Positions 1 through 64,000 of a stretch of DNA of 64,000 nt are shown piece by piece; position 1 is the stretch's first letter, and every line of letters starts with the position of its first letter. The stretch covers positions 209,094-273,093 of the forward strand of contig NZ_JAPDDS010000008.1 of the NCBI RefSeq assembly GCF_025950085.1, read 5' to 3'. Source of the stretch: Luteolibacter flavescens (GTDB lineage Bacteria; Verrucomicrobiota; Verrucomicrobiia; Verrucomicrobiales; Akkermansiaceae). Position numbers and translations under genes: made by a program. Under the pieces are notes generated by a model. The model was not told the DNA's origin and made no database searches. It saw only the letters and a program-made list of their open reading frames with translations.

Positions 1-1530
1 CATGCGCGCCACCCAGAAGAAGATGATGTCTGGCCCCGTCACCAGGTCGGTGGTGGGGTAGAATTTCTTCAGCGTCGGCGTCTCCTCGCCCACGTTTGCC
101 ATGGTGGCGAAGGGCCAGAGCCAGGAGCTGAACCAGGTGTCCATCACGTCCTCGTCGCGCACCCACTCCGCCTCGTCGGCAGGGGCCTCGGTGCCCACGT
201 GGATGTCGCCGCTGGTGAAGTCCGACATGTCGAGCGACTCGGCATTCTTCAGCTCGTCGAGCTTCTCCTTCCGATACCACACGGGGATCTGGTGGCCCCA
301 CCAGAGCTGGCGGCTGATGCACCAGTCCTGCAGGTTTTCCATCCAGTGGGCATAGGTCTTCGCCCAGCGCTCGGGGCGGAAGGCGATCTCGCCGTTTGCC
401 ACCGCATCGGCGGCTTCCTTCACGCAGGGATACTTGAGGAACCACTGCATCGAAATGCGCGGCTCCACGGGCACGTCGGCGCGCTCGGAGTAGCCGACGT
501 TGTTTTTGTATTCCTCGATCTTGATGAGCAGGCCCATCTCCTCGAGCATCGCGGCGGCCTTCCGGCGGGCCGCGAAACGCTCAAGCCCGTGAAGCTCCGG
601 CAGCTCCGGGCAATTCACATGACCGTCCGGCGTGAGCACGTCGATGATCTCGAGATTGTGGCGGATGCCGATCTCGAAGTCCGCCTTGTCGTGCGCGGGG
701 GTGATCTTCAGCGCGCCGGTGCCGAACTCGATGTCCACGTGCTCGTCGGCGATCACCGGGATCGCGGCGTGCGGGAAGGGACGGTTCACCGTGCGGCCCA
801 CGTACTTCGCGAAGCGCGGGTCCTTCGGGTTCACGGCCACGGCCACGTCGCCCATGAGCGTCTCCGGGCGGGTGGTGGAAATTTCGAGGAACTCGCCGGG
901 AGCATCCGTGAGCTCGTACTTCATGAAGAAGAGCTTCGAGTTCTGTTCCTTCATGATCACCTCTTCATCGGACAGCGCGGTGAGGGAGACCGGGCACCAG
1001 TTCACGATGCGCTTGCCGCGGTAGATGAGGCCTTCCTTGAAAAGCTCCACGAAGACGTGGCTCACCCACTTCGTGTAGGACTCGTCCATGGTGAAGCGCT
1101 CGCGGCTCCAGTCGCAGGAGCAGCCGAGGCGCTTGAGCTGGCTGATGATGATGTTGCCGTGCTTGTCCTTGAAGTCCCAGACGCGCTTGAGGAATTCCTC
1201 GCGGCCGAGGTCGCGGCGGGTCTTGCCTTCCTTTTCTCGCAGCTCGCGCTCCACCTTTGTCTGGGTGGCGATGCCGGCGTGGTCGGTGCCGGGGAGCCAG
1301 AGGACTTCCTTCCCCAGCTGGCGGGCGCGGCGGGCAAGGATGTCTTGGATGGTATTGTTCAGGACGTGGCCGAGATGCAGGATGCCGGTGACATTCGGAG
1401 GCGGGATGACGATCGAGTAGGCCTCTTTTTCGGAGGACGGATCGGCTTCGAAGCACTTCCCTTCGAGCCAGGCGGCGTACCACTTGGCTTCCACCTCTTG
1501 GGGTTCATAGGCTTTCGGCAGGTCGGACAT
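1..1530 (-). CDS. valS: valine--tRNA ligase, C-terminal part outside the window
   Basis: Class I aminoacyl-tRNA synthetase that charges tRNA-Val in the cytoplasm. The reverse-strand frame starts at an ATG (1530) and reads MSDLPKAYEPQEVEAKWYAAW, then PPPNVTGILHLGH (the HIGH-type ATP-binding motif) and LPGTDHAGIATQ. It is still open at base 1, where it reads TDLVTGPDIIFFWVARM, a hallmark of ValRS/IleRS/LeuRS around residue 500. Only about 510 of the usual 880-950 residues are present; the KMSKS motif, anticodon-binding domain and coiled coil are off the left edge. A long forward ORF covers the same bases but is antisense shadow. Identification is secure. Confidence 0.97.
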   Translation of the reverse strand, partial: MSDLPKAYEPQEVEAKWYAAWLEGKCFEADPSSEKEAYSIVIPPPNVTGILHLGHVLNNTIQDILARRARQLGKEVLWLPGTDHAGIATQTKVERELREKEGKTRRDLGREEFLKRVWDFKDKHGNIIISQLKRLGCSCDWSRERFTMDESYTKWVSHVFVELFKEGLIYRGKRIVNWCPVSLTALSDEEVIMKEQNSKLFFMKYELTDAPGEFLEISTTRPETLMGDVAVAVNPKDPRFAKYVGRTVNRPFPHAAIPVIADEHVDIEFGTGALKITPAHDKADFEIGIRHNLEIIDVLTPDGHVNCPELPELHGLERFAARRKAAAMLEEMGLLIKIEEYKNNVGYSERADVPVEPRISMQWFLKYPCVKEAADAVANGEIAFRPERWAKTYAHWMENLQDWCISRQLWWGHQIPVWYRKEKLDELKNAESLDMSDFTSGDIHVGTEAPADEAEWVRDEDVMDTWFSSWLWPFATMANVGEETPTLKKFYPTTDLVTGPDIIFFWVARM

Positions 1531-1622
1531 GGGCGCGGAGGCATGCCAGAGGGCTCCCGGTTTGTAAAGGAGGGCGGCAAGCGAACCGCGATCACGGGTG
1601 GGGCTCGTTGCGGCGCCCCCCT

Positions 1623-1650
1623 GGGAGCGCCGGTCATCAGACCGGCCCGG
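1623..1650. repeat. R1 hairpin repeat (REP-like), 9 copies in the window
   Basis: Core CCGGTC-ATCA-GACCGG forms a perfect 6-bp stem with a 4-nt loop and is flanked on one side by GGGAGCG. Matching copies lie at 15541-15568, 16222-16250, 33287-33316, 33461-33490, 39559-39588, 39958-39985 and 42724-42751, with a degenerate one at 2287-2310, in both orientations and always outside genes. This is the behaviour of REP/BIME elements, which are usually mobilised in trans by a RAYT transposase; none is encoded here. Confidence 0.85.
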
Positions 1651-1720
1651 ATGGTCCCCGGCTGCGGACGGAGACCAGGTGCCCCCCGGGTGAGGCAGGT
1701 CCTTTGGAAAGTCAGGCGGA

Positions 1721-1885
1721 GGACAACGAAACGAACGAAACAGGCTAAAGAAAGGCGATGAAAACCAAGAAATTGGATAATTGAGAAAGCAGGCGATTGG
1801 GCGTTTTCGGATTCGAGCGCTTGGGTGAGGGCGGAAAGCCCACGAGGCATTTCAAATTTCGTCCATTTCGCTCGTTTCGTTGTCC
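1721..1885. repeat. R3 MITE-like element, copy 1
   Basis: A 165-bp non-coding unit bounded by inverted ends of the form GGACAACGAAACGARCGAAA. The second copy at 15992-16152 is in opposite orientation and shares internal blocks such as GCATTTCAAATTTCG. No ORF fits inside it. Confidence 0.75.
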
Positions 1886-1928
1886 TCCCTCTCCCTCCCG
1901 CCAAACGCACCGCACGGAGCCCCACCCA

Positions 1929-2290
1929 CCGTGGTCGTGGTGGTGACACCATGCGAAGCTACGGGTAAGGTCTCCTATCAGAAACTCCGGTTTTCAGGAC
2001 CAAAGGTCCGGCCATCCCTCAGCCCCGGCCATCGGCCGGGGTTTGAGGATCAAGATGGATCGGCGGCCTGAAGGGCTGCGATAGGATGCAGGTCGGTCAG
2101 TCAAACAAACGCCGCAAGTCGGCCGAGCCGAACATTGCCCCGCGCTGCCTTTACGTCGGGGCTTTCAGGGCGAGGCCCGCTGTCACGTATCGCGGCCCTT
2201 CAGTCCGCCATGCTCACGCAACGTGATCCCCGGGCCGTTGGCCCGGGCTGAGGGATGACCGGGCCTTTGGCCCTGGAGAGCTGAAGGGCC
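1929..2290. repeat. R2 composite palindromic repeat, copy 1 (full length)
   Basis: A long non-coding element built from two inverted arms. Each arm holds a CCGGCCATCCCTCAGCCC-type block, a GC-rich hairpin (CCCCGG..CCGGGG) and the box GGCGGCCTGAAGGG..GCGATA, which in the second arm appears inverted as the variant CGCGGCCCTTCAGTCCGCC. The arms are joined by a spacer with AAACAAACGCCGCAA. The left end carries GTGGTCGTGGTGGTGACACC. Copies or parts recur at about 13405-13800, 15590-15960, 19505-19685 and 21350-21447. Confidence 0.75.
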
Positions 2291-2377
2291 GGTCTGATGA
2301 CCTTCGCTCCCCAAGCCCCCAAGAAGACGCTTCCCCATGGACTCCCGGCGGATCGCGGTTATTCTCGGCGGAAAGAT

Positions 2378-3016
2378 ATGATGACGCGTTGCTCCTCCTC
2401 CGCTCTCGTGCTGTCCGCGACCCTCTCGCTCGCCGGTCTCGCCTCCGCCGATGTGGCGGCGGTACCGTATGACCTCCGCGAGGGCGATATCCTCTTCCAC
2501 GGCACCGGCGGGCAACAGGCGGACGCGGTCCGCGGCGCGACGGATTCGCCCTACACGCACTGCGGCGTGGTGCTCAGCGACAAGGGCCGCCTGCTGGTGC
2601 TGGAGGCCGTGCAACCGGTGAGCATCACCACCGTGGAGGAATTCGAAAAACGCTCGAAGGCCGGCACCTTCCACGCCCGCCGCCTGAAGTCCGCGCCGGA
2701 CGCCGCCGCGGTGGAAAAGGCGAAGGCCTGGGGAAAGAAGCAGGTCGGCCTGAACTACGACACCGGCTTCAAGTGGGGCGATGACAAGCTGTACTGCTCC
2801 GAGCTGGTCTGGAAGGTCTTCCACGAAGCCGGCGTGAAGCTCTGCGAGCCGCGCCGCTTCCACGACTACAAGCTCGACCACCCGGACGTGAAGCCGCTCA
2901 TCGCCCAGCGCTACGGCTCCGCCGACAAGCTGCCGAAGAACGAGCCCGTCGTCGCCCCCAGCGACCTCGCGGAGTCGGACCTCCTAGTGGAAGTCCCGCG
3001 CGTGGAGAAGAAGTGA
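2378..3016 (+). CDS. exported YiiX-like permuted papain-fold amidase
   Basis: Resembles the YiiX/YebB family of permuted NlpC/P60-type enzymes, thought to cleave amide or lipid-ester bonds in the cell envelope. The 212-aa product starts with a signal peptide (MMTRCSSSALVLSATLSLAGLASA). Family landmarks are EGDILFHG, the histidine of YTHCGVV (His61) and the cysteine of LYCSELVWKV (Cys140), which are the expected catalytic pair in permuted order. ATG 2378 was chosen because it begins the signal peptide; an upstream in-frame ATG at 2297 would put 27 unrelated residues in front of it. It is a single gene followed by the duplicated 500-aa genes. The substrate cannot be told from sequence. Confidence 0.82.
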   Translation: MMTRCSSSALVLSATLSLAGLASADVAAVPYDLREGDILFHGTGGQQADAVRGATDSPYTHCGVVLSDKGRLLVLEAVQPVSITTVEEFEKRSKAGTFHARRLKSAPDAAAVEKAKAWGKKQVGLNYDTGFKWGDDKLYCSELVWKVFHEAGVKLCEPRRFHDYKLDHPDVKPLIAQRYGSADKLPKNEPVVAPSDLAESDLLVEVPRVEKK

Positions 3017-3087
3017 GGCCCGCCTCGCCGACGGGATGAATTTCCGGCTGGGGATTTGCGTCCCATGGAGCTTCAATCCCCGACGCC

Positions 3088-4590
3088 TTGAAGAAGACAG
3101 CTTCCATCGCCGCAGCCATCGCCATCGCCGCCGGGGCCATTGCGATCTTTGCCTTGTCGAGCAGTGACGACGGGGAAGCCGCGGCGACCGGCAATGCCAC
3201 GGGGACGCGCCCGGGCAGCCTGCCCTCGAAGACGGAAAGGATCGACGACGAGCGCGACCCCGAGCGCTTTGACACGCTGGATGCCGGGATGAAGGAACTG
3301 GCCCTGGAACTGGAGAAAGCCGCCATCAAGTGGCAGCGGAACCGGCCGGAAGATGAAGGTTTCCACCAACTCACGAATGACTGGCGGGAGTTTTCGATGG
3401 CGAAGATCTCGGCTCTCGATATCGAACAAATCCGGCAGCTCGGCGAGTGGATGGACTCGGGCTCTTACTCGGAACTTCACGACTACCGGAAAGAGCTCAT
3501 CACGATCTGGGCCTCCCGCGAGCCGGAGGTGGTTCGGGCGAGATTGATGGATATCGCGGAAGACCGAGGATTTCTGGGCGAGGGGGAGAGCGGTTGGAAG
3601 AATGCCTTCCGTGATGAATTTGCCGACGACCTCCACCATGCCTATGTCGGCCACGCCATGAAGGATCCCAAGTCGGCATGGGAGACATTCCTCAAGGACG
3701 AGGCCGATCCCCGGATGAAGAGGCTGGTAAACGGAGTCATCACCGTCTCCGGAATTTTCAAGGAGTATGCCGCCCAGCTCCCGGGCGAGGCCTGGAGCCT
3801 AGCGCTGGCGACACAAGATCCCGACCATTCCACGCAGATGGTGGAGGGATTTGCGGACGGGGCACCCACCGGGCAGGACTGGGAGAAAAAAGGCTATGAG
3901 CTGGCGGAGTCGCTTGCCGCCCGCGGAATCGAAGCATCGCAATGGCCGTTCCAGTCGATCGGCGAACGCTGGCTCGCGGAAGATCCCGTCGCGGCCTTGG
4001 ATTGGTTTGCCCGTTGCGCCCCGGAGGATGCCTTGAAGTCGGCCCGCGACCGTCTCAAGCGTGGTCGCAGTGACGATCCCTTCGAGGACGCTCCAGCACG
4101 CAACTCCGAGGAAGCCGCGATGCTACTGAAGACCTATCTCCTCGTCGAAATGTTCCACTCCTACAAGGATCGGAGCCGCGAGACCGTGACCGCCTTGCTT
4201 CACCTCAACAAACACGGGGAGGATCAGGTGGCGCTCGAAGCCCTTGGCGAACTTTTGGGAGCGGGGCTCTATCCCATGAAGGTCCCGTTGCTCGAAGTGA
4301 TTCCCGGAATCCCCTCGCCGGAGGACCGTAACTCCCTGTTTCTCCTAGCAGTGCGCGGGATTCCGAACCGGAGCAATGGGTTTCCTTTGGGGATCCTCGA
4401 CCCGCAACTTGAAGATCCGAATTCCAGCCTCGTCGCCATGCGTGCTCTCGCTGAGCGCCTCGACCTGCCAGCAGAGATCCGCGCCGAGGCGGAAGCAACT
4501 TTCCGAAACGTGGAAGAACAGGAACTCAAGGCGCTCCAGAAATTAAAGCAGATGCGCCGCGATGGGGATAATCCCTTCGCTCCCCGCTGA
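3088..4590 (+). CDS. exported protein of unknown function, tandem paralogue A
   Basis: I do not recognise a named family. The 500-aa product has an N-terminal hydrophobic segment (residues about 4-25) and then mostly helical sequence with loosely repeated W-containing units such as AMKDPKSAWETFLKD, LPGEAWSLALA and AEDPVAALDWFA. These resemble the helical-repeat exported proteins common in Verrucomicrobiota. The start is a TTG: the neighbouring copy begins ATG five codons upstream, but here that codon is ATC. It is 500 aa like paralogue B (4803-6305), to which it is clearly homologous along its length. The two arose by tandem duplication of a 1.7-kb unit. Confidence 0.7.
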   Translation: MKKTASIAAAIAIAAGAIAIFALSSSDDGEAAATGNATGTRPGSLPSKTERIDDERDPERFDTLDAGMKELALELEKAAIKWQRNRPEDEGFHQLTNDWREFSMAKISALDIEQIRQLGEWMDSGSYSELHDYRKELITIWASREPEVVRARLMDIAEDRGFLGEGESGWKNAFRDEFADDLHHAYVGHAMKDPKSAWETFLKDEADPRMKRLVNGVITVSGIFKEYAAQLPGEAWSLALATQDPDHSTQMVEGFADGAPTGQDWEKKGYELAESLAARGIEASQWPFQSIGERWLAEDPVAALDWFARCAPEDALKSARDRLKRGRSDDPFEDAPARNSEEAAMLLKTYLLVEMFHSYKDRSRETVTALLHLNKHGEDQVALEALGELLGAGLYPMKVPLLEVIPGIPSPEDRNSLFLLAVRGIPNRSNGFPLGILDPQLEDPNSSLVAMRALAERLDLPAEIRAEAEATFRNVEEQELKALQKLKQMRRDGDNPFAPR

Positions 4591-4626
4591 TTCATTCGAT
4601 CATTCGCCTTTCCGGGCGTTCGGGGT

Positions 4627-4750
4627 TGGACGTGGGCGTTGGATCGCCACCTATCACGGCACAACTGGTCCCGTCGATCTCCTCCAGCAGCTCGTCCGCA
4701 TCCCTTCCGTAAATCCGGACAAGCCGGGCTGGCCAAACCTGATCGCCGGG
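4627..4750 (+). pseudogene. decayed 5' fragment of the M20 peptidase gene
   Basis: This stretch between the two 500-aa genes matches the start of the M20 peptidase at 6369 and onwards nearly base for base (VDLLQQLVRIPSVNP...PNLIA). It lacks a 99-bp block present in the intact gene (about 6465-6563), with the short repeat CAA[T/G]CCGG at the break, and carries a 1-nt shift near its start. It then runs straight into the sequence upstream of paralogue B. It marks the junction of a tandem duplication and cannot encode an enzyme. Confidence 0.85.
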
Positions 4751-4802
4751 CTCGCCGACGGGATGAATTTCCGGCTGGGGGTTTGCGTCCCATGGAGCTT
4801 CA

Positions 4803-6305
4803 ATGCTGGACGCCTTGAAGAGGACAGCTTCCATCGCCGCAGCCATCGCCGCCGGAGCCCTGTTGATCTTTGCCTTGTCGGGCAGGGACGACGGGGAAGC
4901 CGCGGCGACCGGCAATGCCGCGGGGACGCGCCCGGGCATCCTGCCCTCGAAGACGGAAAGGATTGACGACGAGCGCGACCCCGAGCGCTTTGACTCATTG
5001 GATGCCGGGATGAAGGAGCTGGCGCTGGAACTGGAGAAAGCTGCCATCAAGTGGGACCGGAACCGGACGAAGGATGTAGGTTTCTACCGGCTTAAGCATG
5101 ACTGGCAGAAATACGCCCTCGAACGAATCGCCGATCTGAGCACCGACGAACTCCGTCAGCTCTACGAATGGATGGGAGAGGGCACTCGCTTCGTCTCGGA
5201 GCTCCATGACTACCGGCAGGCCATTATAACGATCTGGGCATCCCGCGAGCCCGAGGTTGTCCGGACACGGCTGATGGAGATCGCTGAAGCCAATGGCTCG
5301 CTGAAGGAAGACGTCAGCCAGCTCGGAAACGATGCCCTTGCGCAGCTCGCCGACGACTTCCAAAGAGCCTATGTCGGCCACGCCATGAAGGATCCGAAGG
5401 GGGCATGGGAAGCCTTTTTGAAAGACGAGGTCGACTCCCGGGTTGATCAACTTACCCCCTTTGATGACGATATTGTCCCCGAAATTTTCAGAGAGTATGC
5501 CGCCCGGCTTCCGGGTGAAGCATGGAGCCTGGCGCTGACCACCAAAGGTGGGGACCGATGCAGGCTGATGGTGGATGGATTTGCGGACGGGGCACCTGCC
5601 GGGCAAGACTGGGAGGTGAAAGGCCGTGAACTGGCCGACTCGCTGGCTGCCCGTGGAATGGAAGCATCGCATTGGGCCTTCCGCTCGATTGCCGGGCGCT
5701 GGGTCATGGAGGACCCCATCGCGGCGCTGGAATGGTATTCCCATTCGGCCCCGGAGTCCGTGCTGCAACCGGCGAGCCACAGTCTTTATCCCGAAACTTG
5801 GGACGATCCTTACGCAAACTCGTCTCCCCTGCGACCTGACGATGCCCCGAGGCTGCTCAAGGCGGATCTGCTCGTTGAAATGTATCACCCGCCCAGGGAC
5901 CGGCGCCGCGAGATGATTTCCGCATTGGATCACCTGAATAAGAACGGTGAAGATCGATTGGTCTTTTTGACTGCTACCCGAATCTTGGGCAGGGAAATGG
6001 AGCCCTCGAAAATCCCCATACTCGGAGCGCTTCCCGCAATGCCCCCTTCCGGTGACCGGGACGCACTGTTTCTCCAGGCGGTCCGTGGAATTCCCACTCG
6101 GAACAATAGAGATCAGAATTTCTCGATGCCGAACATGACATTGGACGGGCCGAATGCCAGCCTCGTCGCCCTCCAGGATCTCGCGGCTCGGCTCGACTTG
6201 CCGCCCGAGGTCCGCGCCGAGGCAGAAGCGAAGTTTCGGGAAGTGGAAGCGGCGGAAGAGGCACAACTCAAGGCACGCCAGAATTCGAAGCAACGGAGCC
6301 GGTAG
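4803..6305 (+). CDS. exported protein of unknown function, tandem paralogue B
   Basis: Second member of the duplicated pair; 500 aa, starting MLDALKRTASIAAAIAAGALLIFALSG with an ATG. It keeps the same architecture as paralogue A: hydrophobic N-terminus, the ERIDDERDPERFD segment, and helical repeats including AMKDPKGAWEAFLKDE and LPGEAWSLAL. The two proteins are nearly identical in the first 75 residues and more divergent in the second half. About 60 bp upstream of each gene is also nearly identical, so regulation was duplicated as well. Function unknown; the membrane anchor suggests an envelope role. Confidence 0.72.
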   Translation: MLDALKRTASIAAAIAAGALLIFALSGRDDGEAAATGNAAGTRPGILPSKTERIDDERDPERFDSLDAGMKELALELEKAAIKWDRNRTKDVGFYRLKHDWQKYALERIADLSTDELRQLYEWMGEGTRFVSELHDYRQAIITIWASREPEVVRTRLMEIAEANGSLKEDVSQLGNDALAQLADDFQRAYVGHAMKDPKGAWEAFLKDEVDSRVDQLTPFDDDIVPEIFREYAARLPGEAWSLALTTKGGDRCRLMVDGFADGAPAGQDWEVKGRELADSLAARGMEASHWAFRSIAGRWVMEDPIAALEWYSHSAPESVLQPASHSLYPETWDDPYANSSPLRPDDAPRLLKADLLVEMYHPPRDRRREMISALDHLNKNGEDRLVFLTATRILGREMEPSKIPILGALPAMPPSGDRDALFLQAVRGIPTRNNRDQNFSMPNMTLDGPNASLVALQDLAARLDLPPEVRAEAEAKFREVEAAEEAQLKARQNSKQRSR

Positions 6306-6386
6306 AGGAGCGATCCCTTCCCCCCGCTGATTATTCATTCGCTCATTCGCCTTTCCGGGCGTTCGGGGTTGGACGTGGGCGGCTGG

Positions 6387-7532
6387 ATGGCCTCCTATCC
6401 CCTCATGACTGGTCCCGTCGATCTCCTCCAGCAGCTCGTCCGCATCCCATCCGTGAATCCGGACAATCCGGCGGGCACGGACAAGACGGGCGAGGCGGCG
6501 CTGGCGGAGTTCCTGTCCGGCTGGCTGGCCGCGCTGGGCGCGGAGGTGGCGCTGGAGGAAATCAAGCCGGGCCGGCCGAATCTGATCGCCCGCTTCGCGC
6601 CGCGCGATGGCAGGCCGCGCATCCTGCTGGGCCCGCACCTAGATACGGTGGGCGTGGGCAGCATGACCATCGACCCCTTCGGCGGGGAGATCGGTGACGG
6701 CCGGGTGTGGGGCCGCGGCACCTCGGACACGAAGGGCCCGATGGCGGCGATGCTATGGGGGCTGAAGGAAAACGCGGCGAGGCTGGCGGATCTGCCGGTG
6801 GCGGTGGATTTCGTGGCCTTCATGGGCGAGGAGTCGGGCCAATGGGGCTCGAAGGATTTCGCGCGGCACCACGCGCATGACTACGCCTTCGCCATCGTGG
6901 GCGAGCCGACTTCGCTCGACATCGTCTATACGACGAAGGGCTCGCTATGGGCGACGCTGCGGGCGACGGGGAAGGCAGCGCATTCCTCGCAGCCGGAGCG
7001 CGGGGACAATGCGGCGATGAAGCTGGCGCGCGCGCTGGACGTGCTGGAGCGCGAGCTGGCCGCGGAACTGGCGACCTACACGCACGACGTGCTGGGCCGC
7101 TCGACGATCAATGTGGGCGTGCTTCGCGCGGGTTCGCGGCCGAATATCGTGCCGGATCTGGCAGAGGCGGAGATCGACATCCGCATCACCCCGGCCCTGC
7201 GCGATGCGGGCGGGGCGCTGGCGCTGCTGGAGAAGACGATCTCGCGGCTGGCATTGCCGCTGGAGATCGTGAAGCCGAAGGAGAATCCGCCGATGGAAAT
7301 GCCGGAGACGCACCCGTGGATCGGGCGCATCCGGGAGGTGCGCGCGGCGTCGAGGCCGGTGGGGGCACCGTGGTTTTCGGATGCGGCGCACTTATCCGAT
7401 GCGGGGCTGGCATCGGTGTGCATGGGGCCCGGGTCGATCGACCAGGCGCACACGTGCGATGAATTCATCGAGATTGCCGCGCTGGAAGAGGGCGCGGTGT
7501 TTTTCTCGGAGTTGGTGAGGTCTTTGGGGTGA
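6387..7532 (+). CDS. M20-family metallopeptidase (ArgE/DapE/carboxypeptidase G2 type)
   Basis: A di-zinc hydrolase that removes an acyl group or residue from a peptide-like substrate in the cytoplasm. The metal ligands are visible: His84 and Asp86 context in GPHLDTVGVG, Asp114 in GRGTSDTKGPMAAM, the catalytic and ligand glutamates of MGEESG (148-149), the ligand in VGEPTS, and the last histidine in DQAHTCDEF. The dimerisation lid lies between residues about 185 and 300. ATG 6387 was preferred; a TTG at 6369 is possible. No signal peptide. Motifs do not separate ArgE-, DapE- and dipeptidase-like specificities. A broken 5' copy lies upstream at 4627-4750. Confidence 0.88.
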   Translation: MASYPLMTGPVDLLQQLVRIPSVNPDNPAGTDKTGEAALAEFLSGWLAALGAEVALEEIKPGRPNLIARFAPRDGRPRILLGPHLDTVGVGSMTIDPFGGEIGDGRVWGRGTSDTKGPMAAMLWGLKENAARLADLPVAVDFVAFMGEESGQWGSKDFARHHAHDYAFAIVGEPTSLDIVYTTKGSLWATLRATGKAAHSSQPERGDNAAMKLARALDVLERELAAELATYTHDVLGRSTINVGVLRAGSRPNIVPDLAEAEIDIRITPALRDAGGALALLEKTISRLALPLEIVKPKENPPMEMPETHPWIGRIREVRAASRPVGAPWFSDAAHLSDAGLASVCMGPGSIDQAHTCDEFIEIAALEEGAVFFSELVRSLG

Positions 7533-7591
7533 GGGGACTTTCTTCGTGGCGCGCTTCGCGCTTCGTAGCGGAGCGACTGCGTCGCTCCGGC

Positions 7592-7849
7592 GGGGTGCGG
7601 GCCGCCTGATGGGGCGACGTGGCGATTTCCCGTCACGCCGCGCCCAGCCCGAATGGCGAAGCCATTCTGCTACGTTCGGGGTGCGGGCCGCCTGATGGGG
7701 CGACGTGGCGATTTTCCTTCACGCCTCGCCCAGCCCGAATGGCGAAGCCATTCTGCTACGTTCGGGGTGCGGGCCGCCTGATGGGGCGACGTTGCGGTTT
7801 CCCTTCACGCCTCGCCCTGCCCGAATGGCGCAGCCATTCTACTACGTCG
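7592..7849. repeat. 86-bp direct tandem repeat, three units
   Basis: Units start at 7592, 7678 and 7764, each opening GGGGTGCGGGCCGCCTGATG and ending in a hairpin GAATGGCGAAGCCATTC; the spacing is exactly 86 bp. Units differ by a few bases and the last is slightly truncated. The short ORFs here are by-products of the repeat (one unit is not a multiple of three long). Together with the 60 bases after the M20 stop, this accounts for the M20-prmC gap. Confidence 0.9.
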
Positions 7850-7922
7850 GCCACGTTGCCTGCGTCGAAAATCCACTTTGCCTTGCCTCATCCGCTTCCG
7901 GCGCGCTGACTTTCCCCCGCGC

Positions 7923-8789
7923 ATGACGACCGTTCTGGAGACCCTCGACAAGGGCACCGCCTATCTGACGAAAAAGGGCATCGAGGACGCTCGGCGAAAC
8001 ATGCAACTGCTGGTGGCCCACCAGCTTGCGTGCACGCGCATGGATCTCTACCTGCGCTTCGACCAGCCACTGGAGGAGACCGATCTGGCCCCGCTGCGCG
8101 ACCTGCTGAAAAAGCGCGGCGAGGGCGTGCCGATCCAGCACCTCATCGGCTACGTCACCTTTCACCGCCGCGACTTCAAAACGGACGCCCGCGCGCTGAT
8201 CCCCCGCCCGGAGACGGAGGAGCTGGCGGAGTGGCTGCTGAAAAATGCAAAGCTCCCGCCCAATCCGCGTATCCTCGACATGGGCTGCGGCAGCGGCGTG
8301 CTCGGCCTGACGCTGGCGGCAGACACCCCCGGCTCGCATGTCACGCTCGCAGACGTCTCGCCGGAGGCTCTCGCGCTCGCCCGGGAAAACGCGGCGGAGC
8401 TGGAAGTGACCAATGTCACCTTCGTCGAAAGCGATCTCTTCACCGCTCCCCAGCTCGGCGGGCCGGGCTACGACCTGATCGTGGCAAATCTTCCCTACGT
8501 CCCGGAGGTGGACCGGCCGACGCTGGCGAGGGAGCTGGCGCACGATCCCGCGCTGGCGCTCTTCAGCGGGGCGGACGGGCTGGATCTCATCCGGCGCTTC
8601 GTCCCCGAGGCGGCGGCGCGGCTGGCTCCCGGCGGCTGGCTTGCCTTGGAAATCGGCATCGACCAGTCGCGCGAGGTCGAGGGCTTGATGCAGCGGGCTT
8701 CCCTGACCGGCGTCTTGACTCTCAAGGACCTTTCCGGCATCCCCCGCTTCCCGATCGCGCGATGCGGTGGTTCCCCCACGGATCACTGA
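7923..8789 (+). CDS. prmC: peptide chain release factor N5-glutamine methyltransferase
   Basis: Methylates the glutamine of the GGQ motif in RF1/RF2 using S-adenosylmethionine. The 288-aa product has the helical N-terminal domain with QHLIGYVTFHRRDF and IPRPETEEL, and the SAM loop DMGCGSGVLGL (119-129). The catalytic tetrapeptide is NLPY at residues 189-192, where most PrmC proteins have NPPY. ATG 7923 directly precedes the conserved region. It lies 31 bp upstream of murA on the same strand, so cotranscription is likely. Known family; the variant residue is discussed as a finding. Confidence 0.93.
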   Translation: MTTVLETLDKGTAYLTKKGIEDARRNMQLLVAHQLACTRMDLYLRFDQPLEETDLAPLRDLLKKRGEGVPIQHLIGYVTFHRRDFKTDARALIPRPETEELAEWLLKNAKLPPNPRILDMGCGSGVLGLTLAADTPGSHVTLADVSPEALALARENAAELEVTNVTFVESDLFTAPQLGGPGYDLIVANLPYVPEVDRPTLARELAHDPALALFSGADGLDLIRRFVPEAAARLAPGGWLALEIGIDQSREVEGLMQRASLTGVLTLKDLSGIPRFPIARCGGSPTDH

Positions 8790-8820
8790 TCGATCACCGG
8801 TCACCCTTTTCACCACTTCA

Positions 8821-10089
8821 ATGGACAAGCTCATCGTTCACGGCGGCACCCCGATTCACGGCGCGATCACGATCTCCGGGTCGAAGAACGCCTCGCTGCC
8901 GATCCTAGCCGCCACGCTGCTGACCGATGAGGACTGCGTGATCCGCCGCGTGCCCGATGTCTCGGACACGAACTACATGGTGCAAATCCTCAGCGCGCTG
9001 GGTGCGGATGTGGAGCGCTTCTCCGGTACGGTGCGGGTGACGGCGGCGGATATCTCGGACACCGCGGACTACGAGATCGTGCGCCGCATGCGAGCGTCCG
9101 TCTGCGTGATGGGCCCGTTGCTGGCGCGGAAGCGCCGCTGCGTGGTGGCGCTGCCCGGCGGCTGCGTCATCGGGGACCGGCCGGTGGACCTGCACGTCCG
9201 CGGCTTGGAAGCCCTCGGCGCGAAGGCGGAGATCGAGGGGGGAAATGTGGTGCTCTCCGCTCCGGACGGCCTGAAGGGCGCGACGATCGACCTCTGCGGC
9301 CCGATGGGCCCGACCGTGCTGGGCACGGACAATGTGATGATGGCCGCGACGCTGGCCGAGGGCATCACCACGATCACCTCCGCGGCGTGCGAGCCGGAGG
9401 TGGTGGACCTGGCGGATTTCCTGAATTCCATGGGCGCGAAGATCACTGGAGCCGGCACGCCGGTCATCACGATCGAGGGCGTGGAAAAGCTGAAGGGCAC
9501 GGTGCACAATGTGATCCCGGACCGCATCGAGGCCGGCACCTTCATGGTGGCCGCGGCCATCGCGGGGGAGGGCGTCACGCTGCGCCGCCTGCGCCACGAG
9601 CACCTCACGGCCGTGACCGCGGCGCTGCGCAAGGCTGGCCACCAGGTGCACTTCAATGACGTGGGCGATGCCTGCACCATCCACCGCGCGGACAATCCGA
9701 TGCCCGCGGAGATCGTGACGGAGCCGTATCCCGGCTACCCCACGGACATGCAGGCGCAGATGACGGCGCTCTTTGCCACCACGCCGGGCACGAGCATGGT
9801 GGTGGACACGATTTTCCCGCAGCGCTTCATGCACTGCGCGGAGCTGAAGCGCATGGGCGCGGACATCCAGGTGAATGACGGCAAGGCCGTGATCAAGGGC
9901 GTGGACCAGCTCAGCGCCGCCCCGGTGATGGCCAGCGACCTGCGCGCCTCCGCCGCCCTCGTCCTGGCCGCCCTGACGGCAAAGGGCAGCACCGAGATCC
10001 GCCGCCTCTATCACATCGACCGCGGCTACGAGCACATCGATGAAAAGCTCCAGGCGCTCGGTGCAAATCTGGAGCGCGTGCGCGAGTAG
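8821..10089 (+). CDS. murA: UDP-N-acetylglucosamine 1-carboxyvinyltransferase
   Basis: First committed step of peptidoglycan synthesis: transfers enolpyruvate from PEP to UDP-GlcNAc in the cytoplasm. The 422-aa length is typical. SGSKNAS supplies Lys22 and Asn23, LPGGCVIGDRPVDLH contains the PEP-binding Cys115 (same number as in E. coli), and IEAGTFMVAAA and DLRASAALVLAA are further signatures. The presence of Cys115 predicts fosfomycin sensitivity of the enzyme itself. It follows prmC closely and is convergent with the M50 protease gene. Confidence 0.97.
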   Translation: MDKLIVHGGTPIHGAITISGSKNASLPILAATLLTDEDCVIRRVPDVSDTNYMVQILSALGADVERFSGTVRVTAADISDTADYEIVRRMRASVCVMGPLLARKRRCVVALPGGCVIGDRPVDLHVRGLEALGAKAEIEGGNVVLSAPDGLKGATIDLCGPMGPTVLGTDNVMMAATLAEGITTITSAACEPEVVDLADFLNSMGAKITGAGTPVITIEGVEKLKGTVHNVIPDRIEAGTFMVAAAIAGEGVTLRRLRHEHLTAVTAALRKAGHQVHFNDVGDACTIHRADNPMPAEIVTEPYPGYPTDMQAQMTALFATTPGTSMVVDTIFPQRFMHCAELKRMGADIQVNDGKAVIKGVDQLSAAPVMASDLRASAALVLAALTAKGSTEIRRLYHIDRGYEHIDEKLQALGANLERVRE

Positions 10090-10165
10090 TATCCATCCCG
10101 CATCGGCGCGCCGGGCGGCGACGGGGAGATCCCGGGCATTCCGCCCAGGGCGCGCGGTACCTCAA

Positions 10166-13036
10166 TCAATGTGAGGATACCTCAGGCAACGCCTGCGTCC
10201 CATAGAGCGGGCAATCGTAGTCCAGCGGCGGGCTGATGGTGGGCAGCGGCAGCGTCGGCGGGATGAGCCAGCCGGGCACGGAATTCTGGATCTGGTCCGT
10301 GCGGTCGGTCAGGCGGATGTAGGGTTCCGCGCCGCCGCTCATGCGGAGTTGCAGCTCTGCGCCTCCGGGCACGCTGTGCTTCCAGTGGTCGGGGAAGCTG
10401 CCTTTCTTCTGGCGGAAGCCCTCCAGGCGCAGCGCGCTGAGGGTGACGATGCGCCGCCACGAGAGCTGGCGGTGATCTTCGCAGAAATTCAGGATGAGAT
10501 TCGCCTCGCCCGGCTCCACCGCGACCCTCATGCCGATCTGCGGCGGCAGGTCGCCCACGCGGCGGCTGCTCCGCCAGTGGCGGGCCAGCGCGACGGACGC
10601 GGGCAGAGCGGGGGTATTCTTCTCCGCCAGCAGGCGGCGGACGACGCGGATCCGGGGATAGAGATCCCGCCAGAAGCGCGGGTCCAGCGAGGCCTGCGCG
10701 GCGGCGTCGGCGATGGCGGAGAGCTGGCTGCGCTCCGACCACGCGGCCACCAGCAGCAGGCTCTCCACCTCCGGGTTTGGCGCGACGTTCCGACCGGAAA
10801 TCAGGGTGTCCAGGCGATCAATGTCCGCCGCCTTCAGGTGACCGGCGGAGGCCTCGCGTTCGATCACGGACAGCACGCGGAGCTCGATGCCGGAGAGCTG
10901 CTCGCGCCGCTCCAGGCTGGTGGCGGGCTCGGACGCACCGAGGATGATGAGCATTTCCTCCGCCCGCTCCAACGTGTCGGCTCGGTTCCCCGCGGCGGCG
11001 CTGCGCTCGAGCTGCTGGCACTGCACCTCCACCCAGACGGGCAGGGCACGGGAGTCGATGAGATTGGTACGGGTGGCGATGTTCGCCTTTTGCCAGTCCA
11101 GGCGGTCCAGCCGCTTCGCCAGCACGGGGAGGAGGTGGGTGGCCGCATTGCGAGTGTCCTGCTTCCGCAGGATGGGGTCGGCATTCACCGGCGGCCTGCC
11201 GGCTTCCGTCTCTGTGGCCAGCGCTACCAGTGCGGCCTTGTCCTCGGTGCCGAGCTGGCGGGTCTCGCGGGGGAAGGTGCGGCGGAATTCCAGCACATGC
11301 TCCGCATTCCGCACCACGCGGCCGGTATCGCTGAGCACCGGGCCGAGCAGCACGCCCACCAGCAGCAGCGCGGGCGCGGCGCAGGCCACGGCCAGCAGGG
11401 TGCCCCCGGCCAGCCGGGTGAAGAAGATGGGCCGCTTGCGCATCACCTCGATGAGCAGCGCCTCGATCTTCTTGTGCCAGCCCTCGCTGCCGATGAAGGC
11501 ACCCTGGCCCTCCTCCCGCATGCCGCGGAAGATCCGGCGCAGTGCCTCCGGCTCGTCATTGATCTCGCCCGCCCATGGCAGCTTGCGCGCGCCGCGCACC
11601 ACCTGGATCGTCTTCACGTCCCACAGCACCCCGCCGAACATGGCGGCGGCGACGTAACGCAGCACGCGGGACTTCAGCAGCACCGCTGCGGCGAAGGTGG
11701 TGAGCGACGAGGTGACGGTGAAAAAGGGCCGTAGCATCGGCATGTCGCGGAAGACGAGCAGGTCCACTACCTTGCCCCCGTCCATCGGCAGCACCGGCAG
11801 CAGGTGCAGGGCATTCAGCGCCACCGCCATGCCCGCCGCATCCAGCAGCCACAGCGGCGTCGTCGGCTCGAAGTAACCGTGGCCCAGCATCGAGAGGCCG
11901 GCGACCAGGCCGGGCAGCGGGCCGCCCAGATGGACCATGAGCTGCTGCCAAGCCGGCGCGTGCAGCTTTCTCGCGCGCTCCGTGGCCCCGGTGAAGGGGA
12001 TGAAGACCGGCGGCACGCCCTTGTAGCGGAAGAACCGCATCGGCAGCCAGTGGCCGGCCTCGTGCAGCGCCATCAGCACCAGCACCGTCAGCGCCGTCTG
12101 CAGGGGCTGGTCCCGACCAAAAATGGCGATGAAGGCCGCCACGGTGCCAAGCACCACGACGATGCGGCGCAGGTGATCGAGCGGGCTGGAGCGCACGGCG
12201 ATGAGTGCCCGGTAGCGCGCAAGATCCTGCTCCACCGCTTGATTCAGCGACAGGCCGATGGGTCCGCCCACACGCTCCCCCTCGTCCACCCGCGCCTTCG
12301 CCGGGGCGGCCACGTCGCGACGGGTCGCCGAGCGGAAACTGCGGCCGGAGAAAAAGTCCGCCAGCAGCGGCAGCACCCGGGACGGCAGGCGCGTGTAGCG
12401 CAGCCGCAGGATGTCCGGGTCATTTTTCGTGGGGACGAATTCGCCTCCCTTCACCTGGGCTTCGTGGCGCGCCTCCTCGTCCGCCTCCAGCATTCCGGCG
12501 AATTTCTCCACCGGCGGCAGCACGCGCTCCGTGAGGCCGCGCACCCGGGCGTAGTGGAGCTTCCACTGCGACGCCACGGTGCCGAAGAACCGCTGGATAT
12601 CTTGCCACCATGCCGGCGGGTGGTGCGTGATCCGGCGGTCTGCCGTCACCACCAGCGTGCCATCCCGCTGCGCCGTGAAAAATGTCAGCGACACGCTCGC
12701 CCCCGCACCGCTCACCGGCACCGTGCGCTCCAGCGTCGCGTAGGTCTTCTCCTCGTCATTGAGCAGGATCCAGCGGTGCGCCTCGGCATAGCCCGCGCTC
12801 TCGAGCCGCGACACCTGCGCCTGGCGGAAGCCGAAGTGGCCCAGCCGATTCACCCACGGGGCCATCCTCCGCCGCACGTCCGGCGGCACCTGATAGGCAT
12901 CGCAGGGATGCGCCTTCACCCGGTAGCGCCGCACATTCGCCACTGCCACGAAGGCGCAGAAGAGCGGAAGCCCCGTCGCGAATACGAGGGCCAGGAGGGC
13001 GAGACCAAAGGACATCCCTGGAAATGCGGCGAGCAT
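10166..13036 (-). CDS. large M50 site-2-type membrane metalloprotease
   Basis: A 956-aa multi-pass membrane protein with the intramembrane zinc site of site-2 proteases: HEAGH (residues 325-329 counting from the ATG at 13036) in a hydrophobic helix, and NALHLLPVLPMDGG about 80 residues later, supplying the aspartate ligand. An N-terminal membrane segment and a soluble domain of about 260 residues precede the protease core. Another membrane segment near residue 550 leads into a C-terminal extracytoplasmic or cytosolic region of about 370 residues with no family I recognise. Most S2P proteins are 350-450 aa, so both flanking domains are extra. An in-frame TTG at 13075 is an alternative start. 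The substrate is unknown; such enzymes often cleave anti-sigma factors. Confidence 0.82.
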   Translation of the reverse strand: MLAAFPGMSFGLALLALVFATGLPLFCAFVAVANVRRYRVKAHPCDAYQVPPDVRRRMAPWVNRLGHFGFRQAQVSRLESAGYAEAHRWILLNDEEKTYATLERTVPVSGAGASVSLTFFTAQRDGTLVVTADRRITHHPPAWWQDIQRFFGTVASQWKLHYARVRGLTERVLPPVEKFAGMLEADEEARHEAQVKGGEFVPTKNDPDILRLRYTRLPSRVLPLLADFFSGRSFRSATRRDVAAPAKARVDEGERVGGPIGLSLNQAVEQDLARYRALIAVRSSPLDHLRRIVVVLGTVAAFIAIFGRDQPLQTALTVLVLMALHEAGHWLPMRFFRYKGVPPVFIPFTGATERARKLHAPAWQQLMVHLGGPLPGLVAGLSMLGHGYFEPTTPLWLLDAAGMAVALNALHLLPVLPMDGGKVVDLLVFRDMPMLRPFFTVTSSLTTFAAAVLLKSRVLRYVAAAMFGGVLWDVKTIQVVRGARKLPWAGEINDEPEALRRIFRGMREEGQGAFIGSEGWHKKIEALLIEVMRKRPIFFTRLAGGTLLAVACAAPALLLVGVLLGPVLSDTGRVVRNAEHVLEFRRTFPRETRQLGTEDKAALVALATETEAGRPPVNADPILRKQDTRNAATHLLPVLAKRLDRLDWQKANIATRTNLIDSRALPVWVEVQCQQLERSAAAGNRADTLERAEEMLIILGASEPATSLERREQLSGIELRVLSVIEREASAGHLKAADIDRLDTLISGRNVAPNPEVESLLLVAAWSERSQLSAIADAAAQASLDPRFWRDLYPRIRVVRRLLAEKNTPALPASVALARHWRSSRRVGDLPPQIGMRVAVEPGEANLILNFCEDHRQLSWRRIVTLSALRLEGFRQKKGSFPDHWKHSVPGGAELQLRMSGGAEPYIRLTDRTDQIQNSVPGWLIPPTLPLPTISPPLDYDCPLYGTQALPEVSSH

Positions 13037-13404
13037 CCGGGTGAAGTAAGTGGGGAGGGTATTTTTAAAAATCAAGGTTCATTTAAATTCGGATATTTCT
13101 TGAAATTCCGAAATCGCGGTCCCGTGAGACCACCTGAGCCTTGATTCTGTTCAATTTTTGTTTGCGACGGGCACGCCGCCCCCACCTGTCGTATCAGGTG
13201 GTAATGGGGTAATAAGGGATTCCACCAATAGTTAAAGAAACTTAATCAAATTGCAGCAATTTTTGCAGGGTGCTGGTGTTGCAGGGCTTGCAAATCCGCG
13301 GTCCGATTTTCCCTCTGGATTTAAAAATTCCCGGGCAACGCGGTTCTTTGAATGGTCCGGTCCAGAGCCGACGATCCTGGGTTTAGGAGCCGATTCTTTC
13401 TCGG
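13037..13404. other. AT-richer upstream region of the M50 protease gene
   Basis: Nearly 370 bases with no gene-like ORF and clearly lower GC than the surroundings, including AT-rich runs around 13056-13100 and 13220-13275. It should contain the reverse-strand promoter of the protease gene, but I could not single out -35/-10 boxes with confidence. Confidence 0.4.
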
Positions 13405-13800
13405 TAGTCGTGGTGGTAACACCACGCGGAGCCACGGGTGGTCACCACTGAAGCCAAGGGTAAGGTCCGCCGCCAGCAGCTCCGGCTTTGAGAACCAAGG
13501 GTCCGGCCATCCCTCAGCCCCAGCCATCGGCCGGGGTTGGCTGATCGACACAGGTCGGCGGCCTGAAGGGCCGCGATACGATGCAGGCCGGTTAGACAAA
13601 CAAACGCCGCAACCGATCTCGACGCAGGATACCTCGACGCGTTGCCTCCACCCTGTGACCTCCAGGCCGAGGCCCACCATCACGTATCGCGACCTTTCAG
13701 GCCGCCATGCCCGCGCAACGTGATCCCCGGGCCGCTGACCCGGGCTGAGGGATGGCCAAGCCTTTGACCCTGAAGAGAAGGACGCTACCTGAGAAGCCTG
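13405..13800. repeat. R2 composite palindromic repeat, copy 2 (full length)
   Basis: Same layout as the copy at 1929-2290: GTCGTGGTGGTAACACCACG end, CCATCCCTCAGCCC block, hairpin, GGCGGCCTGAAGGGCCGCGA, spacer with AAACAAACGCCGCAA, then the inverted arm with CCGGGCTGAGGGATGGCC. The following 100 bases (to the TPR gene at 13915) look like the inverted flank of the same element. Confidence 0.75.
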
Positions 13801-13914
13801 CATTTCCATCCTCTGCTGGACACCACGCGAGCCACGGGTGGGAACCGCTACAGGGCCGGCTTCCGCACTGTGCCCAGTGCGACTATGGTCACCAGTGCAG
13901 CTACGGGAAGCGGG

Positions 13915-14463
13915 TTATGCGGAGGTCGTGCGCGTACGATGGGCGGCGAGGAGTTCCAGCAGCCAGGGGCGGATGGCCTCGAGGTCGGGGTCGATGAGGC
14001 CCATTTCCAGCATTTGCTCGGGATCAGTGGCGGTGGCGCGGTGGAAGTAGCCGCGTGCTTCATCGGTGCGGCCCTGCATGCAGGCGTAGCAGGCGAGATT
14101 GTAGAGCATCATGCCATTCGCCGGGTGGCGGGTGAGGCCGGCGCGGAGGATCATCTCGGCTTCCTGGAGGGAGGCGGCGCGGCGTTGGGCGTAGGCGGCT
14201 TGGATCCACCAGCCGGGATCGGAGGGCTCCTGCTCGGTCATGGGCACGCAGATCGCGGCGGCGGCGGGCCAGTCGCCGAGGCGGAAGAGGACATCGACGC
14301 GCAGATGCAGGGCGAGGCTGCCGGGTGCGGTGATTTCATCCAGCTCGGCGAGAGCTTCCTCCGGCAGGCCGAGTTCCAGGTAGCCCATCGCTCGGCGGCA
14401 GGCGGCATCGGGGTCGTGGGTCACGGGGATAGCTTCGATGCGGCGGCGGAATTGGCAAAGCAT
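13915..14463 (-). CDS. small tetratricopeptide-repeat protein
   Basis: The 182-aa product carries TPR-like helical pairs: MGYLELGLPEEALAELDEI, VLFRLGDWPAAAAICVPM and MMLYNLACYACMQGRTDEA. There is no signal peptide, so it is probably a cytoplasmic protein-protein interaction module. The start ATG at 14463 shares one base with the TGA of the YheT-type hydrolase gene, which strongly supports this start and translational coupling. The partner and role are unknown. Confidence 0.75.
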   Translation of the reverse strand: MLCQFRRRIEAIPVTHDPDAACRRAMGYLELGLPEEALAELDEITAPGSLALHLRVDVLFRLGDWPAAAAICVPMTEQEPSDPGWWIQAAYAQRRAASLQEAEMILRAGLTRHPANGMMLYNLACYACMQGRTDEARGYFHRATATDPEQMLEMGLIDPDLEAIRPWLLELLAAHRTRTTSA

Positions 14464-15434
14464 CACTCGCCGGCGAGGAACTCCGCCGCGCGGGTCTCCG
14501 CCCAGCTCTCCCCTCCCCTGCCGCCGCCGTGGAATCCGCAGTGCCCGCCATCCTGCGGCACCTCCAAGTGGAAGCACGCGCTGGCCTCCGCCTCCTCGCG
14601 GGGGAAGCACCCGGGGCCGAGGAAGGGATCATTCGCCGCATTCACGAGCAGCGCGGGGATGGCGATGCGCGGGAGAAAGGGCCGCGAACTACTACGTCTC
14701 CAGTAGTCCTCCGCATCGGCGAAGCCGTGGAGCGGCGCGGTGTAGCGGTCGTCGAAGCCGCGGAAGTCGCGGATCTTCCACGCGCCGCGGAGGTCGATGC
14801 GGTCCGGGAAGCGCGGGCGCTTTTCGGCGAGCTTCCTCCGCAGCGAGACGAGGAAGCGCCGCATGTAGATGTGGCGGTTGATGGCGGAGGAAAGCCGGGC
14901 GGACGAGCACGCGAGATCGCACGGCACCGAGAAGGCGGCCGCGCGGTGCAGGCGCGGGTCGATGTCGCGCGCATCCCCACGCTCGCCGAGATACTTCAGC
15001 GTCATGTTTCCCCCGAGGCTGAAGCCGACGAGATCGACGCGCGACGCCCGGTGGACGGCGAGCGCGTGGCGCACGACATGATCGAGGTCATCGGACGCGC
15101 CGCTGTGGTAGAATTTCAGCAGGCGGTTCGATTCGCCGCTGCACCCGCGGTAGTTCCAGGCGAGCACGTCCCAGCCGCGGGCCTGCAGCGCGCGGGCCAT
15201 GCCCTGGATGTAGGTCGCCTTTGAATCCGCCTCGAGGCCGTGAGACAGGATGACGAGGCGGTCATTGCCGCGGGTGGACCAGTCGAGGTCGAGGAAATCG
15301 CCATCGGGGAGCTCAAGGCGTTCGCGGCGCATCTCGAGCGGCGGGACTTTCCGGAAAAGCGCGGGGACGATGGTCTGCAAGTGCCCGCCCCGCAACCACG
15401 CCGGGGCACGATAGCGGGATGGGACGACAGGCAC
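14463..15434 (-). CDS. YheT-family alpha/beta hydrolase
   Basis: A 323-aa hydrolase of the COG0429/YheT group. WLRGGHLQTIVPAL near the N-terminus is the group's signature, followed by LSHGLEADSKATYI, the nucleophile elbow GFSLGGNM and a late QDGGHCGF with the probable catalytic histidine. The start is a GTG. The group is described as carboxylesterase-like with no settled physiological substrate. It forms a two-gene unit with the TPR protein. Confidence 0.88.
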   Translation of the reverse strand: MPVVPSRYRAPAWLRGGHLQTIVPALFRKVPPLEMRRERLELPDGDFLDLDWSTRGNDRLVILSHGLEADSKATYIQGMARALQARGWDVLAWNYRGCSGESNRLLKFYHSGASDDLDHVVRHALAVHRASRVDLVGFSLGGNMTLKYLGERGDARDIDPRLHRAAAFSVPCDLACSSARLSSAINRHIYMRRFLVSLRRKLAEKRPRFPDRIDLRGAWKIRDFRGFDDRYTAPLHGFADAEDYWRRSSSRPFLPRIAIPALLVNAANDPFLGPGCFPREEAEASACFHLEVPQDGGHCGFHGGGRGGESWAETRAAEFLAGE

Positions 15435-15589
15435 GCGGCGGGTGTAGTGGACGGACTGGCGCGGGGCGATGAAAATGGAGGGGGATGAAGGCGGAGGAGA
15501 TTGAGGGATTGGGGGATTGGTGATTGAGGGGCGTTTTCCTGGGAGCGCCGGTCATTAGACCGGCCCGGGTGATGCAGGGTGGTCCTTCT

Positions 15590-15960
15590 CAAATAGCGTC
15601 CTTCTCTTCAGGGCCAAAGGCCCGGCCATCCCTCAGCCCAGGCCAACGGCCCGGGAAACGGGTTGCCCTGAAGACGGCGGCCTGAAAGGTCGCGATACGT
15701 GATGGCGATTCTCAACCTGAATGCCACCGCGTGGAAGCAATGCGTCGGGATCACTTGCGGCGTTTGTTTGACTGACCGGCCTGCATCCTATCGCAGCCCT
15801 TCAGGCCGCCGATCCATCTTGATCCTCAAACCCCGGCCGATGGCCGGGGCTGAGGAATGGCCGGACCGTTGGTCCTGAAAACCCGGGCTTCTGGCGGCGG
15901 ACCTCAATCGTCGCTTCCGTCGCTTCCGGGGTGGCACCACCACGACTACGGCGGGTATGG
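15590..15960. repeat. R2 composite palindromic repeat, copy 3 (inverted orientation)
   Basis: Full-length copy in the opposite orientation to copy 1: it ends with GGTGGCACCACCACGACTAC, the reverse complement of the left end of copies 1 and 2. The central spacer and both GGCCCTTCAGGCCGCC-type boxes are recognisable. Confidence 0.75.
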
Positions 15961-15991
15961 GGGCAGCCCGGACGATGCTGTTAGAGGGAGG

Positions 15992-16152
15992 GGACAACGA
16001 AACGAGCGAAATTGGCGAAATTTGAAATGCCCTTGGTCTTTCTTTCGCCACCCAAACTCTCAAACGCCCAATTACCCAATCACCTGATTTCTCAATCCCC
16101 CAATCCCATTTCCCCTGCCTTTCTTTCGTCAATTTCGCTCGTTTCGTTGTCC
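15992..16152. repeat. R3 MITE-like element, copy 2
   Basis: 161 bp between the inverted ends GGACAACGAAACGAGCGAAA and their complement; the inside matches copy 1 (1721-1885) in reverse orientation over several blocks. No coding capacity. Confidence 0.75.
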
Positions 16153-16304
16153 ACCCATGTCTTTCCAAAAGACCACCGCTTCCCGGGGGCGACGGGTTTC
16201 CATCGGCAGTCGGCGACCATTCGGGCCGGTCTGATGACCGGCGCTCCCGGGGGAGGATCGCGCGGTGCTTGCAGGGGCGGGGCGGATCGCGCTTCGCTGT
16301 GGGC

Positions 16305-16715
16305 ATGTCCTTCACCCTCCATCCGCGATTGGCGGCAGGCAGCTTCGAGCTGGGCGAACTCCTCGGCTGCCGCGTGCTGCTGAAGAACAACGCGATCTTC
16401 CCGTGGATCCTCATCGTGCCGCAGGTGGAGGAGGGCATCGAGGACCTGCACGAGCTGGACCCGGAGACCTACGGCGATGTCGTCGTGGTCATCCGCGAGG
16501 TCTCCGACTTCGTCGCCAGCCACTTCCACCCGGACAAGCTGAACGTGGCCTGCATCGGCAACCAGGTCCGCCAGATGCACATCCACGTGGTGGGCCGCAC
16601 GGAGGATGATCCCGCATGGCCGGGCGTGGTGTGGTCCTTTGAGGGGAAGCGGGAATACCGGGCGTCCGAGGTGCAGTCGATCCGCACGGCCTGGGAGGTC
16701 TTCACGGACCAGTGA
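16305..16715 (+). CDS. HIT-family nucleotide hydrolase-like protein
   Basis: A 136-aa protein of the histidine-triad superfamily, whose members hydrolyse or transfer nucleotidyl groups, for example on Ap4A. The active-site stretch reads QMHIHVVGR followed by DDPAWPG, matching the subgroup with consensus Q-h-H-h-H-h-h-x-R...DPAWP. Two of the triad histidines are present and the third position is glycine. ATG 16305 starts the conserved fold. The gene stands alone after a repeat-filled region. Confidence 0.85.
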   Translation: MSFTLHPRLAAGSFELGELLGCRVLLKNNAIFPWILIVPQVEEGIEDLHELDPETYGDVVVVIREVSDFVASHFHPDKLNVACIGNQVRQMHIHVVGRTEDDPAWPGVVWSFEGKREYRASEVQSIRTAWEVFTDQ

Positions 16716-16984
16716 GGCCCGTGAAACGGGCAGGAGCAAGGGGTGAACTCCCAACTAGAGATAGGTATTTCACCTATGCCGGGAAGCGGACTGTTAGACA
16801 ATTGCAAAAGCGAGTTGAATATCCAACCGCACCTCTGATTTCCCAAGCTGCTGAAAATCAGAAACAACCCTGAATATCAGCAATTTGCACGATGAAAGAG
16901 AAGGTCAGCGCTGCCGTATTTTCGCTTGATTCGCATCTATCAGAATCCTAACAGCACCTCGGCTACTCCTGGCCATCTCCTCCT

Positions 16985-17455
16985 ATGAAAAAGCTAATCG
17001 TCAGCGCACTCGCGCTCATCGCCGCCGTCCTCCCCATGGCTGAAGCAGCACCGAAGCCGAAGGCTCCGAAGATCTTCGGCGACTTCACTCCGGGCAAGAC
17101 CTTCACCTTCACCGTGACGACCGCGCAGACGTCCGCCACGCAGGGCACGACGGTCCTCCCGACGGCCCCGGTGCCGAAGGGCGTGCCGGCCTATACCGTG
17201 GGCCAGCAGGTCACCTTCAAGATCGGCAAGAAGGGCGAGCTCACCGGCCCGGGCTTCAAGCTCGGCTTCCTGTCCGGCTCGGTCGGCGCGAATGCCTACT
17301 TCAACAAGCCGAAGAAGAATACCTCCCCGAGCACGGGCGCGGTCCACAAGAACACCACGACGAACGAGCCGACGGCGGTGTCGTTGAGCTTCTTCACCTT
17401 CAAGCTCACGAAGCGCATCCCGTACGTGACGCAGACGACCTACATTCTCCAGTGA
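16985..17455 (+). CDS. small exported protein of unknown function
   Basis: 156 aa with a clear signal peptide (MKKLIVSALALIAAVLPMAEAA) and a basic, lysine- and threonine-rich mature part (GKTFTFTVTTAQTSATQ, FNKPKKNTSPSTG). No recognised domain or cysteine. The preceding 270 bases are unusually AT-rich for the window and probably hold its promoter. A hairpin at about 17520-17539 (GGAGGGCC/GGCCCTCC) lies 65 bases after the stop and may terminate transcription. Function unknown. Confidence 0.68.
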   Translation: MKKLIVSALALIAAVLPMAEAAPKPKAPKIFGDFTPGKTFTFTVTTAQTSATQGTTVLPTAPVPKGVPAYTVGQQVTFKIGKKGELTGPGFKLGFLSGSVGANAYFNKPKKNTSPSTGAVHKNTTTNEPTAVSLSFFTFKLTKRIPYVTQTTYILQ

Positions 17456-17568
17456 GACAGGACCGCGGGCCGGTGACGGCGGCGCGGACCACACCATAGC
17501 ATTGTCAGTATCCATAGAGGGAGGGCCGGGTGGCCCTCCTTCGCTGCGTACGGGTGCTGTGATCTGAT

Positions 17569-18825
17569 CTACTGGGTGCTGGCCTGGAAGGAGCCGCCTT
17601 CCAGCCAGGCCTTTGCCTCGCCGACGAGGAAGAGCGAGCCCGCGATGAGGATGGGGCGCGGCTTCCCCCCCTCCCCTGCAACTTCACCATCTACGGTCTC
17701 GGCCAGCGCCGCGGCCATGGCAGCCTCGAAGCCGGGATGGCAGACGTGCGGGGGCGCGCCGGGTGGCAGGACGGCGGCGATCTCCTCGGGCGCGACAGCC
17801 CGCGGGGTATCGACCGGGCAGAGATGGATGACCGCGGCGAGCGGGGCGACGAGGGAGAGGATGCCGCCGATGTCCTTTGCCGCGACGGCGCTGAAGACGA
17901 GCGTGGCTTTCTTCCCGGGAAACTCCTCCTGCCAGGTGCTGGCGAGCACGGCGGCTCCCTGGGGATTGTGCGCGCCATCGAGGATGACCTCGCGGCCCGC
18001 ACGGGAGATGCGCTCGAAGCGGCCGGGCCAGCGGACGGAAGAGAGGCCGTGCATGACTACCTCGTAGTCGAGCCGCAGGTCGGCGGCGTGCAGGCACTCC
18101 AGCGCGAGGGCGGCATTCCACCGCTGGTGCGGGCCGGGCAGGGCGATGGGGTAGCCCTGCAGCGGGGCATCGATGAAGGTGAGCGGGCAGCGGCGCTCGT
18201 TTGCCTCCTTTTCCAAGACCCGACGCGCGCCGGGCTCCTGCGGGGCGGAGAGGGCGGGCGCTCCCTCGACGAAGATGCCTGCCTTTTCCATGGCGATGGC
18301 CTCCACGGTATCGCCGAGCCACTGCATGTGATCCAGCCCCACGGGGGTGATTGCGCAGACATCCGCGGGCACGGCGGTGGTGGCGTCGAGGCGGCCGCCC
18401 ATGCCGGTCTCGAGCACGATGATCTCGCACTCGCACTGGCGGAACCAGCGCATGGCGAGCGCCAGGGTGATCTCGAAGAAGGTCGGGTGCGGGTCCAGCG
18501 TCTCGCACAGCGCGCGCAGCTCCGTGAGCATGTCCGCGCAGGCATCCTCCGGGATCTCCACTCCGGAGACGCGGATGCGCTCGCGGTAGTCGATGAGGTG
18601 CGGCGAGGTGAAGAGGCCGCAGCGATGGCCCCCGGCGCGGGCGACCGAGTCGATCATCGCGCAGGTGCTGCCCTTGCCATTCGTCCCGGCGACGTGGATG
18701 ACCTTCACGCCATGGGCGGGATAGGCGAGGTATTCCTTCAGCAAGCGCCGCGGCCCATCGAGCCCGAGCTTGATGCCGAACATCTGCGTCGAGAAGAGCC
18801 AGTCGATGGATTCAGGGTAGGTCAC
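17569..18825 (-). CDS. folC: bifunctional folylpolyglutamate/dihydrofolate synthase
   Basis: Mur-ligase-superfamily ATP enzyme adding glutamate to dihydropteroate or folates. Signatures: TQMFGIKLGL, the P-loop HVAGTNGKGSTCAM, FTSPHLIDYRERIRV, LETGMGGRLDATTAV and ILDGAHNPQGAAVLAS. About 418 aa, the usual size. I prefer GTG 18825 (VTYPESIDWLF...) because family similarity begins there; an ATG at 18873 would add 16 residues. It lies about 2.9 kb downstream of accD on the same strand, with toxin-antitoxin and peptidase genes in between. Confidence 0.93.
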   Translation of the reverse strand: MTYPESIDWLFSTQMFGIKLGLDGPRRLLKEYLAYPAHGVKVIHVAGTNGKGSTCAMIDSVARAGGHRCGLFTSPHLIDYRERIRVSGVEIPEDACADMLTELRALCETLDPHPTFFEITLALAMRWFRQCECEIIVLETGMGGRLDATTAVPADVCAITPVGLDHMQWLGDTVEAIAMEKAGIFVEGAPALSAPQEPGARRVLEKEANERRCPLTFIDAPLQGYPIALPGPHQRWNAALALECLHAADLRLDYEVVMHGLSSVRWPGRFERISRAGREVILDGAHNPQGAAVLASTWQEEFPGKKATLVFSAVAAKDIGGILSLVAPLAAVIHLCPVDTPRAVAPEEIAAVLPPGAPPHVCHPGFEAAMAAALAETVDGEVAGEGGKPRPILIAGSLFLVGEAKAWLEGGSFQASTQ

Positions 18826-18894
18826 GGTGGGGCGTGGGAACGGGAAAAGCAAACTCCAGCCACCCCTGAACATTCAAACCGAACTTGCCGCGCG

Positions 18895-19212
18895 TCACAA
18901 TATCCGTGGATCGGGGACGCGGCGTCTCATGCCGTAGCCCGGATGGCGGCGATCATGACGCACCGCCATGATCCAAGTCTCCCCGCGACCATCGGGCGCT
19001 ATGTAGATCAAGTGGTAGGGAAACTTCCTGAAATTCCAGCGTCTGAAGCGTCTACAAGGATGCCCTGCCCCGGGATGCCGCGTGATAAATTCTGCGGCAG
19101 CATCGAGTTCGACATAAAACTGCTCCACCGCCCTCTCCGAATCGTTCGACAGTTGATCCAGAATCTCGCGAAGATCGCGGATTGCTCCTTCATGGAGACG
19201 CACTTGAATCAT
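18895..19212 (-). CDS. ParE/RelE-superfamily toxin
   Basis: A 105-aa protein of the plasmid-stabilisation toxin fold: MIQVRLHEGAIRDLREI...AAEFITRHPGAGHPCRRFRRWNFRKFPYHLIYI and the C-terminal IMAVRHDRRHPGY, which is typical of the ParE branch. ParE-like members act on DNA gyrase and RelE-like ones cut mRNA; the sequence does not decide. Its ATG overlaps the TGA of the upstream antitoxin gene by four bases, giving tight coupling. Complete and apparently intact. Confidence 0.85.
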   Translation of the reverse strand: MIQVRLHEGAIRDLREILDQLSNDSERAVEQFYVELDAAAEFITRHPGAGHPCRRFRRWNFRKFPYHLIYIAPDGRGETWIMAVRHDRRHPGYGMRRRVPDPRIL

Positions 19213-19421
19213 CGCCCGAGCATCCGCATCGCATCCTCCCACGGAACCATCCGGGCTTCACCCCGCTCGACTTCTGCCAGCCTTTCTTCGGCGATCCGGA
19301 TGCCTTCCTCGTCGGATTCATCTTCTGAAAAGCTTTCGAACAAGGCTTCCGCCAACCAGCGGCGATCCTCAGGATCAAGGGCCAACGCCTTCTCCAGAAG
19401 GGCCTGCGGCTTTTCGCTCAT
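19209..19421 (-). CDS. addiction-module antitoxin (short helical type, PF09720-like)
   Basis: 70 aa, acidic, starting MSEKPQALLEKALALDPEDRRWLAEALFESF, the pattern of the 'putative addiction module component' family paired with ParE/RelE toxins. It precedes and overlaps the toxin gene (ATGA). A paralogue with the same first residues but no toxin lies at 21450-21656. Confidence 0.83.
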   Translation of the reverse strand: MSEKPQALLEKALALDPEDRRWLAEALFESFSEDESDEEGIRIAEERLAEVERGEARMVPWEDAMRMLGR

Positions 19422-19504
19422 GGAGAATTTTTAGCACAGCGAGATCGTGGCGTCGACAGAATGTCGACGCTCCTCAGCGCGTTGTGCGGGTCACGGACCG
19501 CACT

Positions 19505-19685
19505 CGTTTGATTGGTCTCCACCTGCATCCTATCGCGGCCCTTCAGGCCGCCGACCTGTGTCGATCAGCCAACCCCGGCCGATGGCCGGGGCTGAGGGAT
19601 GGCCGGACCTTTGGTCCTGAAAACCGGAGCTTCTGATGGCAGGCCTCATCCGTGGCCCCCGTGGTGTCAGCACTACGACTATGGA
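19505..19685. repeat. R2 repeat, half element (copy 4)
   Basis: One arm only: TATCGCGGCCCTTCAGGCCG, the hairpin CCCCGGCCGATGGCCGGGG, CTGAGGGATGGCCGGACC and the terminal GTGGTGTCAGCACTACGAC. Located between the antitoxin and the peptidase terminator; with the 80 bases before it, it accounts for the gap. Confidence 0.75.
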
Positions 19686-19721
19686 TGGTGGGTGAGGAGG
19701 GAGAGGAGCGCGGGGAAACAA

Positions 19722-19765
19722 AAAGCCCGGCGGGACTGGCGCTGGGTGCGCTTCCCGCCGGGCTG
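19722..19765 (-). terminator. rho-independent terminator of the PF04450-type peptidase gene
   Basis: On the reverse strand a 12-bp perfect stem (AGCCCGGCGGGA / TCCCGCCGGGCT, 19764-19753 and 19735-19724) is followed by TTTTTGTTT, 60 bases after the peptidase stop. Confidence 0.85.
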
Positions 19766-19826
19766 GAGATGTCAGATGCCTTGTCGGTCAGGCCGGGAAT
19801 CCGGTGGCCCGATGGATCAAATCAGA

Positions 19827-21161
19827 TCACTTCTTCTCGAGGCGCTTGCGGAGGTCTTCCTTCCACTCCTTTTCCAGCTCCTCGACGGGCTTGCCGGTCC
19901 AGGTCTGCCAGAGGTCCTTCGAGTAGCCTTCATGGATGGCGATGTGGGCCTTCTGGATGAGGTCCTTGGTGTAGGTGCGCATGACCCACTCCATGAAGTT
20001 CGCGGTGGTGCGGTAGCTGTCGTCGTACTTCACCGCGTCGGGATTGCGGATGACGGTGCCATTCCGCTCGGGCTCGAAGAGGTACCAGCGGATGTAGTCC
20101 GTGGCGCCCTCGAAGAACCAGACCGGCACGCCGCGGGCGGCGCGCTTGCCGGAGCCGAACTGGACGATGTGGACCATCTCGTGGATCAGGCAGCCGAGGG
20201 CCTCGCCGTCCTTCTGGTCGCGCATGAACTTCGAGCTGACGACGATCTGCTCGCCGCTGGCGTAGCCCGGGATGCCATCGCGGCCGGGGATGATCTGGCC
20301 TTCGCGGAGCTCGATGCGGAAGGTCTTCGGCGCTTCAGGGGTCTTGCCCGGGATGACGATGAGGTGGGCGACCTTCGGGTACCACTCCTGCAGGGCGGGG
20401 ATGGCCTTTTCCTTGAACCATGGCAGGAGGTCCGGGCTGGCGGTGGAGTCGAGGATGATCTTGAACTCGCCGCCTTCGGTCTCGAAGGTGGTGAGCTGCT
20501 TCTCCGGGGCCTTGTAGCGGGTGAGCTCGGGGCCGCCGGCTTCGACGACGTCGATCTCGCTGAAGAAGGTATTGCCGAAGCCGCGCGGGTCCTGGTTCGG
20601 CTTGATGTCGAAGAGGAGGTGGCGGTACTTGCCGAGCGCGCCTTCCTTCTTCGAGGAGATGGTCACGCCGTGCTGGCCGGTGCGGTCGGCGGGCGTCTGG
20701 ACGGTGGCGACTTCCACCCAGCCGACGGTGGCCGGGTCCTCGCCTGCGGCGGGGGCCTTCGCGTCACCGGCTGCGGCGTAAAGCTTGTAGTTCTGCGCGG
20801 AGCGCTCGCCGCTGTGCCACGAGTAGGTGGCGAGCGAGGCGATATCGACGTCCTTGCCGAGGTCGAGGGCGAGACGGCCGCCCTGGCCTGCGAAGAAGAA
20901 ATTGGCGCGCGGCTCGTCGTCGCCGCTCGGGATCTTGCCGTCATTCAGCACGGCGAGGCCGCCGGAATTCGGGTCCATGGTGCCGGAGACGACGGTGAAT
21001 TTCGCGCCGGTGGCGGCGTCATTCGTGGCCGGAGGGAGGATGGAGTCGAACTTGAATCCGGCATCGGACGCGGAGTGCCCGGTCTCGACCTTGGCTTCCG
21101 GGACGTCTGCGAGCAATGGGGCGGCTGCCAAGGGCAGTAGAATCAGGGGACGGAACTTCAT
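19827..21161 (-). CDS. exported PF04450-type (basic secretory protein) metallopeptidase with discoidin-like N-domain
   Basis: A 444-aa secreted protein. Signal peptide MKFRPLILLPLAAAPLLA; residues about 30-210 form a beta-rich domain (GGRLALDLG..IASLATYSWH...NYKLYAA...YRHLLFDI...FFSEIDVVEAGG) that looks discoidin-like. The C-terminal half contains the zinc motif HEMVH (327-331) followed by VPVWFFEGATDYIRWYLFEP, characteristic of the plant/bacterial basic secretory peptidase family. Zinc-dependent proteolysis outside the cytoplasm is inferred. It has its own terminator. The N-domain resembles the domain shared by proteins at 33525-39430. Confidence 0.82.
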   Translation of the reverse strand: MKFRPLILLPLAAAPLLADVPEAKVETGHSASDAGFKFDSILPPATNDAATGAKFTVVSGTMDPNSGGLAVLNDGKIPSGDDEPRANFFFAGQGGRLALDLGKDVDIASLATYSWHSGERSAQNYKLYAAAGDAKAPAAGEDPATVGWVEVATVQTPADRTGQHGVTISSKKEGALGKYRHLLFDIKPNQDPRGFGNTFFSEIDVVEAGGPELTRYKAPEKQLTTFETEGGEFKIILDSTASPDLLPWFKEKAIPALQEWYPKVAHLIVIPGKTPEAPKTFRIELREGQIIPGRDGIPGYASGEQIVVSSKFMRDQKDGEALGCLIHEMVHIVQFGSGKRAARGVPVWFFEGATDYIRWYLFEPERNGTVIRNPDAVKYDDSYRTTANFMEWVMRTYTKDLIQKAHIAIHEGYSKDLWQTWTGKPVEELEKEWKEDLRKRLEKK

Positions 21162-21349
21162 GGATCTGGTGATGGCTCAATAACGGTCCCGTGAGGCCGT
21201 TTGGTTTAGCGAAATCATGATCCTAGGCGAAGAGGTAGGCCGATTGGCGGAACGAGGGGCGAGGGATCACCTATGGGGGCGATAAGTGCCGATGGAGAGA
21301 AGAGGCATCGCCGGGGTGGGAAGCGACGTGAATGGTGAGGCGGCGACTT

Positions 21350-21447
21350 CCCCTATCGCGGCCCTTTAGGCCGCCGACGGTGCGGCGATCCATACCCGGG
21401 CCGATGGCCCGGGCTGAGGGATGGCCGGGCCCTTGGCCCTGAGAGTA
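21350..21447. repeat. R2 repeat, half element (copy 5)
   Basis: Arm with TATCGCGGCCCTTTAGGCCG, hairpin CCCGGGCCGATGGCCCGGG and GAGGGATGGCCGGGCC; it ends three bases before the orphan antitoxin stop codon. The bases between 21162 and 21350 show no gene. Confidence 0.7.
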
Positions 21448-21449
21448 AA

Positions 21450-21656
21450 TCATCTCCGCTTCAAGAGCTTCACCACCTCGTCATGGCTGACCCAAGAATC
21501 AGGATTCTCTCCCAAGGAGTTCCAACGGGTGTCCAGTTCTTGCAGAACCGCTTCGTCATCATCAAAGCTTTCCCACAAGGCCTCTGCCAACCAGCGCCGG
21601 GCCTCGGGGTCGAGGGACAGCACGGCATCCAACAGGGCCTGCGGCTTTTCGCTCAT
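21450..21656 (-). CDS. orphan addiction-module antitoxin paralogue
   Basis: 68 aa, MSEKPQALLDAVLSLDPEARRWLAEALWESFDDDEA..., clearly homologous to the antitoxin at 19209-19421 (same MSEKPQALL start and RRWLAEAL core). No toxin ORF follows: transcription would run directly into an R2 repeat. It starts 47 bases downstream of the accD stop on the same strand, so it could ride on accD transcription. Either a leftover of a lost toxin-antitoxin pair or an anti-addiction antitoxin. Confidence 0.75.
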   Translation of the reverse strand: MSEKPQALLDAVLSLDPEARRWLAEALWESFDDDEAVLQELDTRWNSLGENPDSWVSHDEVVKLLKRR

Positions 21657-21702
21657 GGGAAACCTCTACCACGCAGAGCAGCCGCCGTCCACTCCCCCGC
21701 CA

Positions 21703-22536
21703 TCAGGCGGCGGGCATCATGAAGGACAGGAGCTGGGCGAGCTTGTCGCGCAGCTTGTCCCGCGGGACGATGGCGTCCACGAGGCCGTGATCGAGCATGA
21801 ACTCGGCGGTCTGGAAGCCGGGAGGCAGGTTCTGGTGGGTCGTTTCCTTCACGACGCGCGGGCCGGCGAAGCCGATCATGCACTTCGGCTCGGCGAGATT
21901 GATGTCGCCGATGGTGGCGAAGGACGCGGTGACACCGCCCGTGGTGGGGTCGGTGAGCAGGGAGATGTAGGGCAGGCCGGCCTCGGAGAGACGGGCGAGC
22001 GCGCCACAGGTCTTCGCCATCTGCATGAGCGAGAGCATGCCCTCCTGCATGCGGGCGCCGGAGGAGGCGGAGACGATGATGACGCCGCGCTTTTCCACGA
22101 TGGCCAGCTCGATGGCGCGGGTGATCTTTTCCCCGACGACGGAGCCCATGGACCCGGCGAAGAACTTGAAATCCATGACGGCGATGACGGCGGGCTGGCC
22201 ACCGATGGCAAGGCGGCCGGTGACGACGGCGTCATTCATGCCGGTCTTCGCGCGCATGCCCTCGATCTTCTCGCGGTAGTTCGCGAAGCCGAGCGGGTTT
22301 GCGGAGACGAGATCCTGGTCGGTTTCCTCGAAGGTGCCCTCGTCGGCGAGCAGGGCGATGCGGTCCATGGCATCCATGCGGAAGTGGTGGCCGCAGTGGT
22401 GGCAGGTCTGGTGAAACTGCTTCAGCTCCAGCGTGTGAAGCATGGCCCCGCAGTCCGGGCACTTCGTCCAGAGGCCCTCGGGCATGCTGTCGCGACCGCG
22501 TGCGCCGCGGAGAGGTGGCTTGTTGAAGATGCCCAT
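21703..22536 (-). CDS. accD: acetyl-CoA carboxylase carboxyltransferase beta subunit
   Basis: Beta subunit of the carboxyltransferase that, with AccA, moves the carboxyl group from biotin to acetyl-CoA in fatty-acid synthesis. The 277-aa product starts MGIFNKPPLRG; the four-cysteine zinc ribbon is Cys26/Cys29/Cys45/Cys48 (CPDC, CHHC). Core signatures: GSMGSVVGEKI, SASSGARMQEGMLSLMQMAKT, LLTDPTTGGVTASFA. The ATG at 22536 is at the conserved N-terminus; longer upstream frames would run into comF. Confidence 0.96.
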   Translation of the reverse strand: MGIFNKPPLRGARGRDSMPEGLWTKCPDCGAMLHTLELKQFHQTCHHCGHHFRMDAMDRIALLADEGTFEETDQDLVSANPLGFANYREKIEGMRAKTGMNDAVVTGRLAIGGQPAVIAVMDFKFFAGSMGSVVGEKITRAIELAIVEKRGVIIVSASSGARMQEGMLSLMQMAKTCGALARLSEAGLPYISLLTDPTTGGVTASFATIGDINLAEPKCMIGFAGPRVVKETTHQNLPPGFQTAEFMLDHGLVDAIVPRDKLRDKLAQLLSFMMPAA

Positions 22537-22600
22537 GGAGATTCGTTCTTTCTTGCTGGCGGCTTTCGCCCGGCTCGCTGCCGTGCGGGAGGCGGCGACG

Positions 22601-23371
22601 CTAGCCGCGCATGACGGTGACGACAACCACCTTTTGAATGCCCGCCTTCCTCAAAACGCGGGCGCACTCGCTGGTGGTGGCCCCGGTGGTGAAAACATCG
22701 TCCACGATGATCGCGCCGGACGGCACTCCAGCGGCGAGGCTGCGGCCACCCTCCCGGGAGAGGTCGAAGGCCCCGCGGAGATTCTGCAGCCGCTGGGCGC
22801 GCGTCAGGCTGGTCTGGCTGTCGGTCGGGCGGGTGCGGGCGATGGCGCGGCACATCGGCAGGCCGGTAAGCGCGGCGAGCGGGCGGGCGATTTCCTCGGC
22901 CTGATTGAAGTGTCGCCAGAGCAGCCGCCGCCGGTGGAGCGGCACGGGGACGAGCGGCCAGCGCTCCGCGAGCGCGGGGGAGAGCCGGGGATCGTCCTGG
23001 AAGGAGCGGGCGGCGAGGCGGGCGAGCTCTTCCCCCAGTTCGATGTGGCGACCGTATTTCAGCCCGTGGATCATTTCCAGCAGGCGCGGGTGATGGGGCA
23101 AGGCGGGCCGGGCGAAGTCGAAGGCGAGCTTTTCCCCGCGGCAGTTCGGGCAATCGTCGAGGGACGCCGCGTGGCCTTCGAATTCCTCGCCGCACTTCAG
23201 GCAAAAGGGCTCGCGCAGGGAGGGCAGCTCGGCCGCGCAGGCATCGCAGAGCGAGCGACCGGCGGGCAAGCCGGCGGCGCAGTGGTGGCAGCGGCCGGGA
23301 TAGACCATGTCCAGCACCCGCCTCCCCCACCCTCGCCATGCGGCGCTGCTGACGATATGCGGCGTGCCCAT
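22601..23371 (-). CDS. comF: ComF-family phosphoribosyltransferase-like protein
   Basis: 256 aa. N-terminal double zinc-finger (CHHC, CDAC, CLKCGEEF, CPNCRG) and a C-terminal PRTase domain with the PRPP loop VDDVFTTGATTSE. Family members support natural transformation in Bacillus and Haemophilus, acting on incoming single-stranded DNA. Located 64 bases upstream of accD and 24 bases downstream of the CPBP protease gene, all on the reverse strand, so a three-gene transcript is likely. Confidence 0.93.
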   Translation of the reverse strand: MGTPHIVSSAAWRGWGRRVLDMVYPGRCHHCAAGLPAGRSLCDACAAELPSLREPFCLKCGEEFEGHAASLDDCPNCRGEKLAFDFARPALPHHPRLLEMIHGLKYGRHIELGEELARLAARSFQDDPRLSPALAERWPLVPVPLHRRRLLWRHFNQAEEIARPLAALTGLPMCRAIARTRPTDSQTSLTRAQRLQNLRGAFDLSREGGRSLAAGVPSGAIIVDDVFTTGATTSECARVLRKAGIQKVVVVTVMRG

Positions 23372-23395
23372 GGCGGGTGAGCTTTTCCTATCCGG

Positions 23396-24496
23396 CTAGC
23401 TGCGATAGCTCGCGGGCGGTTCCGGCACGCGGGTCATGATGTGGACCAGCACGCCGGTGACAGCCACCACGGACAGCGGCAGGAGGCCCTCGCGCAGGGT
23501 GGTGCCGACGAACCAGCGGGTGATCTCCGGCAGGCCGCCGACCGCCCAGGTGGCGGACTTGAAGATGCCAAAGCCGACCACCCAGCCGAAGTGCAGGCCT
23601 ATGGGCAGCCACAGCGAGGCGGTGCGGATGCGGGCGTAGGCGAGCACCAGACCGACGGCGAAGAGCACCGTGAGGCCGGAGACCAGCTCCAGAGGATTCG
23701 CGAAGCGGGCGAAGATCTGGCCGAGCAGGTAAAAGCCCGCCGAGGACGACTCCGGATCCGGCACCCGCACATAGGGCGAGGGCTCCAGGAAGTGGACGAA
23801 GGCGAAAAGCAGCGAGAGGGCGATGACCGCGGGCGTTGCCCGCATGGCTCGCAGGAAGATGCCGAGCAGCACGCCGCGGAAGAGGACCTCCTCGATGAGC
23901 GAGACGATCAGAGCGCCGGGGACCACTTTCTTGAAGGACTTCGCCCAGTCGATGGGCTGCTGGAAAAGATTCGCCGCGCCGCGGGTGGAAGCCTCGGCGT
24001 CCTTCCACATGAAGCAGCCGGCCTGCAGCATGAGCCAGCCCGAGAGCAGCAGCAGCCCGGCGGCGATGATGAAGCCGGTGCCGAATTGTAGCCAGCCCTG
24101 CGGATTCCGCCGGAGCGGCTGGCCGAGATCGGACGAGATCACATTGTCCGGCAGGCGCAGCGACCAAGGCGTATCCCGGTAGCTGCCGGGCGCACGACCG
24201 AGACGCAGCCAGGCGGTGAGCGGGAAGATGAGCACCAGAGCGGAGAGCATCATCGCGCGGTCGAAGAAGCGCGGGAATTCGGCACGGCCCGCCGCCTTGG
24301 CCAGGGCGTCGATTGCCTTGTTCGTCTGCTTGTCCGCAGTGACCTCCGCCAGGCCCTTCCCGAGCTGATAGAGCCACGGGGAAATGATCGCGGCGAGGAC
24401 GAGGGTGGCGGCCACATAGGCAAGGATCTTCAATACATCACTCTGCTGGCCACGTCGCACGCGGCGGAAGGTGAGGCGACCCGGGGAAACTTCCAA
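23396..24496 (-). CDS. CPBP-family intramembrane glutamic protease (CAAX/Abi type)
   Basis: About 366 aa with roughly eight hydrophobic segments. The family motifs are SLIEEVLFRGVLLGIFLRAM (paired glutamates plus arginine), FAFVHFLEP with the second-motif histidine, and LPIGLHFGWVVGFGIF with the third. Such enzymes cleave within or near the membrane; bacterial substrates are mostly unknown. Start codon uncertain: TTG 24496, or a GTG 12 codons later. Confidence 0.87.
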   Translation of the reverse strand: MEVSPGRLTFRRVRRGQQSDVLKILAYVAATLVLAAIISPWLYQLGKGLAEVTADKQTNKAIDALAKAAGRAEFPRFFDRAMMLSALVLIFPLTAWLRLGRAPGSYRDTPWSLRLPDNVISSDLGQPLRRNPQGWLQFGTGFIIAAGLLLLSGWLMLQAGCFMWKDAEASTRGAANLFQQPIDWAKSFKKVVPGALIVSLIEEVLFRGVLLGIFLRAMRATPAVIALSLLFAFVHFLEPSPYVRVPDPESSSAGFYLLGQIFARFANPLELVSGLTVLFAVGLVLAYARIRTASLWLPIGLHFGWVVGFGIFKSATWAVGGLPEITRWFVGTTLREGLLPLSVVAVTGVLVHIMTRVPEPPASYRS

Positions 24497-24614
24497 GTGC
24501 CAAGTGATGATACGACGCGATGAGCCCCGCGGGCCGGGAAATGAGGGGAGCCCGCCGGAAAATTCACCCTTCTTTCATCAAGGTGCCCGCCATGCCACTC
24601 CAGATCCCCTCTTC

Positions 24615-25232
24615 ATGAAACGGACGCCGATGACCCCGATGGCGCAGGCCAGCCTGGCGCTCCCGCCCCTGATGGCCGTCACGGGGATACTGGGCATGAT
24701 GATCGCGATGCGGGGGATGATCGTCGGTGCCCTCCTGATCGCCGTGCTGCCGCTGCCCCTCCTCCTTACCCTTCCGATACTCATCCGCGGGGTGATGGGC
24801 AGATATGGCATGCGGGCACCGGTGCGCGGGCTTTTCATCGCAACGGCATCGCTCTCTACAGCCGTCATCACCATCGCCGGGAATGAGGCCACGCTCCCGC
24901 TGCTGTCGGACCCGGTGCGCCCGCTACCGAGGGTGGCAGGGGGAGAAAGGGCGACGAGGCTGGAGTTCCGCTTCCCCGAAGTCACCCGGGTGGTGCACGA
25001 TCCCCATGGGAAAATCCGCTTCTACCGTGGGGAAGCGCCGCAGATGGAGCCCCTGCCCGATGGCTCTGCGATGTTGGTTTTCCGCGGTGAATACACGAGC
25101 CTCGATACCTGGCGCGATCACGCCACCGTGGAGGCAGATGCCTTCGATCTCGGCGGGTGGATGGGAGCCCGGATCGATATCGACCGGATCAGCGTGACGG
25201 ACGAGGGCGGATTTGAGAGCGGGTCCGAGTGA
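24615..25232 (+). CDS. membrane protein of unknown function
   Basis: 205 aa beginning MKRTPMTPMAQASLALPPLMAV, with two to three closely spaced hydrophobic segments in the first 90 residues (methionine-rich: GILGMMIAMRGMIVGALLIAVL) and a soluble C-terminal part of about 110 residues. I recognise no family. It is divergent from the CPBP gene and ends just before a strong hairpin. Confidence 0.62.
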   Translation: MKRTPMTPMAQASLALPPLMAVTGILGMMIAMRGMIVGALLIAVLPLPLLLTLPILIRGVMGRYGMRAPVRGLFIATASLSTAVITIAGNEATLPLLSDPVRPLPRVAGGERATRLEFRFPEVTRVVHDPHGKIRFYRGEAPQMEPLPDGSAMLVFRGEYTSLDTWRDHATVEADAFDLGGWMGARIDIDRISVTDEGGFESGSE

Positions 25233-25240
25233 GCGCGCGG

Positions 25241-25276
25241 GAGTCCTCCGGAAAGCACCCGCTCGCCGGAGGACTC
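25241..25276. terminator. hairpin between convergent genes
   Basis: Perfect 11-bp stem GAGTCCTCCGG / CCGGAGGACTC with a 14-nt loop, between the convergent genes ending at 25232 and 25311. No T-run on either side, so termination (possibly bidirectional) is inferred from position and stem strength only. Confidence 0.5.
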
Positions 25277-25310
25277 CACGCTATCCTGTCATGTCATGGG
25301 CTCACTGCAC

Positions 25311-25547
25311 TCACTTCAGCGCGCTGAGGTCGGCTCCGTGATTGATGTGATAGACGGACCCGCCGAGCACGATGGCGGGGACGCTTTTCACACCGGCCTG
25401 CTCGGCCTCGCCCAGGCGGCCGGGGGACTCGCCGAGGTGGACGATTTCCACGTCGAAGCGAGCGGGGTCCAGCGAGGCGGCCAGGGATTGCTCGGCATCG
25501 ACACAGACGGGGCAGCCGGCGTGGTAGAAGGTGGCGTGTTGTTTCAT
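25311..25547 (-). CDS. small thioredoxin-fold (glutaredoxin-like) CPVC protein
   Basis: 78 aa: MKQHATFYHAGCPVCVDAEQ has the N-terminal beta strand and CxxC active site, and KSVPAIVLGGSVYHINHGADL has the cis-proline (VPA) and following strands of a glutaredoxin fold. Predicted cytoplasmic thiol-disulfide protein. It is transcribed divergently from an HxlR regulator gene, 80 bp away, which suggests that the regulator controls it. Confidence 0.8.
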   Translation of the reverse strand: MKQHATFYHAGCPVCVDAEQSLAASLDPARFDVEIVHLGESPGRLGEAEQAGVKSVPAIVLGGSVYHINHGADLSALK

Positions 25548-25627
25548 CGCTTCGATTGGTTGGTTGTTGGTTCGGTTGGTTTTGCGTTTGATGCGGCGGG
25601 TTGCCGTGACGTAGGAAAGCACCCGCG

Positions 25628-26065
25628 ATGAATCGGGAAATCGGGCAGGATTCGGGAGGGACCCCACCGGAAAGTGCCCGGGTGACACCCCCGGCCGACA
25701 TGCCGCAGGATGCCCCGGTGAGGACCGCCCCTGCCTATCTCTCGCTGGACGACCGGAACCGCTACCGGAGCCTGGAGGAGGTGGTGGGCTGCAAGTGGGC
25801 CGTGGCCGTGGTGGCGGCCATCGCGCGCGGCGTGAAGCGCCCCGGGGCGCTGGAGCGCTTCATCCCCGGCATCTCGGCGAAGGTGCTGGCGGAGCGGCTG
25901 AAGAAGCTGCTGGAGCACGGGCTGGCTGAGCGCACGGAGTATCCCGGCCTGCCCGCCCGGGTGGAATACGATCTCTCGCCGCGCGGGCAGAGGCTCGCCG
26001 GCATCATCGAGCAGCTCCGCGAGCTCGACACCCACTACGCCGCCGGAGAGGAGGCTGCCCCATGA
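25628..26065 (+). CDS. HxlR-family winged-helix regulator
   Basis: 145 aa, with the core YRSLEEVVGCKWAVAVVAAIARGVKRPGALERFIPGISAKVLAERLKKLLEHGLAERTEY, the HxlR wHTH pattern. The cysteine in VVGCKW sits where redox-sensing HxlR proteins such as YodB and HypR have their regulatory thiol. The N-terminal 30 residues are low complexity. Its stop overlaps the ATG of the MOSC gene (ATGA) and it is divergent from the CPVC protein. Confidence 0.88.
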   Translation: MNREIGQDSGGTPPESARVTPPADMPQDAPVRTAPAYLSLDDRNRYRSLEEVVGCKWAVAVVAAIARGVKRPGALERFIPGISAKVLAERLKKLLEHGLAERTEYPGLPARVEYDLSPRGQRLAGIIEQLRELDTHYAAGEEAAP

Positions 26066-26802
26066 CCACGACCGCCACCGCCATTCCCATGACATCCCCC
26101 GCGACCATGGACGTGCTCGCGCTGCACTACGGCCCCGCCACGGACGTGCCAGGCGGCGGCAGCGGCGAGTGGTGGGACAAGGACTGGCGCACCGGCTTCT
26201 ACAAGGTGGCGCACGAGGGCCCGCAGTGGCTGGGCTACCTCGGCTTCCGCGGGGACGAGGTGGCGGACACGCGCGTCCACGGCGGCGTGGACAAGGCCGT
26301 CTGCGTCTATCCCTCCGAGCACTACGCGCACTGGAATACGATCGAGGACCTGGAGGGCCTGCCCACCGGAGCCTTCGGCGAAAATCTCACCACCCGCGGG
26401 CTGGTGGAGGAGGAGGTCTGCATCGGCGACACCTTCGCCATCGGCACCGCCATCGTCCAGGTCTCCCAGCCGCGGCAGCCGTGCTGGAAGCTCGCGCGCC
26501 GCTGGCACGTGAAGGACCTCGCCGTGCAGGTGGAGCGGAATGGCCGCACCGGATTCTACTTCCGCGTGCTGCGCCACGGCGAGGTGGCCGCCGGGGACGC
26601 CTTCCAGCTCCAAGAGCGCCCGCACCCGGAGTGGACGCTCGCCCGCTGCAACCGCATCATGCACCAGCGCGAGGGCGGCCCGGATGCCGCGCGCGCCTTG
26701 GCCGGATGCCCCGCCCTCTCCGCAAGCTGGAAGGACGGCCTCTGGAACCGCGGCCGCGCCAAGGAAGCCGACCCCGCCGCCCGCCGCGAACAGCCGAAGT
26801 GA
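26062..26802 (+). CDS. MOSC-domain protein (YiiM-like)
   Basis: 246 aa. MOSC core: RVHGGVDKAVCVYPSEHYAHW, PTGAFGENLTTRGL, CIGDTFAIGTAIVQVSQPRQPCWKLA. The cysteine in PRQPCWKL matches the conserved MOSC cysteine that binds sulfur or molybdopterin in relatives; YiiM/YuaD-like proteins reduce N-hydroxylated compounds via Mo cofactor. Translationally coupled to the HxlR gene upstream, so probably the main target of a redox or electrophile response. Confidence 0.9.
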   Translation: MTTTATAIPMTSPATMDVLALHYGPATDVPGGGSGEWWDKDWRTGFYKVAHEGPQWLGYLGFRGDEVADTRVHGGVDKAVCVYPSEHYAHWNTIEDLEGLPTGAFGENLTTRGLVEEEVCIGDTFAIGTAIVQVSQPRQPCWKLARRWHVKDLAVQVERNGRTGFYFRVLRHGEVAAGDAFQLQERPHPEWTLARCNRIMHQREGGPDAARALAGCPALSASWKDGLWNRGRAKEADPAARREQPK

Positions 26803-26816
26803 CGGGATCTTCACCG

Positions 26817-27113
26817 ATGTCACACCCGCCGACGAATCAGCAGGAAATGCCCGCCCATTCCCCAAGCCTGGCGCCCGGGCTCGCGCTCATCGCTCTCGCC
26901 CTGCCCTGCTGCACCCCCATCGGCACCGCCGATCCGCTCGACAGCGGGGAGCACTCGGCCGCCGTGCTCAACCTCGGCCCCACCTCCGCCAACCGCGAGG
27001 AAGAGCGCAAGCTGCAGGACGACCGCGTCCGCCGCCTCTCCGGCGGGAGCGAGGAAAACCACGGCTCCTCCTTCCGCGGCTCCGTGGGAGTGGATGCGGT
27101 GTCGGATTTCTGA
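26817..27113 (+). CDS. small putative lipoprotein
   Basis: 98 aa: MSHPPTNQQEMPAHSPSLAP followed by a hydrophobic stretch ending LALPCC, a possible lipobox, and a polar, charged remainder (SANREEERKLQDDRVRRLSGG). Starts 14 bases after the MOSC stop. No known family; the coding call rests on the signal-like N-terminus and position. Confidence 0.5.
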   Translation: MSHPPTNQQEMPAHSPSLAPGLALIALALPCCTPIGTADPLDSGEHSAAVLNLGPTSANREEERKLQDDRVRRLSGGSEENHGSSFRGSVGVDAVSDF

Positions 27114-27132
27114 AGAAGCGGCGGCAAAGTCA

Positions 27133-27159
27133 TTGACCTGAATTCCAAACAGGAATATC
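27133..27159 (+). promoter_or_regulatory. candidate promoter/operator of the HigBA-like pair
   Basis: TTGACC (27133-27138) and AATATC (27154-27159), 15 bp apart, overlap an inverted repeat ATTCC-AAACA-GGAAT (27142-27156). An operator overlapping the promoter is what autoregulated toxin-antitoxin loci have. Weak by sequence alone. Confidence 0.35.
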
Positions 27160-27184
27160 CCCGAAGCTCATCCGCCCCCATCCG

Positions 27185-27571
27185 ATGAGTTGGACACTCG
27201 ACGCGACAGAGCAATTTTTGCGCGACTTCGAAAAGCTTGGCCCGAATGAGCAAGCTGCCATCTCATTCAATTTGCAGGTCTATCAGGATGCCCTGAACCA
27301 ATGCAAAAACCCCATTCACGTCCAATTGGGATTCCTTCATCAGGAACCCAAGGGAATCAGAGCCGTTGACCAGCGCGGCGGCGCTTATCCGGATGGAACG
27401 AAGCGCCCCAAAATGAAGGAAGTCCGGGCCTACACGTATTCCAATTTGAAATCACACACCCTTCATTTATTGTGTGTGGGAGGAAAGGGAGAGCGGGAGC
27501 AAGCGAGGGACATCAGATTTGCCTCCAAGGAAGTTGAGAGAATTTTGCAGGAGTCCGAACAGGAAGATTGA
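27185..27571 (+). CDS. HigB/RelE-like toxin candidate
   Basis: 128 aa starting MSWTLDATEQFLRDFEKLGPNEQAAI, resembling the helical start of RelE-superfamily proteins, with the basic strand-rich part GTKRPKMKEVRAYTYSNLKSHTLHLLCVGGKGEREQARDI. It lies nine bases upstream of an XRE antitoxin gene, the toxin-first order of higBA loci. Assigned mainly by fold pattern and partner. Confidence 0.65.
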   Translation: MSWTLDATEQFLRDFEKLGPNEQAAISFNLQVYQDALNQCKNPIHVQLGFLHQEPKGIRAVDQRGGAYPDGTKRPKMKEVRAYTYSNLKSHTLHLLCVGGKGEREQARDIRFASKEVERILQESEQED

Positions 27572-27580
27572 TCCGACAAC

Positions 27581-28162
27581 ATGAGCACGAAATTCAATTC
27601 CGTTTCCGATCTGCTGAAGAAGCATGGGAAACCCGAGGCGATCTCGGAATTCGACGAACTTCTCAAAGGCTCGTCGATTGTCCGCACCTTGGTCTCAAAG
27701 CGGATCAAAGCCGGCCTGACGCAAAAGGACGTGGCCGCAGCCATGGGGATCACTCAAAGCGCCGTTTCGAAGTTCGAGGCGTCGATGGACTGCGACGTGA
27801 CGCTAGGCGAAATCGCGCGTTACTCCGAAGCTCTCGACTCCCCGATGACCATCCAGATCGGCGCGCCGATGAGCTTGGTCCAGAGCGTGAAAAGCCACGC
27901 GTTTGCGATGAAGCATGATCTGGAGAGGCTCGCCGCCCTTGCTTGTGAGAATGAGGAAGACTCCGACTTTTCCCATAACGTCGAGAGGTTCTTCGCGGAA
28001 GCCGGATTCAACCTGATGGCTTTCCTGGTGGACGCTTCCGACAAGCTTCCGGCTTCTGTCGCGAAGGCCCGAACCAGCCGATTCAGGGTATTGGACAAGG
28101 AGCCCTACCACAGCCCGGGGATTGATCCGAAGCCTGCGAAAAAGCGGAAGGCGACGGCCTGA
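27581..28162 (+). CDS. XRE-family antitoxin/regulator (HigA-like)
   Basis: 193 aa with a helix-turn-helix at about residues 35-80 (LVSKRIKAGLTQKDVAAAMG, ITQSAVSKFEASMDCDVTLG), typical of HigA and Xre proteins. The C-terminal 100 residues are helical and of unknown role; the protein is longer than usual HigA (about 100 aa). Probably neutralises the preceding toxin and represses the operon. Confidence 0.82.
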   Translation: MSTKFNSVSDLLKKHGKPEAISEFDELLKGSSIVRTLVSKRIKAGLTQKDVAAAMGITQSAVSKFEASMDCDVTLGEIARYSEALDSPMTIQIGAPMSLVQSVKSHAFAMKHDLERLAALACENEEDSDFSHNVERFFAEAGFNLMAFLVDASDKLPASVAKARTSRFRVLDKEPYHSPGIDPKPAKKRKATA

Positions 28163-28349
28163 AGACTTCCCCTCATCGACCGAGCGGGGCTTTCCAAAAG
28201 CGACCTGGCCAACGGGAGCGCGTCCGATTTCCGGTCCATATCTGGTGCCGCCCCCTTGGGATGCGAATGGACTCGCCGGGGTGGACGCAACGGAAACGGA
28301 CCGAATCCGGCATTGAAAAAGCCGCCGCCCCGGCCAATCTCCCCGCCCC

Positions 28350-30224
<1,875 letters not shown>

Positions 30225-30439
30225 TCCGGCGGGATCCGGGTTGGGAGTGCTGATTGGTGAGGAATTGTGAGCCGCACGCTCCGGCGTGCGGCGCGAGGCT
30301 GTATTGTGGCCCCAGCGGGCTTCGGTGCTGAAGGCGGCTTCAAGGTTTTACCTCGGCTTTAAAGCTCACCCAAAGCCATGCGGGGCAACGGTCCAGAACG
30401 CTTATTCGGGTAGACCGCTCCTACTCTTGCCCACCCTGG

Positions 30440-30477
30440 GAAATAAAACCGGCCGCGCACTTGCATGCGCGGCCGGT
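30440..30477 (-). terminator. rho-independent terminator of the peroxiredoxin gene
   Basis: 12-bp perfect stem (ACCGGCCGCGCA / TGCGCGGCCGGT at 30448-30459 and 30466-30477); on the reverse strand it is followed by TTTTATTT, 50 bases after the peroxiredoxin stop. The remaining thrS-peroxiredoxin gap (30225-30440) shows no feature I can name. Confidence 0.85.
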
Positions 30478-30527
30478 GGATAAATCAGTTCGGCCTTGTT
30501 AGATCGGGCCGGACAAATGTGCGGAAC

Positions 30528-31154
30528 TCAGTTCGCAAGGTAACCGGAGACTCCCTCGTGGTCCGGCTTCATCGCCTTGTCGCCGCGGGTCCAGTCCATC
30601 GGGCAGACTTCGCCGAATTGCTCGAAGTGCTGCAGAGCATCCACCACGCGCAGCGCCTCGCGAATCGAGCGGCCGAGCGGCATGTCATTGATGACCTGGT
30701 GGCGGACGATGCCCTCCTTGTCGATGAGGAAGAGGCCGCGGTAGGCGACGAGTTCGCCGCGCACCGTGAGCGAGCCGTTCTCGTCGAAGTCGTAGTCGCC
30801 GGCGAGGACGTCATAGGCGTCCGAGATGGTCTTGTTCACATCGGCCACGAGCGGGTAGGTCACGCCCTCGATGCCGCCCTTTGCCTTCGGCGTCTGGAGC
30901 CAGGCCCAGTGGGAGAATTCCGAGTCGGTCGAGCAACCGACCACCGCCACGTTCCGCGACTCGAACTCGGCCAGCTCTTCCTGGAAGCGGTGCAGCTCCG
31001 TCGGGCAGACGAAGGTGAAGTCCTTCGGGTAGAAGAAGAAGATCACGTACTTCTCACCGAGGAATTGATCGAGGGAGAATTCCTCGATGATGGTCGAGCC
31101 GGCGACGGCCTTGGCGGTGAAGGAGGGGGCTTTCTTTCCTACGAGGACGGACAT
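30528..31154 (-). CDS. typical 2-Cys peroxiredoxin
   Basis: 208-aa thiol peroxidase reducing H2O2 and organic peroxides. Peroxidatic Cys50 lies in PKDFTFVCPTE; the resolving cysteine is in GEVCPMDWTRGDKAM near the C-terminus. The C-terminal tail ends VSGYLAN, near the position of the YF motif that sensitises such enzymes to overoxidation. ATG 31154 begins MSVLVGKKAPSF. Monocistronic with its own terminator. No OxyR-like gene nearby. Confidence 0.95.
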   Translation of the reverse strand: MSVLVGKKAPSFTAKAVAGSTIIEEFSLDQFLGEKYVIFFFYPKDFTFVCPTELHRFQEELAEFESRNVAVVGCSTDSEFSHWAWLQTPKAKGGIEGVTYPLVADVNKTISDAYDVLAGDYDFDENGSLTVRGELVAYRGLFLIDKEGIVRHQVINDMPLGRSIREALRVVDALQHFEQFGEVCPMDWTRGDKAMKPDHEGVSGYLAN

Positions 31155-31406
31155 GATGTTGGGGATTGGTTGGTGAAATGTTTGCGGCCCGGCGGGTAGC
31201 CGCGCGGGGCGTGACGGGCAACCCTTTTCCGGGCAGCGGCGAGGCCCGGGAAGGAAGCATCCCGCGGACCGGGATTGCCGCCGCAGCGCGATCCGCGTAT
31301 TCCCACGCACCCGTGGAAACGCTGACCGATCATGAATGCTCCGAATGGGCAATCGGTCGCGCCGCGCGAATGTCGTGCGCTCTAACAGGCCTCTCCCCGC
31401 CGCAAC

Positions 31407-32090
31407 CTACTCCTCCAGAAAGGTCGCCAGCACCACGGGATCGGCCAGGCTTTCCACCACCACGTCCGCACCGTATTCGCGGAGCTGGGCGGCGGTGAAG
31501 TGGCCGGTGGCGACGGCAAGGCAGCGCGCACCGATGGCGCGCGCGCAGGCGATGTCCTTTGGCGTGTCGCCGATGACAAGCGTCTCCTCCGCCGTGAAAT
31601 CCCGGCCCGCATGGGCGGCGGCCCGCTGCAGGGCCACCGGGCCGAGCAGATTCCGGTCCGCGTGGTCGCAGCCGTAGGCGCCAAAGGCGAAGTGGGCATC
31701 CAGCCCGTAGTGCCGCATCTTTGCCGCAGCTCCACCGGCGATATTCCCGGTCAGCAGGCCGACGGTCACCTCCCGGATGCCGGCCAGCCTTTCCAATAGC
31801 TCCGCCGCACCCGGCAGCACGCGGCCATCATAGCCGCCGCGCTCCAGATTCCCCTCCAGATGACGGAGGTAGCTGGCGAAAAAGCACGCCTCCTCCTCCG
31901 GCCCGTGGGCCCGGTCAAAGTGGGCGAGGATGCCGGCCAGCACGCCGAGGTCGGTGCTGCCGGCCAGATCCAGCGCGGGCCCGCTGCCGCCGAAGCACTC
32001 CTCGGCGGCCTGCTGCAGGGCCCGCATCCCGGCACCACCGGTATCCACCAGGGTGCCGTCGATGTCGAATAGCCAAAGCCTGATAGCCAC
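31407..32090 (-). CDS. HAD-superfamily phosphatase (phosphoglycolate phosphatase-like)
   Basis: 227 aa. Motif I FDIDGTLVDTGGAG, motif II LLTGN, motif III/IV VIGDTPKDIACARAIGA, in the usual order with a small helical cap between residues 15 and 90. Probably dephosphorylates a small molecule in the cytoplasm; the Gph-like pattern does not fix the substrate. GTG start. It begins 19 bases downstream of the infC stop on the same strand, so it may be cotranscribed with infC. Confidence 0.88.
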   Translation of the reverse strand: MAIRLWLFDIDGTLVDTGGAGMRALQQAAEECFGGSGPALDLAGSTDLGVLAGILAHFDRAHGPEEEACFFASYLRHLEGNLERGGYDGRVLPGAAELLERLAGIREVTVGLLTGNIAGGAAAKMRHYGLDAHFAFGAYGCDHADRNLLGPVALQRAAAHAGRDFTAEETLVIGDTPKDIACARAIGARCLAVATGHFTAAQLREYGADVVVESLADPVVLATFLEE

Positions 32091-32109
32091 TGAACCGGAA
32101 TGAATCAGA

Positions 32110-32883
32110 TCACTCCTTCTCGGCCGTGACTTCTTCCTTCGCTGCCGCGGCTTCCTCCTTGGCGTCCTGCGCCTTGGATTCCTCCTCGGTGAGGCCTTCG
32201 TTGCCGACTTCCTCGTCGAAGCCTTCTTCGTCTTCCTCGAAGTCGTCTTCCTCCATCAGCTCGCCGTGGAAGAGGTGGAATCTCCGCTTCCGCTGGTGCT
32301 CCGGGAGCGGCGAGAGGGTCATGCCGACGGCACGACCGTTCAGGCGCGGCTCCTGGTCCACGTGGGCGATCTGCTTGAGGTCCTCGATGATGCGCTTCAT
32401 CATCACGAAGCCGAGTTCCTTGTGGGCGTTCTCACGACCGCGGAATTGCAGGACCATGCGCACCTTGTGGCCCGTATCGAGGAAGCCCTCGGCCCGGCCC
32501 ATCTTGATGTTGTAGTCATGCGTGCCCGTGCCCACGCGGAATTTCACTTCCTTCATGCGGGTGGAGCTCTTCGACTTCTGCTTCTTCAGCTTGGACTGCT
32601 CGTACTTGTACTTGCCGTAGTCCACGATGCGACAGACCGGCGGATCGGCGTTCGGGGCGATTTCGACCAGGTCGAGCCCGATCATCTTCGCCTTTTCGAG
32701 CGCCTCGCGGGAGCTCATGACTCCCATCTGGTCTCCGTTGAAAAGCACGACACGCACCTTGGGCGCGCGGATACGGTCGTTCACGCGCGTCATATCGCGC
32801 TGCTGACGACCCTTGAAGTTACCTTTTGATGGCTTGGCGATGGCTTTGTCCTCCTTGGGGTTCAGTGCGACGCGGGCAGGCAC
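32110..32883 (-). CDS. infC: translation initiation factor IF-3 with an acidic C-terminal tail
   Basis: Prevents 30S-50S association and checks start-codon pairing. Conserved parts: NDRIRAPKVRVV, LDLVEIAPNADPPVCRIVDYGKYKYEQ, MKEVKFRVGTGTHDYNIKM, VRMVLQFRGRENAH. After the normal end (about residue 195) there are about 60 very acidic residues (MEEDDFEEDEEGFDEEV...). Start uncertain: GTG 32883 gives 257 aa; ATG 32793 (MTRVNDRIRAP) would remove a basic 30-residue leader. rpmI and rplT, the usual partners, are not next to it. Confidence 0.93.
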   Translation of the reverse strand: MPARVALNPKEDKAIAKPSKGNFKGRQQRDMTRVNDRIRAPKVRVVLFNGDQMGVMSSREALEKAKMIGLDLVEIAPNADPPVCRIVDYGKYKYEQSKLKKQKSKSSTRMKEVKFRVGTGTHDYNIKMGRAEGFLDTGHKVRMVLQFRGRENAHKELGFVMMKRIIEDLKQIAHVDQEPRLNGRAVGMTLSPLPEHQRKRRFHLFHGELMEEDDFEEDEEGFDEEVGNEGLTEEESKAQDAKEEAAAAKEEVTAEKE

Positions 32884-33524
32884 GGGAAATCCGCGCCTTC
32901 GCCTGCGAAGGGGTAAGTGGAATGCTGGCCCGGATCCAGATCGATCATACGTGGCCCAATGACGCTAGCCGTTCACAATGAACGGCTGGCAAACTTCTCA
33001 TACCTTGGCATTCCAATAAAATCATCAGGTGGCGCTGAGGCCCGAAATCATCGCATAAAGCGCGGCGGCGGGGCACATGACCCTGCTTCGCGAGCGACTG
33101 AAGCAAGTGTATAAGTCGGAACGGGTGAGCGGGCAAGCGGGATTTTTTCCGGGGAGTCGGCATCCCAATTAGATGGCAGTCGACTTGAACTGCCGCCAAG
33201 GCTGGCGGAACGGCTCCCTGCAAACCATCGTGGCCGAGGCCCAGCTGCAAGGTGGACCGCATCGTTCCCGTGGGAGCGCCAGCCCTGGGAGCGCCGGTCA
33301 CCAGACCGGCCCGAAGTGGTGCCTCGCTGACCACCTCACCAAAACCGTCCGCATGGCCCTCACGGGGAACGCGAAATTCATTCCGCCCGAGTTCACATCA
33401 CTGCCGACGGAAGCCCTGTGCCATCGTGGTCCGCACAGGGCGATGTGGGCCGGCAGATTGCTTCGGGCCGGTCTGATGACCGGCGCTCCCAGGTTCCCGC
33501 TCCCAGGTCTCTGCTGCCGTCCGT
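32884..33524. other. gene-free region with two R1 repeats
   Basis: 640 bases without a supported gene. It contains R1 at 33287-33316 (preceded by a partial duplicate GTGGGAGCGCC) and 33461-33490, plus GGAACGCGAAATTCATTCCG (33366-33385), a relative of the block that follows the R4 elements. The first 150 bases should hold the infC promoter; none was clear to me. Confidence 0.55.
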
Positions 33525-36500
33525 TCAATCCGAGGCGACGGAGAGGCGGAGGAAGAGCCTTTCCACGGGCGTGCTCGGGATGGCGAGGACGTTGGCGGTG
33601 GTGGCTGTTCCGGTGATGCTGGCGGTGACGGTGGGGCCGCCTGCGGGGCCGTCGGTGCCATCGGCATCATGCCACTGGAGCAGGTCGGTGGACCATTGGT
33701 AGCTGGCGCCGAGACCGGCGGGTGGCGTGGCATTCAGCGAGTGGCTGAAGCTGAATCCCGTGCCGGAGCCCGCGCCCGCGGCGGGGACCGCGACGAGCGC
33801 TCCCAGTCCCGCATTCGCCTCGCCGGGATGCGTGCCGAGCCAGGCTTCCACGCCATTCGGGATGCCATCGCCATCCGGGTCGCTCGCAAAGCCACGATCC
33901 CCCACGGCAATGCCGTAGGCAGGGTTCGCGATCCACTCGCTGTAGCTGACCTGGTTCAGGCCAAGCGCCTCGATGCCGCTGAACCACACCGCAGCCATCT
34001 TGTCGTAGCCGTCGTTGTCGGGATGGTTGATGCCATTCGAAAAGAGCGACCGGTCGATCGACTCGAGGTCCGCGGGGTTCGTCAGGAAGGGCGCATACTG
34101 GTCCACGCGGGAGACGCGCTTGCCGAGGTTCTGGTACTTCGGCACGAGCGTCTGGCGGATCCACGAGTTGTAGTTCACCACGCCCTGCTCGTAGTTGTAC
34201 TTCGGCATGATCTCGGCGACGATGACGTAGGTGTCCGGGCTCGTCGTGGTGATGGTCTGGATCAGCGTGTCGAGGCCGTTCTGGTCGGCGGAGTTCGTGC
34301 CGATCTTCAGGAGAATGACGTCCGGGTCGTCGTTCGCCAGCCAGCCTTGGATGTTCGCATTCAGGTAGCCCGCGGCCTGTCCGCCGTAGCCGTTGTGCTT
34401 GTTCTGGTCGAGCGCGGCGAGGTCCGCTGGAGGCGTGGTGCCCGCCACGTGCGAGGGCAGCTCGGTGGACTGGCCCACGAAGGTGAAGTCGTAGCCCGCC
34501 GCGTGCAGTCGATTGTAGAGACCGCTGCGGTAGCCGTACCAGAAGGGCTCGTTCCACACCGGATTGTCCGTGTAGCCCGCGGTGATCGAGTCGCCCATCG
34601 GCATGATGCGCAGCGGCGTGCGGCCCGTGGTGAAGCTCCACGTGACATCGTCCGCGATGCCCGCGAAGGCATCGTCATGGAAATCCTCCACCGCACCGGC
34701 ATCGATGAGCACGGCGTAGCGCGTCAGCGGCGCGAGGCGCGGCGACGGCGTGATGGTCAGCGTGGTGCCCGCGAGCGAGATGCGCGGGTCGGTCACGGGG
34801 ATCACTGTCTCCGCCGCGGTGTCCAGATTCCGGATGCGGATTGAGCCGCTGCCCGCGGTGATCGCTTCGTCAAAGGTGGCGACCAGGGCGGCGGACGGCG
34901 AGACGTCCGTGGCATCGTCCGCAGGGACGAGCGACACCAGCGTCGGCGGCGTGCCATCGTCCACCAGCGGTGCGGCGGCGTGACCGAAGACATCCAGCTC
35001 TCTCCACACGAAGGCACCCGCATTCGCGCCGCCATTCACCTGGTTCGCGGTGAAGCGGATCGCCTCGATGCCCCCGGCGAGCAGCGGGCCGGTGCCGCCG
35101 AGCACCACCTTCGTCGCGCCCTTTCCATTGAGCGGCTGGTAATTCACCGTGGCCAGCGTGGTGTAGCTCCCGCCCAGCGGCTTCACGTCCACGGTCCATG
35201 CCTGGTTGCCGAAGGAGACATCCACCCAGCTCGCGATGGAGTGGATGGAGGTGAGATCATAGCCCGTGCCATTCGGACCCGCGCCGAGCTGATACACGGC
35301 GGTCGCGCCCACGGTGGTCCATGCGCCTTCCACGCTGTTGCCGATCGAGGCGAAGTTCCGCCCGTGGATGCCGTCGGTCAGCTCCGTGGGATGCGCGCCA
35401 TTGCCCGTATTCCAGCCGGTGGTCACGGGCGTGATGCCGTGCAGGAGGTCGTGCGCGCTCGCGTCTCCGGTGTAGGCCAGCTCGTCGAGCGTGAAGGTCC
35501 GCGTGTCCGGTGCCGCCGTGGTGAAGCTCCACGTGGTGTCATCGGCGATGCCCGCGAAGGAATTCCCCGCGGCATCCGCGACCACGCCCGCGGAGAGGCG
35601 CACGGCATACGGCGAGGAGCCCGCCACCAGCAGGCCGGGGCGAATGGCCAGCGTGCGTCCGCTGACGGTGACGCGCGGGTCCGGCAGGGTGATGACGGTC
35701 TCCGCCTGCGTGGTCGTGTTCTTCAGCGTCACGGTCCCGGTGCCGAGCGTGATCGGCTCGTGGAAGTCCGCCGTGAGCGTCGCTCCCGCACCCACCGAGA
35801 CGGCGCGGTTTTCCGGGAAGAGCGACACCACCACCGGTGCTACGGTATCCGTAGTAGATGCGGTCGGTGCGCCGTGGACGTCGATCTCGCGGAAGACGGT
35901 GCCGCCCGCGGCATTCCCCACGGTATCCAGCACGTCGAAGCGGATGGCCTCCACGCCGCTGGCCAGTTTGCCGGTGCTGTCCGTGATGCGCACGCGGGTC
36001 GCGCCGCCTTCATTCAGCGTGGCGCTGTACGGCTGGTAGTTCACCGTCGCCACGGGCGAGGTCTGGAAAGCGGACTCGCCCACCAGACGCACGCGCACCT
36101 CGTAACGCTGGTTCGCGAAGCCCGCCCCCTGCCACGCGGCGATGGACTGGATATTCGTGATGTCGTAGCCGAGCCCGCCGGGGCCCGCGCCGAGGACGAA
36201 TTCCCGGAAGGAAACATTGCTGCCGTCCCGCGACCATGCCGTGCCCGCAAGCGCCGAGATGCCCGCGGCATCCGAGTCCGCGCCGTGCACGCCGTCATTC
36301 AGCCCGGCCGGGCTGGAGCCGTTCGCATTCCACGTGCCGCCCGTGCCGGTGAGGCCGTGCAGCAGGTCCGTGGTACTCACGTCCTCGGCGTAGGCCAGCT
36401 CGTCCGTGGCGGTGGACGGGGTATTCGGCCCGCTGTTCCGCGGCGTGATGATCGGCGCGGCGGCCACGCTGGCGATGCCGGTGAGCCATGCGGCGGCCAG

Positions 36501-36545
36501 CGGCGCGGCGAGCCGAGGCGAGGAGGAGGCGACGGGTTTTCTCAT
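33525..36545 (-). CDS. large secreted SGNH-hydrolase-like protein with two copies of the shared discoidin-like domain
   Basis: 1006 aa. Signal peptide 1-29; shared domain copy 1 at about 48-226 (DELAYAEDVSTTDLLHG ... FREIDVHG); Big_5-type Ig-like domain 233-345; shared domain copy 2 at 353-522 (DELAYTGDASAHDLLHG ... WRELDVFG); second Ig-like domain 532-642; SGNH domain about 645-865 with MPMGDSITAG (Ser654), KIGTNSADQ and NGINHPDNDGYDKMA (His841); tail with DPDGDGIPNGVEAWLG. SGNH enzymes deacetylate or de-esterify polysaccharides; here the usual DxxH aspartate is not obvious. It is 51 bp downstream of the PEP-CTERM gene, same strand. Confidence 0.8.
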   Translation of the reverse strand: MRKPVASSSPRLAAPLAAAWLTGIASVAAAPIITPRNSGPNTPSTATDELAYAEDVSTTDLLHGLTGTGGTWNANGSSPAGLNDGVHGADSDAAGISALAGTAWSRDGSNVSFREFVLGAGPGGLGYDITNIQSIAAWQGAGFANQRYEVRVRLVGESAFQTSPVATVNYQPYSATLNEGGATRVRITDSTGKLASGVEAIRFDVLDTVGNAAGGTVFREIDVHGAPTASTTDTVAPVVVSLFPENRAVSVGAGATLTADFHEPITLGTGTVTLKNTTTQAETVITLPDPRVTVSGRTLAIRPGLLVAGSSPYAVRLSAGVVADAAGNSFAGIADDTTWSFTTAAPDTRTFTLDELAYTGDASAHDLLHGITPVTTGWNTGNGAHPTELTDGIHGRNFASIGNSVEGAWTTVGATAVYQLGAGPNGTGYDLTSIHSIASWVDVSFGNQAWTVDVKPLGGSYTTLATVNYQPLNGKGATKVVLGGTGPLLAGGIEAIRFTANQVNGGANAGAFVWRELDVFGHAAAPLVDDGTPPTLVSLVPADDATDVSPSAALVATFDEAITAGSGSIRIRNLDTAAETVIPVTDPRISLAGTTLTITPSPRLAPLTRYAVLIDAGAVEDFHDDAFAGIADDVTWSFTTGRTPLRIMPMGDSITAGYTDNPVWNEPFWYGYRSGLYNRLHAAGYDFTFVGQSTELPSHVAGTTPPADLAALDQNKHNGYGGQAAGYLNANIQGWLANDDPDVILLKIGTNSADQNGLDTLIQTITTTSPDTYVIVAEIMPKYNYEQGVVNYNSWIRQTLVPKYQNLGKRVSRVDQYAPFLTNPADLESIDRSLFSNGINHPDNDGYDKMAAVWFSGIEALGLNQVSYSEWIANPAYGIAVGDRGFASDPDGDGIPNGVEAWLGTHPGEANAGLGALVAVPAAGAGSGTGFSFSHSLNATPPAGLGASYQWSTDLLQWHDADGTDGPAGGPTVTASITGTATTANVLAIPSTPVERLFLRLSVASD

Positions 36546-36596
36546 GGAAGCGGGAGCGGGAGAGGAGACGGGAGCAATGCGGCGTGTAGGATCAGA

Positions 36597-37319
36597 TCAG
36601 CGCGCGTTGCTGACGCGGCGGCGCTTGACCAGCAGCAGCGTGCCGAGCGCACCGAGCAGCGCGGCACCGGGCTCTGGCACAGTGGACGCGCCGAAGACAT
36701 CGATCTCGCGCGGGACGAAGGCACCTGCATTCGTCCCGCCATTCACCTGCAGCGCGGTGAAGCGGATGGCATTCACACCCGTGACATTCAGGCCCGTGAG
36801 GGACACCTGCGTCGCCCCTCCGGCGGTGAGCGGCTGGTAATTGATGGTGGCCAGATCGGTGAAGCTGATGCTGCCGACCGGGCGCACCGCGACGGTCCAC
36901 GCCTGATTGCCAAAGCGGACATCTACCCACGCGGCGATGCTCTGGAGCGAGGTGATGTCGTAGCCCAGGCCATTCGCGCCGCCGCCGAGGTCGTAGGTGG
37001 CGGTCGCGCCGACCGTGGTCCAGCCGCCGTCCACGAGATTCCCCGCCGCGGCGAAGGTGGCACCGTGGACGCCATCGGTGAGTTCATTCGGATGGGCTCC
37101 ATTGGTGAGGTTCCAGCCGGTGATGGCAGGCACCTTGCCATTCAGCAGGTCGGTGCTGCTGACATTCGCGGCGTAGGCGAGCTCGCTGGTGCTATTCACC
37201 TCGGAGACGCTGCCGGTGAAGCCATTCAGAAAGGTGACCGCGGCACGGGCCGGTGCGGCGGCGAGGAAGAGCGAGGCGAGTGCGGAGAAAGCGATGCGCG
37301 GGGAGCTGTGGTTTTTCAT
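36597..37319 (-). CDS. PEP-CTERM exported protein made of the shared discoidin-like domain
   Basis: 240 aa: signal peptide 1-27; shared domain 45-211 (SELAYAANVSSTDLLNG ... ELTDGVHG ... GYDITSLQSIAAWVDV ... VPREIDVFG); and the C-terminal sorting signal TVPEPGAALLGALGTLLLVKRRR. PEP-CTERM proteins are processed by an exosortase and usually delivered to the cell surface or extracellular polysaccharide. Transcribed with the SGNH gene and divergent from the ECF sigma gene, 144 bp away. Confidence 0.87.
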   Translation of the reverse strand: MKNHSSPRIAFSALASLFLAAAPARAAVTFLNGFTGSVSEVNSTSELAYAANVSSTDLLNGKVPAITGWNLTNGAHPNELTDGVHGATFAAAGNLVDGGWTTVGATATYDLGGGANGLGYDITSLQSIAAWVDVRFGNQAWTVAVRPVGSISFTDLATINYQPLTAGGATQVSLTGLNVTGVNAIRFTALQVNGGTNAGAFVPREIDVFGASTVPEPGAALLGALGTLLLVKRRRVSNAR

Positions 37320-37336
37320 CGGTATCGGGGATTCCT

Positions 37337-37421
37337 GCGGAGATTCCCGACCTGCCTCCGGCGTTAACGGATTCCTGAGAAAATTTTCACCGCGGAGATT
37401 TCCCGGAAAAATCTGTTAACG
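37337..37421. promoter_or_regulatory. two direct repeats of a bipartite box in the divergent sigma/PEP-CTERM promoter region
   Basis: GCGGAGATTCCCG (37337-37349) then GTTAACG (37363-37369), and again GCGGAGATTTCCCG (37392-37405) then GTTAACG (37415-37421). The GTTAAC hexamers are 52 bp apart. Their placement between the divergent genes suggests promoters or operators of the sigma factor itself. Confidence 0.5.
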
Positions 37422-37463
37422 TCCCGCCTCCATCGGGAATCCTTGCAAAGAGCACAAGACCGC

Positions 37464-38000
37464 ATGGACCCCGAGGACGCCCTGCAAGCCGAGTTTGTCT
37501 GCCAGATCGCCCGTCACCAGGCGAGCCTTCACGCCTTCATCATCTCGCTGATGCCCGGCGTGGATGGCGTGGATGACGTGCTGCAGGAGACGAACATGGT
37601 GCTGTGGCAGAAGCGCGAGACCTACGAGCCCGGCACGGACTTCCGCGCATGGGCGTGCACCATCGCGCGCTTCAAGGCGATGGCGCACCGGCGGAGGGTG
37701 GCGAAGCTCGGCGTGCGCTCCTTCGAGGACGATCTGCTGGAGCTGCTGGCCACGGAGAGCGAGGCCGGGCCGGATGAGCTGGAGGAAAAGCTGCGCGCGC
37801 TGGAGAAGTGCCTGGGCCGGCTGGACGAGCCGGAGCGCGGGCTCATCGAGCACCGCTACTACACGGCCACCGGGCTGGAGGACTTCTCGGCGAAGTGCGG
37901 CCGCCCGGTGGAGTCGCTGCGCGTCAGCCTCTTCCGCATTCGCGCGGCACTGAGGAAGTGCATCTCCGGGGAAATCGCCATCGCCCACCTGCGCTCATGA
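37464..38000 (+). CDS. ECF-type RNA polymerase sigma factor
   Basis: 178 aa. Region 2: HAFIISLMPGVDGVDDVLQETNMVLWQKRETYEPGTDFRAWACTIARFKAMAHRR, with the DVLQETN helix that contacts core polymerase and the -10 element; region 4 follows around LDEPERGLIEHRYYTATGLEDFSAKCGRPVESLRVSLFRIRAALRKC. ATG 37464 is preferred over a TTG at 37443. The stop overlaps the start of the FecR-type gene (ATGA), the usual sigma/anti-sigma coupling. Such sigma factors are common in Verrucomicrobiota and Planctomycetota. Confidence 0.9.
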   Translation: MDPEDALQAEFVCQIARHQASLHAFIISLMPGVDGVDDVLQETNMVLWQKRETYEPGTDFRAWACTIARFKAMAHRRRVAKLGVRSFEDDLLELLATESEAGPDELEEKLRALEKCLGRLDEPERGLIEHRYYTATGLEDFSAKCGRPVESLRVSLFRIRAALRKCISGEIAIAHLRS

Positions 38001-39430
38001 TGAACCGCCGCGATCTGGAAAGACACCTGCAGGCTTTCTTCGACGGCACGCTGGAGGACGAGCACTTCGCCGCGCTGCAGGAGGTGCTGCGCCGGGACCC
38101 GGAGGCGCGCGCGTGCTACCGCGAGTACCTGCACCTGCATCACCTGCTCAGCTTTCGCGCGAAGGGACCGGACCGGCTGCCCGCGGATTTGTTAGAAGAG
38201 ATCATGCCGCCCGCCCCGCCGGTACGCTTCCCGCGGAGGGGGCGGTGGATGCTGGCCGCCGCCGCGGTGGTGGCACTGCTGGCGACGCTCGCGGGGAGCA
38301 TGATGGCGTGGCGCCAATCGCAGCGACCGCCGCTGCGCTACACGGCCAGCCCGGGCACGGACATCAGCGTGACCAGCGAACTGGCCCCGACGGGACAGAG
38401 GGCACAGGGGCCATTTCTGGAGCCGGGATCGCAGCTCGAGATCGGCGACGGCACCATGGAGCTGGAGTTTTCCTCCGGCGTCCGCGGCATCGTGCGCGGG
38501 CCCGCGAGCTTCCGGCTGTATCGGAAGGATCTGCTGGAGCTGGAGCGCGGCACCGCGTGGTTCCACGTGCCGGAAAAGGCGGCGGACTTCAAGGTGAGCA
38601 CGCCGGACCTGATCCTGAAGGAAACGGGCGCGGAATTCGGCGTGATCGCGGACCCGGCCTTCCTCTCCGAGGTGCATGTCTTCCACGGCAGCATCGAGGC
38701 GACGAGCCGCCATGGGCGCCGCACCAGCAAGCGCGTGGGCGCGGGCACGGCGCAGGCGGCGGAGGACACGGGCGAGTGGCAGGAGATCCCGGTGAGGCGC
38801 GGGCGCTTCCTGACCAGCCTGCCGGGCGTGGAGCCGGAGTCGAATGTGATCGTGAGCAAGGAATCCAGCCCCGTGGATCGCGCTTATGAGAATGAGGCGA
38901 GCGCGGACGACCTGCTCACGGGCATCGTCCCGCTGACCACCGGCTGGAAGCTGCAGAACAACGCGAGCCCGCTGGAGCTGACCGATGGCATCCACGGCGC
39001 GGGCTTTCAGAAAGTGCAGGGCGACATGGTGCAGGGCGCGTGGACCACGGTAGGTGCCACCGCCGAGTATCGGCTCGGCATCGGCCCGAACGGTGCCGGA
39101 TACAACATCACCATGATCCGCTCGCTGGCGGATTGGGAGAATGTCGGCTTTGGCAACCAGGCATGGACCATGGAGGTGAAGCCGGTGGGCCGCGACTGGA
39201 TGCCGCTGGCGTCCGTCGTTTACGATCCCTTGCCAGCGCAGCTCACCAGCGGCGGCTCGACGAAGGTCACGGTGACCGGCAAGGACGGTCGCCTCGCGCA
39301 GGGAATCGAGGCCATCAAGGTAACCGCCGGCCGCGTCCCCGGGTCCGTGCAGCACGGGTTCGTCTGGCGCGAGCTCGATGTCTTCGGCGCCCCCGCGGAC
39401 GTGCCGGTCACGGGCAGCGGGAGGGAGTAG
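37997..39430 (+). CDS. FecR-type transmembrane anti-sigma regulator with a discoidin-like sensor domain
   Basis: 477 aa. Cytoplasmic anti-sigma-like helical domain 1-70 (LERHLQAFFDGTLEDEHFAALQEVLRRDPEARACYREYLHLHHLL); one membrane helix about 83-107; FecR domain 120-285 (LEIGDGTMELEFSSGVRGIVRGPASFRL..KVSTPDLILKETGAEFGV); and residues 296-466 forming the same domain as in the exported proteins encoded divergently (DDLLTGIVPLTTGWK ... ELTDGIHGAG ... FVWRELDVFG). It probably holds the ECF sigma until the outer domain meets its ligand. Confidence 0.87.
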   Translation: MMNRRDLERHLQAFFDGTLEDEHFAALQEVLRRDPEARACYREYLHLHHLLSFRAKGPDRLPADLLEEIMPPAPPVRFPRRGRWMLAAAAVVALLATLAGSMMAWRQSQRPPLRYTASPGTDISVTSELAPTGQRAQGPFLEPGSQLEIGDGTMELEFSSGVRGIVRGPASFRLYRKDLLELERGTAWFHVPEKAADFKVSTPDLILKETGAEFGVIADPAFLSEVHVFHGSIEATSRHGRRTSKRVGAGTAQAAEDTGEWQEIPVRRGRFLTSLPGVEPESNVIVSKESSPVDRAYENEASADDLLTGIVPLTTGWKLQNNASPLELTDGIHGAGFQKVQGDMVQGAWTTVGATAEYRLGIGPNGAGYNITMIRSLADWENVGFGNQAWTMEVKPVGRDWMPLASVVYDPLPAQLTSGGSTKVTVTGKDGRLAQGIEAIKVTAGRVPGSVQHGFVWRELDVFGAPADVPVTGSGRE

Positions 39431-39435
39431 GGCGG

Positions 39436-39530
39436 AGATCGGAGGACGGAGATCAGATGTCGGATGTCGGAGATCAGAAATTTGAGATCTGAGATTTGAG
39501 ATTTGAGATTTAAGATTGTAGATCGCGGAT
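39436..39530. repeat. low-complexity tract
   Basis: Imperfect tandem runs of GGAGATCAGA- and GAGATTTGA-like heptamers directly after the FecR stop, then plain sequence. No coding or hairpin potential seen. Confidence 0.6.
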
Positions 39531-40083
39531 CTGCTGGAATCAGAGGCGCAGCCTCCCTGGGAGCGCCGCTCATCAGACCGGCCCGAAGCCATCTCGCCGC
39601 GGGCCACACCCCAAAGGCCGAAGCCGCCCTCCAAAGTGGTCCGCACCGCTCCGCGTACGGCGAAGCAGTTCTGGAGGCGCGCCTCGTATAGTGGCTTCGG
39701 AGCGGTCGGTTTTGCCAAGAAGCCTGCTTCAAGGAGCGGCGTGCTTTCATGCGAGTGACGATCGCGGATCTCTTCACCTACTTCCCTACCGATGCACCGC
39801 ACGCGGAGCGATGCGGACCACGATGGCACGGGGTGATGGCGGGCTGTTAGACGGTGCTCGGGCGGAATGAATTCCGCGTTCCCAGTGGGGGGCGATGCGG
39901 GCTTTTCACGGAGATGTTTTGGAGCAATTGGGGAGACGAGCGGGGCGCGGGGTGAGGCGGGCCGGTCTGATGACCGGCGCTCCCAGGGCTGGCGATCCCC
40001 CACCCCTCCCCTTCTCAAAGTCAGGGCCAAGTTTTCACCCGCGGTTCATTCCGCATTCACGGTGAGGGATTTCCCTCCGCATC
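39531..40083. other. gene-free region with R1 and R4 repeats
   Basis: About 550 bases: R1 at 39559-39588, R4 at 39636-39821, the R4-associated block CGGGCGGAATGAATTCCGCG near 39858-39877, and R1 at 39958-39985. No gene supported. Confidence 0.65.
39636..39821. repeat. R4 palindromic element, copy 1 (186 bp)
   Basis: Starts GTGGTCCGCACCGCTCCGCG and ends CGCGGAGCGATGCGGACCAC, i.e. near-perfect inverted ends. The second complete copy (42502-42687) is also exactly 186 bp. Both are followed, directly or after an inserted stretch, by GATGGCACGGGGTGATGGCG. Confidence 0.8.
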
Positions 40084-40875
40084 GTGATCCGCCGCCTGCT
40101 GCAACCGCAAGCCGACCTGCTCGATGACCCGACGCCGGGGAAGATCGCGCGGATCGCGGGCCTCGCGGCATTGTCACTCGCGGCGTATGGCTTCACCACA
40201 GGCTACTGGCGCTCGCCGGTGATGGGCCTGTATGTGGCGGTGAAGATGCCGCTGCTCGTCGCCTGCACGCTGTGCTGCAATGGCATCCTGAATGGCCTGC
40301 TGGGCATCCTGCTCGGCGGGCTCGGCTTCCGCCAATCGCTGCTGGCGCTGCTCAGTGCCTTCGCCGCTTCCGCGCTGATGCTCGGCTCGCTGGCCCCGGT
40401 GACGCTGATGCTCGCGCTGGATGCGCCGCCGCCGGATTCCCCTCAGGCGGGAGCGGCGCACTCGGGCTACCTGCTCTTCCATGTCTTCCTCGTGGCGCTC
40501 GCGGGCATCGCCGGGACGCTCACGCTGCATCGCATCCTGCGCCAGCGTTGCCCCTCCCCCGGCGTGGCGACGCTGACGATGCTCGCGTGGCTGGCGGGGA
40601 ATGGATTCCTCGGCGCGCAATTCTCCTGGATCCTGCGGCCCTTCTTCGGCTCGCCGCGGCTGGAGGTCGCCTTCTTCCGGCCGGACCCCATGAATGGCAG
40701 CTTCTACGAGGCGGTGTGGCTCGCGCTCGACCGCAGCACCGGCGGGAATGCCGCCCTCGCCATCGCCGGACTCCTCGCCGCCCTCGCGCTCATCGCATGG
40801 CCGGTGGTCCGCACGCTCCATCCACGGAACCAATCTCCAACCCGCAATCTAACAGAAACCACCACGAGACCATGA
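40084..40875 (+). CDS. multi-pass membrane protein of unknown function
   Basis: 263 aa with about six hydrophobic segments: KIARIAGLAALSLAAYGF, KMPLLVACTLCCNGILNGLLG, LLALLSAFAASALMLG and others. The GTG start gives MIRRLLQPQADLLDD, a soluble head. No named family is recognised; the layout (short head, then TYWRSPVMGLYVAVKMPLL-like segments) suggests a transporter-associated or Yip1-like protein. The stop overlaps the next gene by ATGA. Confidence 0.68.
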   Translation: MIRRLLQPQADLLDDPTPGKIARIAGLAALSLAAYGFTTGYWRSPVMGLYVAVKMPLLVACTLCCNGILNGLLGILLGGLGFRQSLLALLSAFAASALMLGSLAPVTLMLALDAPPPDSPQAGAAHSGYLLFHVFLVALAGIAGTLTLHRILRQRCPSPGVATLTMLAWLAGNGFLGAQFSWILRPFFGSPRLEVAFFRPDPMNGSFYEAVWLALDRSTGGNAALAIAGLLAALALIAWPVVRTLHPRNQSPTRNLTETTTRP

Positions 40876-41684
40876 GCCAGGACAACACGCCACCGCCCCA
40901 CCACTGGTATGCGCCGGGAAATGCCGCGCCGCCACCGTCATCCCCGCCGCCCGCGGGTCAACGCATCGAGCCGGAACTGCCGGACAAGCTCGACCTGCGC
41001 TCGCTCTTCGAGGCGCTGCTGCGCAGCCCGCGCGCCTTGGTGCGGCGGCTCGCGACGCCGGGCCACGGGGCATTCGTGCCCTTCCTCGCGATCGCCATCC
41101 TGTCGCTCGTCGTCTTTGGCGCGGTGCTCGGCAGCTTCGCGATGGGCACGCAGATGTGGGCGGCGCCGCTGAAGATCACCGGCGGGCTGGTGATCGCCGG
41201 GCTCATCTGTTTCCCGAGCCTCTACATCTTCTCCTGCCTCGCGGGGTCGCAGGCCGGGGCATCGCAGCTCGCAGCCACGCTGGCGGGCATGCTCGCGCTG
41301 ACGGGGCTGCTGCTGCTGGGCTTCGCGCCCGCGGTGTGGATCTTCACACAGGCGACGGATTCGCTCGGCTTCATGGGCGTGCTTTCGCTGCTCGCGTGGT
41401 TCGTGGCGCTCATTTTCGGCTTCCGCTTCCTGGGCGATGCCGTGGCGAGCACGGGCGCGGTGGCGAAGGGGCCCTTCAGCGTGTGGGGCATCATCTTCCT
41501 GCTCGTGACGCTGCAAATGACCACCTCGCTCCGGCCCATCCTCGGGCGCGACTCGAAGCTGCTGACGAACGAGAAGAAGTTCTTCGTCCAGCACTGGATC
41601 GAGTCCGCCGGCAAGACGCTCGACAACAAGTCCACGCCGCCGACCACCTCCGCATCCACCACCCCCGGCTCGGGCTCGCGATGA
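40872..41684 (+). CDS. multi-pass membrane protein, possibly Yip1-like
   Basis: 270 aa. Proline-rich cytoplasmic N-terminus (PPPHHWYAPGNAAPPPSSPP), then DLRSLFEALLRSPRALVRRL, and five hydrophobic segments from about residue 68. Residues in the FPSLYIFSCLAGSQAG region resemble the Yip1 group, but that is a weak call. Overlaps both neighbours by ATGA, implying a fixed stoichiometry with the preceding membrane protein and the following 57-aa protein. Confidence 0.65.
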   Translation: MSQDNTPPPHHWYAPGNAAPPPSSPPPAGQRIEPELPDKLDLRSLFEALLRSPRALVRRLATPGHGAFVPFLAIAILSLVVFGAVLGSFAMGTQMWAAPLKITGGLVIAGLICFPSLYIFSCLAGSQAGASQLAATLAGMLALTGLLLLGFAPAVWIFTQATDSLGFMGVLSLLAWFVALIFGFRFLGDAVASTGAVAKGPFSVWGIIFLLVTLQMTTSLRPILGRDSKLLTNEKKFFVQHWIESAGKTLDNKSTPPTTSASTTPGSGSR

Positions 41685-41854
41685 AGCCGCAATCCCCGCC
41701 ACCGACACCGCGTGTGAAAACCAAGCGCATCCCCGAGGCCACGCACGCCAAGTCCGCGCGAAAGCCACGCATGCGCCAGGCGGTGGTGCCGAGGGTGCAC
41801 AAAGTGAAGGAAGACCGGCTCTTCGAGGAACTGCGGGAAGAGCTGGGACTCTAA
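41681..41854 (+). CDS. 57-aa basic protein, third gene of the membrane cluster
   Basis: Very basic first 42 residues (MKPQSPPPTPRVKTKRIPEA..KSARKPRMRQ) followed by a short acidic amphipathic end (KEDRLFEELREELGL). The start ATG overlaps the TGA of the previous gene by four bases, the third such overlap in a row, which is the main support for it being real. Unknown function. Confidence 0.6.
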   Translation: MKPQSPPPTPRVKTKRIPEATHAKSARKPRMRQAVVPRVHKVKEDRLFEELREELGL

Positions 41855-41911
41855 CAGCTCGTGGCGGGTGGTGAACGATGCGGACCTTTTCTCGGGGATC
41901 ATCGGTCCGGT

Positions 41912-41944
41912 ATCGTGGCCCGCATCGCTCCGCGTGCGGCGAAG
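41912..41944. repeat. R4 single arm
   Basis: GTGGCCCGCATCGCTCCGCG with the following TGCGGCGAAG matches the left arm of R4 (39636, 42502) without the opposite arm. Confidence 0.65.
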
Positions 41945-41999
41945 TGATATGGTGGCCCCCTCCTCCTTTGAAACCCGATCAAAGCCGAACAGAAGACCC

Positions 42000-42431
42000 A
42001 TGATGAAGACCTCCGAAATCCAGTGTTTCACGAAGGCGTGGCTGCGCTCCTTCCGGCCGACCATCGCAATGCTCGCTTGCCTGCTATCCAGCAGTTGCGA
42101 TCCGGGAAAGAAGTGGTCGAGCGGGGATTACGCCGTTTATTCGATTGGCTCCATCGAGGACCAACAGCTTGGCAGGGAGGTCGACAGTGGAAACTACATC
42201 GGGCGTGTCGAAGCAACGGTGATCGCCGCGGGTGCCGATGACACGTGGATCGTGGCAGCAAGGAAAGGACCCGATGGAAGCCGGTTGTTCTACTATTTCA
42301 TGAAGTCGCGGGACGACGGGTTCATGAATGGCGAGGATCTCGTGGAAGGCCCGTTTGACGAAGCGGAGTTTGCGAAAAGGAAGCGGGAATACGCTTTGCC
42401 TGAGCTGCAATATTTTTACGGTGGTTCTTAA
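42000..42431 (+). CDS. putative lipoprotein of unknown function
   Basis: 143 aa: MMKTSEIQCFTKAWLRSFRP, hydrophobic IAMLACLLSSSC with a lipobox (cysteine about residue 36), then a soluble domain (DYAVYSIGSIEDQQLGREVD ... YFMKSRDDGFMNGEDLVEGPFDEAEFAKRKREY). Codon use is less GC-biased than its neighbours and it sits between R4 repeats, so it may be recently acquired. No family recognised. Confidence 0.62.
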   Translation: MMKTSEIQCFTKAWLRSFRPTIAMLACLLSSSCDPGKKWSSGDYAVYSIGSIEDQQLGREVDSGNYIGRVEATVIAAGADDTWIVAARKGPDGSRLFYYFMKSRDDGFMNGEDLVEGPFDEAEFAKRKREYALPELQYFYGGS

Positions 42432-42915
42432 TGGCACCACCATCGAGGAGCCGGGCAGAGACTTGTGACTAGGCGAGGCTGAAGTGCGCCGGTCCGGCAA
42501 CGTGGTCCGCATCGCTCCGCGTGCGGCGAAGCAGTGATGACGGCGGGCTTTGTTATTGAGGCTTCGGGAAGCCGGTTTTTTCCGAGGGAGAGCTTTTGCC
42601 GGTGGCTTGCTTGCAGGCGGGTGATGGTGGCGGGCTTCATCGCTGGCTTCCCTACCGGTGCACCGCACGCGGAGCGATGCGGACCACGATGGCACCCGGT
42701 TTCCATCCGCAGTCGGAGACCACTCGGGCCGGTCTATTGACCGGCGCTCCTAGGGGCTGGCGCCCTGGCGGGCCACGATGGCACGGGGTGATGGCGGGCT
42801 GTTAGATGCTGATCGGGCGGAATGAATTCCGCGTTCCCAGTCGGGGCGATGCGGACATTCACCTTCATCTCCAGCTTGAAAACTCCCGCTCCCGGTCTAT
42901 CGCTCCGGGGCCGTG
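42432..42915. other. gene-free region with R4 and R1 repeats
   Basis: R4 copy 2 at 42502-42687, R1 at 42724-42751, and the R4-associated block GATGGCACGGGGTGATGGCG (42777-42796) with CGGGCGGAATGAATTCCGCG (42814-42833). Compared with the 39.6-39.9-kb copy, the R1 hairpin and flank look inserted between R4 and that block. Confidence 0.65.
42502..42687. repeat. R4 palindromic element, copy 2 (186 bp)
   Basis: GTGGTCCGCATCGCTCCGCG ... CGCGGAGCGATGCGGACCAC, with perfectly complementary outer 20 bases. Same length as copy 1; the inside is only partly alike. Confidence 0.8.
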
Positions 42916-43422
42916 ATGGAACTCCCCGCTTGCTCGAATACCGACCGCCTGGAGGCGCTGCGCCGCTATGACATCCTCGATTCGCCGAAGGAGGAGGAAT
43001 TCGAAAAGCTCGTCCGCCTGGTGACGGAGCTCTTCGATGTCCCGATCGCGGCCATCAGCTTCGTCGATGAGCACCGGCAGTGGTTCAAGGCGGAGGTGGG
43101 CCTCTATTGCAGGGAGACGCCGCTGACGTGCTCGATCTGCGCGCATGCCGTGGAGTCGGGGAAGGAGCTCTTCGTGGTGCGCGACGCGAGCTGCGACCTG
43201 CGCACGACGGTGAATCCCGCGGTGACCGGCTCGCCGCACATCCGCTTCTACGCCGGGGCGGTGATGCGTTCGCCGGACGGCCACGCGCTCGGCACGCTGC
43301 TCATCGTGGACCGCAAGCCCCGCGAGCTGACCGAGGTGGAGGGCCGCCTGCTCCGCACCCTCGCGCGCCACGTGGTGCTGCTCGTGGAGGCCCGGCTTGG
43401 TACATCTGCGGCGGGGAATTAG
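42916..43422 (+). CDS. stand-alone GAF-domain protein
   Basis: 168 aa: DRLEALRRYDILDSPKEEEFEKLVRLVTELFDVPIAAISFVDEHRQWFKAEVGL is the typical start of GAF proteins found in front of histidine kinases and diguanylate cyclases, followed by SICAHAVESG and FYAGAVMRSPDGHALGTLLIVDRKPREL. No output domain is fused, so it would act as a separate sensor or ligand-binding protein. ATG 42916 is preferred over GTG 42913. Confidence 0.88.
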   Translation: MELPACSNTDRLEALRRYDILDSPKEEEFEKLVRLVTELFDVPIAAISFVDEHRQWFKAEVGLYCRETPLTCSICAHAVESGKELFVVRDASCDLRTTVNPAVTGSPHIRFYAGAVMRSPDGHALGTLLIVDRKPRELTEVEGRLLRTLARHVVLLVEARLGTSAAGN

Positions 43423-43460
43423 GCATCGCCACCGCGGGGCGGGCCGTTAGGTTCGGCGGC

Positions 43461-44837
43461 ATGAGTCGATATTTTCGCGCGGGTCTCGGTGTGCTCGGTC
43501 TTTGCCTCATCTCGCCGGGGGCGGCGGTGACGGTGGAGAATTTCAAGCCGGAGGAGACGGTGCGGCATTCCGTGATCCTGATCCGCGGGACCTCGACGGA
43601 GGGGAAGGATGTCAGCGTGAAGCTCACCGCTGCCGACGGCACGACCACCGCCACGCCGGCGATGGCAGCCGGCGGGAAATACAAGGCGCTGGTCGAGCTG
43701 TCCTCGGGCGTGAACAAGCTGGAGCTGACCGACACGGGTGCCAGCGAGGCCGCGAGCCTGACGGTGACCTACCAGCCGATGACGAATCCGCATCACGTGC
43801 GGCTCATCTGGCTGACGGACAGCAGCGGCGCGACGGACTACGCGGCCCCCGAGGATGGCTTCCCGCAGAACTACGAAGCGCGCGTGCGCACCGCGGCGCT
43901 GCTGATGCAGTGCTTCACGGCGGAGCGCATGCACGAGCTGGGCTACGGCCGCCGGACCTTCGCGCTGAAGACCGATGAGAATGGCAAGGTGAAGGTGGAA
44001 ACCATCAAGTCCCCGCACTCCCGCGAGTACTACCATGGCCAGAAGGACGACCAGCGCTTCTGGAGGGAGACGTATCAATTCCTCAACACCGACCACGCCG
44101 ATCCCACGGCGAAGAACCTGGTGCTGGCCGCCTTCACGCGGAAGGACCCGGCGACCGGCCGGATGCTGGCGCACACGGCGCTCGGCGGGGGAAACCTGGG
44201 GCTCTTCGGTAGCGCGTCCGTCTTCTCGTGGCCGGACTCGCTGGCAAACGTGCAGGCGAGCTTCACCGATGGACGCCGCGTGGATGCCACCCGCGTGCAT
44301 GACGACAGCGCCGGGCGCAATACCTGGTGGGCGCTCGCCTCGACCACGCTGGGCGCAACTCTGCACGAGATGGGCCACACCTTCGACCTGCCGCACTGCA
44401 AGGACCCGCGCTGCATCATGACGCGCGGCTTCGACGGGCTGAACCGCTTCTTCACCTTCTCCGAGCCGTGGCCAAACCGTCCCGCGGGCACTTTCCGCCC
44501 GGAGGAGGAGGCGTGGTTCGCGCCGGTGAGCGCGTCCTTCCTGAGGTGGAATCCATGGTTCCAGCCGGACGCACCGCGGCAGCCGGACGGCAAGCCGGAG
44601 ATCCGCCACCTGGCCGAGCAGCAGTCCGTGGAAATCACCGCGCCCGCGGGCGTGCGCGTGCTCGGCTTCTGGGAGGGCGATGACATCCGCACCTTCCGCG
44701 AGTTCCGCGACGAGGCACCGGCGAAGGTGACGATGACCCGCGAGGAGATCCGGAAGCTGGTGGGCGAGCATCAGGTGACCCGCATTTCCGCGATGGACGA
44801 TGCCGGACGGACCGCGGCGATCCCGCTGAAATTCTGA
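43461..44837 (+). CDS. exported metzincin-like zinc metallopeptidase
   Basis: 458 aa with signal peptide MSRYFRAGLGVLGLCLISPGAA. An N-terminal beta domain (25-110) is followed by the catalytic part, where LHEMGHTFDLPHC gives His302, Glu303, His306 and His312, and RCIMTRGFDG a probable Met-turn. The spacing HExxHxxxxxH is metzincin-like, but the usual glycine after the second histidine is Asp. It resembles the Metallopep/YIL108W-type putative peptidase family. Predicted to work outside the cytoplasm; substrate unknown. Confidence 0.78.
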   Translation: MSRYFRAGLGVLGLCLISPGAAVTVENFKPEETVRHSVILIRGTSTEGKDVSVKLTAADGTTTATPAMAAGGKYKALVELSSGVNKLELTDTGASEAASLTVTYQPMTNPHHVRLIWLTDSSGATDYAAPEDGFPQNYEARVRTAALLMQCFTAERMHELGYGRRTFALKTDENGKVKVETIKSPHSREYYHGQKDDQRFWRETYQFLNTDHADPTAKNLVLAAFTRKDPATGRMLAHTALGGGNLGLFGSASVFSWPDSLANVQASFTDGRRVDATRVHDDSAGRNTWWALASTTLGATLHEMGHTFDLPHCKDPRCIMTRGFDGLNRFFTFSEPWPNRPAGTFRPEEEAWFAPVSASFLRWNPWFQPDAPRQPDGKPEIRHLAEQQSVEITAPAGVRVLGFWEGDDIRTFREFRDEAPAKVTMTREEIRKLVGEHQVTRISAMDDAGRTAAIPLKF

Positions 44838-45024
44838 GGCTCTGGCCTTCCCCCGGCGGCTGGGGAGGACTCCCAGCGGGGGCGTGGAAAAACTTCCGGG
44901 ACGTGCATCAAGTTGCCTTGCAAACGGGTGCAGCGGGGCGGAGGATTGTGCGTTAGAACCTGACGACACCGACTCCTGCGGTGCGCGTCGGGCCAGGCCA
45001 TTTCCTTCCTCATAGCCCCGCTCC

Positions 45025-46731
45025 ATGCACGCCCACGCTCCTGAAGAAAAGCTCGTCCCGCACCGCCTGGTCAAGGCACCCACCGGCATCAAGGGCTTCG
45101 ACGAGATCACGCTGGGCGGCCTGCCCGCGGGTCGCCCGACGCTGGTGTGCGGCTCGGCGGGCTGCGGCAAGTCGCTCTTCGCCTCGGAATTCCTCGTCCG
45201 CGGCATCCGCGAGTTTGGCGAGCACGGCGTGCTGATCACCTTCGAGGAGACGCCGGTGGACATCATCACGAATGTCGATTCGCTCGGTTGGGACATCCCC
45301 GGTCTGGTGAACGAGGGGAAGCTGGCGCTGGACCACGTGGTGGTGGACCGCCAGGCGATGGACGAGAATGGCGACTACGATCTGGAGGGCCTCTTCGTCC
45401 GCCTGCAGCTCGCGATCGAGTCCGTGAATGCGAAGCGCGTGGTGCTGGACACGATCGAGACGCTCTTCGCCGGCTTCAGCAACCAGACAGTTCTGCGCGC
45501 GGAGCTGCGCCGCCTCTTTGACTGGCTGAAGGACCGCGGGATGACCACGGTGATCACGGGCGAGCGCGGCGATGGCCAGCTCACGCGGCAGGGGCTGGAG
45601 GAGTATGTCTCGGACTGCGTGGTGCTGCTGGACCACCGCGTGGTGGGCCAGATCTCGACGCGGCGGATGCGCGTGGTGAAGTACCGCGGCTCCGCCCACA
45701 GCGCGAACGAGTTCCCCTTCCTGATCGACTCCGAGGGGATGTCGGTGCTGCCGATCACGGCGACATCGATGGACTACGATGTCTCCGACAAGCGCCTGCC
45801 TACGGGCGTGGCGGCGCTGGATGAGATGCTGGGCGGCGGCTACTATGAAGGTAGTTGCATCCTGCTGAGCGGGTCCTCCGGCACGGGCAAGTCCACGCTG
45901 GCGGCGCACCTGGCGGAGAAGACCTGCCAGGAGGGGAAGCGCTGCCTTTACTTCTCCTTCGAGGAAAGCCCGAAGCAGATCGTGCGGAACATGCGCTCGA
46001 TCGGCCGGGAGTTGCAGCCGCACCTGGACAGCGGGCTGCTGCAGATCGCCTCTTCGCGTCCGACGGCCTACGGCCTGGAGATGCACCTGGTGAAGATGCA
46101 CAAGGCCGTGCTGGAATTCGCACCCGACGTGGTGATCGTCGATCCGATCTCGAATCTGAATACCGCGGCGACGTCCGAGGAGAGCACACAGATGCTGCTG
46201 CGCCTGGTGGACCTGCTGCGGGCAAAAGGCATCACCACCCTCCTCATCAGCCTGGTACAGGGAAGCGGTGCCGGGCTGGAGACCAGCGGCGAGAATCTCA
46301 GCTCGATGGTGGATACCTGGCTGCTGGTGCGCGACGTGGAGTCCTACGGCGAGCGGAACCGCGTGCTCTACGTGCTGAAGTCGCGCGGGATGCGCCACTC
46401 GAACCAGCTCCGCGAATTCCTCATCACCAGCGAGGGCGTGGACCTCATCCCCGCCTACCTGGGCTCGGAGGGCGTGCTGACCGGCTCCGCCCGCCTGGCG
46501 CAGCAGCAGCGCGAGGCGGTGACCGCCGCCGTGGAGTCCGACCTGCAGCGGATGAACCGCCTGAAGCTGGAGCAAAAGAAACGCGCGCTGGACGCCCAGA
46601 TCGAGGTGCTGCGCGCCGAGCACCTGGCCGCGCAGGAGGAGCTGGAGCGCATGACCAGCGACCAGCGGACGCGCGACGACGTGACCGCCTCCGACTCCGC
46701 CGCCATGAACCTGAGCCGCAACCGCCAATAA
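45025..46731 (+). CDS. kaiC: KaiC-like double RecA-fold ATPase/autokinase
   Basis: 568 aa: CI domain (about 10-245) with Walker A GSAGCGKS (43-50) and catalytic EE (74-75); CII domain (about 250-485) with GSSGTGKS (283-290) and EE (313-314). The autophosphorylation position corresponding to cyanobacterial Ser431/Thr432 is Ser426-Ser427 in ENLSSMVDTWLL. A coiled-coil tail (490-568) is additional to the cyanobacterial form. First gene of an operon with two kaiB genes and a hybrid kinase; no kaiA. Confidence 0.93.
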   Translation: MHAHAPEEKLVPHRLVKAPTGIKGFDEITLGGLPAGRPTLVCGSAGCGKSLFASEFLVRGIREFGEHGVLITFEETPVDIITNVDSLGWDIPGLVNEGKLALDHVVVDRQAMDENGDYDLEGLFVRLQLAIESVNAKRVVLDTIETLFAGFSNQTVLRAELRRLFDWLKDRGMTTVITGERGDGQLTRQGLEEYVSDCVVLLDHRVVGQISTRRMRVVKYRGSAHSANEFPFLIDSEGMSVLPITATSMDYDVSDKRLPTGVAALDEMLGGGYYEGSCILLSGSSGTGKSTLAAHLAEKTCQEGKRCLYFSFEESPKQIVRNMRSIGRELQPHLDSGLLQIASSRPTAYGLEMHLVKMHKAVLEFAPDVVIVDPISNLNTAATSEESTQMLLRLVDLLRAKGITTLLISLVQGSGAGLETSGENLSSMVDTWLLVRDVESYGERNRVLYVLKSRGMRHSNQLREFLITSEGVDLIPAYLGSEGVLTGSARLAQQQREAVTAAVESDLQRMNRLKLEQKKRALDAQIEVLRAEHLAAQEELERMTSDQRTRDDVTASDSAAMNLSRNRQ

Positions 46732-46734
46732 TCC

Positions 46735-47106
46735 ATGAGCACGGACGACCCGACCCGACCGCCGGATGCCCCGGGCATCCCCCATGAGAACGGGAACGGC
46801 CACCAGCCATGGGAGCTGATGCTCTTCGTGGCCGGCCAGAGCCCGAAATCCGTGATGGCGTATGCGAACCTGCGGAAGGCCTGCGACCACTACCTGCCCG
46901 GCCGCTACCGCATCGAGCTGGTGGATTTGACACGCGGACAAGCGTCGCTTGCAAAGCAGTACCAGGTGGTCGCTATTCCCACCTTGATCCGGAAACAGCC
47001 GGACCCCCAGAAGCGGATCATCGGCAGCCTCTCTGACATCCAGCGACTTGTAAACGACCTCGATCTCGGCTCGCCGATCCTGAACCCTCCTTCCACTCCA
47101 TCATGA
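46735..47106 (+). CDS. kaiB: KaiB-like protein 1
   Basis: 123 aa. After a polar N-terminus, WELMLFVAGQSPKSVMAYANLRKACDHYLPGRYRIELVDLTRGQASLAKQYQVVAIPTLIRKQPDPQKRIIGSL is the KaiB/thioredoxin-like fold, including the cis-Pro region AIPTL. Starts three bases after kaiC and overlaps the next kaiB by ATGA. In cyanobacteria KaiB changes fold and binds the KaiC CI ring. Confidence 0.92.
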   Translation: MSTDDPTRPPDAPGIPHENGNGHQPWELMLFVAGQSPKSVMAYANLRKACDHYLPGRYRIELVDLTRGQASLAKQYQVVAIPTLIRKQPDPQKRIIGSLSDIQRLVNDLDLGSPILNPPSTPS

Positions 47107-47513
47107 TTCCAGAAATCCAGAGCGACGCGGCCGATGGCGGCTCCGACGGCGCTCCATCGGCCAGTGATCTGGCGAAGCTGGAATTTGACCGGCTGATCAG
47201 CGGATCGCCGGACGAGTCCTTTTACAAGATGACGCTCTTCGTCACCGGCCACACGGCGAAGTCCATCCTGGCGGTGGCCACGGTGAGAAAGCTGTGCGAG
47301 GAGCATCTGGCCGGTCGCTACGAGCTGGAGGTGGTGGACATCTACCAATCCCCGGAGCGCCTGGCGGGCGACCAGATCGTGGCCGCGCCGACGCTCTTCA
47401 AGCGCGAGCCGGTGCCGGAGCAAAAGGTGGTGGGAAATCTCCACGACCGCGAGCGCGTGCTGATGGCGCTGAACCTTAAAACCCGGCCCGAGGTCAACTG
47501 GGCAGAACTCTGA
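47103..47513 (+). CDS. kaiB: KaiB-like protein 2
   Basis: 136 aa. YKMTLFVTGHTAKSILAVATVRKLCEEHLAGRYELEVVDIYQSPERLAGDQIVAAPTLFKREPVPEQKVVGNL is closer to classical KaiB (VTG, KxL, AAPTL, P-x-P) than its upstream neighbour, with a 40-residue acidic N-terminal extension. Two different KaiB proteins in one operon suggest distinct binding partners, perhaps KaiC and the kinase. Confidence 0.93.
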   Translation: MIPEIQSDAADGGSDGAPSASDLAKLEFDRLISGSPDESFYKMTLFVTGHTAKSILAVATVRKLCEEHLAGRYELEVVDIYQSPERLAGDQIVAAPTLFKREPVPEQKVVGNLHDRERVLMALNLKTRPEVNWAEL

Positions 47514-47529
47514 AGCCAGAAGCAGAACC

Positions 47530-49224
47530 ATGAGTGCCAACGGCCTGAACGCCGCCTCCCCTGCCGCCGACGCCCCGCCGAATCACCAGTGGGTGAACCG
47601 GGCGGAAATGGAAACCCTGCGCCAGAAGCTGCGCGAGGTGCAGGAAACGCTGGATGCCATCCAGTCCGGCGACGTGGATGCGGTGGTGGTGAGCGGTGAC
47701 CATGGCAGCCAGATCTACACGCTGAGCGGCGCGGAGGAGCCCTACCGGATCTACGTGGAGCAGATGCGCGAGGGCGCGGTGACGGCCACGGAGGGCGGGA
47801 TGGTGCTGTATTGCAACAAGCGCTTCGCGGACTTCGTGGGGCTGCCGCTGGAGCGCGTGATCAGCGCGGGTGTGGCGGATTTCCTGCGACCCGGCGTGTG
47901 GGAGGAGATCGTGCGCGGGCTGGCGGACAGTGATTTCGTGAAGACGGAGACGGAGATCGCCCATGGCGCGGGCGTGCTACCGGTGCTGATCACCGGCAGC
48001 CGCGTCGCCACCACGGAGGACCCGGTGTTGTGCCTGGTGGTGACGGACCTCTCCGCGCAAAAGGAGAAGGAGCGCCTCACGCTGGCGAACGAGGTGGCCG
48101 AGGCGGCGAACCGCGCGAAGGACTCCTTCCTCGCGGTGCTGAGCCACGAGCTGCGCACGCCGCTGACCCCGGCACTGATGGGCACCTATCTTCTGGAGGA
48201 GGACGCCACGCTCGGCCCGCAGGCAAAGGAGCTGGTGAAGATGATCCGCAAGAACGTGGAGGTAGAGACCCGCCTCATCGATGACCTGCTGGACCTGACG
48301 CGCGTGACCGAGGGGAAGATCCAGCTCCGCAAGGAACTGGTGGACCTTCACCACGTGGTGGCCGAGGCCGTGAAGGTCTGCGCCCCGGGCCTGGTGGAGC
48401 AGTCGCAGACGATCACACAGGACCTTCAAGCCACATCATCTCAGATCCACGGGGACCCGGTGCGGATCCAGCAGATCCTGTGGAACCTGATTCGCAATGC
48501 CAGCAAGTTCAGCCGGCCCGGGACCGCCATCGCCATCCGCTCGTGGAATGATGCGAATGGGAACGTGCAGGTTTCCGTGCAAGACCAGGGCATCGGCATC
48601 GAGCCGCAGATCATGGCGAAGCTCTTCAAGCCCTTCGAGCAAGGGGGCGAGGACATGACGCGGAAGTTCGGCGGGCTCGGCCTCGGGCTGGTGATCAGCA
48701 AGTCGCTGGCGGAGCTGCACGAGGGCGGACGGATCGAGGCGCACAGCCCGGGCAAGGACCAGGGCAGCACTTTCACGCTGCGCTTCCGTACGTCCTCCGC
48801 GACGCCGCGCGAGGAGGTGACGAGCCGCACCGAGATGCCTGCAAAGGCGCGCGTGCTCGTGGTGGAGGACAATCGCGACGCGCGCATGGCCGTGGTGCTG
48901 TGGCTGCGCACGCTGGAGTACGAGGTGACGGAGGCAGATTGCGTGGCGACCGCGCTCCAGCTCGCCGGGACGCGCGAATTTGACATCCTGATCAGCGACA
49001 TCGGCCTGCCGGATGCGACTGGCTACGAGCTGATGTCCGGGCTGCGCGGCAAGGGCATCATCGGCATCGCCATGAGCGGCTACGGCCAGCATGACGACGT
49101 GGAGAAGTCGAAGGAAGCAGGCTTCTCCGACCACCTCATCAAACCGGTGGCACCGAAGACTCTGGAGAGCGCACTGGCAGCGGCATTGAAGCGGTCGAAG
49201 GCGGGTGCCGGTGTGGTCGGTTAG
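47530..49224 (+). CDS. PAS-containing hybrid histidine kinase of the kai operon
   Basis: 564 aa, no membrane segment: coiled coil 23-46, PAS domain about 75-180, HisKA with His206 in LSHELRTPL, HATPase with NLIRNASKF, DQGIGIEP and GLGLGL, and a C-terminal receiver (440-555) with phospho-acceptor Asp490 in ISDIGLP and Lys538 in LIKPV. It is 16 bases after kaiB2, so it is the likely signalling output or input of the Kai module, as SasA is in cyanobacteria, but with a different domain layout. Confidence 0.92.
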   Translation: MSANGLNAASPAADAPPNHQWVNRAEMETLRQKLREVQETLDAIQSGDVDAVVVSGDHGSQIYTLSGAEEPYRIYVEQMREGAVTATEGGMVLYCNKRFADFVGLPLERVISAGVADFLRPGVWEEIVRGLADSDFVKTETEIAHGAGVLPVLITGSRVATTEDPVLCLVVTDLSAQKEKERLTLANEVAEAANRAKDSFLAVLSHELRTPLTPALMGTYLLEEDATLGPQAKELVKMIRKNVEVETRLIDDLLDLTRVTEGKIQLRKELVDLHHVVAEAVKVCAPGLVEQSQTITQDLQATSSQIHGDPVRIQQILWNLIRNASKFSRPGTAIAIRSWNDANGNVQVSVQDQGIGIEPQIMAKLFKPFEQGGEDMTRKFGGLGLGLVISKSLAELHEGGRIEAHSPGKDQGSTFTLRFRTSSATPREEVTSRTEMPAKARVLVVEDNRDARMAVVLWLRTLEYEVTEADCVATALQLAGTREFDILISDIGLPDATGYELMSGLRGKGIIGIAMSGYGQHDDVEKSKEAGFSDHLIKPVAPKTLESALAAALKRSKAGAGVVG

Positions 49225-49244
49225 GCGCAGCCCTTTGCGAAAGC

Positions 49245-49490
49245 CCCCCCTGGGAGCGCGCGGCCACTGGCCCGCTTGGACAGCCGTGGAACCTCGGGTA
49301 AAAGCTGCTCACACGAGATCATCAGGAAGCGGGCATGCATGGTCGCTTCGCCGAACTATCCAAGCGAGCCGGTGGCACGCGCTCCCAGCGGGCCGCTCCG
49401 TGGAAAGCGGCTTTTGCCCGGAGTTCGCCGGTCTGTCCAAGCCGGCTGAAGCCAGCGCTCCCGGCTTTGCCGATCCGGCGCGTTCCGGAT
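49245..49490. repeat. cluster of three GGGAGCGC hairpin repeats
   Basis: Three related units around 49251-49280, 49350-49395 and 49430-49475, each with GGGAGCGC (or its complement) next to a short palindrome (GCGGCCACTGGCCCGC and variants) and TTGGACAG/TTGGATAG. One direct, two inverted: the arrangement of a BIME. Distinct from R1 but sharing the GGGAGCGC edge. The rest of 49225-49561 is featureless. Confidence 0.6.
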
Positions 49491-49561
49491 TACCTTCCGG
49501 GATGACTCCCAAACCACTTCACTGAATCACCACCCAAATACCTTCCAGAATCCACCCCCAA

Positions 49562-49592
49562 CAAAAAATCCCGAGGCCTTTCAGCTTCGGGA
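49562..49592 (-). terminator. terminator originally downstream of tRNA-Leu
   Basis: Reverse strand: TCCCGAAGC..GCCTCGGGA stem followed by TTTTTTGTT, 20 bases beyond the 3' end of the tRNA-Leu fragment. Its position marks the bases left of 49613 as original chromosome. Confidence 0.75.
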
Positions 49593-49612
49593 CTCATTGA
49601 CTAACAAAAGCG

Positions 49613-49667
49613 TGCGCGCGAGAGGACTCGAACCTCCACGGGGTTGCCCCCACTAGAACCTGAATCT
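49613..49667 (-). other. attachment site: 3' fragment of a tRNA-Leu (CAG anticodon) gene
   Basis: On the reverse strand this reads from the anticodon loop (TTCAGGT), through the anticodon 3' arm, the long variable arm TGGGGGCAACCCCG, the T arm GGAGGTTCGAGTCC, to the acceptor 3' strand TCGCGCGCA. No matching 5' half (TGCGCGC start, D arm) follows at higher coordinates, so it is not a functional tRNA but the duplicated att end of an element integrated into tRNA-Leu. Confidence 0.85.
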
Positions 49668-49757
49668 CGTGAAGAAATCACAAGCCACTGTGCTTTAACC
49701 GCATCAGAAAAGCGATTTAACCCATTTTAGGGGTTTTCTGGACTTTGGATGCGATAA

Positions 49758-50969
49758 ATGCACCATCTTGGCATGCCTCGAACCCCCTCATTCAAGGTCA
49801 GGGACACCCCGAAAGGATGGCTCCTGCATATCCCGGCCAGCCTTTCCGACACCGGCAAACTCCAGCGAAGATACTTCTCCACAAGGGATCTGGCCACGGC
49901 TGAGGCGAAGAAGGTCAGAAATGACTATCGTGCCCACGGAGAGCAGGCGTCCGTGCTCCCTCCGAGAGTCGCAGACGATGCTGTTGCTGCTCTTCGTGTT
50001 CTGGAGCCGACGGGAGCAACCCTCTTGGAGGCGGCCAGATCCTATCTGAAAATGTGGGCAGCGCGGAATTCGTCACAGCTCCTTGGAGACGCCGTCATTG
50101 CTTTCACCACCGCGAAAGCAGAGACGATCCGTGAGGAAACAGCCAAGAGCTACGCCTACACTCTCGAGAGGACCATGAGCTCGCTCCACGAGTCGGTGCT
50201 TGCCGACGTCACCACGGAGGATCTCGCTTCGATTCTGTCCGAGAAAAAACCGACAGCTCGGGCGATGCACATTCGGAATCTCCGCGTGTTCTGGCGGTGG
50301 GCCTGCAAGGAGCCCAGGCAATGGGCAACGATGGCCCCTGTAGATGCTTTGGAATTTCGGAAAGAAGCTGGCGAGGCTGACATCATTTCATTGAGCGCAG
50401 CGGAGGTGAAAGCCCTGCTGAAGGCGGCTGAGGAATTCCGCCCAGAGGCTGCTATCGCATTCGCGGTTTCCATTTTCGGTGGAGTTAGATCCAAAGAACT
50501 AACACGGCTGACATGGGCGAGCGTGCTAGAAGATCACATCGAGATCGGCCGCTCCGTTGCTAAAAAGCATGCGCGCCGACTTGTTCCGATATGTCCCACC
50601 TTAAGGGCCTGGCTTGATGCCTACCGCGGAGACGCTGGAGCAGAGGATCTCCTCACTGGCGGGAACTGGCGTTCAGTTTCGTGCGCGGTTCGGCGATTGG
50701 CGGGCTGGGCGGTGGAATCCAAACTGCTCCAGCATCCACCTTCACCAAGTCGCGGTGCATGGCCTGCGAACGGATGCCGCCACACCTGCGCATCCGTCCA
50801 AGTCGCGATCGGAACGCCACTTGAAGACCTCACCTTCAAGTTTGGTCACACGGGAGGCCATGATGTGCTGAGAAAGCACTACGTTGCCCGCATGAGCAAA
50901 AAGGAAGCCCTCGAAATCCTTTCAACAGGTCCTAACGGGACAGTAGTTTCATTGGTCAGTGTGGCCTAA
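49758..50969 (+). CDS. int: tyrosine recombinase/integrase
   Basis: 403 aa. N-terminal arm-binding-like domain (KGWLLHIPASLSDTGKLQRRYFSTRDLATAEAKKVRNDY), SAM-like core-binding domain 88-195, and a catalytic domain with Arg244 (GGVRSKEL), NGCRHT (Arg341), FGHTGGHD (His364) and the nucleophile Tyr375 (LRKHYVAR). The first histidine of the H-x-x-R box is replaced (Asn338 in NGCR). It reads away from the adjacent att site and should catalyse integration into tRNA-Leu. Confidence 0.92.
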   Translation: MHHLGMPRTPSFKVRDTPKGWLLHIPASLSDTGKLQRRYFSTRDLATAEAKKVRNDYRAHGEQASVLPPRVADDAVAALRVLEPTGATLLEAARSYLKMWAARNSSQLLGDAVIAFTTAKAETIREETAKSYAYTLERTMSSLHESVLADVTTEDLASILSEKKPTARAMHIRNLRVFWRWACKEPRQWATMAPVDALEFRKEAGEADIISLSAAEVKALLKAAEEFRPEAAIAFAVSIFGGVRSKELTRLTWASVLEDHIEIGRSVAKKHARRLVPICPTLRAWLDAYRGDAGAEDLLTGGNWRSVSCAVRRLAGWAVESKLLQHPPSPSRGAWPANGCRHTCASVQVAIGTPLEDLTFKFGHTGGHDVLRKHYVARMSKKEALEILSTGPNGTVVSLVSVA

Positions 50970-51359
50970 GATCGCTGGCGGGCCAGCCTGTCAGGTTTTT
51001 GACGTCTTCCTCCACGACAAAAAAACATCCGCAAGTTGCTGCTTATAAAATTGTTACAATCACCCGCAATTCTCCGAACGGTTTTGGTGCGACACGGAAT
51101 AGGACAGCCCATCGAGAAGTGGACCGGCAACTATTGCCGGTTTCGGAACTGCCACACCGTGGGAAAATAACGACATAAGTTATTGGAGACCAATTACATC
51201 CAATTATTTCAGGAGACCCATGTGATCCCGGTGGCGCTCCAATTAGCGGCAATCCGGTCAGACGCATTTCTAATGCTAATGGACTACAGTGCGATTTTCG
51301 GGGGGGCCAGTGGCGTCTGTCGTAAACTAGGTTAAACGGATTAAATAGGTGAGCACGTT
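50970..51359. promoter_or_regulatory. intergenic control region between integrase and excisionase-like gene
   Basis: 390 bases without a gene, AT-richer than the surroundings. CCAATTA occurs three times (51190-51196, 51200-51206, 51239-51245), the first two 10 bp apart, i.e. on the same face of the helix. Possible sites for a phage repressor or excisionase; promoter boxes could not be fixed. Confidence 0.4.
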
Positions 51360-51569
51360 ATGAGTGCTCCAGTATTCAATCCGCGGCGGGCAACGCCGCG
51401 CCAGCTCGCCGATCACCTAAGCACTTCCGTTCCCACGGTCCTCTCTTGGCACCATGCCGGCATCATTCCTGCCGTTGTGTCTGAAGGTAGGGTTTATCGC
51501 TTCGATCTTGAGGCGGTGGATCAAGCCTTGGCCCACAGGGCGCAGATGAAGAAAGGCGGTGCCGCATGA
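51360..51569 (+). CDS. excisionase-like small HTH protein
   Basis: 69 aa: RRATPRQLADHLSTSVPTVLSWHHAGIIPAVVSEGRVYRFDLEAVDQAL is a MerR/AlpA-type winged helix, as in phage excisionases and AlpA activators. Located after the integrase and its control region, where such a directionality factor is expected. It could equally be a transcriptional activator of the replication genes. Confidence 0.75.
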   Translation: MSAPVFNPRRATPRQLADHLSTSVPTVLSWHHAGIIPAVVSEGRVYRFDLEAVDQALAHRAQMKKGGAA

Positions 51570-51726
51570 GCGGGCCGCCCGGGAAACGAAGCGGCCCGCC
51601 CGCGTTGCCGCAGACAGGCCGCCCTCAGTCGTCGTTGACCGGAAGCTGCCCCACAAAAGCGGAACCCGCAACGGGTGCGAGTGGCCCCCAACGGGCGCGT
51701 ATCCCGCTCACGGTGGAGGTGCCCGG

Positions 51727-52548
51727 ATGATCGTGGATCCTGATTTCCCCGACCACTGGAAAACCCGGATGGTGGTGGATGCTTTGGGCGGTGACGAGGC
51801 GGCTCCCGTCTATCTGATTCGCTTGTGGGGACACTGCCAGAACCGGAAGACGGCCAGTTTCGACAACCTGCCGGCTGAGGCTCTGAAAGCGGTGTGCCGT
51901 TACCCAGGCAGCGCATCAGATATCGAGCGAGCGCTCACTGTCGCCGGCTTTATCGGGCGAGAGGGAGCCGTGCTCATGGTCGTCGGATGGGCCGAATACA
52001 ATGCCTCGCTGATCGCCAATTGGACCAATGGAAAGAAGGGCGGACGGCCGCCAAAGAACCATCGTAATATGACCGGAGATAACCCATCGGAAACCCATGG
52101 GTTTCCCATCGATAACCCGTCATCAACCCATCGGGAACCGATAAGAGAAGAGAAGATAGGAGAAGAGAAGAAACCCCCTGTAGTCCCCCGAGGGGACGGG
52201 GCGGTGGCCAGTCGTGAAGCCGAGACGAGAGATCGATGCCTGCCAGACCGCTGGAGAAACATCCCCAAGGGCGAGCGCAACCGGGTGAAGTGCCTGCGAA
52301 ACACTCCACTCATGCAACGCATTGGCGGGTGGTTCAACCGACGCCCTGACACGATCTGGACGCTTTCGGAGGGTATCGCGCTTTTCGAGATCAAGCCACC
52401 TGAGGAAGACGTCGAACTACTGGAATCGTGGTATCTGGCCTCCGATGTCGGGGACCGCGACATCCGCCGCCGTGACCTTCTCACGCTCCTGAACAATTGG
52501 ACCATCGACCTGGACCGCGCCCGTCTCTGGCGCTCAGAAATCCCATGA
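51727..52548 (+). CDS. phage replication-initiator-like protein
   Basis: 273 aa starting MIVDPDFPDHWKTRMVVDALGGDEAAPVYLIRLWGHCQNRKTASFDNLPAEALKAVCRY, a winged-helix-type N-terminus seen in phage replication proteins, then a lysine/glycine linker (NGKKGGRPPKNHRNMTG), a charged tract (IREEKIGEEKKPP) and a helical C-terminus. GGAGGT six bases before ATG 51727 sets the start. It overlaps the helicase gene by ATGA, which fits an initiator that loads the helicase. Function inferred. Confidence 0.68.
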   Translation: MIVDPDFPDHWKTRMVVDALGGDEAAPVYLIRLWGHCQNRKTASFDNLPAEALKAVCRYPGSASDIERALTVAGFIGREGAVLMVVGWAEYNASLIANWTNGKKGGRPPKNHRNMTGDNPSETHGFPIDNPSSTHREPIREEKIGEEKKPPVVPRGDGAVASREAETRDRCLPDRWRNIPKGERNRVKCLRNTPLMQRIGGWFNRRPDTIWTLSEGIALFEIKPPEEDVELLESWYLASDVGDRDIRRRDLLTLLNNWTIDLDRARLWRSEIP

Positions 52549-53933
52549 ACGCAGACCACGAAATCCGACAATTGCCCCATGCCCTCGGTCCGGAGAAGTC
52601 CGTGCTGTCGAGCCTCTTCAAAGGGGATTGGACCCTGGAAGAAAGCCCGCTGCCGATCCATGCGGAACTCTTTTACCTGCCGGCGCATCGCATCCTTTTC
52701 GAGGACTTCGCAAGCGCCGGTAAGACATGGGAACTCGTTTCCACCTGCCAGCGTCTTCACGACAACGAAGCGCTCGACCTGGTAGGCGGGCCCGCCGGCC
52801 TCACCGACGTTTTCACCTACGCCCCGAATGGGCACCACTTCGTTCAACACTTGGAAATGCTCCGAGACCGCCACGCGCGCCGACTGGCTATTGCGGCCGC
52901 CACCGGAGCCATGGAGGCTGCTTACGACTGCTCCGATGGCGACAGCTACCTCCAGGCCCTCAGTGGGCCGGTTACTGCAGTTTTCGATGCCGCCGCCGCG
53001 GTGGAGGCACCTCGTGACACGAAGGCCTTGGCCCGCGAATTCCTCGCATCCTACGAGCGCCGGCTGAATGGCGAAGAGGTCGCCATGGGAATCCCGTTCG
53101 GAATCCCGGAGATAGATCACAATCTCCGCGGCATTCATCCCGGCCACTTCGGTATCATCTCCGGGCGATCTGGGGGCGGGAAATCGACCCTCGCAACCCA
53201 GATAGCGAGCAACCTGGCCACCGACAGCGTGCCGACGCTTTACCTGCCCCTTGAACGAGGTGACGTGTCGATTTTCGAACGATCGGTGATCCAGCAAGCC
53301 GGCGTGCATCACGGGGTCGTCAAGGACCCACGCGGCCACGCCAGCATGGACGGCAGGACAAAGCCGCTGGTGGAAGAGCTGAGGGCGGTCCGCGGGGCCG
53401 TGGAGAGGATCACGCATCATCTCTTTGTCCGGAAGCCCCCGAATCGGCGACTTGCCACCATCGTTGCGGAGATCCGCCGCTATCATCGTCGTCATTCTAT
53501 CAAGGTCGCTTTCGTCGATCACATCGCGCTCATCCGCGGGGAACGGGTGAAGGGGGACACCGGAGAGGCAGAGTTGCGCGGGATCTCGAACACCCTTCAG
53601 GAACTCGGCCACGAGCTCGGCATCTGCATCGTGGTGCTCTCACAAGTCACCGAAGATGCCGATACCAAAGGGGCGCGAGCGATCGAGGAAGATGCCGACT
53701 GGTGGCTCCACATCGCACAGGAGCGGGACAAGAAGAAAGAGAACTACGGGGAGCACCTTTACGTGCTGATTGCCAAGGACAGCCACAATTCCAAGACGGG
53801 CGAGCGCCTGCCGCTGATCCTAAACAAGGGCAATCTCCGCTTCGTGCACGGCTTCCCGGCACCCCAGGACGAACCTGTTAGAAAAGGCCGATTCCAACCC
53901 CAGTTCCCGGGTCACAAGCCGCCGAAATCGTGA
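52545..53933 (+). CDS. DnaB-like replicative helicase
   Basis: 462 aa. Helical N-terminal domain (LPHALGPEKSVLSSLF...HRILFEDFASAGK) and a RecA-like C-terminal domain with Walker A SGRSGGGKST (206-215), Walker B-like KVAFVDHIALI and the DnaB-specific arrangement LRGISNTLQELGHELGICIVVLSQVTEDAD. Probably unwinds the fork for the element's own replication. Coupled to the preceding initiator-like gene. Confidence 0.88.
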   Translation: MNADHEIRQLPHALGPEKSVLSSLFKGDWTLEESPLPIHAELFYLPAHRILFEDFASAGKTWELVSTCQRLHDNEALDLVGGPAGLTDVFTYAPNGHHFVQHLEMLRDRHARRLAIAAATGAMEAAYDCSDGDSYLQALSGPVTAVFDAAAAVEAPRDTKALAREFLASYERRLNGEEVAMGIPFGIPEIDHNLRGIHPGHFGIISGRSGGGKSTLATQIASNLATDSVPTLYLPLERGDVSIFERSVIQQAGVHHGVVKDPRGHASMDGRTKPLVEELRAVRGAVERITHHLFVRKPPNRRLATIVAEIRRYHRRHSIKVAFVDHIALIRGERVKGDTGEAELRGISNTLQELGHELGICIVVLSQVTEDADTKGARAIEEDADWWLHIAQERDKKKENYGEHLYVLIAKDSHNSKTGERLPLILNKGNLRFVHGFPAPQDEPVRKGRFQPQFPGHKPPKS

Positions 53934-54024
53934 AGGGGTAATCACCATTTTCCCCCGCCTACACGGGCGCGCGCGAGGGGTTCGGAGGTAATTTTTAGAG
54001 TCCAGAAAAAGCAGGCTGAATCCG

Positions 54025-54456
54025 ATGAACAGTCAGGACGAAATGGAGTTCTTGAAATCCCTTGGGAGTAGCGATCTCGCTGCCCTCGGGAAGCTTTGGG
54101 GCGACGACAAGCCGACGGCTGAACCAGGCGGAGAGGGACCCACGGTGGCGGAGTGCCCGAACCATCATCTTTACCGCGACCGGAAGAAGGGCTGGGTGAT
54201 GCGATGCACGCTCTTCACCAGCCGAAAGGTGATCGGCCGTCGTCTGAAGTTCCCATTGAGCACGGACAATGTCGGGGAAGCGCGGCTCCGCCGGGATCTG
54301 CTCATCCGCAGCCTGCGGATGTTGGGACTGCAGATCGTGACCCGCATGCAGCGGAAGCAAGGGGACGGCATCGAGAGCCACCAATCCCGTCGATCGAACC
54401 AACAGCATATCCGCCAAGTTGAAGCTCCCTGCGATGAAAATGGGGGCCAGTCGTAA
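54025..54456 (+). CDS. free-standing integrase arm-binding-domain protein
   Basis: 143 aa. Residues about 44-98 (CPNHHLYRDRKKGWVMRCTLFTSRKVIGRRLKFPLSTDNVGEARLRRDLLIRSLRMLG) have the three-strand-plus-helix pattern of the N-terminal domain of tyrosine integrases; compare KGWLLHIP..RRYFSTRDLATAEAKKVRNDY in the integrase at 49758. No catalytic domain follows. It might bind arm sites and modulate recombination, or be a remnant. The last 35 residues are low complexity. Confidence 0.55.
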   Translation: MNSQDEMEFLKSLGSSDLAALGKLWGDDKPTAEPGGEGPTVAECPNHHLYRDRKKGWVMRCTLFTSRKVIGRRLKFPLSTDNVGEARLRRDLLIRSLRMLGLQIVTRMQRKQGDGIESHQSRRSNQQHIRQVEAPCDENGGQS

Positions 54457-54460
54457 CCCT

Positions 54461-54736
54461 ATGAACCCAGATCCATCCATGAACAATACCCCCATGACCG
54501 ACATGCCATCGGGCACCAGCGAAGCTGGCCCACAATCTTCCTGCGCTCCCACGGTTGGGACATCGACAAACCTCCCCTCGCCTGCGGCTGACCATGGCAT
54601 GAAAGGCGCTGCAGCAGCGGGGGGAGAAAAGCCGGAGTCCGACGCCCAGCGGCTCGCGCGGCTGGAGCGCGATCACGCCGCCCTCCGCAAGGACTTCGAA
54701 ACCTTCAAGCGGCGCGTCGGACTCGGATTCATCTGA
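54461..54736 (+). CDS. small coiled-coil protein upstream of the tail-hub-like gene
   Basis: 91 aa: a methionine-, serine- and proline-rich, disordered-looking first half and a C-terminal helix AQRLARLERDHAALRKDFETFKRRVG, a short coiled coil. It ends three bases before the next ATG, so it is probably cotranslated with the tail-hub-like protein. Start uncertain (upstream in-frame ATGs at 54419 and 54434). Confidence 0.5.
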   Translation: MNPDPSMNNTPMTDMPSGTSEAGPQSSCAPTVGTSTNLPSPAADHGMKGAAAAGGEKPESDAQRLARLERDHAALRKDFETFKRRVGLGFI

Positions 54737-54739
54737 GCC

Positions 54740-57427
54740 ATGAGCGCAAACTGGGCAATCAACGGACAGTCCCTGGCGGCGCTGGGGCTGGAATTTGCAG
54801 GCGGGACCTTCAATACCGGCACGGCGTCGATCATGACGCTGCGGCGGGTGGCGGACATGGACGAGGCCGACGTGCTGGCATGGGGGGCGGCGGTGACGCT
54901 GACGCGGGACGGAGTGCCGTTTTTCCAAGGCAAGGTGGATTCCCTGCCGACCAGTGCCACGGGCACCTCGGAAGGGCAGGACATCGAGATCGTGGACGCG
55001 TGGCAGGAGCTGGAGCAGACGACCTACAAGGAGTCATGGGGCGCGGGAGCGGGCAGCGTGATGCTGCCCGTGGCCATTCTCGGGCGGCGGTCGAACGGCA
55101 GCGCGTGCACGGATGCGGAGCAGATCCGGGAGGCGGTGGACTACGCGGCCAGCGTGGGCGTGGCGATCCAGATGGGCAGTGTACCGGCCGGACTGCCGCT
55201 GTGGCAGACGGAGGTGCGGAACATCACCGTGGCGGAGGTGATCCGGGTCTCGCTGCGCTTCCACCCGGACTGGGTGCCGTGGATCGATCACAGCACCTCG
55301 CCGCCGACGCTGAACATCACCGCGAGGTCGGCCATGGCCACCCGCACGATCGACATCGCCGGCGGTGAGGTGGAGAGCGTGAAGATCCGGCGCCGGGACG
55401 ACCTGAAGCCGGATGCGGTACAGATCCTCTACCTGAATGCGACCATCATCGACGGCACCACCTTCCGCGACTGGATCGAGGACCGCTTCCCCGAGGCGGG
55501 GCCATCGGCGGGCCCGCGTGTGATTTCCAATGTCATCGAGCTGGCCGGCGCGCAGATGCAATTCCAGAAGCAGAGGATCAAAACCCGCCCTCTCCCCACC
55601 AACCATGGCGAGATGCGCGAGTGGCTGAAGAAGAAGTATCCTCAGCTCAAAGACGTCCTGGATGCCCACTGGAACGTCAAGATGCTCTCCAAGGAGCTGG
55701 TGCCGGAGCCTGATGCGGAGGACGACCCGGACCCGGAGCCGGTCAATCCGCGTGCCCGGCGCATCACCGTCGAATCCGTGGACGATCTCCCGCGGGAGCT
55801 GGTCAAGGGAAGCATCGAGGACTGGATGCGTCGGAAGGTCGGGCGGGTGCGCATCGGCTACAATCTGCAGATCTCTCCGAATGCCAGCGCTGCCTCCCGC
55901 AAGGCACTCGAGCCGATCGCCTCCAAGGTGGCGCTCTCCCCGGTGGCCACGAATGCGATCACGAAGATCTACAAGGGCGTCACCCAATGGGTGGACGGGG
56001 AGACGGCCCCGGCGGGCATCGCCGAAGAGGTCTATAACAGCCTCCTGGCCTACCAGTTCGAGGGCAGCATTACCACCGTGGCAGAGGACGTCACCGGCGA
56101 TCGTTTCCACGGGTGCAAGATCAACGTGGCCGGCGGCAAGGGTGAATGGGCGAGCATGGGGGCCATGGTGCACGCGGTGAGCTTCGACATTGCCAAGGGT
56201 GCGATGACCATTGGGCTGGGCCCGTCACACTGGTCAGCGGCGCAGGACATCATGGACCTGAAGCGGATGCTGCGGGGCCGTGGCGTGACGTGGATGAGCG
56301 AGGCCGAGCGCACGTCGAACGAGCTCGGCGCGGAGGGAGAGCCGGGCAGCAAGGGCGACACTGTGACCGGCTTCGACATCCCGGACACCGAGGAAGAGCA
56401 CGAAGCACCGATTCGCCCGATGTTCAGCCCCTACATCGGCGGCGACAACGGGACCAGCCTCTACTTCACGCCTGGCACCGTGCGATTCGTGCGGCTGGGC
56501 GAGGAAGATCCCGCCGACAGCGACCCGCTCGCGGGCACGCAGGTTACGCCGCTTTTCCCGACGATCAACGGGGAGCCGATGGACTCGGCCAATCCGTCGG
56601 CCTTCGACGTCAGCGCCCGGACCGATTGCTCGGTGTGGCTCATCACAGACCGCATCCGGTGCTCCAATGCGTCTTTCGTGCCCGGAGACGACAGCACCGA
56701 GACCAACCGTCTCGCGATCTTCGCCCGTGCCGAGAAACCGCCCAAGGAGGACGGTGAGATCCACACGTGCGTGGCCAAGATGGACTTCGAGACCGTGGCC
56801 GGCGTGAAGACGATCACGAACCTGAAGCAGCTCGTGCAGGGGCACGTCGATGTGTGGTTCAAGTGCCTGAATGACCAGAGCTCCGAAGCCGCCGGAAGTT
56901 CGCAGGATGAGGAATTCGCCAGCGAGGACTTTGAGAGTGACGACGAGATCGACCCGGACCCAAGCGATTCCAAGGACTGCAAGTTCCGCATGGCCGCGAA
57001 GTGGGACAACCGCAGCGAGTGCTACGTCCGTGGCCGAGAAGCCTACGCAGTTTGGGAAGTGATGATCGGCATCAGCTCGCTCAAGAACAAATGCCCCGGC
57101 GGGTGGAAGGCCAAGATCACGATGCCCGGCGGCCAGAGCGCACCCTACAATGGACAGGCCACCGAAGGGAACATCCTGATCGTTCCGCTCACGAAGATGA
57201 TCAACCGCTTCGGCGCGCGCTTCCGCTTCTTTTACCCACCTGCGTGCGAGCCGACGGCCCTGTCCGTCACCATCATCGGTGACTCGGGAGACGAGGAAGA
57301 ACCGCACGAGTGCTGCGACACGAATTTCACGCAGTCCTTTCCCAGCTCGTGGCCGCGCCACTGCCACAGCACCTGTTCCACCACCGTGATTCCCCCGCCG
57401 GACACGGAAGTCCCCCCACCGCCATGA
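54740..57427 (+). CDS. phage tail-hub/baseplate-like protein
   Basis: 895 aa. The start (SLAALGLEFAGGTFNTGTASIMTLRRVADMDEADVLAWGAAVTLTRDGVPFFQGKVDSLP) has the pattern of tail-hub first domains, with the field around TLTRDGVPFFQGKV typical of gp27/gpD-like proteins. Then come NITVAEVIRVSLRFHPDWVPWID and a late beta-rich, acid-rich C-terminus (PDPSDSKDCKF, GDSGDEEEPHECC) ending in a proline tail. Inferred from motifs only. It overlaps a glycosyltransferase-like gene by ATGA. Confidence 0.6.
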   Translation: MSANWAINGQSLAALGLEFAGGTFNTGTASIMTLRRVADMDEADVLAWGAAVTLTRDGVPFFQGKVDSLPTSATGTSEGQDIEIVDAWQELEQTTYKESWGAGAGSVMLPVAILGRRSNGSACTDAEQIREAVDYAASVGVAIQMGSVPAGLPLWQTEVRNITVAEVIRVSLRFHPDWVPWIDHSTSPPTLNITARSAMATRTIDIAGGEVESVKIRRRDDLKPDAVQILYLNATIIDGTTFRDWIEDRFPEAGPSAGPRVISNVIELAGAQMQFQKQRIKTRPLPTNHGEMREWLKKKYPQLKDVLDAHWNVKMLSKELVPEPDAEDDPDPEPVNPRARRITVESVDDLPRELVKGSIEDWMRRKVGRVRIGYNLQISPNASAASRKALEPIASKVALSPVATNAITKIYKGVTQWVDGETAPAGIAEEVYNSLLAYQFEGSITTVAEDVTGDRFHGCKINVAGGKGEWASMGAMVHAVSFDIAKGAMTIGLGPSHWSAAQDIMDLKRMLRGRGVTWMSEAERTSNELGAEGEPGSKGDTVTGFDIPDTEEEHEAPIRPMFSPYIGGDNGTSLYFTPGTVRFVRLGEEDPADSDPLAGTQVTPLFPTINGEPMDSANPSAFDVSARTDCSVWLITDRIRCSNASFVPGDDSTETNRLAIFARAEKPPKEDGEIHTCVAKMDFETVAGVKTITNLKQLVQGHVDVWFKCLNDQSSEAAGSSQDEEFASEDFESDDEIDPDPSDSKDCKFRMAAKWDNRSECYVRGREAYAVWEVMIGISSLKNKCPGGWKAKITMPGGQSAPYNGQATEGNILIVPLTKMINRFGARFRFFYPPACEPTALSVTIIGDSGDEEEPHECCDTNFTQSFPSSWPRHCHSTCSTTVIPPPDTEVPPPP

Positions 57428-58059
57428 CCGCGACGATTTTCACCCATCCTCCCGACTATGCCCAAGCCGCTCTCGCCGGCCGTGCGCTGCGATCGTGCGG
57501 CGTGAAGGTCGTGCTAGCCATCGATGCCGCAGACCCGGTGCCCGAGGTAGAGGGATGCCGCGTGGCGCGCACCACCTTCCGCCGCTTGGGCAACCTGAAT
57601 GGCAAGGCCTGCGTCGAGGGCATCCTGGCCACGATACAGGAGAATGCCGACGGCGATCCCTACCAGATGAAGGTGGACAGCGACACGCTCGTCATGGGCC
57701 TTGGATGGCTGGAAGGCCGCATCGAGCCTGCGGTGGGAATGCATCACCGCATCCCTCCGCACGATCGCTTCATGTTCGGAGCCGCCTACGCACTGCGCAC
57801 CGATCTGTTAGACGACTACCGGGCCGCCGCGGCGATGCTCCCAGAGTCCGATCACTACTCGGAGGACGTCGAGATCGGCAAGCTGCTGCCCGGAATCCAC
57901 GCCTACGAGAACCTCGCCGCCGATTGTCCGTTCGCCGCCTACTCGTGGAAGTCCGCCCGAACCATCGAGGACTGGAAGCGTTACGAGATCCTGATTTTCC
58001 AGCGCTTCCAAGGTCGCAACCGCCGCGACATCCGCGAGACCATGCAACTCTTCGTGTGA
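57424..58059 (+). CDS. GT-A-fold glycosyltransferase-like protein
   Basis: 211 aa. MTATIFTHPPDYAQAALAGRALRSCGVKVVLAID starts like a nucleotide-sugar-binding Rossmann half; YQMKVDSDTLVMG holds a DxD metal-binding motif (Asp85-Ser-Asp87), followed by acceptor-side sequence FMFGAAYALRTDLLDDY. The start overlaps the tail-hub-like gene (ATGA) and its end overlaps the fusion gene (GTGA), so the three are translated as a block. Substrate unknown. Confidence 0.65.
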   Translation: MTATIFTHPPDYAQAALAGRALRSCGVKVVLAIDAADPVPEVEGCRVARTTFRRLGNLNGKACVEGILATIQENADGDPYQMKVDSDTLVMGLGWLEGRIEPAVGMHHRIPPHDRFMFGAAYALRTDLLDDYRAAAAMLPESDHYSEDVEIGKLLPGIHAYENLAADCPFAAYSWKSARTIEDWKRYEILIFQRFQGRNRRDIRETMQLFV

Positions 58060-60299
58060 AACCGTTCTTCCTCATCACCCAACCCCGGGCCGGCGGCACC
58101 GCGCTGGCACAGATCATCGACCGCAGCACGGGCAACCGCTGCGCCGGCGAGAGCTTCGAATTCCTTGAGCAGCTCCACGCGATCGAGCGCGCCCCCCGGG
58201 ACTTCGCCAAGGGGCATGGCGGCGAGCCTTGGGGCAGGAATGCCGTGCCGCCGTCCACCTGGGCACCCGCCTTTGACGATGCGCTGCGGCAATGGACCGG
58301 AGCGGATATGGCGGCGTGGAACCACGGGGCCAGATCGAGCTATTTCGGTCGCGAGGGATGGACCGAGGCAGTCGAGCGGTGGAGCTGGCTGCTGCAGGCC
58401 TTCCCGGACAGCAGGATCGTCTTCCTCTCCCGGACGCCGGATGACGAGCAGGAGATCTCCCTGGTGCACACCTACCCGCTGTGGATTCCGTCCTTCGCCG
58501 AGTGCCACGGAGGCGTGCTGAGAAAGGCCCGCGAGATGCGCGACCATTTCGAGGACTTTCACGTGATGAACCCCGGGAGGACCGTCCACCTCGACATGCG
58601 CGACCTTACCGACCTTCCCGGACTCTCCGCGAAGCTGGCACGGATTGGCATCCTGATCCAGCCCGCCGCCTGGCGCGCGGTTGAAGAGGTCCGCCCCGGC
58701 CAGCTCGGTGCCGTTCGCGCCGAGATCAAGCGGCTGATCCACGAGCGGGAAATTGTGGAGCCATCCAGCGATTCCCACGGCATTGACTTCTACGGATCGG
58801 AGAACCCATACGCGGCTCAAGAAGCTGCCGACAACGCCCGCTTGCGCGATGAACCACAGCGAAAATCCGACGTGGCCAAGGTGTTCCGCCCGCCGATTCC
58901 TGAGCCCTGTCCCGGGCTGAAGGTCGAGATCCACACGCTGCGCCATGGTGAGCCTGATTGGCTGGCCGAGTGCGCGGCTAGCCTCGATGAGTGGTGCTGG
59001 CGGCAGGGATACCCTCTCCACGTGAGTGGGCTGAACCCCGACTATCCGGAGGCGAAATTCTGCGAGGTGGACATGCTGCGGCAGTTCCTTGCCGGCGATG
59101 CCGACTTCATGCTCTACGTCGATGCGGATGTGATGGTGCATCCCTCCGCCCCTGCGCCTGCCTTCCTCCGCTCTGGCGGCTTCCACGTGATGCCGGACAA
59201 GCCTTACAAGAAGGTCTCCGGGGTGTGGCCGGAATGGATGGCCGAACACTTCCCCGAGCTCGATCCCTTCGCTTGGACCTATCGGAATGCGGGAGTGTGG
59301 GGATGTGACCGGGCCGCCGCAGAGGCGATGCTGGCCGTGATACGCGAGCCCTACATCTCCGGGCACCAGGAGCAGCACCAGTTCAACGCGTGGCTGGCGG
59401 AAGCCGCCGTGAAGGGAATGGAGGTCCACGAGCTGAGCCCGGAATGGAACCGCTTCCCTGACAAGCAGACCGGGCCCGCGTGGTTCCACCACCTGGCCGG
59501 AGGATCGAAGATTCGGAAGCTCAAGAGGCTCCGCCGAGCCGGCTACCTGCCCGCGCGCCCGGAGGCCTTCCCTGAGCAAGAGAGCACCGGTGAGCGCGCC
59601 GTGTGCTGGCTGTGGAAGGCGGATGCCGCCGGCTGGGATGAACTTCGGCACAGCATGCGCTCCGTGCGCGAGAACCTGACGGAAACGGTCCCCTTCCACC
59701 TCTTCGCAGACGAGCGCCCGGACTGGCTGGACGATCACGCCGGCGTCACCTTTCACCTGACGCCCAGCTACCCGGAGGCGATAGCCAGAGCGGTGCAGAT
59801 CGCGGACGAGGTGCTGCTCTTCAACGATGACATTTTCCTGCTCAAGCCGCAGTCGTGGGATGACTTCCGGGTCGCCATCTACCGCGGCGTGGAGCTGGTG
59901 CGGGACATCCGTGACAACCTGGTATGCACGAACCGCTGGCGGCAAGGTGTGGGCCGGGCAGCGCTCTCGCTCTATCACCACGGGCACGGAACCGTGCGCG
60001 ACTTCAGCACCCACACGCCCTATCTCTTCCAGCGCGGGCGTTCCATTACCACTATGCAGCGCCACGGCTGCTGGTGGAAGATGCCCTTTGAGACCCTGTA
60101 TCACACGGACCACGGCACGCCGTGCCGGCGGATGGACGGGGACAAAACCACCTCGCTGCCTTCCGAGGCCCGCTTCCTGAACCACGGGAGCCAGACGCCA
60201 GAGCTGGCGCTGAGACAGGCGATCTCATCCCGCTTTGCCACCGCGCCGTGGGAGATGGATCACAAGAATGTGATGGCAGGAGATAAGGCGACCGTGTAG
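58056..60299 (+). CDS. trifunctional glycan-tailoring fusion: sulfotransferase-like / glycosyltransferase / Stealth-like phosphotransferase
   Basis: 747 aa from a GTG overlapping the previous stop. Residues 1-235: FLITQPRAGGTALAQIIDRS is a PAPS-loop-like P-loop as in sulfotransferases, with RIVFLSRTPDDEQEISL as the 3'-phosphate region. 288-500: GT-A-like domain, LYVDADVMV with DxD at 356-358. 513-700: ELRHSMRSVRENL..DERPDWLDD..VLLFNDDIFLLKP (NDD 590-592), which follows the conserved region 2 pattern of Stealth sugar-1-phosphate transferases. The domain assignments are inference from motifs. Confidence 0.68.
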   Translation: MKPFFLITQPRAGGTALAQIIDRSTGNRCAGESFEFLEQLHAIERAPRDFAKGHGGEPWGRNAVPPSTWAPAFDDALRQWTGADMAAWNHGARSSYFGREGWTEAVERWSWLLQAFPDSRIVFLSRTPDDEQEISLVHTYPLWIPSFAECHGGVLRKAREMRDHFEDFHVMNPGRTVHLDMRDLTDLPGLSAKLARIGILIQPAAWRAVEEVRPGQLGAVRAEIKRLIHEREIVEPSSDSHGIDFYGSENPYAAQEAADNARLRDEPQRKSDVAKVFRPPIPEPCPGLKVEIHTLRHGEPDWLAECAASLDEWCWRQGYPLHVSGLNPDYPEAKFCEVDMLRQFLAGDADFMLYVDADVMVHPSAPAPAFLRSGGFHVMPDKPYKKVSGVWPEWMAEHFPELDPFAWTYRNAGVWGCDRAAAEAMLAVIREPYISGHQEQHQFNAWLAEAAVKGMEVHELSPEWNRFPDKQTGPAWFHHLAGGSKIRKLKRLRRAGYLPARPEAFPEQESTGERAVCWLWKADAAGWDELRHSMRSVRENLTETVPFHLFADERPDWLDDHAGVTFHLTPSYPEAIARAVQIADEVLLFNDDIFLLKPQSWDDFRVAIYRGVELVRDIRDNLVCTNRWRQGVGRAALSLYHHGHGTVRDFSTHTPYLFQRGRSITTMQRHGCWWKMPFETLYHTDHGTPCRRMDGDKTTSLPSEARFLNHGSQTPELALRQAISSRFATAPWEMDHKNVMAGDKATV

Positions 60300-60308
60300 G
60301 CAGGTCCT

Positions 60309-60755
60309 ATGAAAGCGCTCCTCCTGCCCTTCCTGCTTTGCGCCGCCGCCCTTGCCGAGCCGACGGTACCGGCCGTGGATCAGAAGCCAGCCGCCACGGT
60401 GGTGGAGAAGCCGATCGCCAAGCTGGCGAAGCTGGAGACACGGGAGCGCTACACCTTCATTGAGGTGCAGATCCTCGAAAAGGTCCCGGATGGCGTCTAC
60501 ATCCGCCACAAGGAGGGAGTGCCCCCCCGCGGTGTCGAATCACTTTTGAAATACGGTGGACTGAGCTTCATTCCATACGAGTCACTGCCCGATGCGGTCC
60601 GCAAGCAGATGGGAGGCTTCACAGCTCCCGAAGCTCGCAAGTTTCGTGAGAAGAAGGCGGAGGCAGACAAGGTCGGCGACCGCCACATCTTAACGGAGCA
60701 CAAGGATTTCATCGCTTACGATCCGAAAGGGGATCGTAACTTTGCCGGAGAATAG
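60309..60755 (+). CDS. small exported protein of unknown function
   Basis: 148 aa with signal peptide MKALLLPFLLCAAALA, then a charged domain (KLETRERYTFIEVQILEKVPDGVYIRHKEGVPPRGVESLLKYGGLSFIPYESLPDAVRKQMGG). Starts nine bases after the fusion gene. A lysis or envelope role is possible but nothing shows it. A hairpin at 60756-60785 (GGGGCCA/TGGCCCC) follows the stop directly. Confidence 0.6.
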   Translation: MKALLLPFLLCAAALAEPTVPAVDQKPAATVVEKPIAKLAKLETRERYTFIEVQILEKVPDGVYIRHKEGVPPRGVESLLKYGGLSFIPYESLPDAVRKQMGGFTAPEARKFREKKAEADKVGDRHILTEHKDFIAYDPKGDRNFAGE

Positions 60756-60919
60756 GGGGCCAGTGGAGCACATGGGCATGGCCCCGTGAGCGTGCATCAT
60801 TGCGCCGTTATGAAGGTGAGGAAAATTGAACAGACTACTCCTAGGCGCAACATGCTGCTGGTAGGGGCTTTCAATGCCTTCATTGACTGCCGCTCGCTCG
60901 GTAAATCTCTCCCCTGCTC

Positions 60920-61483
60920 GTGAAGCGGAAAGCATCCAAATCGAAGCCCGCGAGCAAGCCGCGCGGGCGCCCCACGAAGTTCACGCCGGCACGCGCAGCG
61001 AAGATCTGCGCCGAGCTTTCGGAGGGCAAGCCCTTGACATTGATCTGCAAGTCCAAGGGAATGCCGTGCGACTCGACGGTGCGGGACTGGGTCAAGGCTC
61101 ATCCCAAATTCGCCGAAGACTACCGCTTCGCCCGAGAGATGGGATTTGATGCCATCGCATGGCAAATCCTCGCAATCGCGGACAACACCGGCCACGAAGA
61201 CAAAGACACCATCAAAACTGATTTTGGTGATGTTCCGAACAAGGAGTGGGTGATGAGGAGCAAGCTGCGCGTAGACGCGCGTTTCCGCCTCCTCCGGGTT
61301 TGGGACCCGTCGCGATACGGAGAAAAGGTCGCCACTGAGATCACCGGTAAAGACGGAGGCGCGTTGAAAATTGTAGCTGATGAGGAGACGCTAAGTAAAA
61401 TCAAGGCTGCAAGCGCCATTGCATCCTTCGTGCGACCTCCAGGGGCGTATTTCAGCGGTGAGCGGAAGGGGATGGGCGGCTAG
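60920..61483 (+). CDS. phage terminase small-subunit-like protein
   Basis: 187 aa. GRPTKFTPARAAKICAELSEGKPLTLICKSKGMPCDSTVRDWVKAHPKFAEDYRFAREMGFD is the HTH of one TerS group, and ARFRLLRVWDPSRYGEKVATEITGKDGGAL is its typical second half. TerS recognises the packaging site and starts genome packaging. GTG start. The large subunit is not visible downstream in the window, so the packaging genes may continue beyond the IS or have been lost. Confidence 0.83.
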   Translation: MKRKASKSKPASKPRGRPTKFTPARAAKICAELSEGKPLTLICKSKGMPCDSTVRDWVKAHPKFAEDYRFAREMGFDAIAWQILAIADNTGHEDKDTIKTDFGDVPNKEWVMRSKLRVDARFRLLRVWDPSRYGEKVATEITGKDGGALKIVADEETLSKIKAASAIASFVRPPGAYFSGERKGMGG

Positions 61484-61589
61484 CCCGCTAATTCGCCCGC
61501 GAAAGCCACCTAGAGGCATCTATGCTCAGTTATGTTTGAAGGGATCGACCCAAAAGCCTTTGGGGGAAAGTTGCTCCTGCTTTTCGCAC

Positions 61590-61871
61590 ATGCTGGATGC
61601 GGGACGCATTCGCAGCGTGAACCATCTTCTTTCAAAGTGTCCGTGGGTGGACCGGCACGAGAGATGCGAGCTCTGCGGCATGCCAAGAATTCCCAACCGA
61701 CGAAACCCCGACGCGCCCTCGAACAGCGCCGGCCTTATCTTTATCATCGTTGTGGTGGTAATCGCAGCAGTTGTCATTGCGATTATCCGGAACACCTGGC
61801 CGTCGGCTGATCGATTGCCAACTGACACACCACAGCCCGTCGAGGCTCCCACGTCGGCCAGTGACCGGTAG
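61590..61871 (+). CDS. small zinc-ribbon membrane protein candidate
   Basis: 93 aa: CPWVDRHERCELCGMP is a CxnCxxC zinc-ribbon-like segment and AGLIFIIVVVVIAAVVIAIIRNTW a single strong membrane helix, followed by a polar tail. Coding status rests on the helix and motif only; an earlier in-frame start at 61419 is possible but overlaps the terminase gene. Confidence 0.4.
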   Translation: MLDAGRIRSVNHLLSKCPWVDRHERCELCGMPRIPNRRNPDAPSNSAGLIFIIVVVVIAAVVIAIIRNTWPSADRLPTDTPQPVEAPTSASDR

Positions 61872-62032
61872 CCCTGCCTCTTTGCACTGCCAGGGCGGAT
61901 GAATCCAAGACCAAAGCGTCACGCAGGGTGAATGTCGGTATTGTTGCTATTGCAGTCATCCGACCTGCTGACTGCGGTTTAGGTCAAATTTCGTATCGTG
62001 CCTGCGAGCAGAGGAGGCACGTCCAGCTCCGA

Positions 62033-63634
62033 CTACTTCCTCTGCCAGAGAAGCTCGATCAGTGACGCCCCGGCCGCTTCACAAACGAGATGTCCGTTCT
62101 TCGTGGCGACGGGCTTCAGCATACCCCTGCGCTTGCCGGGTTCCGTTCGCCACACCTTGAATTCATTTCTGGTCTTACGCTTCGGAGGCGGGATGATGCG
62201 GATCGCATGGCGTCGCGGCGTCGATCCGACCACCTTAAATTTCACCAGCACGCGGTCCGGACGCTTGCCCTCCAAGGAGAACTCCACGCCGGACAAAGGC
62301 ACCGCGCACCAGACCATGAATGGAATCTTCCGCCACCGGTGGAAGGTTCGCGTGGCGATCGCTAGGGCGAGCCCGGCCCCATACACTTCCTGACCCACCT
62401 GACCCGCCGGTGCCATCGAGGCGTAGAGATCCTCCAGCGGCACCGGGAGGTTGCGGGTAATGACTCCCTCCCGAGGAGAGTCCGAGATAGAAGCCGCGGG
62501 AAGCTCGCTCGGGAAATAATAGCGAGCCCGTCCGGAGAGGTGCTTCCCGTATTCAACCAAAAGATCGAGCAGAGCCGGAGGAATGGCCTCACCCATCTCT
62601 GCGATATAGAGGCGGCTGGCGGCAAAGATCTCCGCCTCCTCATAAGGTGCGATGTAAGGTGCATCGTGAAGAGGCGGCAGACCAAGATAGGTGGACCACG
62701 GACTGCCGGGGCGTGCGGGCTCCCACATCCACAGGTGGCTGAGTACGCTGGCCATGCACACAACGCTGAGCTCTTTGTAGAGAGCGTTCCCGGTGGCCAT
62801 CCAAAGCCGGGCTAGAGCCACGCCCGCCAAGACGGTGTTGTTGGTCTGGTAAAGCATCCCGAAGCCCAGGCACGCCAGCATTGACGCTGCTTCTTCCGCT
62901 TGGTCGAGAAAGCGCCTGTCGGCAGTAAGTTCCCATGCCTGAAGCATCACGTAAGCATACAGTCCGGCGGCATTCCTCTCTCCGCCCATGCCTTCTTTCA
63001 CCTCTCGCTTGATGACCCGGAAGGTCTTCCGATGGTAAAAGACGGGCCAGTCATGATTGAAATGAGCCGCGACGCGAATGACGTATTCCAAGCAGTCGAG
63101 AAACAGCTTCTGCTCGTCCCTTCTGCCGAGGAGTGCGAGCCCCCCGAGGCTTTTCATGGTGTGCAGCAAATACCATGAATCCATCCGCTCCATGTGCTCT
63201 TCCTCGCTCGGCGCGCCGCCCTTGAATTTCTCACCCGGTAGCCATCGGGCCATCGTCGAAAGGTCCTCCAGGTAGAATTCCGCGAGATTGCCATCGAGAC
63301 GCTTCATCAGCGGATGAGGCTTGAGTCGCCACGCTTCGTATTCTGCCAAGGCCACCGTAATTGCCCCCTGGACCATGCTCTCCGGAGGCTTGTCATCCGA
63401 GCCCACGTAAGCATTCAGGAAAGTTCTCCTCCGAATCTTCCGCATGCAATGTCGAGAGGTCGCCAGCGCTTCCAGCGTTCTCTTGGCCGTGCGGGCCCAG
63501 TCATGCCACGGCCCCGGGGCGGGAGCAGTTTTCCGAAGCACCCAAGACATCCCTTCGATGAACTCGAGTGCGCGCGCCGCCTCGCCGCGTTCGCTGCTTC
63601 CCGTCACCCGCAGGAACACGTCGGAGACCACCAC
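62033..63634 (-). CDS. alpha/alpha-toroid-like protein, 5' end cut by an IS element
   Basis: 533 aa as written from a GTG, but the frame is open upstream to the transposase stop (63764) and reads TRYTGAGLEGCVSVEWPALG..., protein-like sequence without a start codon, so the true N-terminus has been removed. Repeated helix pairs such as NAAGLYAYVMLQAWELTADRRFLDQAEEAASML suggest an (alpha/alpha)6 barrel as in glycan-active enzymes and the structural neighbours of GH families. Opposite strand to the phage genes: cargo or tail gene. Possibly a pseudogene. Confidence 0.62.
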   Translation of the reverse strand: MVVSDVFLRVTGSSERGEAARALEFIEGMSWVLRKTAPAPGPWHDWARTAKRTLEALATSRHCMRKIRRRTFLNAYVGSDDKPPESMVQGAITVALAEYEAWRLKPHPLMKRLDGNLAEFYLEDLSTMARWLPGEKFKGGAPSEEEHMERMDSWYLLHTMKSLGGLALLGRRDEQKLFLDCLEYVIRVAAHFNHDWPVFYHRKTFRVIKREVKEGMGGERNAAGLYAYVMLQAWELTADRRFLDQAEEAASMLACLGFGMLYQTNNTVLAGVALARLWMATGNALYKELSVVCMASVLSHLWMWEPARPGSPWSTYLGLPPLHDAPYIAPYEEAEIFAASRLYIAEMGEAIPPALLDLLVEYGKHLSGRARYYFPSELPAASISDSPREGVITRNLPVPLEDLYASMAPAGQVGQEVYGAGLALAIATRTFHRWRKIPFMVWCAVPLSGVEFSLEGKRPDRVLVKFKVVGSTPRRHAIRIIPPPKRKTRNEFKVWRTEPGKRRGMLKPVATKNGHLVCEAAGASLIELLWQRK

Positions 63635-63763
63635 CGTCGCTCCTTTCGGCAGCGGCCTCTCGCCGTCCGGCAGTCTCGTGCCAAGGGCCGGCCACTCGAC
63701 ACTGACGCAACCTTCCAGCCCGGCACCCGTGTATCTTGTATAAGAAGCCGTCTGAAAAATAAC

Positions 63764-64000
63764 TCATGCTGCAATTCTCGCCAGCATGCGCCTCGACATC
63801 GAAAGGTGGATGAGGGCCTTGGAGTGATCCATGCACACCTCGTGATCGCGAATGAGTCGTCGTGACTGAATCAGCCAGCTGAACGTCCGCTCCACGATCC
63901 AACGCTTCGGCAGGATCTCAAAACCCTTCGCCTTGTCGCTGCGCCTGACAATCTCCAGATCGATCTGCCGGTGCCGGTCCAACCGGGCCACCTCGCCTTC
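63764..64000 (-). mobile_element. IS5-type element: C-terminal end of a DDE transposase, cut by the window edge
   Basis: The visible part reads KGFEILPKRWIVERTFSWLIQSRRLIRDHEVCMDHSKALIHLSMSRRML, where RWIVERTFSWL is the E-containing motif of IS5/IS427-type (DDE_Tnp_1) transposases. The frame runs off the right edge. The IS end lies somewhere between the stop codon and about 63735, near AAGCCGTCTGAAAAATAACT. Confidence 0.85.

What the first reader, a model, noticed from the sequence alone, without database searches (positions are those of the whole stretch)
33525..39430. ECF sigma/FecR pair whose sensor domain is the same as the domain of the exported proteins encoded next to it
Seen: a domain of about 170 residues with landmarks DLLxG, ELTDG[IV]HG, GYDIT..I.S[IL]A.W, FGNQAWT[VM]..KP, GATKV and REIDVFG/RELDVFG occurs in the FecR-type protein (296-466), in the PEP-CTERM protein (45-211) and twice in the SGNH protein (48-226 and 353-522). 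Known: FecR-type proteins control ECF sigma factors through an extracytoplasmic signal. Inference: the sensor and the surface proteins bind the same ligand, or each other, so the cell can measure either the polysaccharide they bind or the amount of its own exported product. Arrangement (divergent, 144 bp) fits one regulon. I know of FecR proteins with LamG tails, but not of this domain match.
Basis: partly seen in the sequence, partly recalled or inferred. Interest (0 to 1): 0.82.

Follow-up and report, generated by a model that had tools for sequence, protein, structure and literature searches.

The report
Sensor that copies its own product
In this bacterium a membrane protein predicted to hold a gene switch silent carries the same outer domain as the predicted surface proteins encoded next to it, and in most of the related loci that could be tested unrelated domains have replaced it on both sides together, so the cell likely senses whatever its own surface proteins bind.

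Summary
In detail: the four domain copies are homologous (40-65% identity, BLASTP E 9e-37 to 5e-74) and the divergent gap is 144 bp. None of the Pfam or NCBIfam models matched the domain; its predicted fold is an F5/8C/CBM32-like jelly roll.

It goes further. The FecR scaffold belongs to a clade of 15 loci in 11 genomes whose sensor tails fall into five families unrelated by profile comparison. In 11 of 14 testable loci a neighbouring predicted exported protein carries the tail family of its own FecR, against 3 of 70 other ECF/FecR pairs. Two loci break the rule and one is borderline.

Sequence evidence supports co-regulation: an identical bipartite element faces both genes 22 nt before each start codon and occurs exactly nowhere else in the 5.9-Mb genome. 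Where the hexamer becomes GCTCAC it does so on both sides, and the sigma region-4 helix changes too; across 85 sigma factors that residue goes with the hexamer.

Best reading: an ECF/FecR switch wired like clostridial RsgI, with a plug-in sensor that would bind what its target proteins bind. Ligand and response are untested. New variant of a known kind.

The parts
33525..36545 (-). Predicted exported protein, 1006 aa: module 1, Ig-like (Big_5), module 2, Big_5, GDSL/SGNH hydrolase
   Evidence: Pfam Big_5 115 bits, Lipase_GDSL_2 34.9 bits over cut-off 32.9
35868..36419 (-). Module copy 1 of the SGNH protein (aa 43-226)
34980..35507 (-). Module copy 2 of the SGNH protein (aa 347-522)
36597..37319 (-). 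Small predicted exported protein, 240 aa: one module plus a PEP-CTERM-like tail
   Evidence: PEP-CTERM 13.9 bits, below cut-off 20.7; two exosortase (PF09721) genes elsewhere in the genome
36687..37205 (-). Module copy of the small protein (aa 39-211)
37342..37368 (-). Predicted sigma-dependent promoter of the exported-protein genes, GTTAACG-N11-TCGGGAATC, ending 22 nt before ATG 37319
37415..37441 (+). Predicted sigma-dependent promoter of the sigma/FecR genes, identical element, ending 22 nt before ATG 37464
37464..38000 (+). ECF sigma factor, TIGR02989 family (start codon inferred)
   Evidence: TIGR02989 156.2 bits, cut-off 124.55
37997..39430 (+). FecR-type predicted anti-sigma factor, 477 aa, overlapping the sigma stop by 4 nt
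38000..38833 (+). FecR scaffold used to define the clade (cytoplasmic helices, membrane helix, periplasmic FecR fold)
38861..39394 (+). Sensor tail: module copy of the FecR protein (aa 289-466), predicted F5/8C/CBM32-like jelly roll

Best explanation
The FecR-type protein carries the same module as the predicted exported proteins encoded next to it, and it likely works as an anti-sigma factor whose module would bind the same ligand, probably a glycan, and would then let sigma transcribe both its own genes and those proteins. Shown here: the shared module; a clade of FecR scaffolds with five unrelated tail families, four of them strongly and one weakly matched by neighbouring exported proteins; an identical divergent promoter-like pair, unique in the genome; covariation of that element with the sigma recognition helix. 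Inferred: FecR is an anti-sigma factor (family and fold), the module faces outward, binding frees sigma (probably by proteolysis, as in FecR and RsgI systems), and the genes are induced. Predicted consequence: exchanging the sensor without the exported modules would break the link between signal and product, which would explain why both sides change together.
For: Clade: a scaffold search of 386 order genomes leaves 13 loci at 350-509 bits with the next at 287; a named-genome scan and a family scan add two. Own-type neighbour in 11 of 14 testable clade loci vs 3 of 70 other pairs at E<1e-3, Fisher p 6e-9 (10 of 14 vs 1 of 70 at E<1e-10), not corrected for kinship. Sensor vs exported profiles: A 100%, B 100%, C 100%, D 96%, E 99.5% probability; highest cross-type value among A-E 1.5%, and 3.6% for A against LamG (the B-E exported sets were picked by their match to the tail, so only the cross-type zeros are independent there). 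Tail families change at least 4 times, 6 in the best tree, on the scaffold tree. Two GTTAAC within 242 nt upstream of sigma: 9 of 15 clade loci vs 1 of 71 others; D loci have GCTCAC plus GTGAGC, 3 of 3 vs 1 of 71. Sigma helix residue V in all 12 A, B, C, E loci, N in all 3 D loci; over 85 sigma factors V goes with GTTAAC upstream 26 of 45 vs 1 of 40 for other residues; without the clade 14 of 33 vs 1 of 37. Sensor and exported copies share 50 conserved residues and no column is conserved differently. No STN signalling domain was found in the genome, so the FecA-type input is missing and the tail sits where PupR has its second subdomain.
Against: L053 (A tail) has neighbours with a B-like and a LamG domain, and L160 (D tail) a LamG neighbour; neither has its own type. 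D matches are weak by single sequence (2.5e-5, 2.4e-3). The two E loci show only one GTTAAC, on the exported-gene side, and L052 has one on the sigma side only. The wider LamG-tailed FecR family shows no enrichment (6 of 33 loci with a LamG neighbour vs 9 of 64 other loci). A CBM32-like fold does not prove glycan binding; many F5/8C domains bind other things. No polysaccharide-degradation cluster surrounds the locus among the ORFs I read. Loci are related, so the Fisher p overstates the evidence; the independent count is five tail families.
Confidence: 0.6

Rival explanations
1. Self-sensing: the FecR module reads the exported product itself (homotypic contact, or competition for one partner such as a sorting or folding factor), so the switch is a homeostat for the amount of surface protein rather than a detector of an outside ligand.
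Against: The larger partners are often esterases of the SGNH superfamily (GDSL or SASA) in 9 of 14 testable loci, some GDSL scores just under the cut-off, which fits an outside or extracellular polysaccharide; A-type fold is CBM32-like.
Confidence: 0.25
2. Shared ancestry without function: modules spread by local duplication between adjacent genes and the match only records proximity.
For: Neighbours are a ready source of modules; related loci share the arrangement by descent.
Against: Other ECF/FecR pairs with exported neighbours show it in only 3 of 70; A-type FecR modules form one clade apart from the exported copies (SH-aLRT 99, 87 rows after thinning), so they have stayed linked for long without recopying; promoters are shared as well.
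Confidence: 0.1
3. A classical FecIRA system whose signal comes from a TonB-dependent receptor encoded elsewhere, the tail being irrelevant to the signal.
For: FecR scaffold fold matches PupR; the genome has 16 TonB plug domains.
Against: No STN domain found in the genome, while the same search finds it in 4 of 14 control genomes; none of the 16 plug domains lies on the window's contig.
Confidence: 0.05

Closest known systems
SigI/RsgI of Clostridium thermocellum (cellulosome regulation)
   Same: Membrane anti-sigma factors with exchangeable C-terminal sensors (CBM3, CBM42, PA14, GH10) that sense polysaccharide, and autoregulated sigma promoters; passages read in PMC12203970 and PMC4711584. 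CBM3 is also the binding module of the scaffoldin CipA (PMC4711584 passage).
   Different: Different sigma family (ECF TIGR02989, not SigI), FecR scaffold instead of RsgI, targets packed into one divergent locus with a small PEP-CTERM-like display protein, and sensor and target modules that change family together in the loci compared.
FecI/FecR/FecA and PupI/PupR/PupB cell-surface signalling
   Different: No STN signalling domain in the genome; PupR's second periplasmic subdomain, needed to bind the receptor (PMC9249621 passage), is replaced by a swappable module.
FecR proteins with LamG tails in the same order
   Same: Same sigma family, FecR scaffold, tail of similar length (PF13385 found in 6 of the 7 non-clade FecR proteins scanned at or over cut-off or just below: over in L093, L166, L179, L106, L109; below in L185, L072).
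   Different: Tail family is not matched by neighbours beyond background.
PEP-CTERM/exosortase surface proteins
   Same: Small neighbour has the PEP-CTERM-like tail; exosortase genes present.
   Different: Haft et al. 2006 (PMC1569441 passages) describe sigma-54-type sites upstream of PEP-CTERM genes; here an ECF sigma would control them.

Membership tests
ECF sigma, TIGR02989 (Rhodopirellula/Verrucomicrobium family) | Score over the NCBIfam cut-off | tested here: met
   156.2 bits vs 124.55
FecR anti-sigma factor | PF04773 match | tested here: inconclusive
   22.4 bits, cut-off 24; clade members L159, L102 and L156 pass, L161 scores 23.2
FecR anti-sigma factor | PupR-like periplasmic fold behind a membrane helix | tested here: met
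FecR anti-sigma factor | Binds and controls the adjacent sigma factor | not testable with these tools
   needs a bench test
FecIRA cell-surface signalling | TonB receptor with STN signalling domain | tested here: not met
   0 STN matches in the genome, control finds it in 4 of 14 genomes
SigI/RsgI | RsgI-type N-terminal domain and SigI sigma | tested here: not met
   Pfam scan of the FecR protein lists no RsgI family at E<=1; sigma is TIGR02989
SigI/RsgI-like wiring | Sensor module also present on the regulated exported proteins | tested here: met
   (11 of 14 clade loci)
F5/8 type C (PF00754) / CBM32 | Sequence match to the family | tested here: not met
   no PF00754 row at E<=1 for the window proteins
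F5/8 type C / CBM32 | Jelly-roll fold | tested here: met
F5/8 type C / CBM32 | Glycan binding | not testable with these tools
   needs glycan array or calorimetry
PEP-CTERM protein | PF07589 over cut-off | tested here: not met
   13.9 bits vs 20.7; not in the genome list
PEP-CTERM protein | Exosortase in the same genome | tested here: met
   2 PF09721 matches over cut-off

The most novel reading that the evidence does not exclude
A plug-and-play, self-referential surface switch: one ECF/FecR chassis whose anti-sigma factor wears a tethered copy of the very protein it controls, so that the cell reads the state of its own coat. Evolution has swapped at least five unrelated modules into the chassis, each time on sensor and product together, while the promoter and the sigma recognition helix co-changed to keep one paralogue apart.
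Probability: 0.35. Interest if true: 0.9.

Novelty: new variant of a known kind. Interest (0 to 1): 0.77.

Why it matters
The inputs of most ECF sigma factors in Verrucomicrobiota and related phyla are unknown (recalled). If the sensor carries the module of its own products, the ligand of the sensor can be learned by testing the exported proteins, and the other way round. The five families are natural domain-swap experiments, and the helix-to-hexamer link gives a way to predict targets of this sigma family. The locus pairs would also be ready-made parts for biosensors.

Full report
What was claimed and what is there. This is right. The four copies are 40-65% identical (BLASTP E 9e-37 to 5e-74; best E against 2000 shuffled copies 0.004), the gap is 144 bp, and the genome has no other strong copy. 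Pfam and NCBIfam do not cover the domain. The sigma factor is TIGR02989.

How widespread. A protein search with the tail gave 115 proteins, 71 of which carry the FecR scaffold; others are mostly Big_5/SGNH proteins. In 386 genomes of the order, 49 have the domain at all. A search with the FecR scaffold alone (7 sequences) gave a clear gap: 13 loci at 350-509 bits, the next at 287. L013, first seen, and L197, from the family scan of 260 genomes, make 15 loci in 11 genomes.

Five tails, matched. The 15 FecR proteins carry five tail families: A (the window type, 6 loci), B (L102), C (L156-L158), D (L160-L162), E (L159, L197). E is Pfam HpiC1-like (69 bits); B resembles F5/8C below the cut-off; C models as a beta sandwich without a confident relative. 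Four genomes hold two systems of different type: G235 A+B, G009 C+D, G330 D+E, G750 A+E. In each locus I compared the tail with all ORFs of 90 aa or more in the fetched stretch. L159 cannot be tested because its contig begins just before sigma. Of the other 14, 11 have a neighbour of the own type at E<1e-3: A 5 of 6, B 1 of 1, C 3 of 3, D 1 of 3, E 1 of 1 (E). L162 is borderline (2.4e-3; 1e-4 with the D tail profile, which includes its own tail). L053 and L160 have none. Of 70 other ECF/FecR tails, 3 have a match (L163, L086, L109), Fisher p 6e-9, uncorrected for kinship. Profiles built from FecR tails alone hit own-type neighbours in 12 of 14 testable loci; the cross-type hits are L053 (B, 1e-6) and a distant ORF in L162 (E, 8e-5); among 82 non-clade loci, 3 have an A hit and 1 a D hit. 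Profile-profile comparison gives 96-100% for the five own-type pairs and at most 1.5% between A-E types.

The exported partners. In A loci the large partner is a GDSL/SGNH protein (window over the cut-off; L013 and L059 just below it on PF13472; L052 at the PF00657 cut-off; in L058 it is a separate PEP-CTERM GDSL protein without the module). In C loci it is a SASA carbohydrate esterase. L053, the exception, also has a SASA esterase, with a B-like domain. L161 (D) has a metallophosphatase, L102 (B) a CotH/lamin-tail protein. So 9 of 14 testable loci pair with an esterase of the SGNH superfamily, which favours an acylated polysaccharide as the target (inference).

History. On a tree of the scaffolds the tail label needs 6 changes, at least 4. 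On a tree of A-type modules (87 rows, FecR rows of the protein search thinned to one in three) the FecR copies form one clade (SH-aLRT 99), apart from all exported copies. At conserved positions the two groups do not differ: 50 shared conserved residues, no column conserved differently (20 FecR, 49 exported copies; four gap columns in that list were dropped).

Regulation. GTTAACG-N11-TCGGGAATC occurs on both strands of the gap, facing each gene, each ending 22 nt before the ATG. It has no other exact match in the genome; two others have 2 mismatches, and the reversed control pattern also gives 1. The shorter GTTAACG-N11-TCGG also occurs only here. In the clade 12 of 15 loci have GTTAAC within 142 nt upstream of sigma and 9 of 15 have two within 242 nt, against 15 of 71 and 1 of 71 elsewhere; all 3 D loci have GCTCAC and an inverted copy instead, against 1 of 71. 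The D sigma factors have N where the other 12 have V in the region-4 helix. Over 85 sigma factors V goes with GTTAAC (26 of 45 vs 1 of 40); leaving the clade out, 14 of 33 vs 1 of 37, p 6e-5. This supports GTTAAC as the -35 element of these sigma factors, hence the divergent pair as targets of the local sigma.

Mechanism. I commit to ligand sharing: the sensor copy would bind what the exported copies bind, relieve inhibition of sigma and induce them. This is the wiring of RsgI (PMC12203970 and PMC4711584, passages), reached with other parts. Self-sensing is the main rival. Nothing here measures binding or expression.

Literature. In the held library no paper holds both 'fecr' and 'pep-cterm', and none holds three of Verrucomicrobia, ECF sigma factor, FecR, PEP-CTERM. 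From the listings I saw no title that reports this; those papers were not read except the four quoted (passages only). Subscription papers and preprints are not covered.

Noticed in passing
window 33272-33493, 39555-39999, 41903-42856: Dispersed intergenic repeats (30-97 nt pieces, up to 100% identical) recur, partly inverted, on both sides of the system and again near 42.5 kb.
   Followed up: no
window 39433-39523: Short tandem repeats of period 7, 14 and 21 directly after the FecR stop codon.
   Followed up: no
85 sigma factors: The residue in the region-4 helix predicts the upstream hexamer beyond this clade: V with GTTAAC, and A with TAAACC (5 of 9 vs 1 elsewhere).
   Followed up: partly
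L109 (G235:C137) 8894-10381 and 14258-14935: Outside the clade, a LamG-tailed FecR matches a 225-aa neighbour at 5e-43, a possible independent case of the same arrangement.
   Followed up: no
L053 (G109:C22) 6631-9958: Exception: A-type FecR next to a SASA esterase with a B-like domain and a LamG protein, perhaps a half-completed swap.
   Followed up: partly
L162 (G328:C1) 8663-9210: The sigma gene reads as two overlapping frames, from a real lesion or an assembly error.
   Followed up: no
window 33525-36545, SGNH domain: The conserved block reads SNGINHPDN in the family consensus; the usual Asp of the DxxH block (recalled) is not obvious there.
   Followed up: no
own genome: 42 matches to TIGR02989 at E<=1e-3 in 5.9 Mb, so many parallel switches of this kind exist in one cell.
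   Followed up: partly
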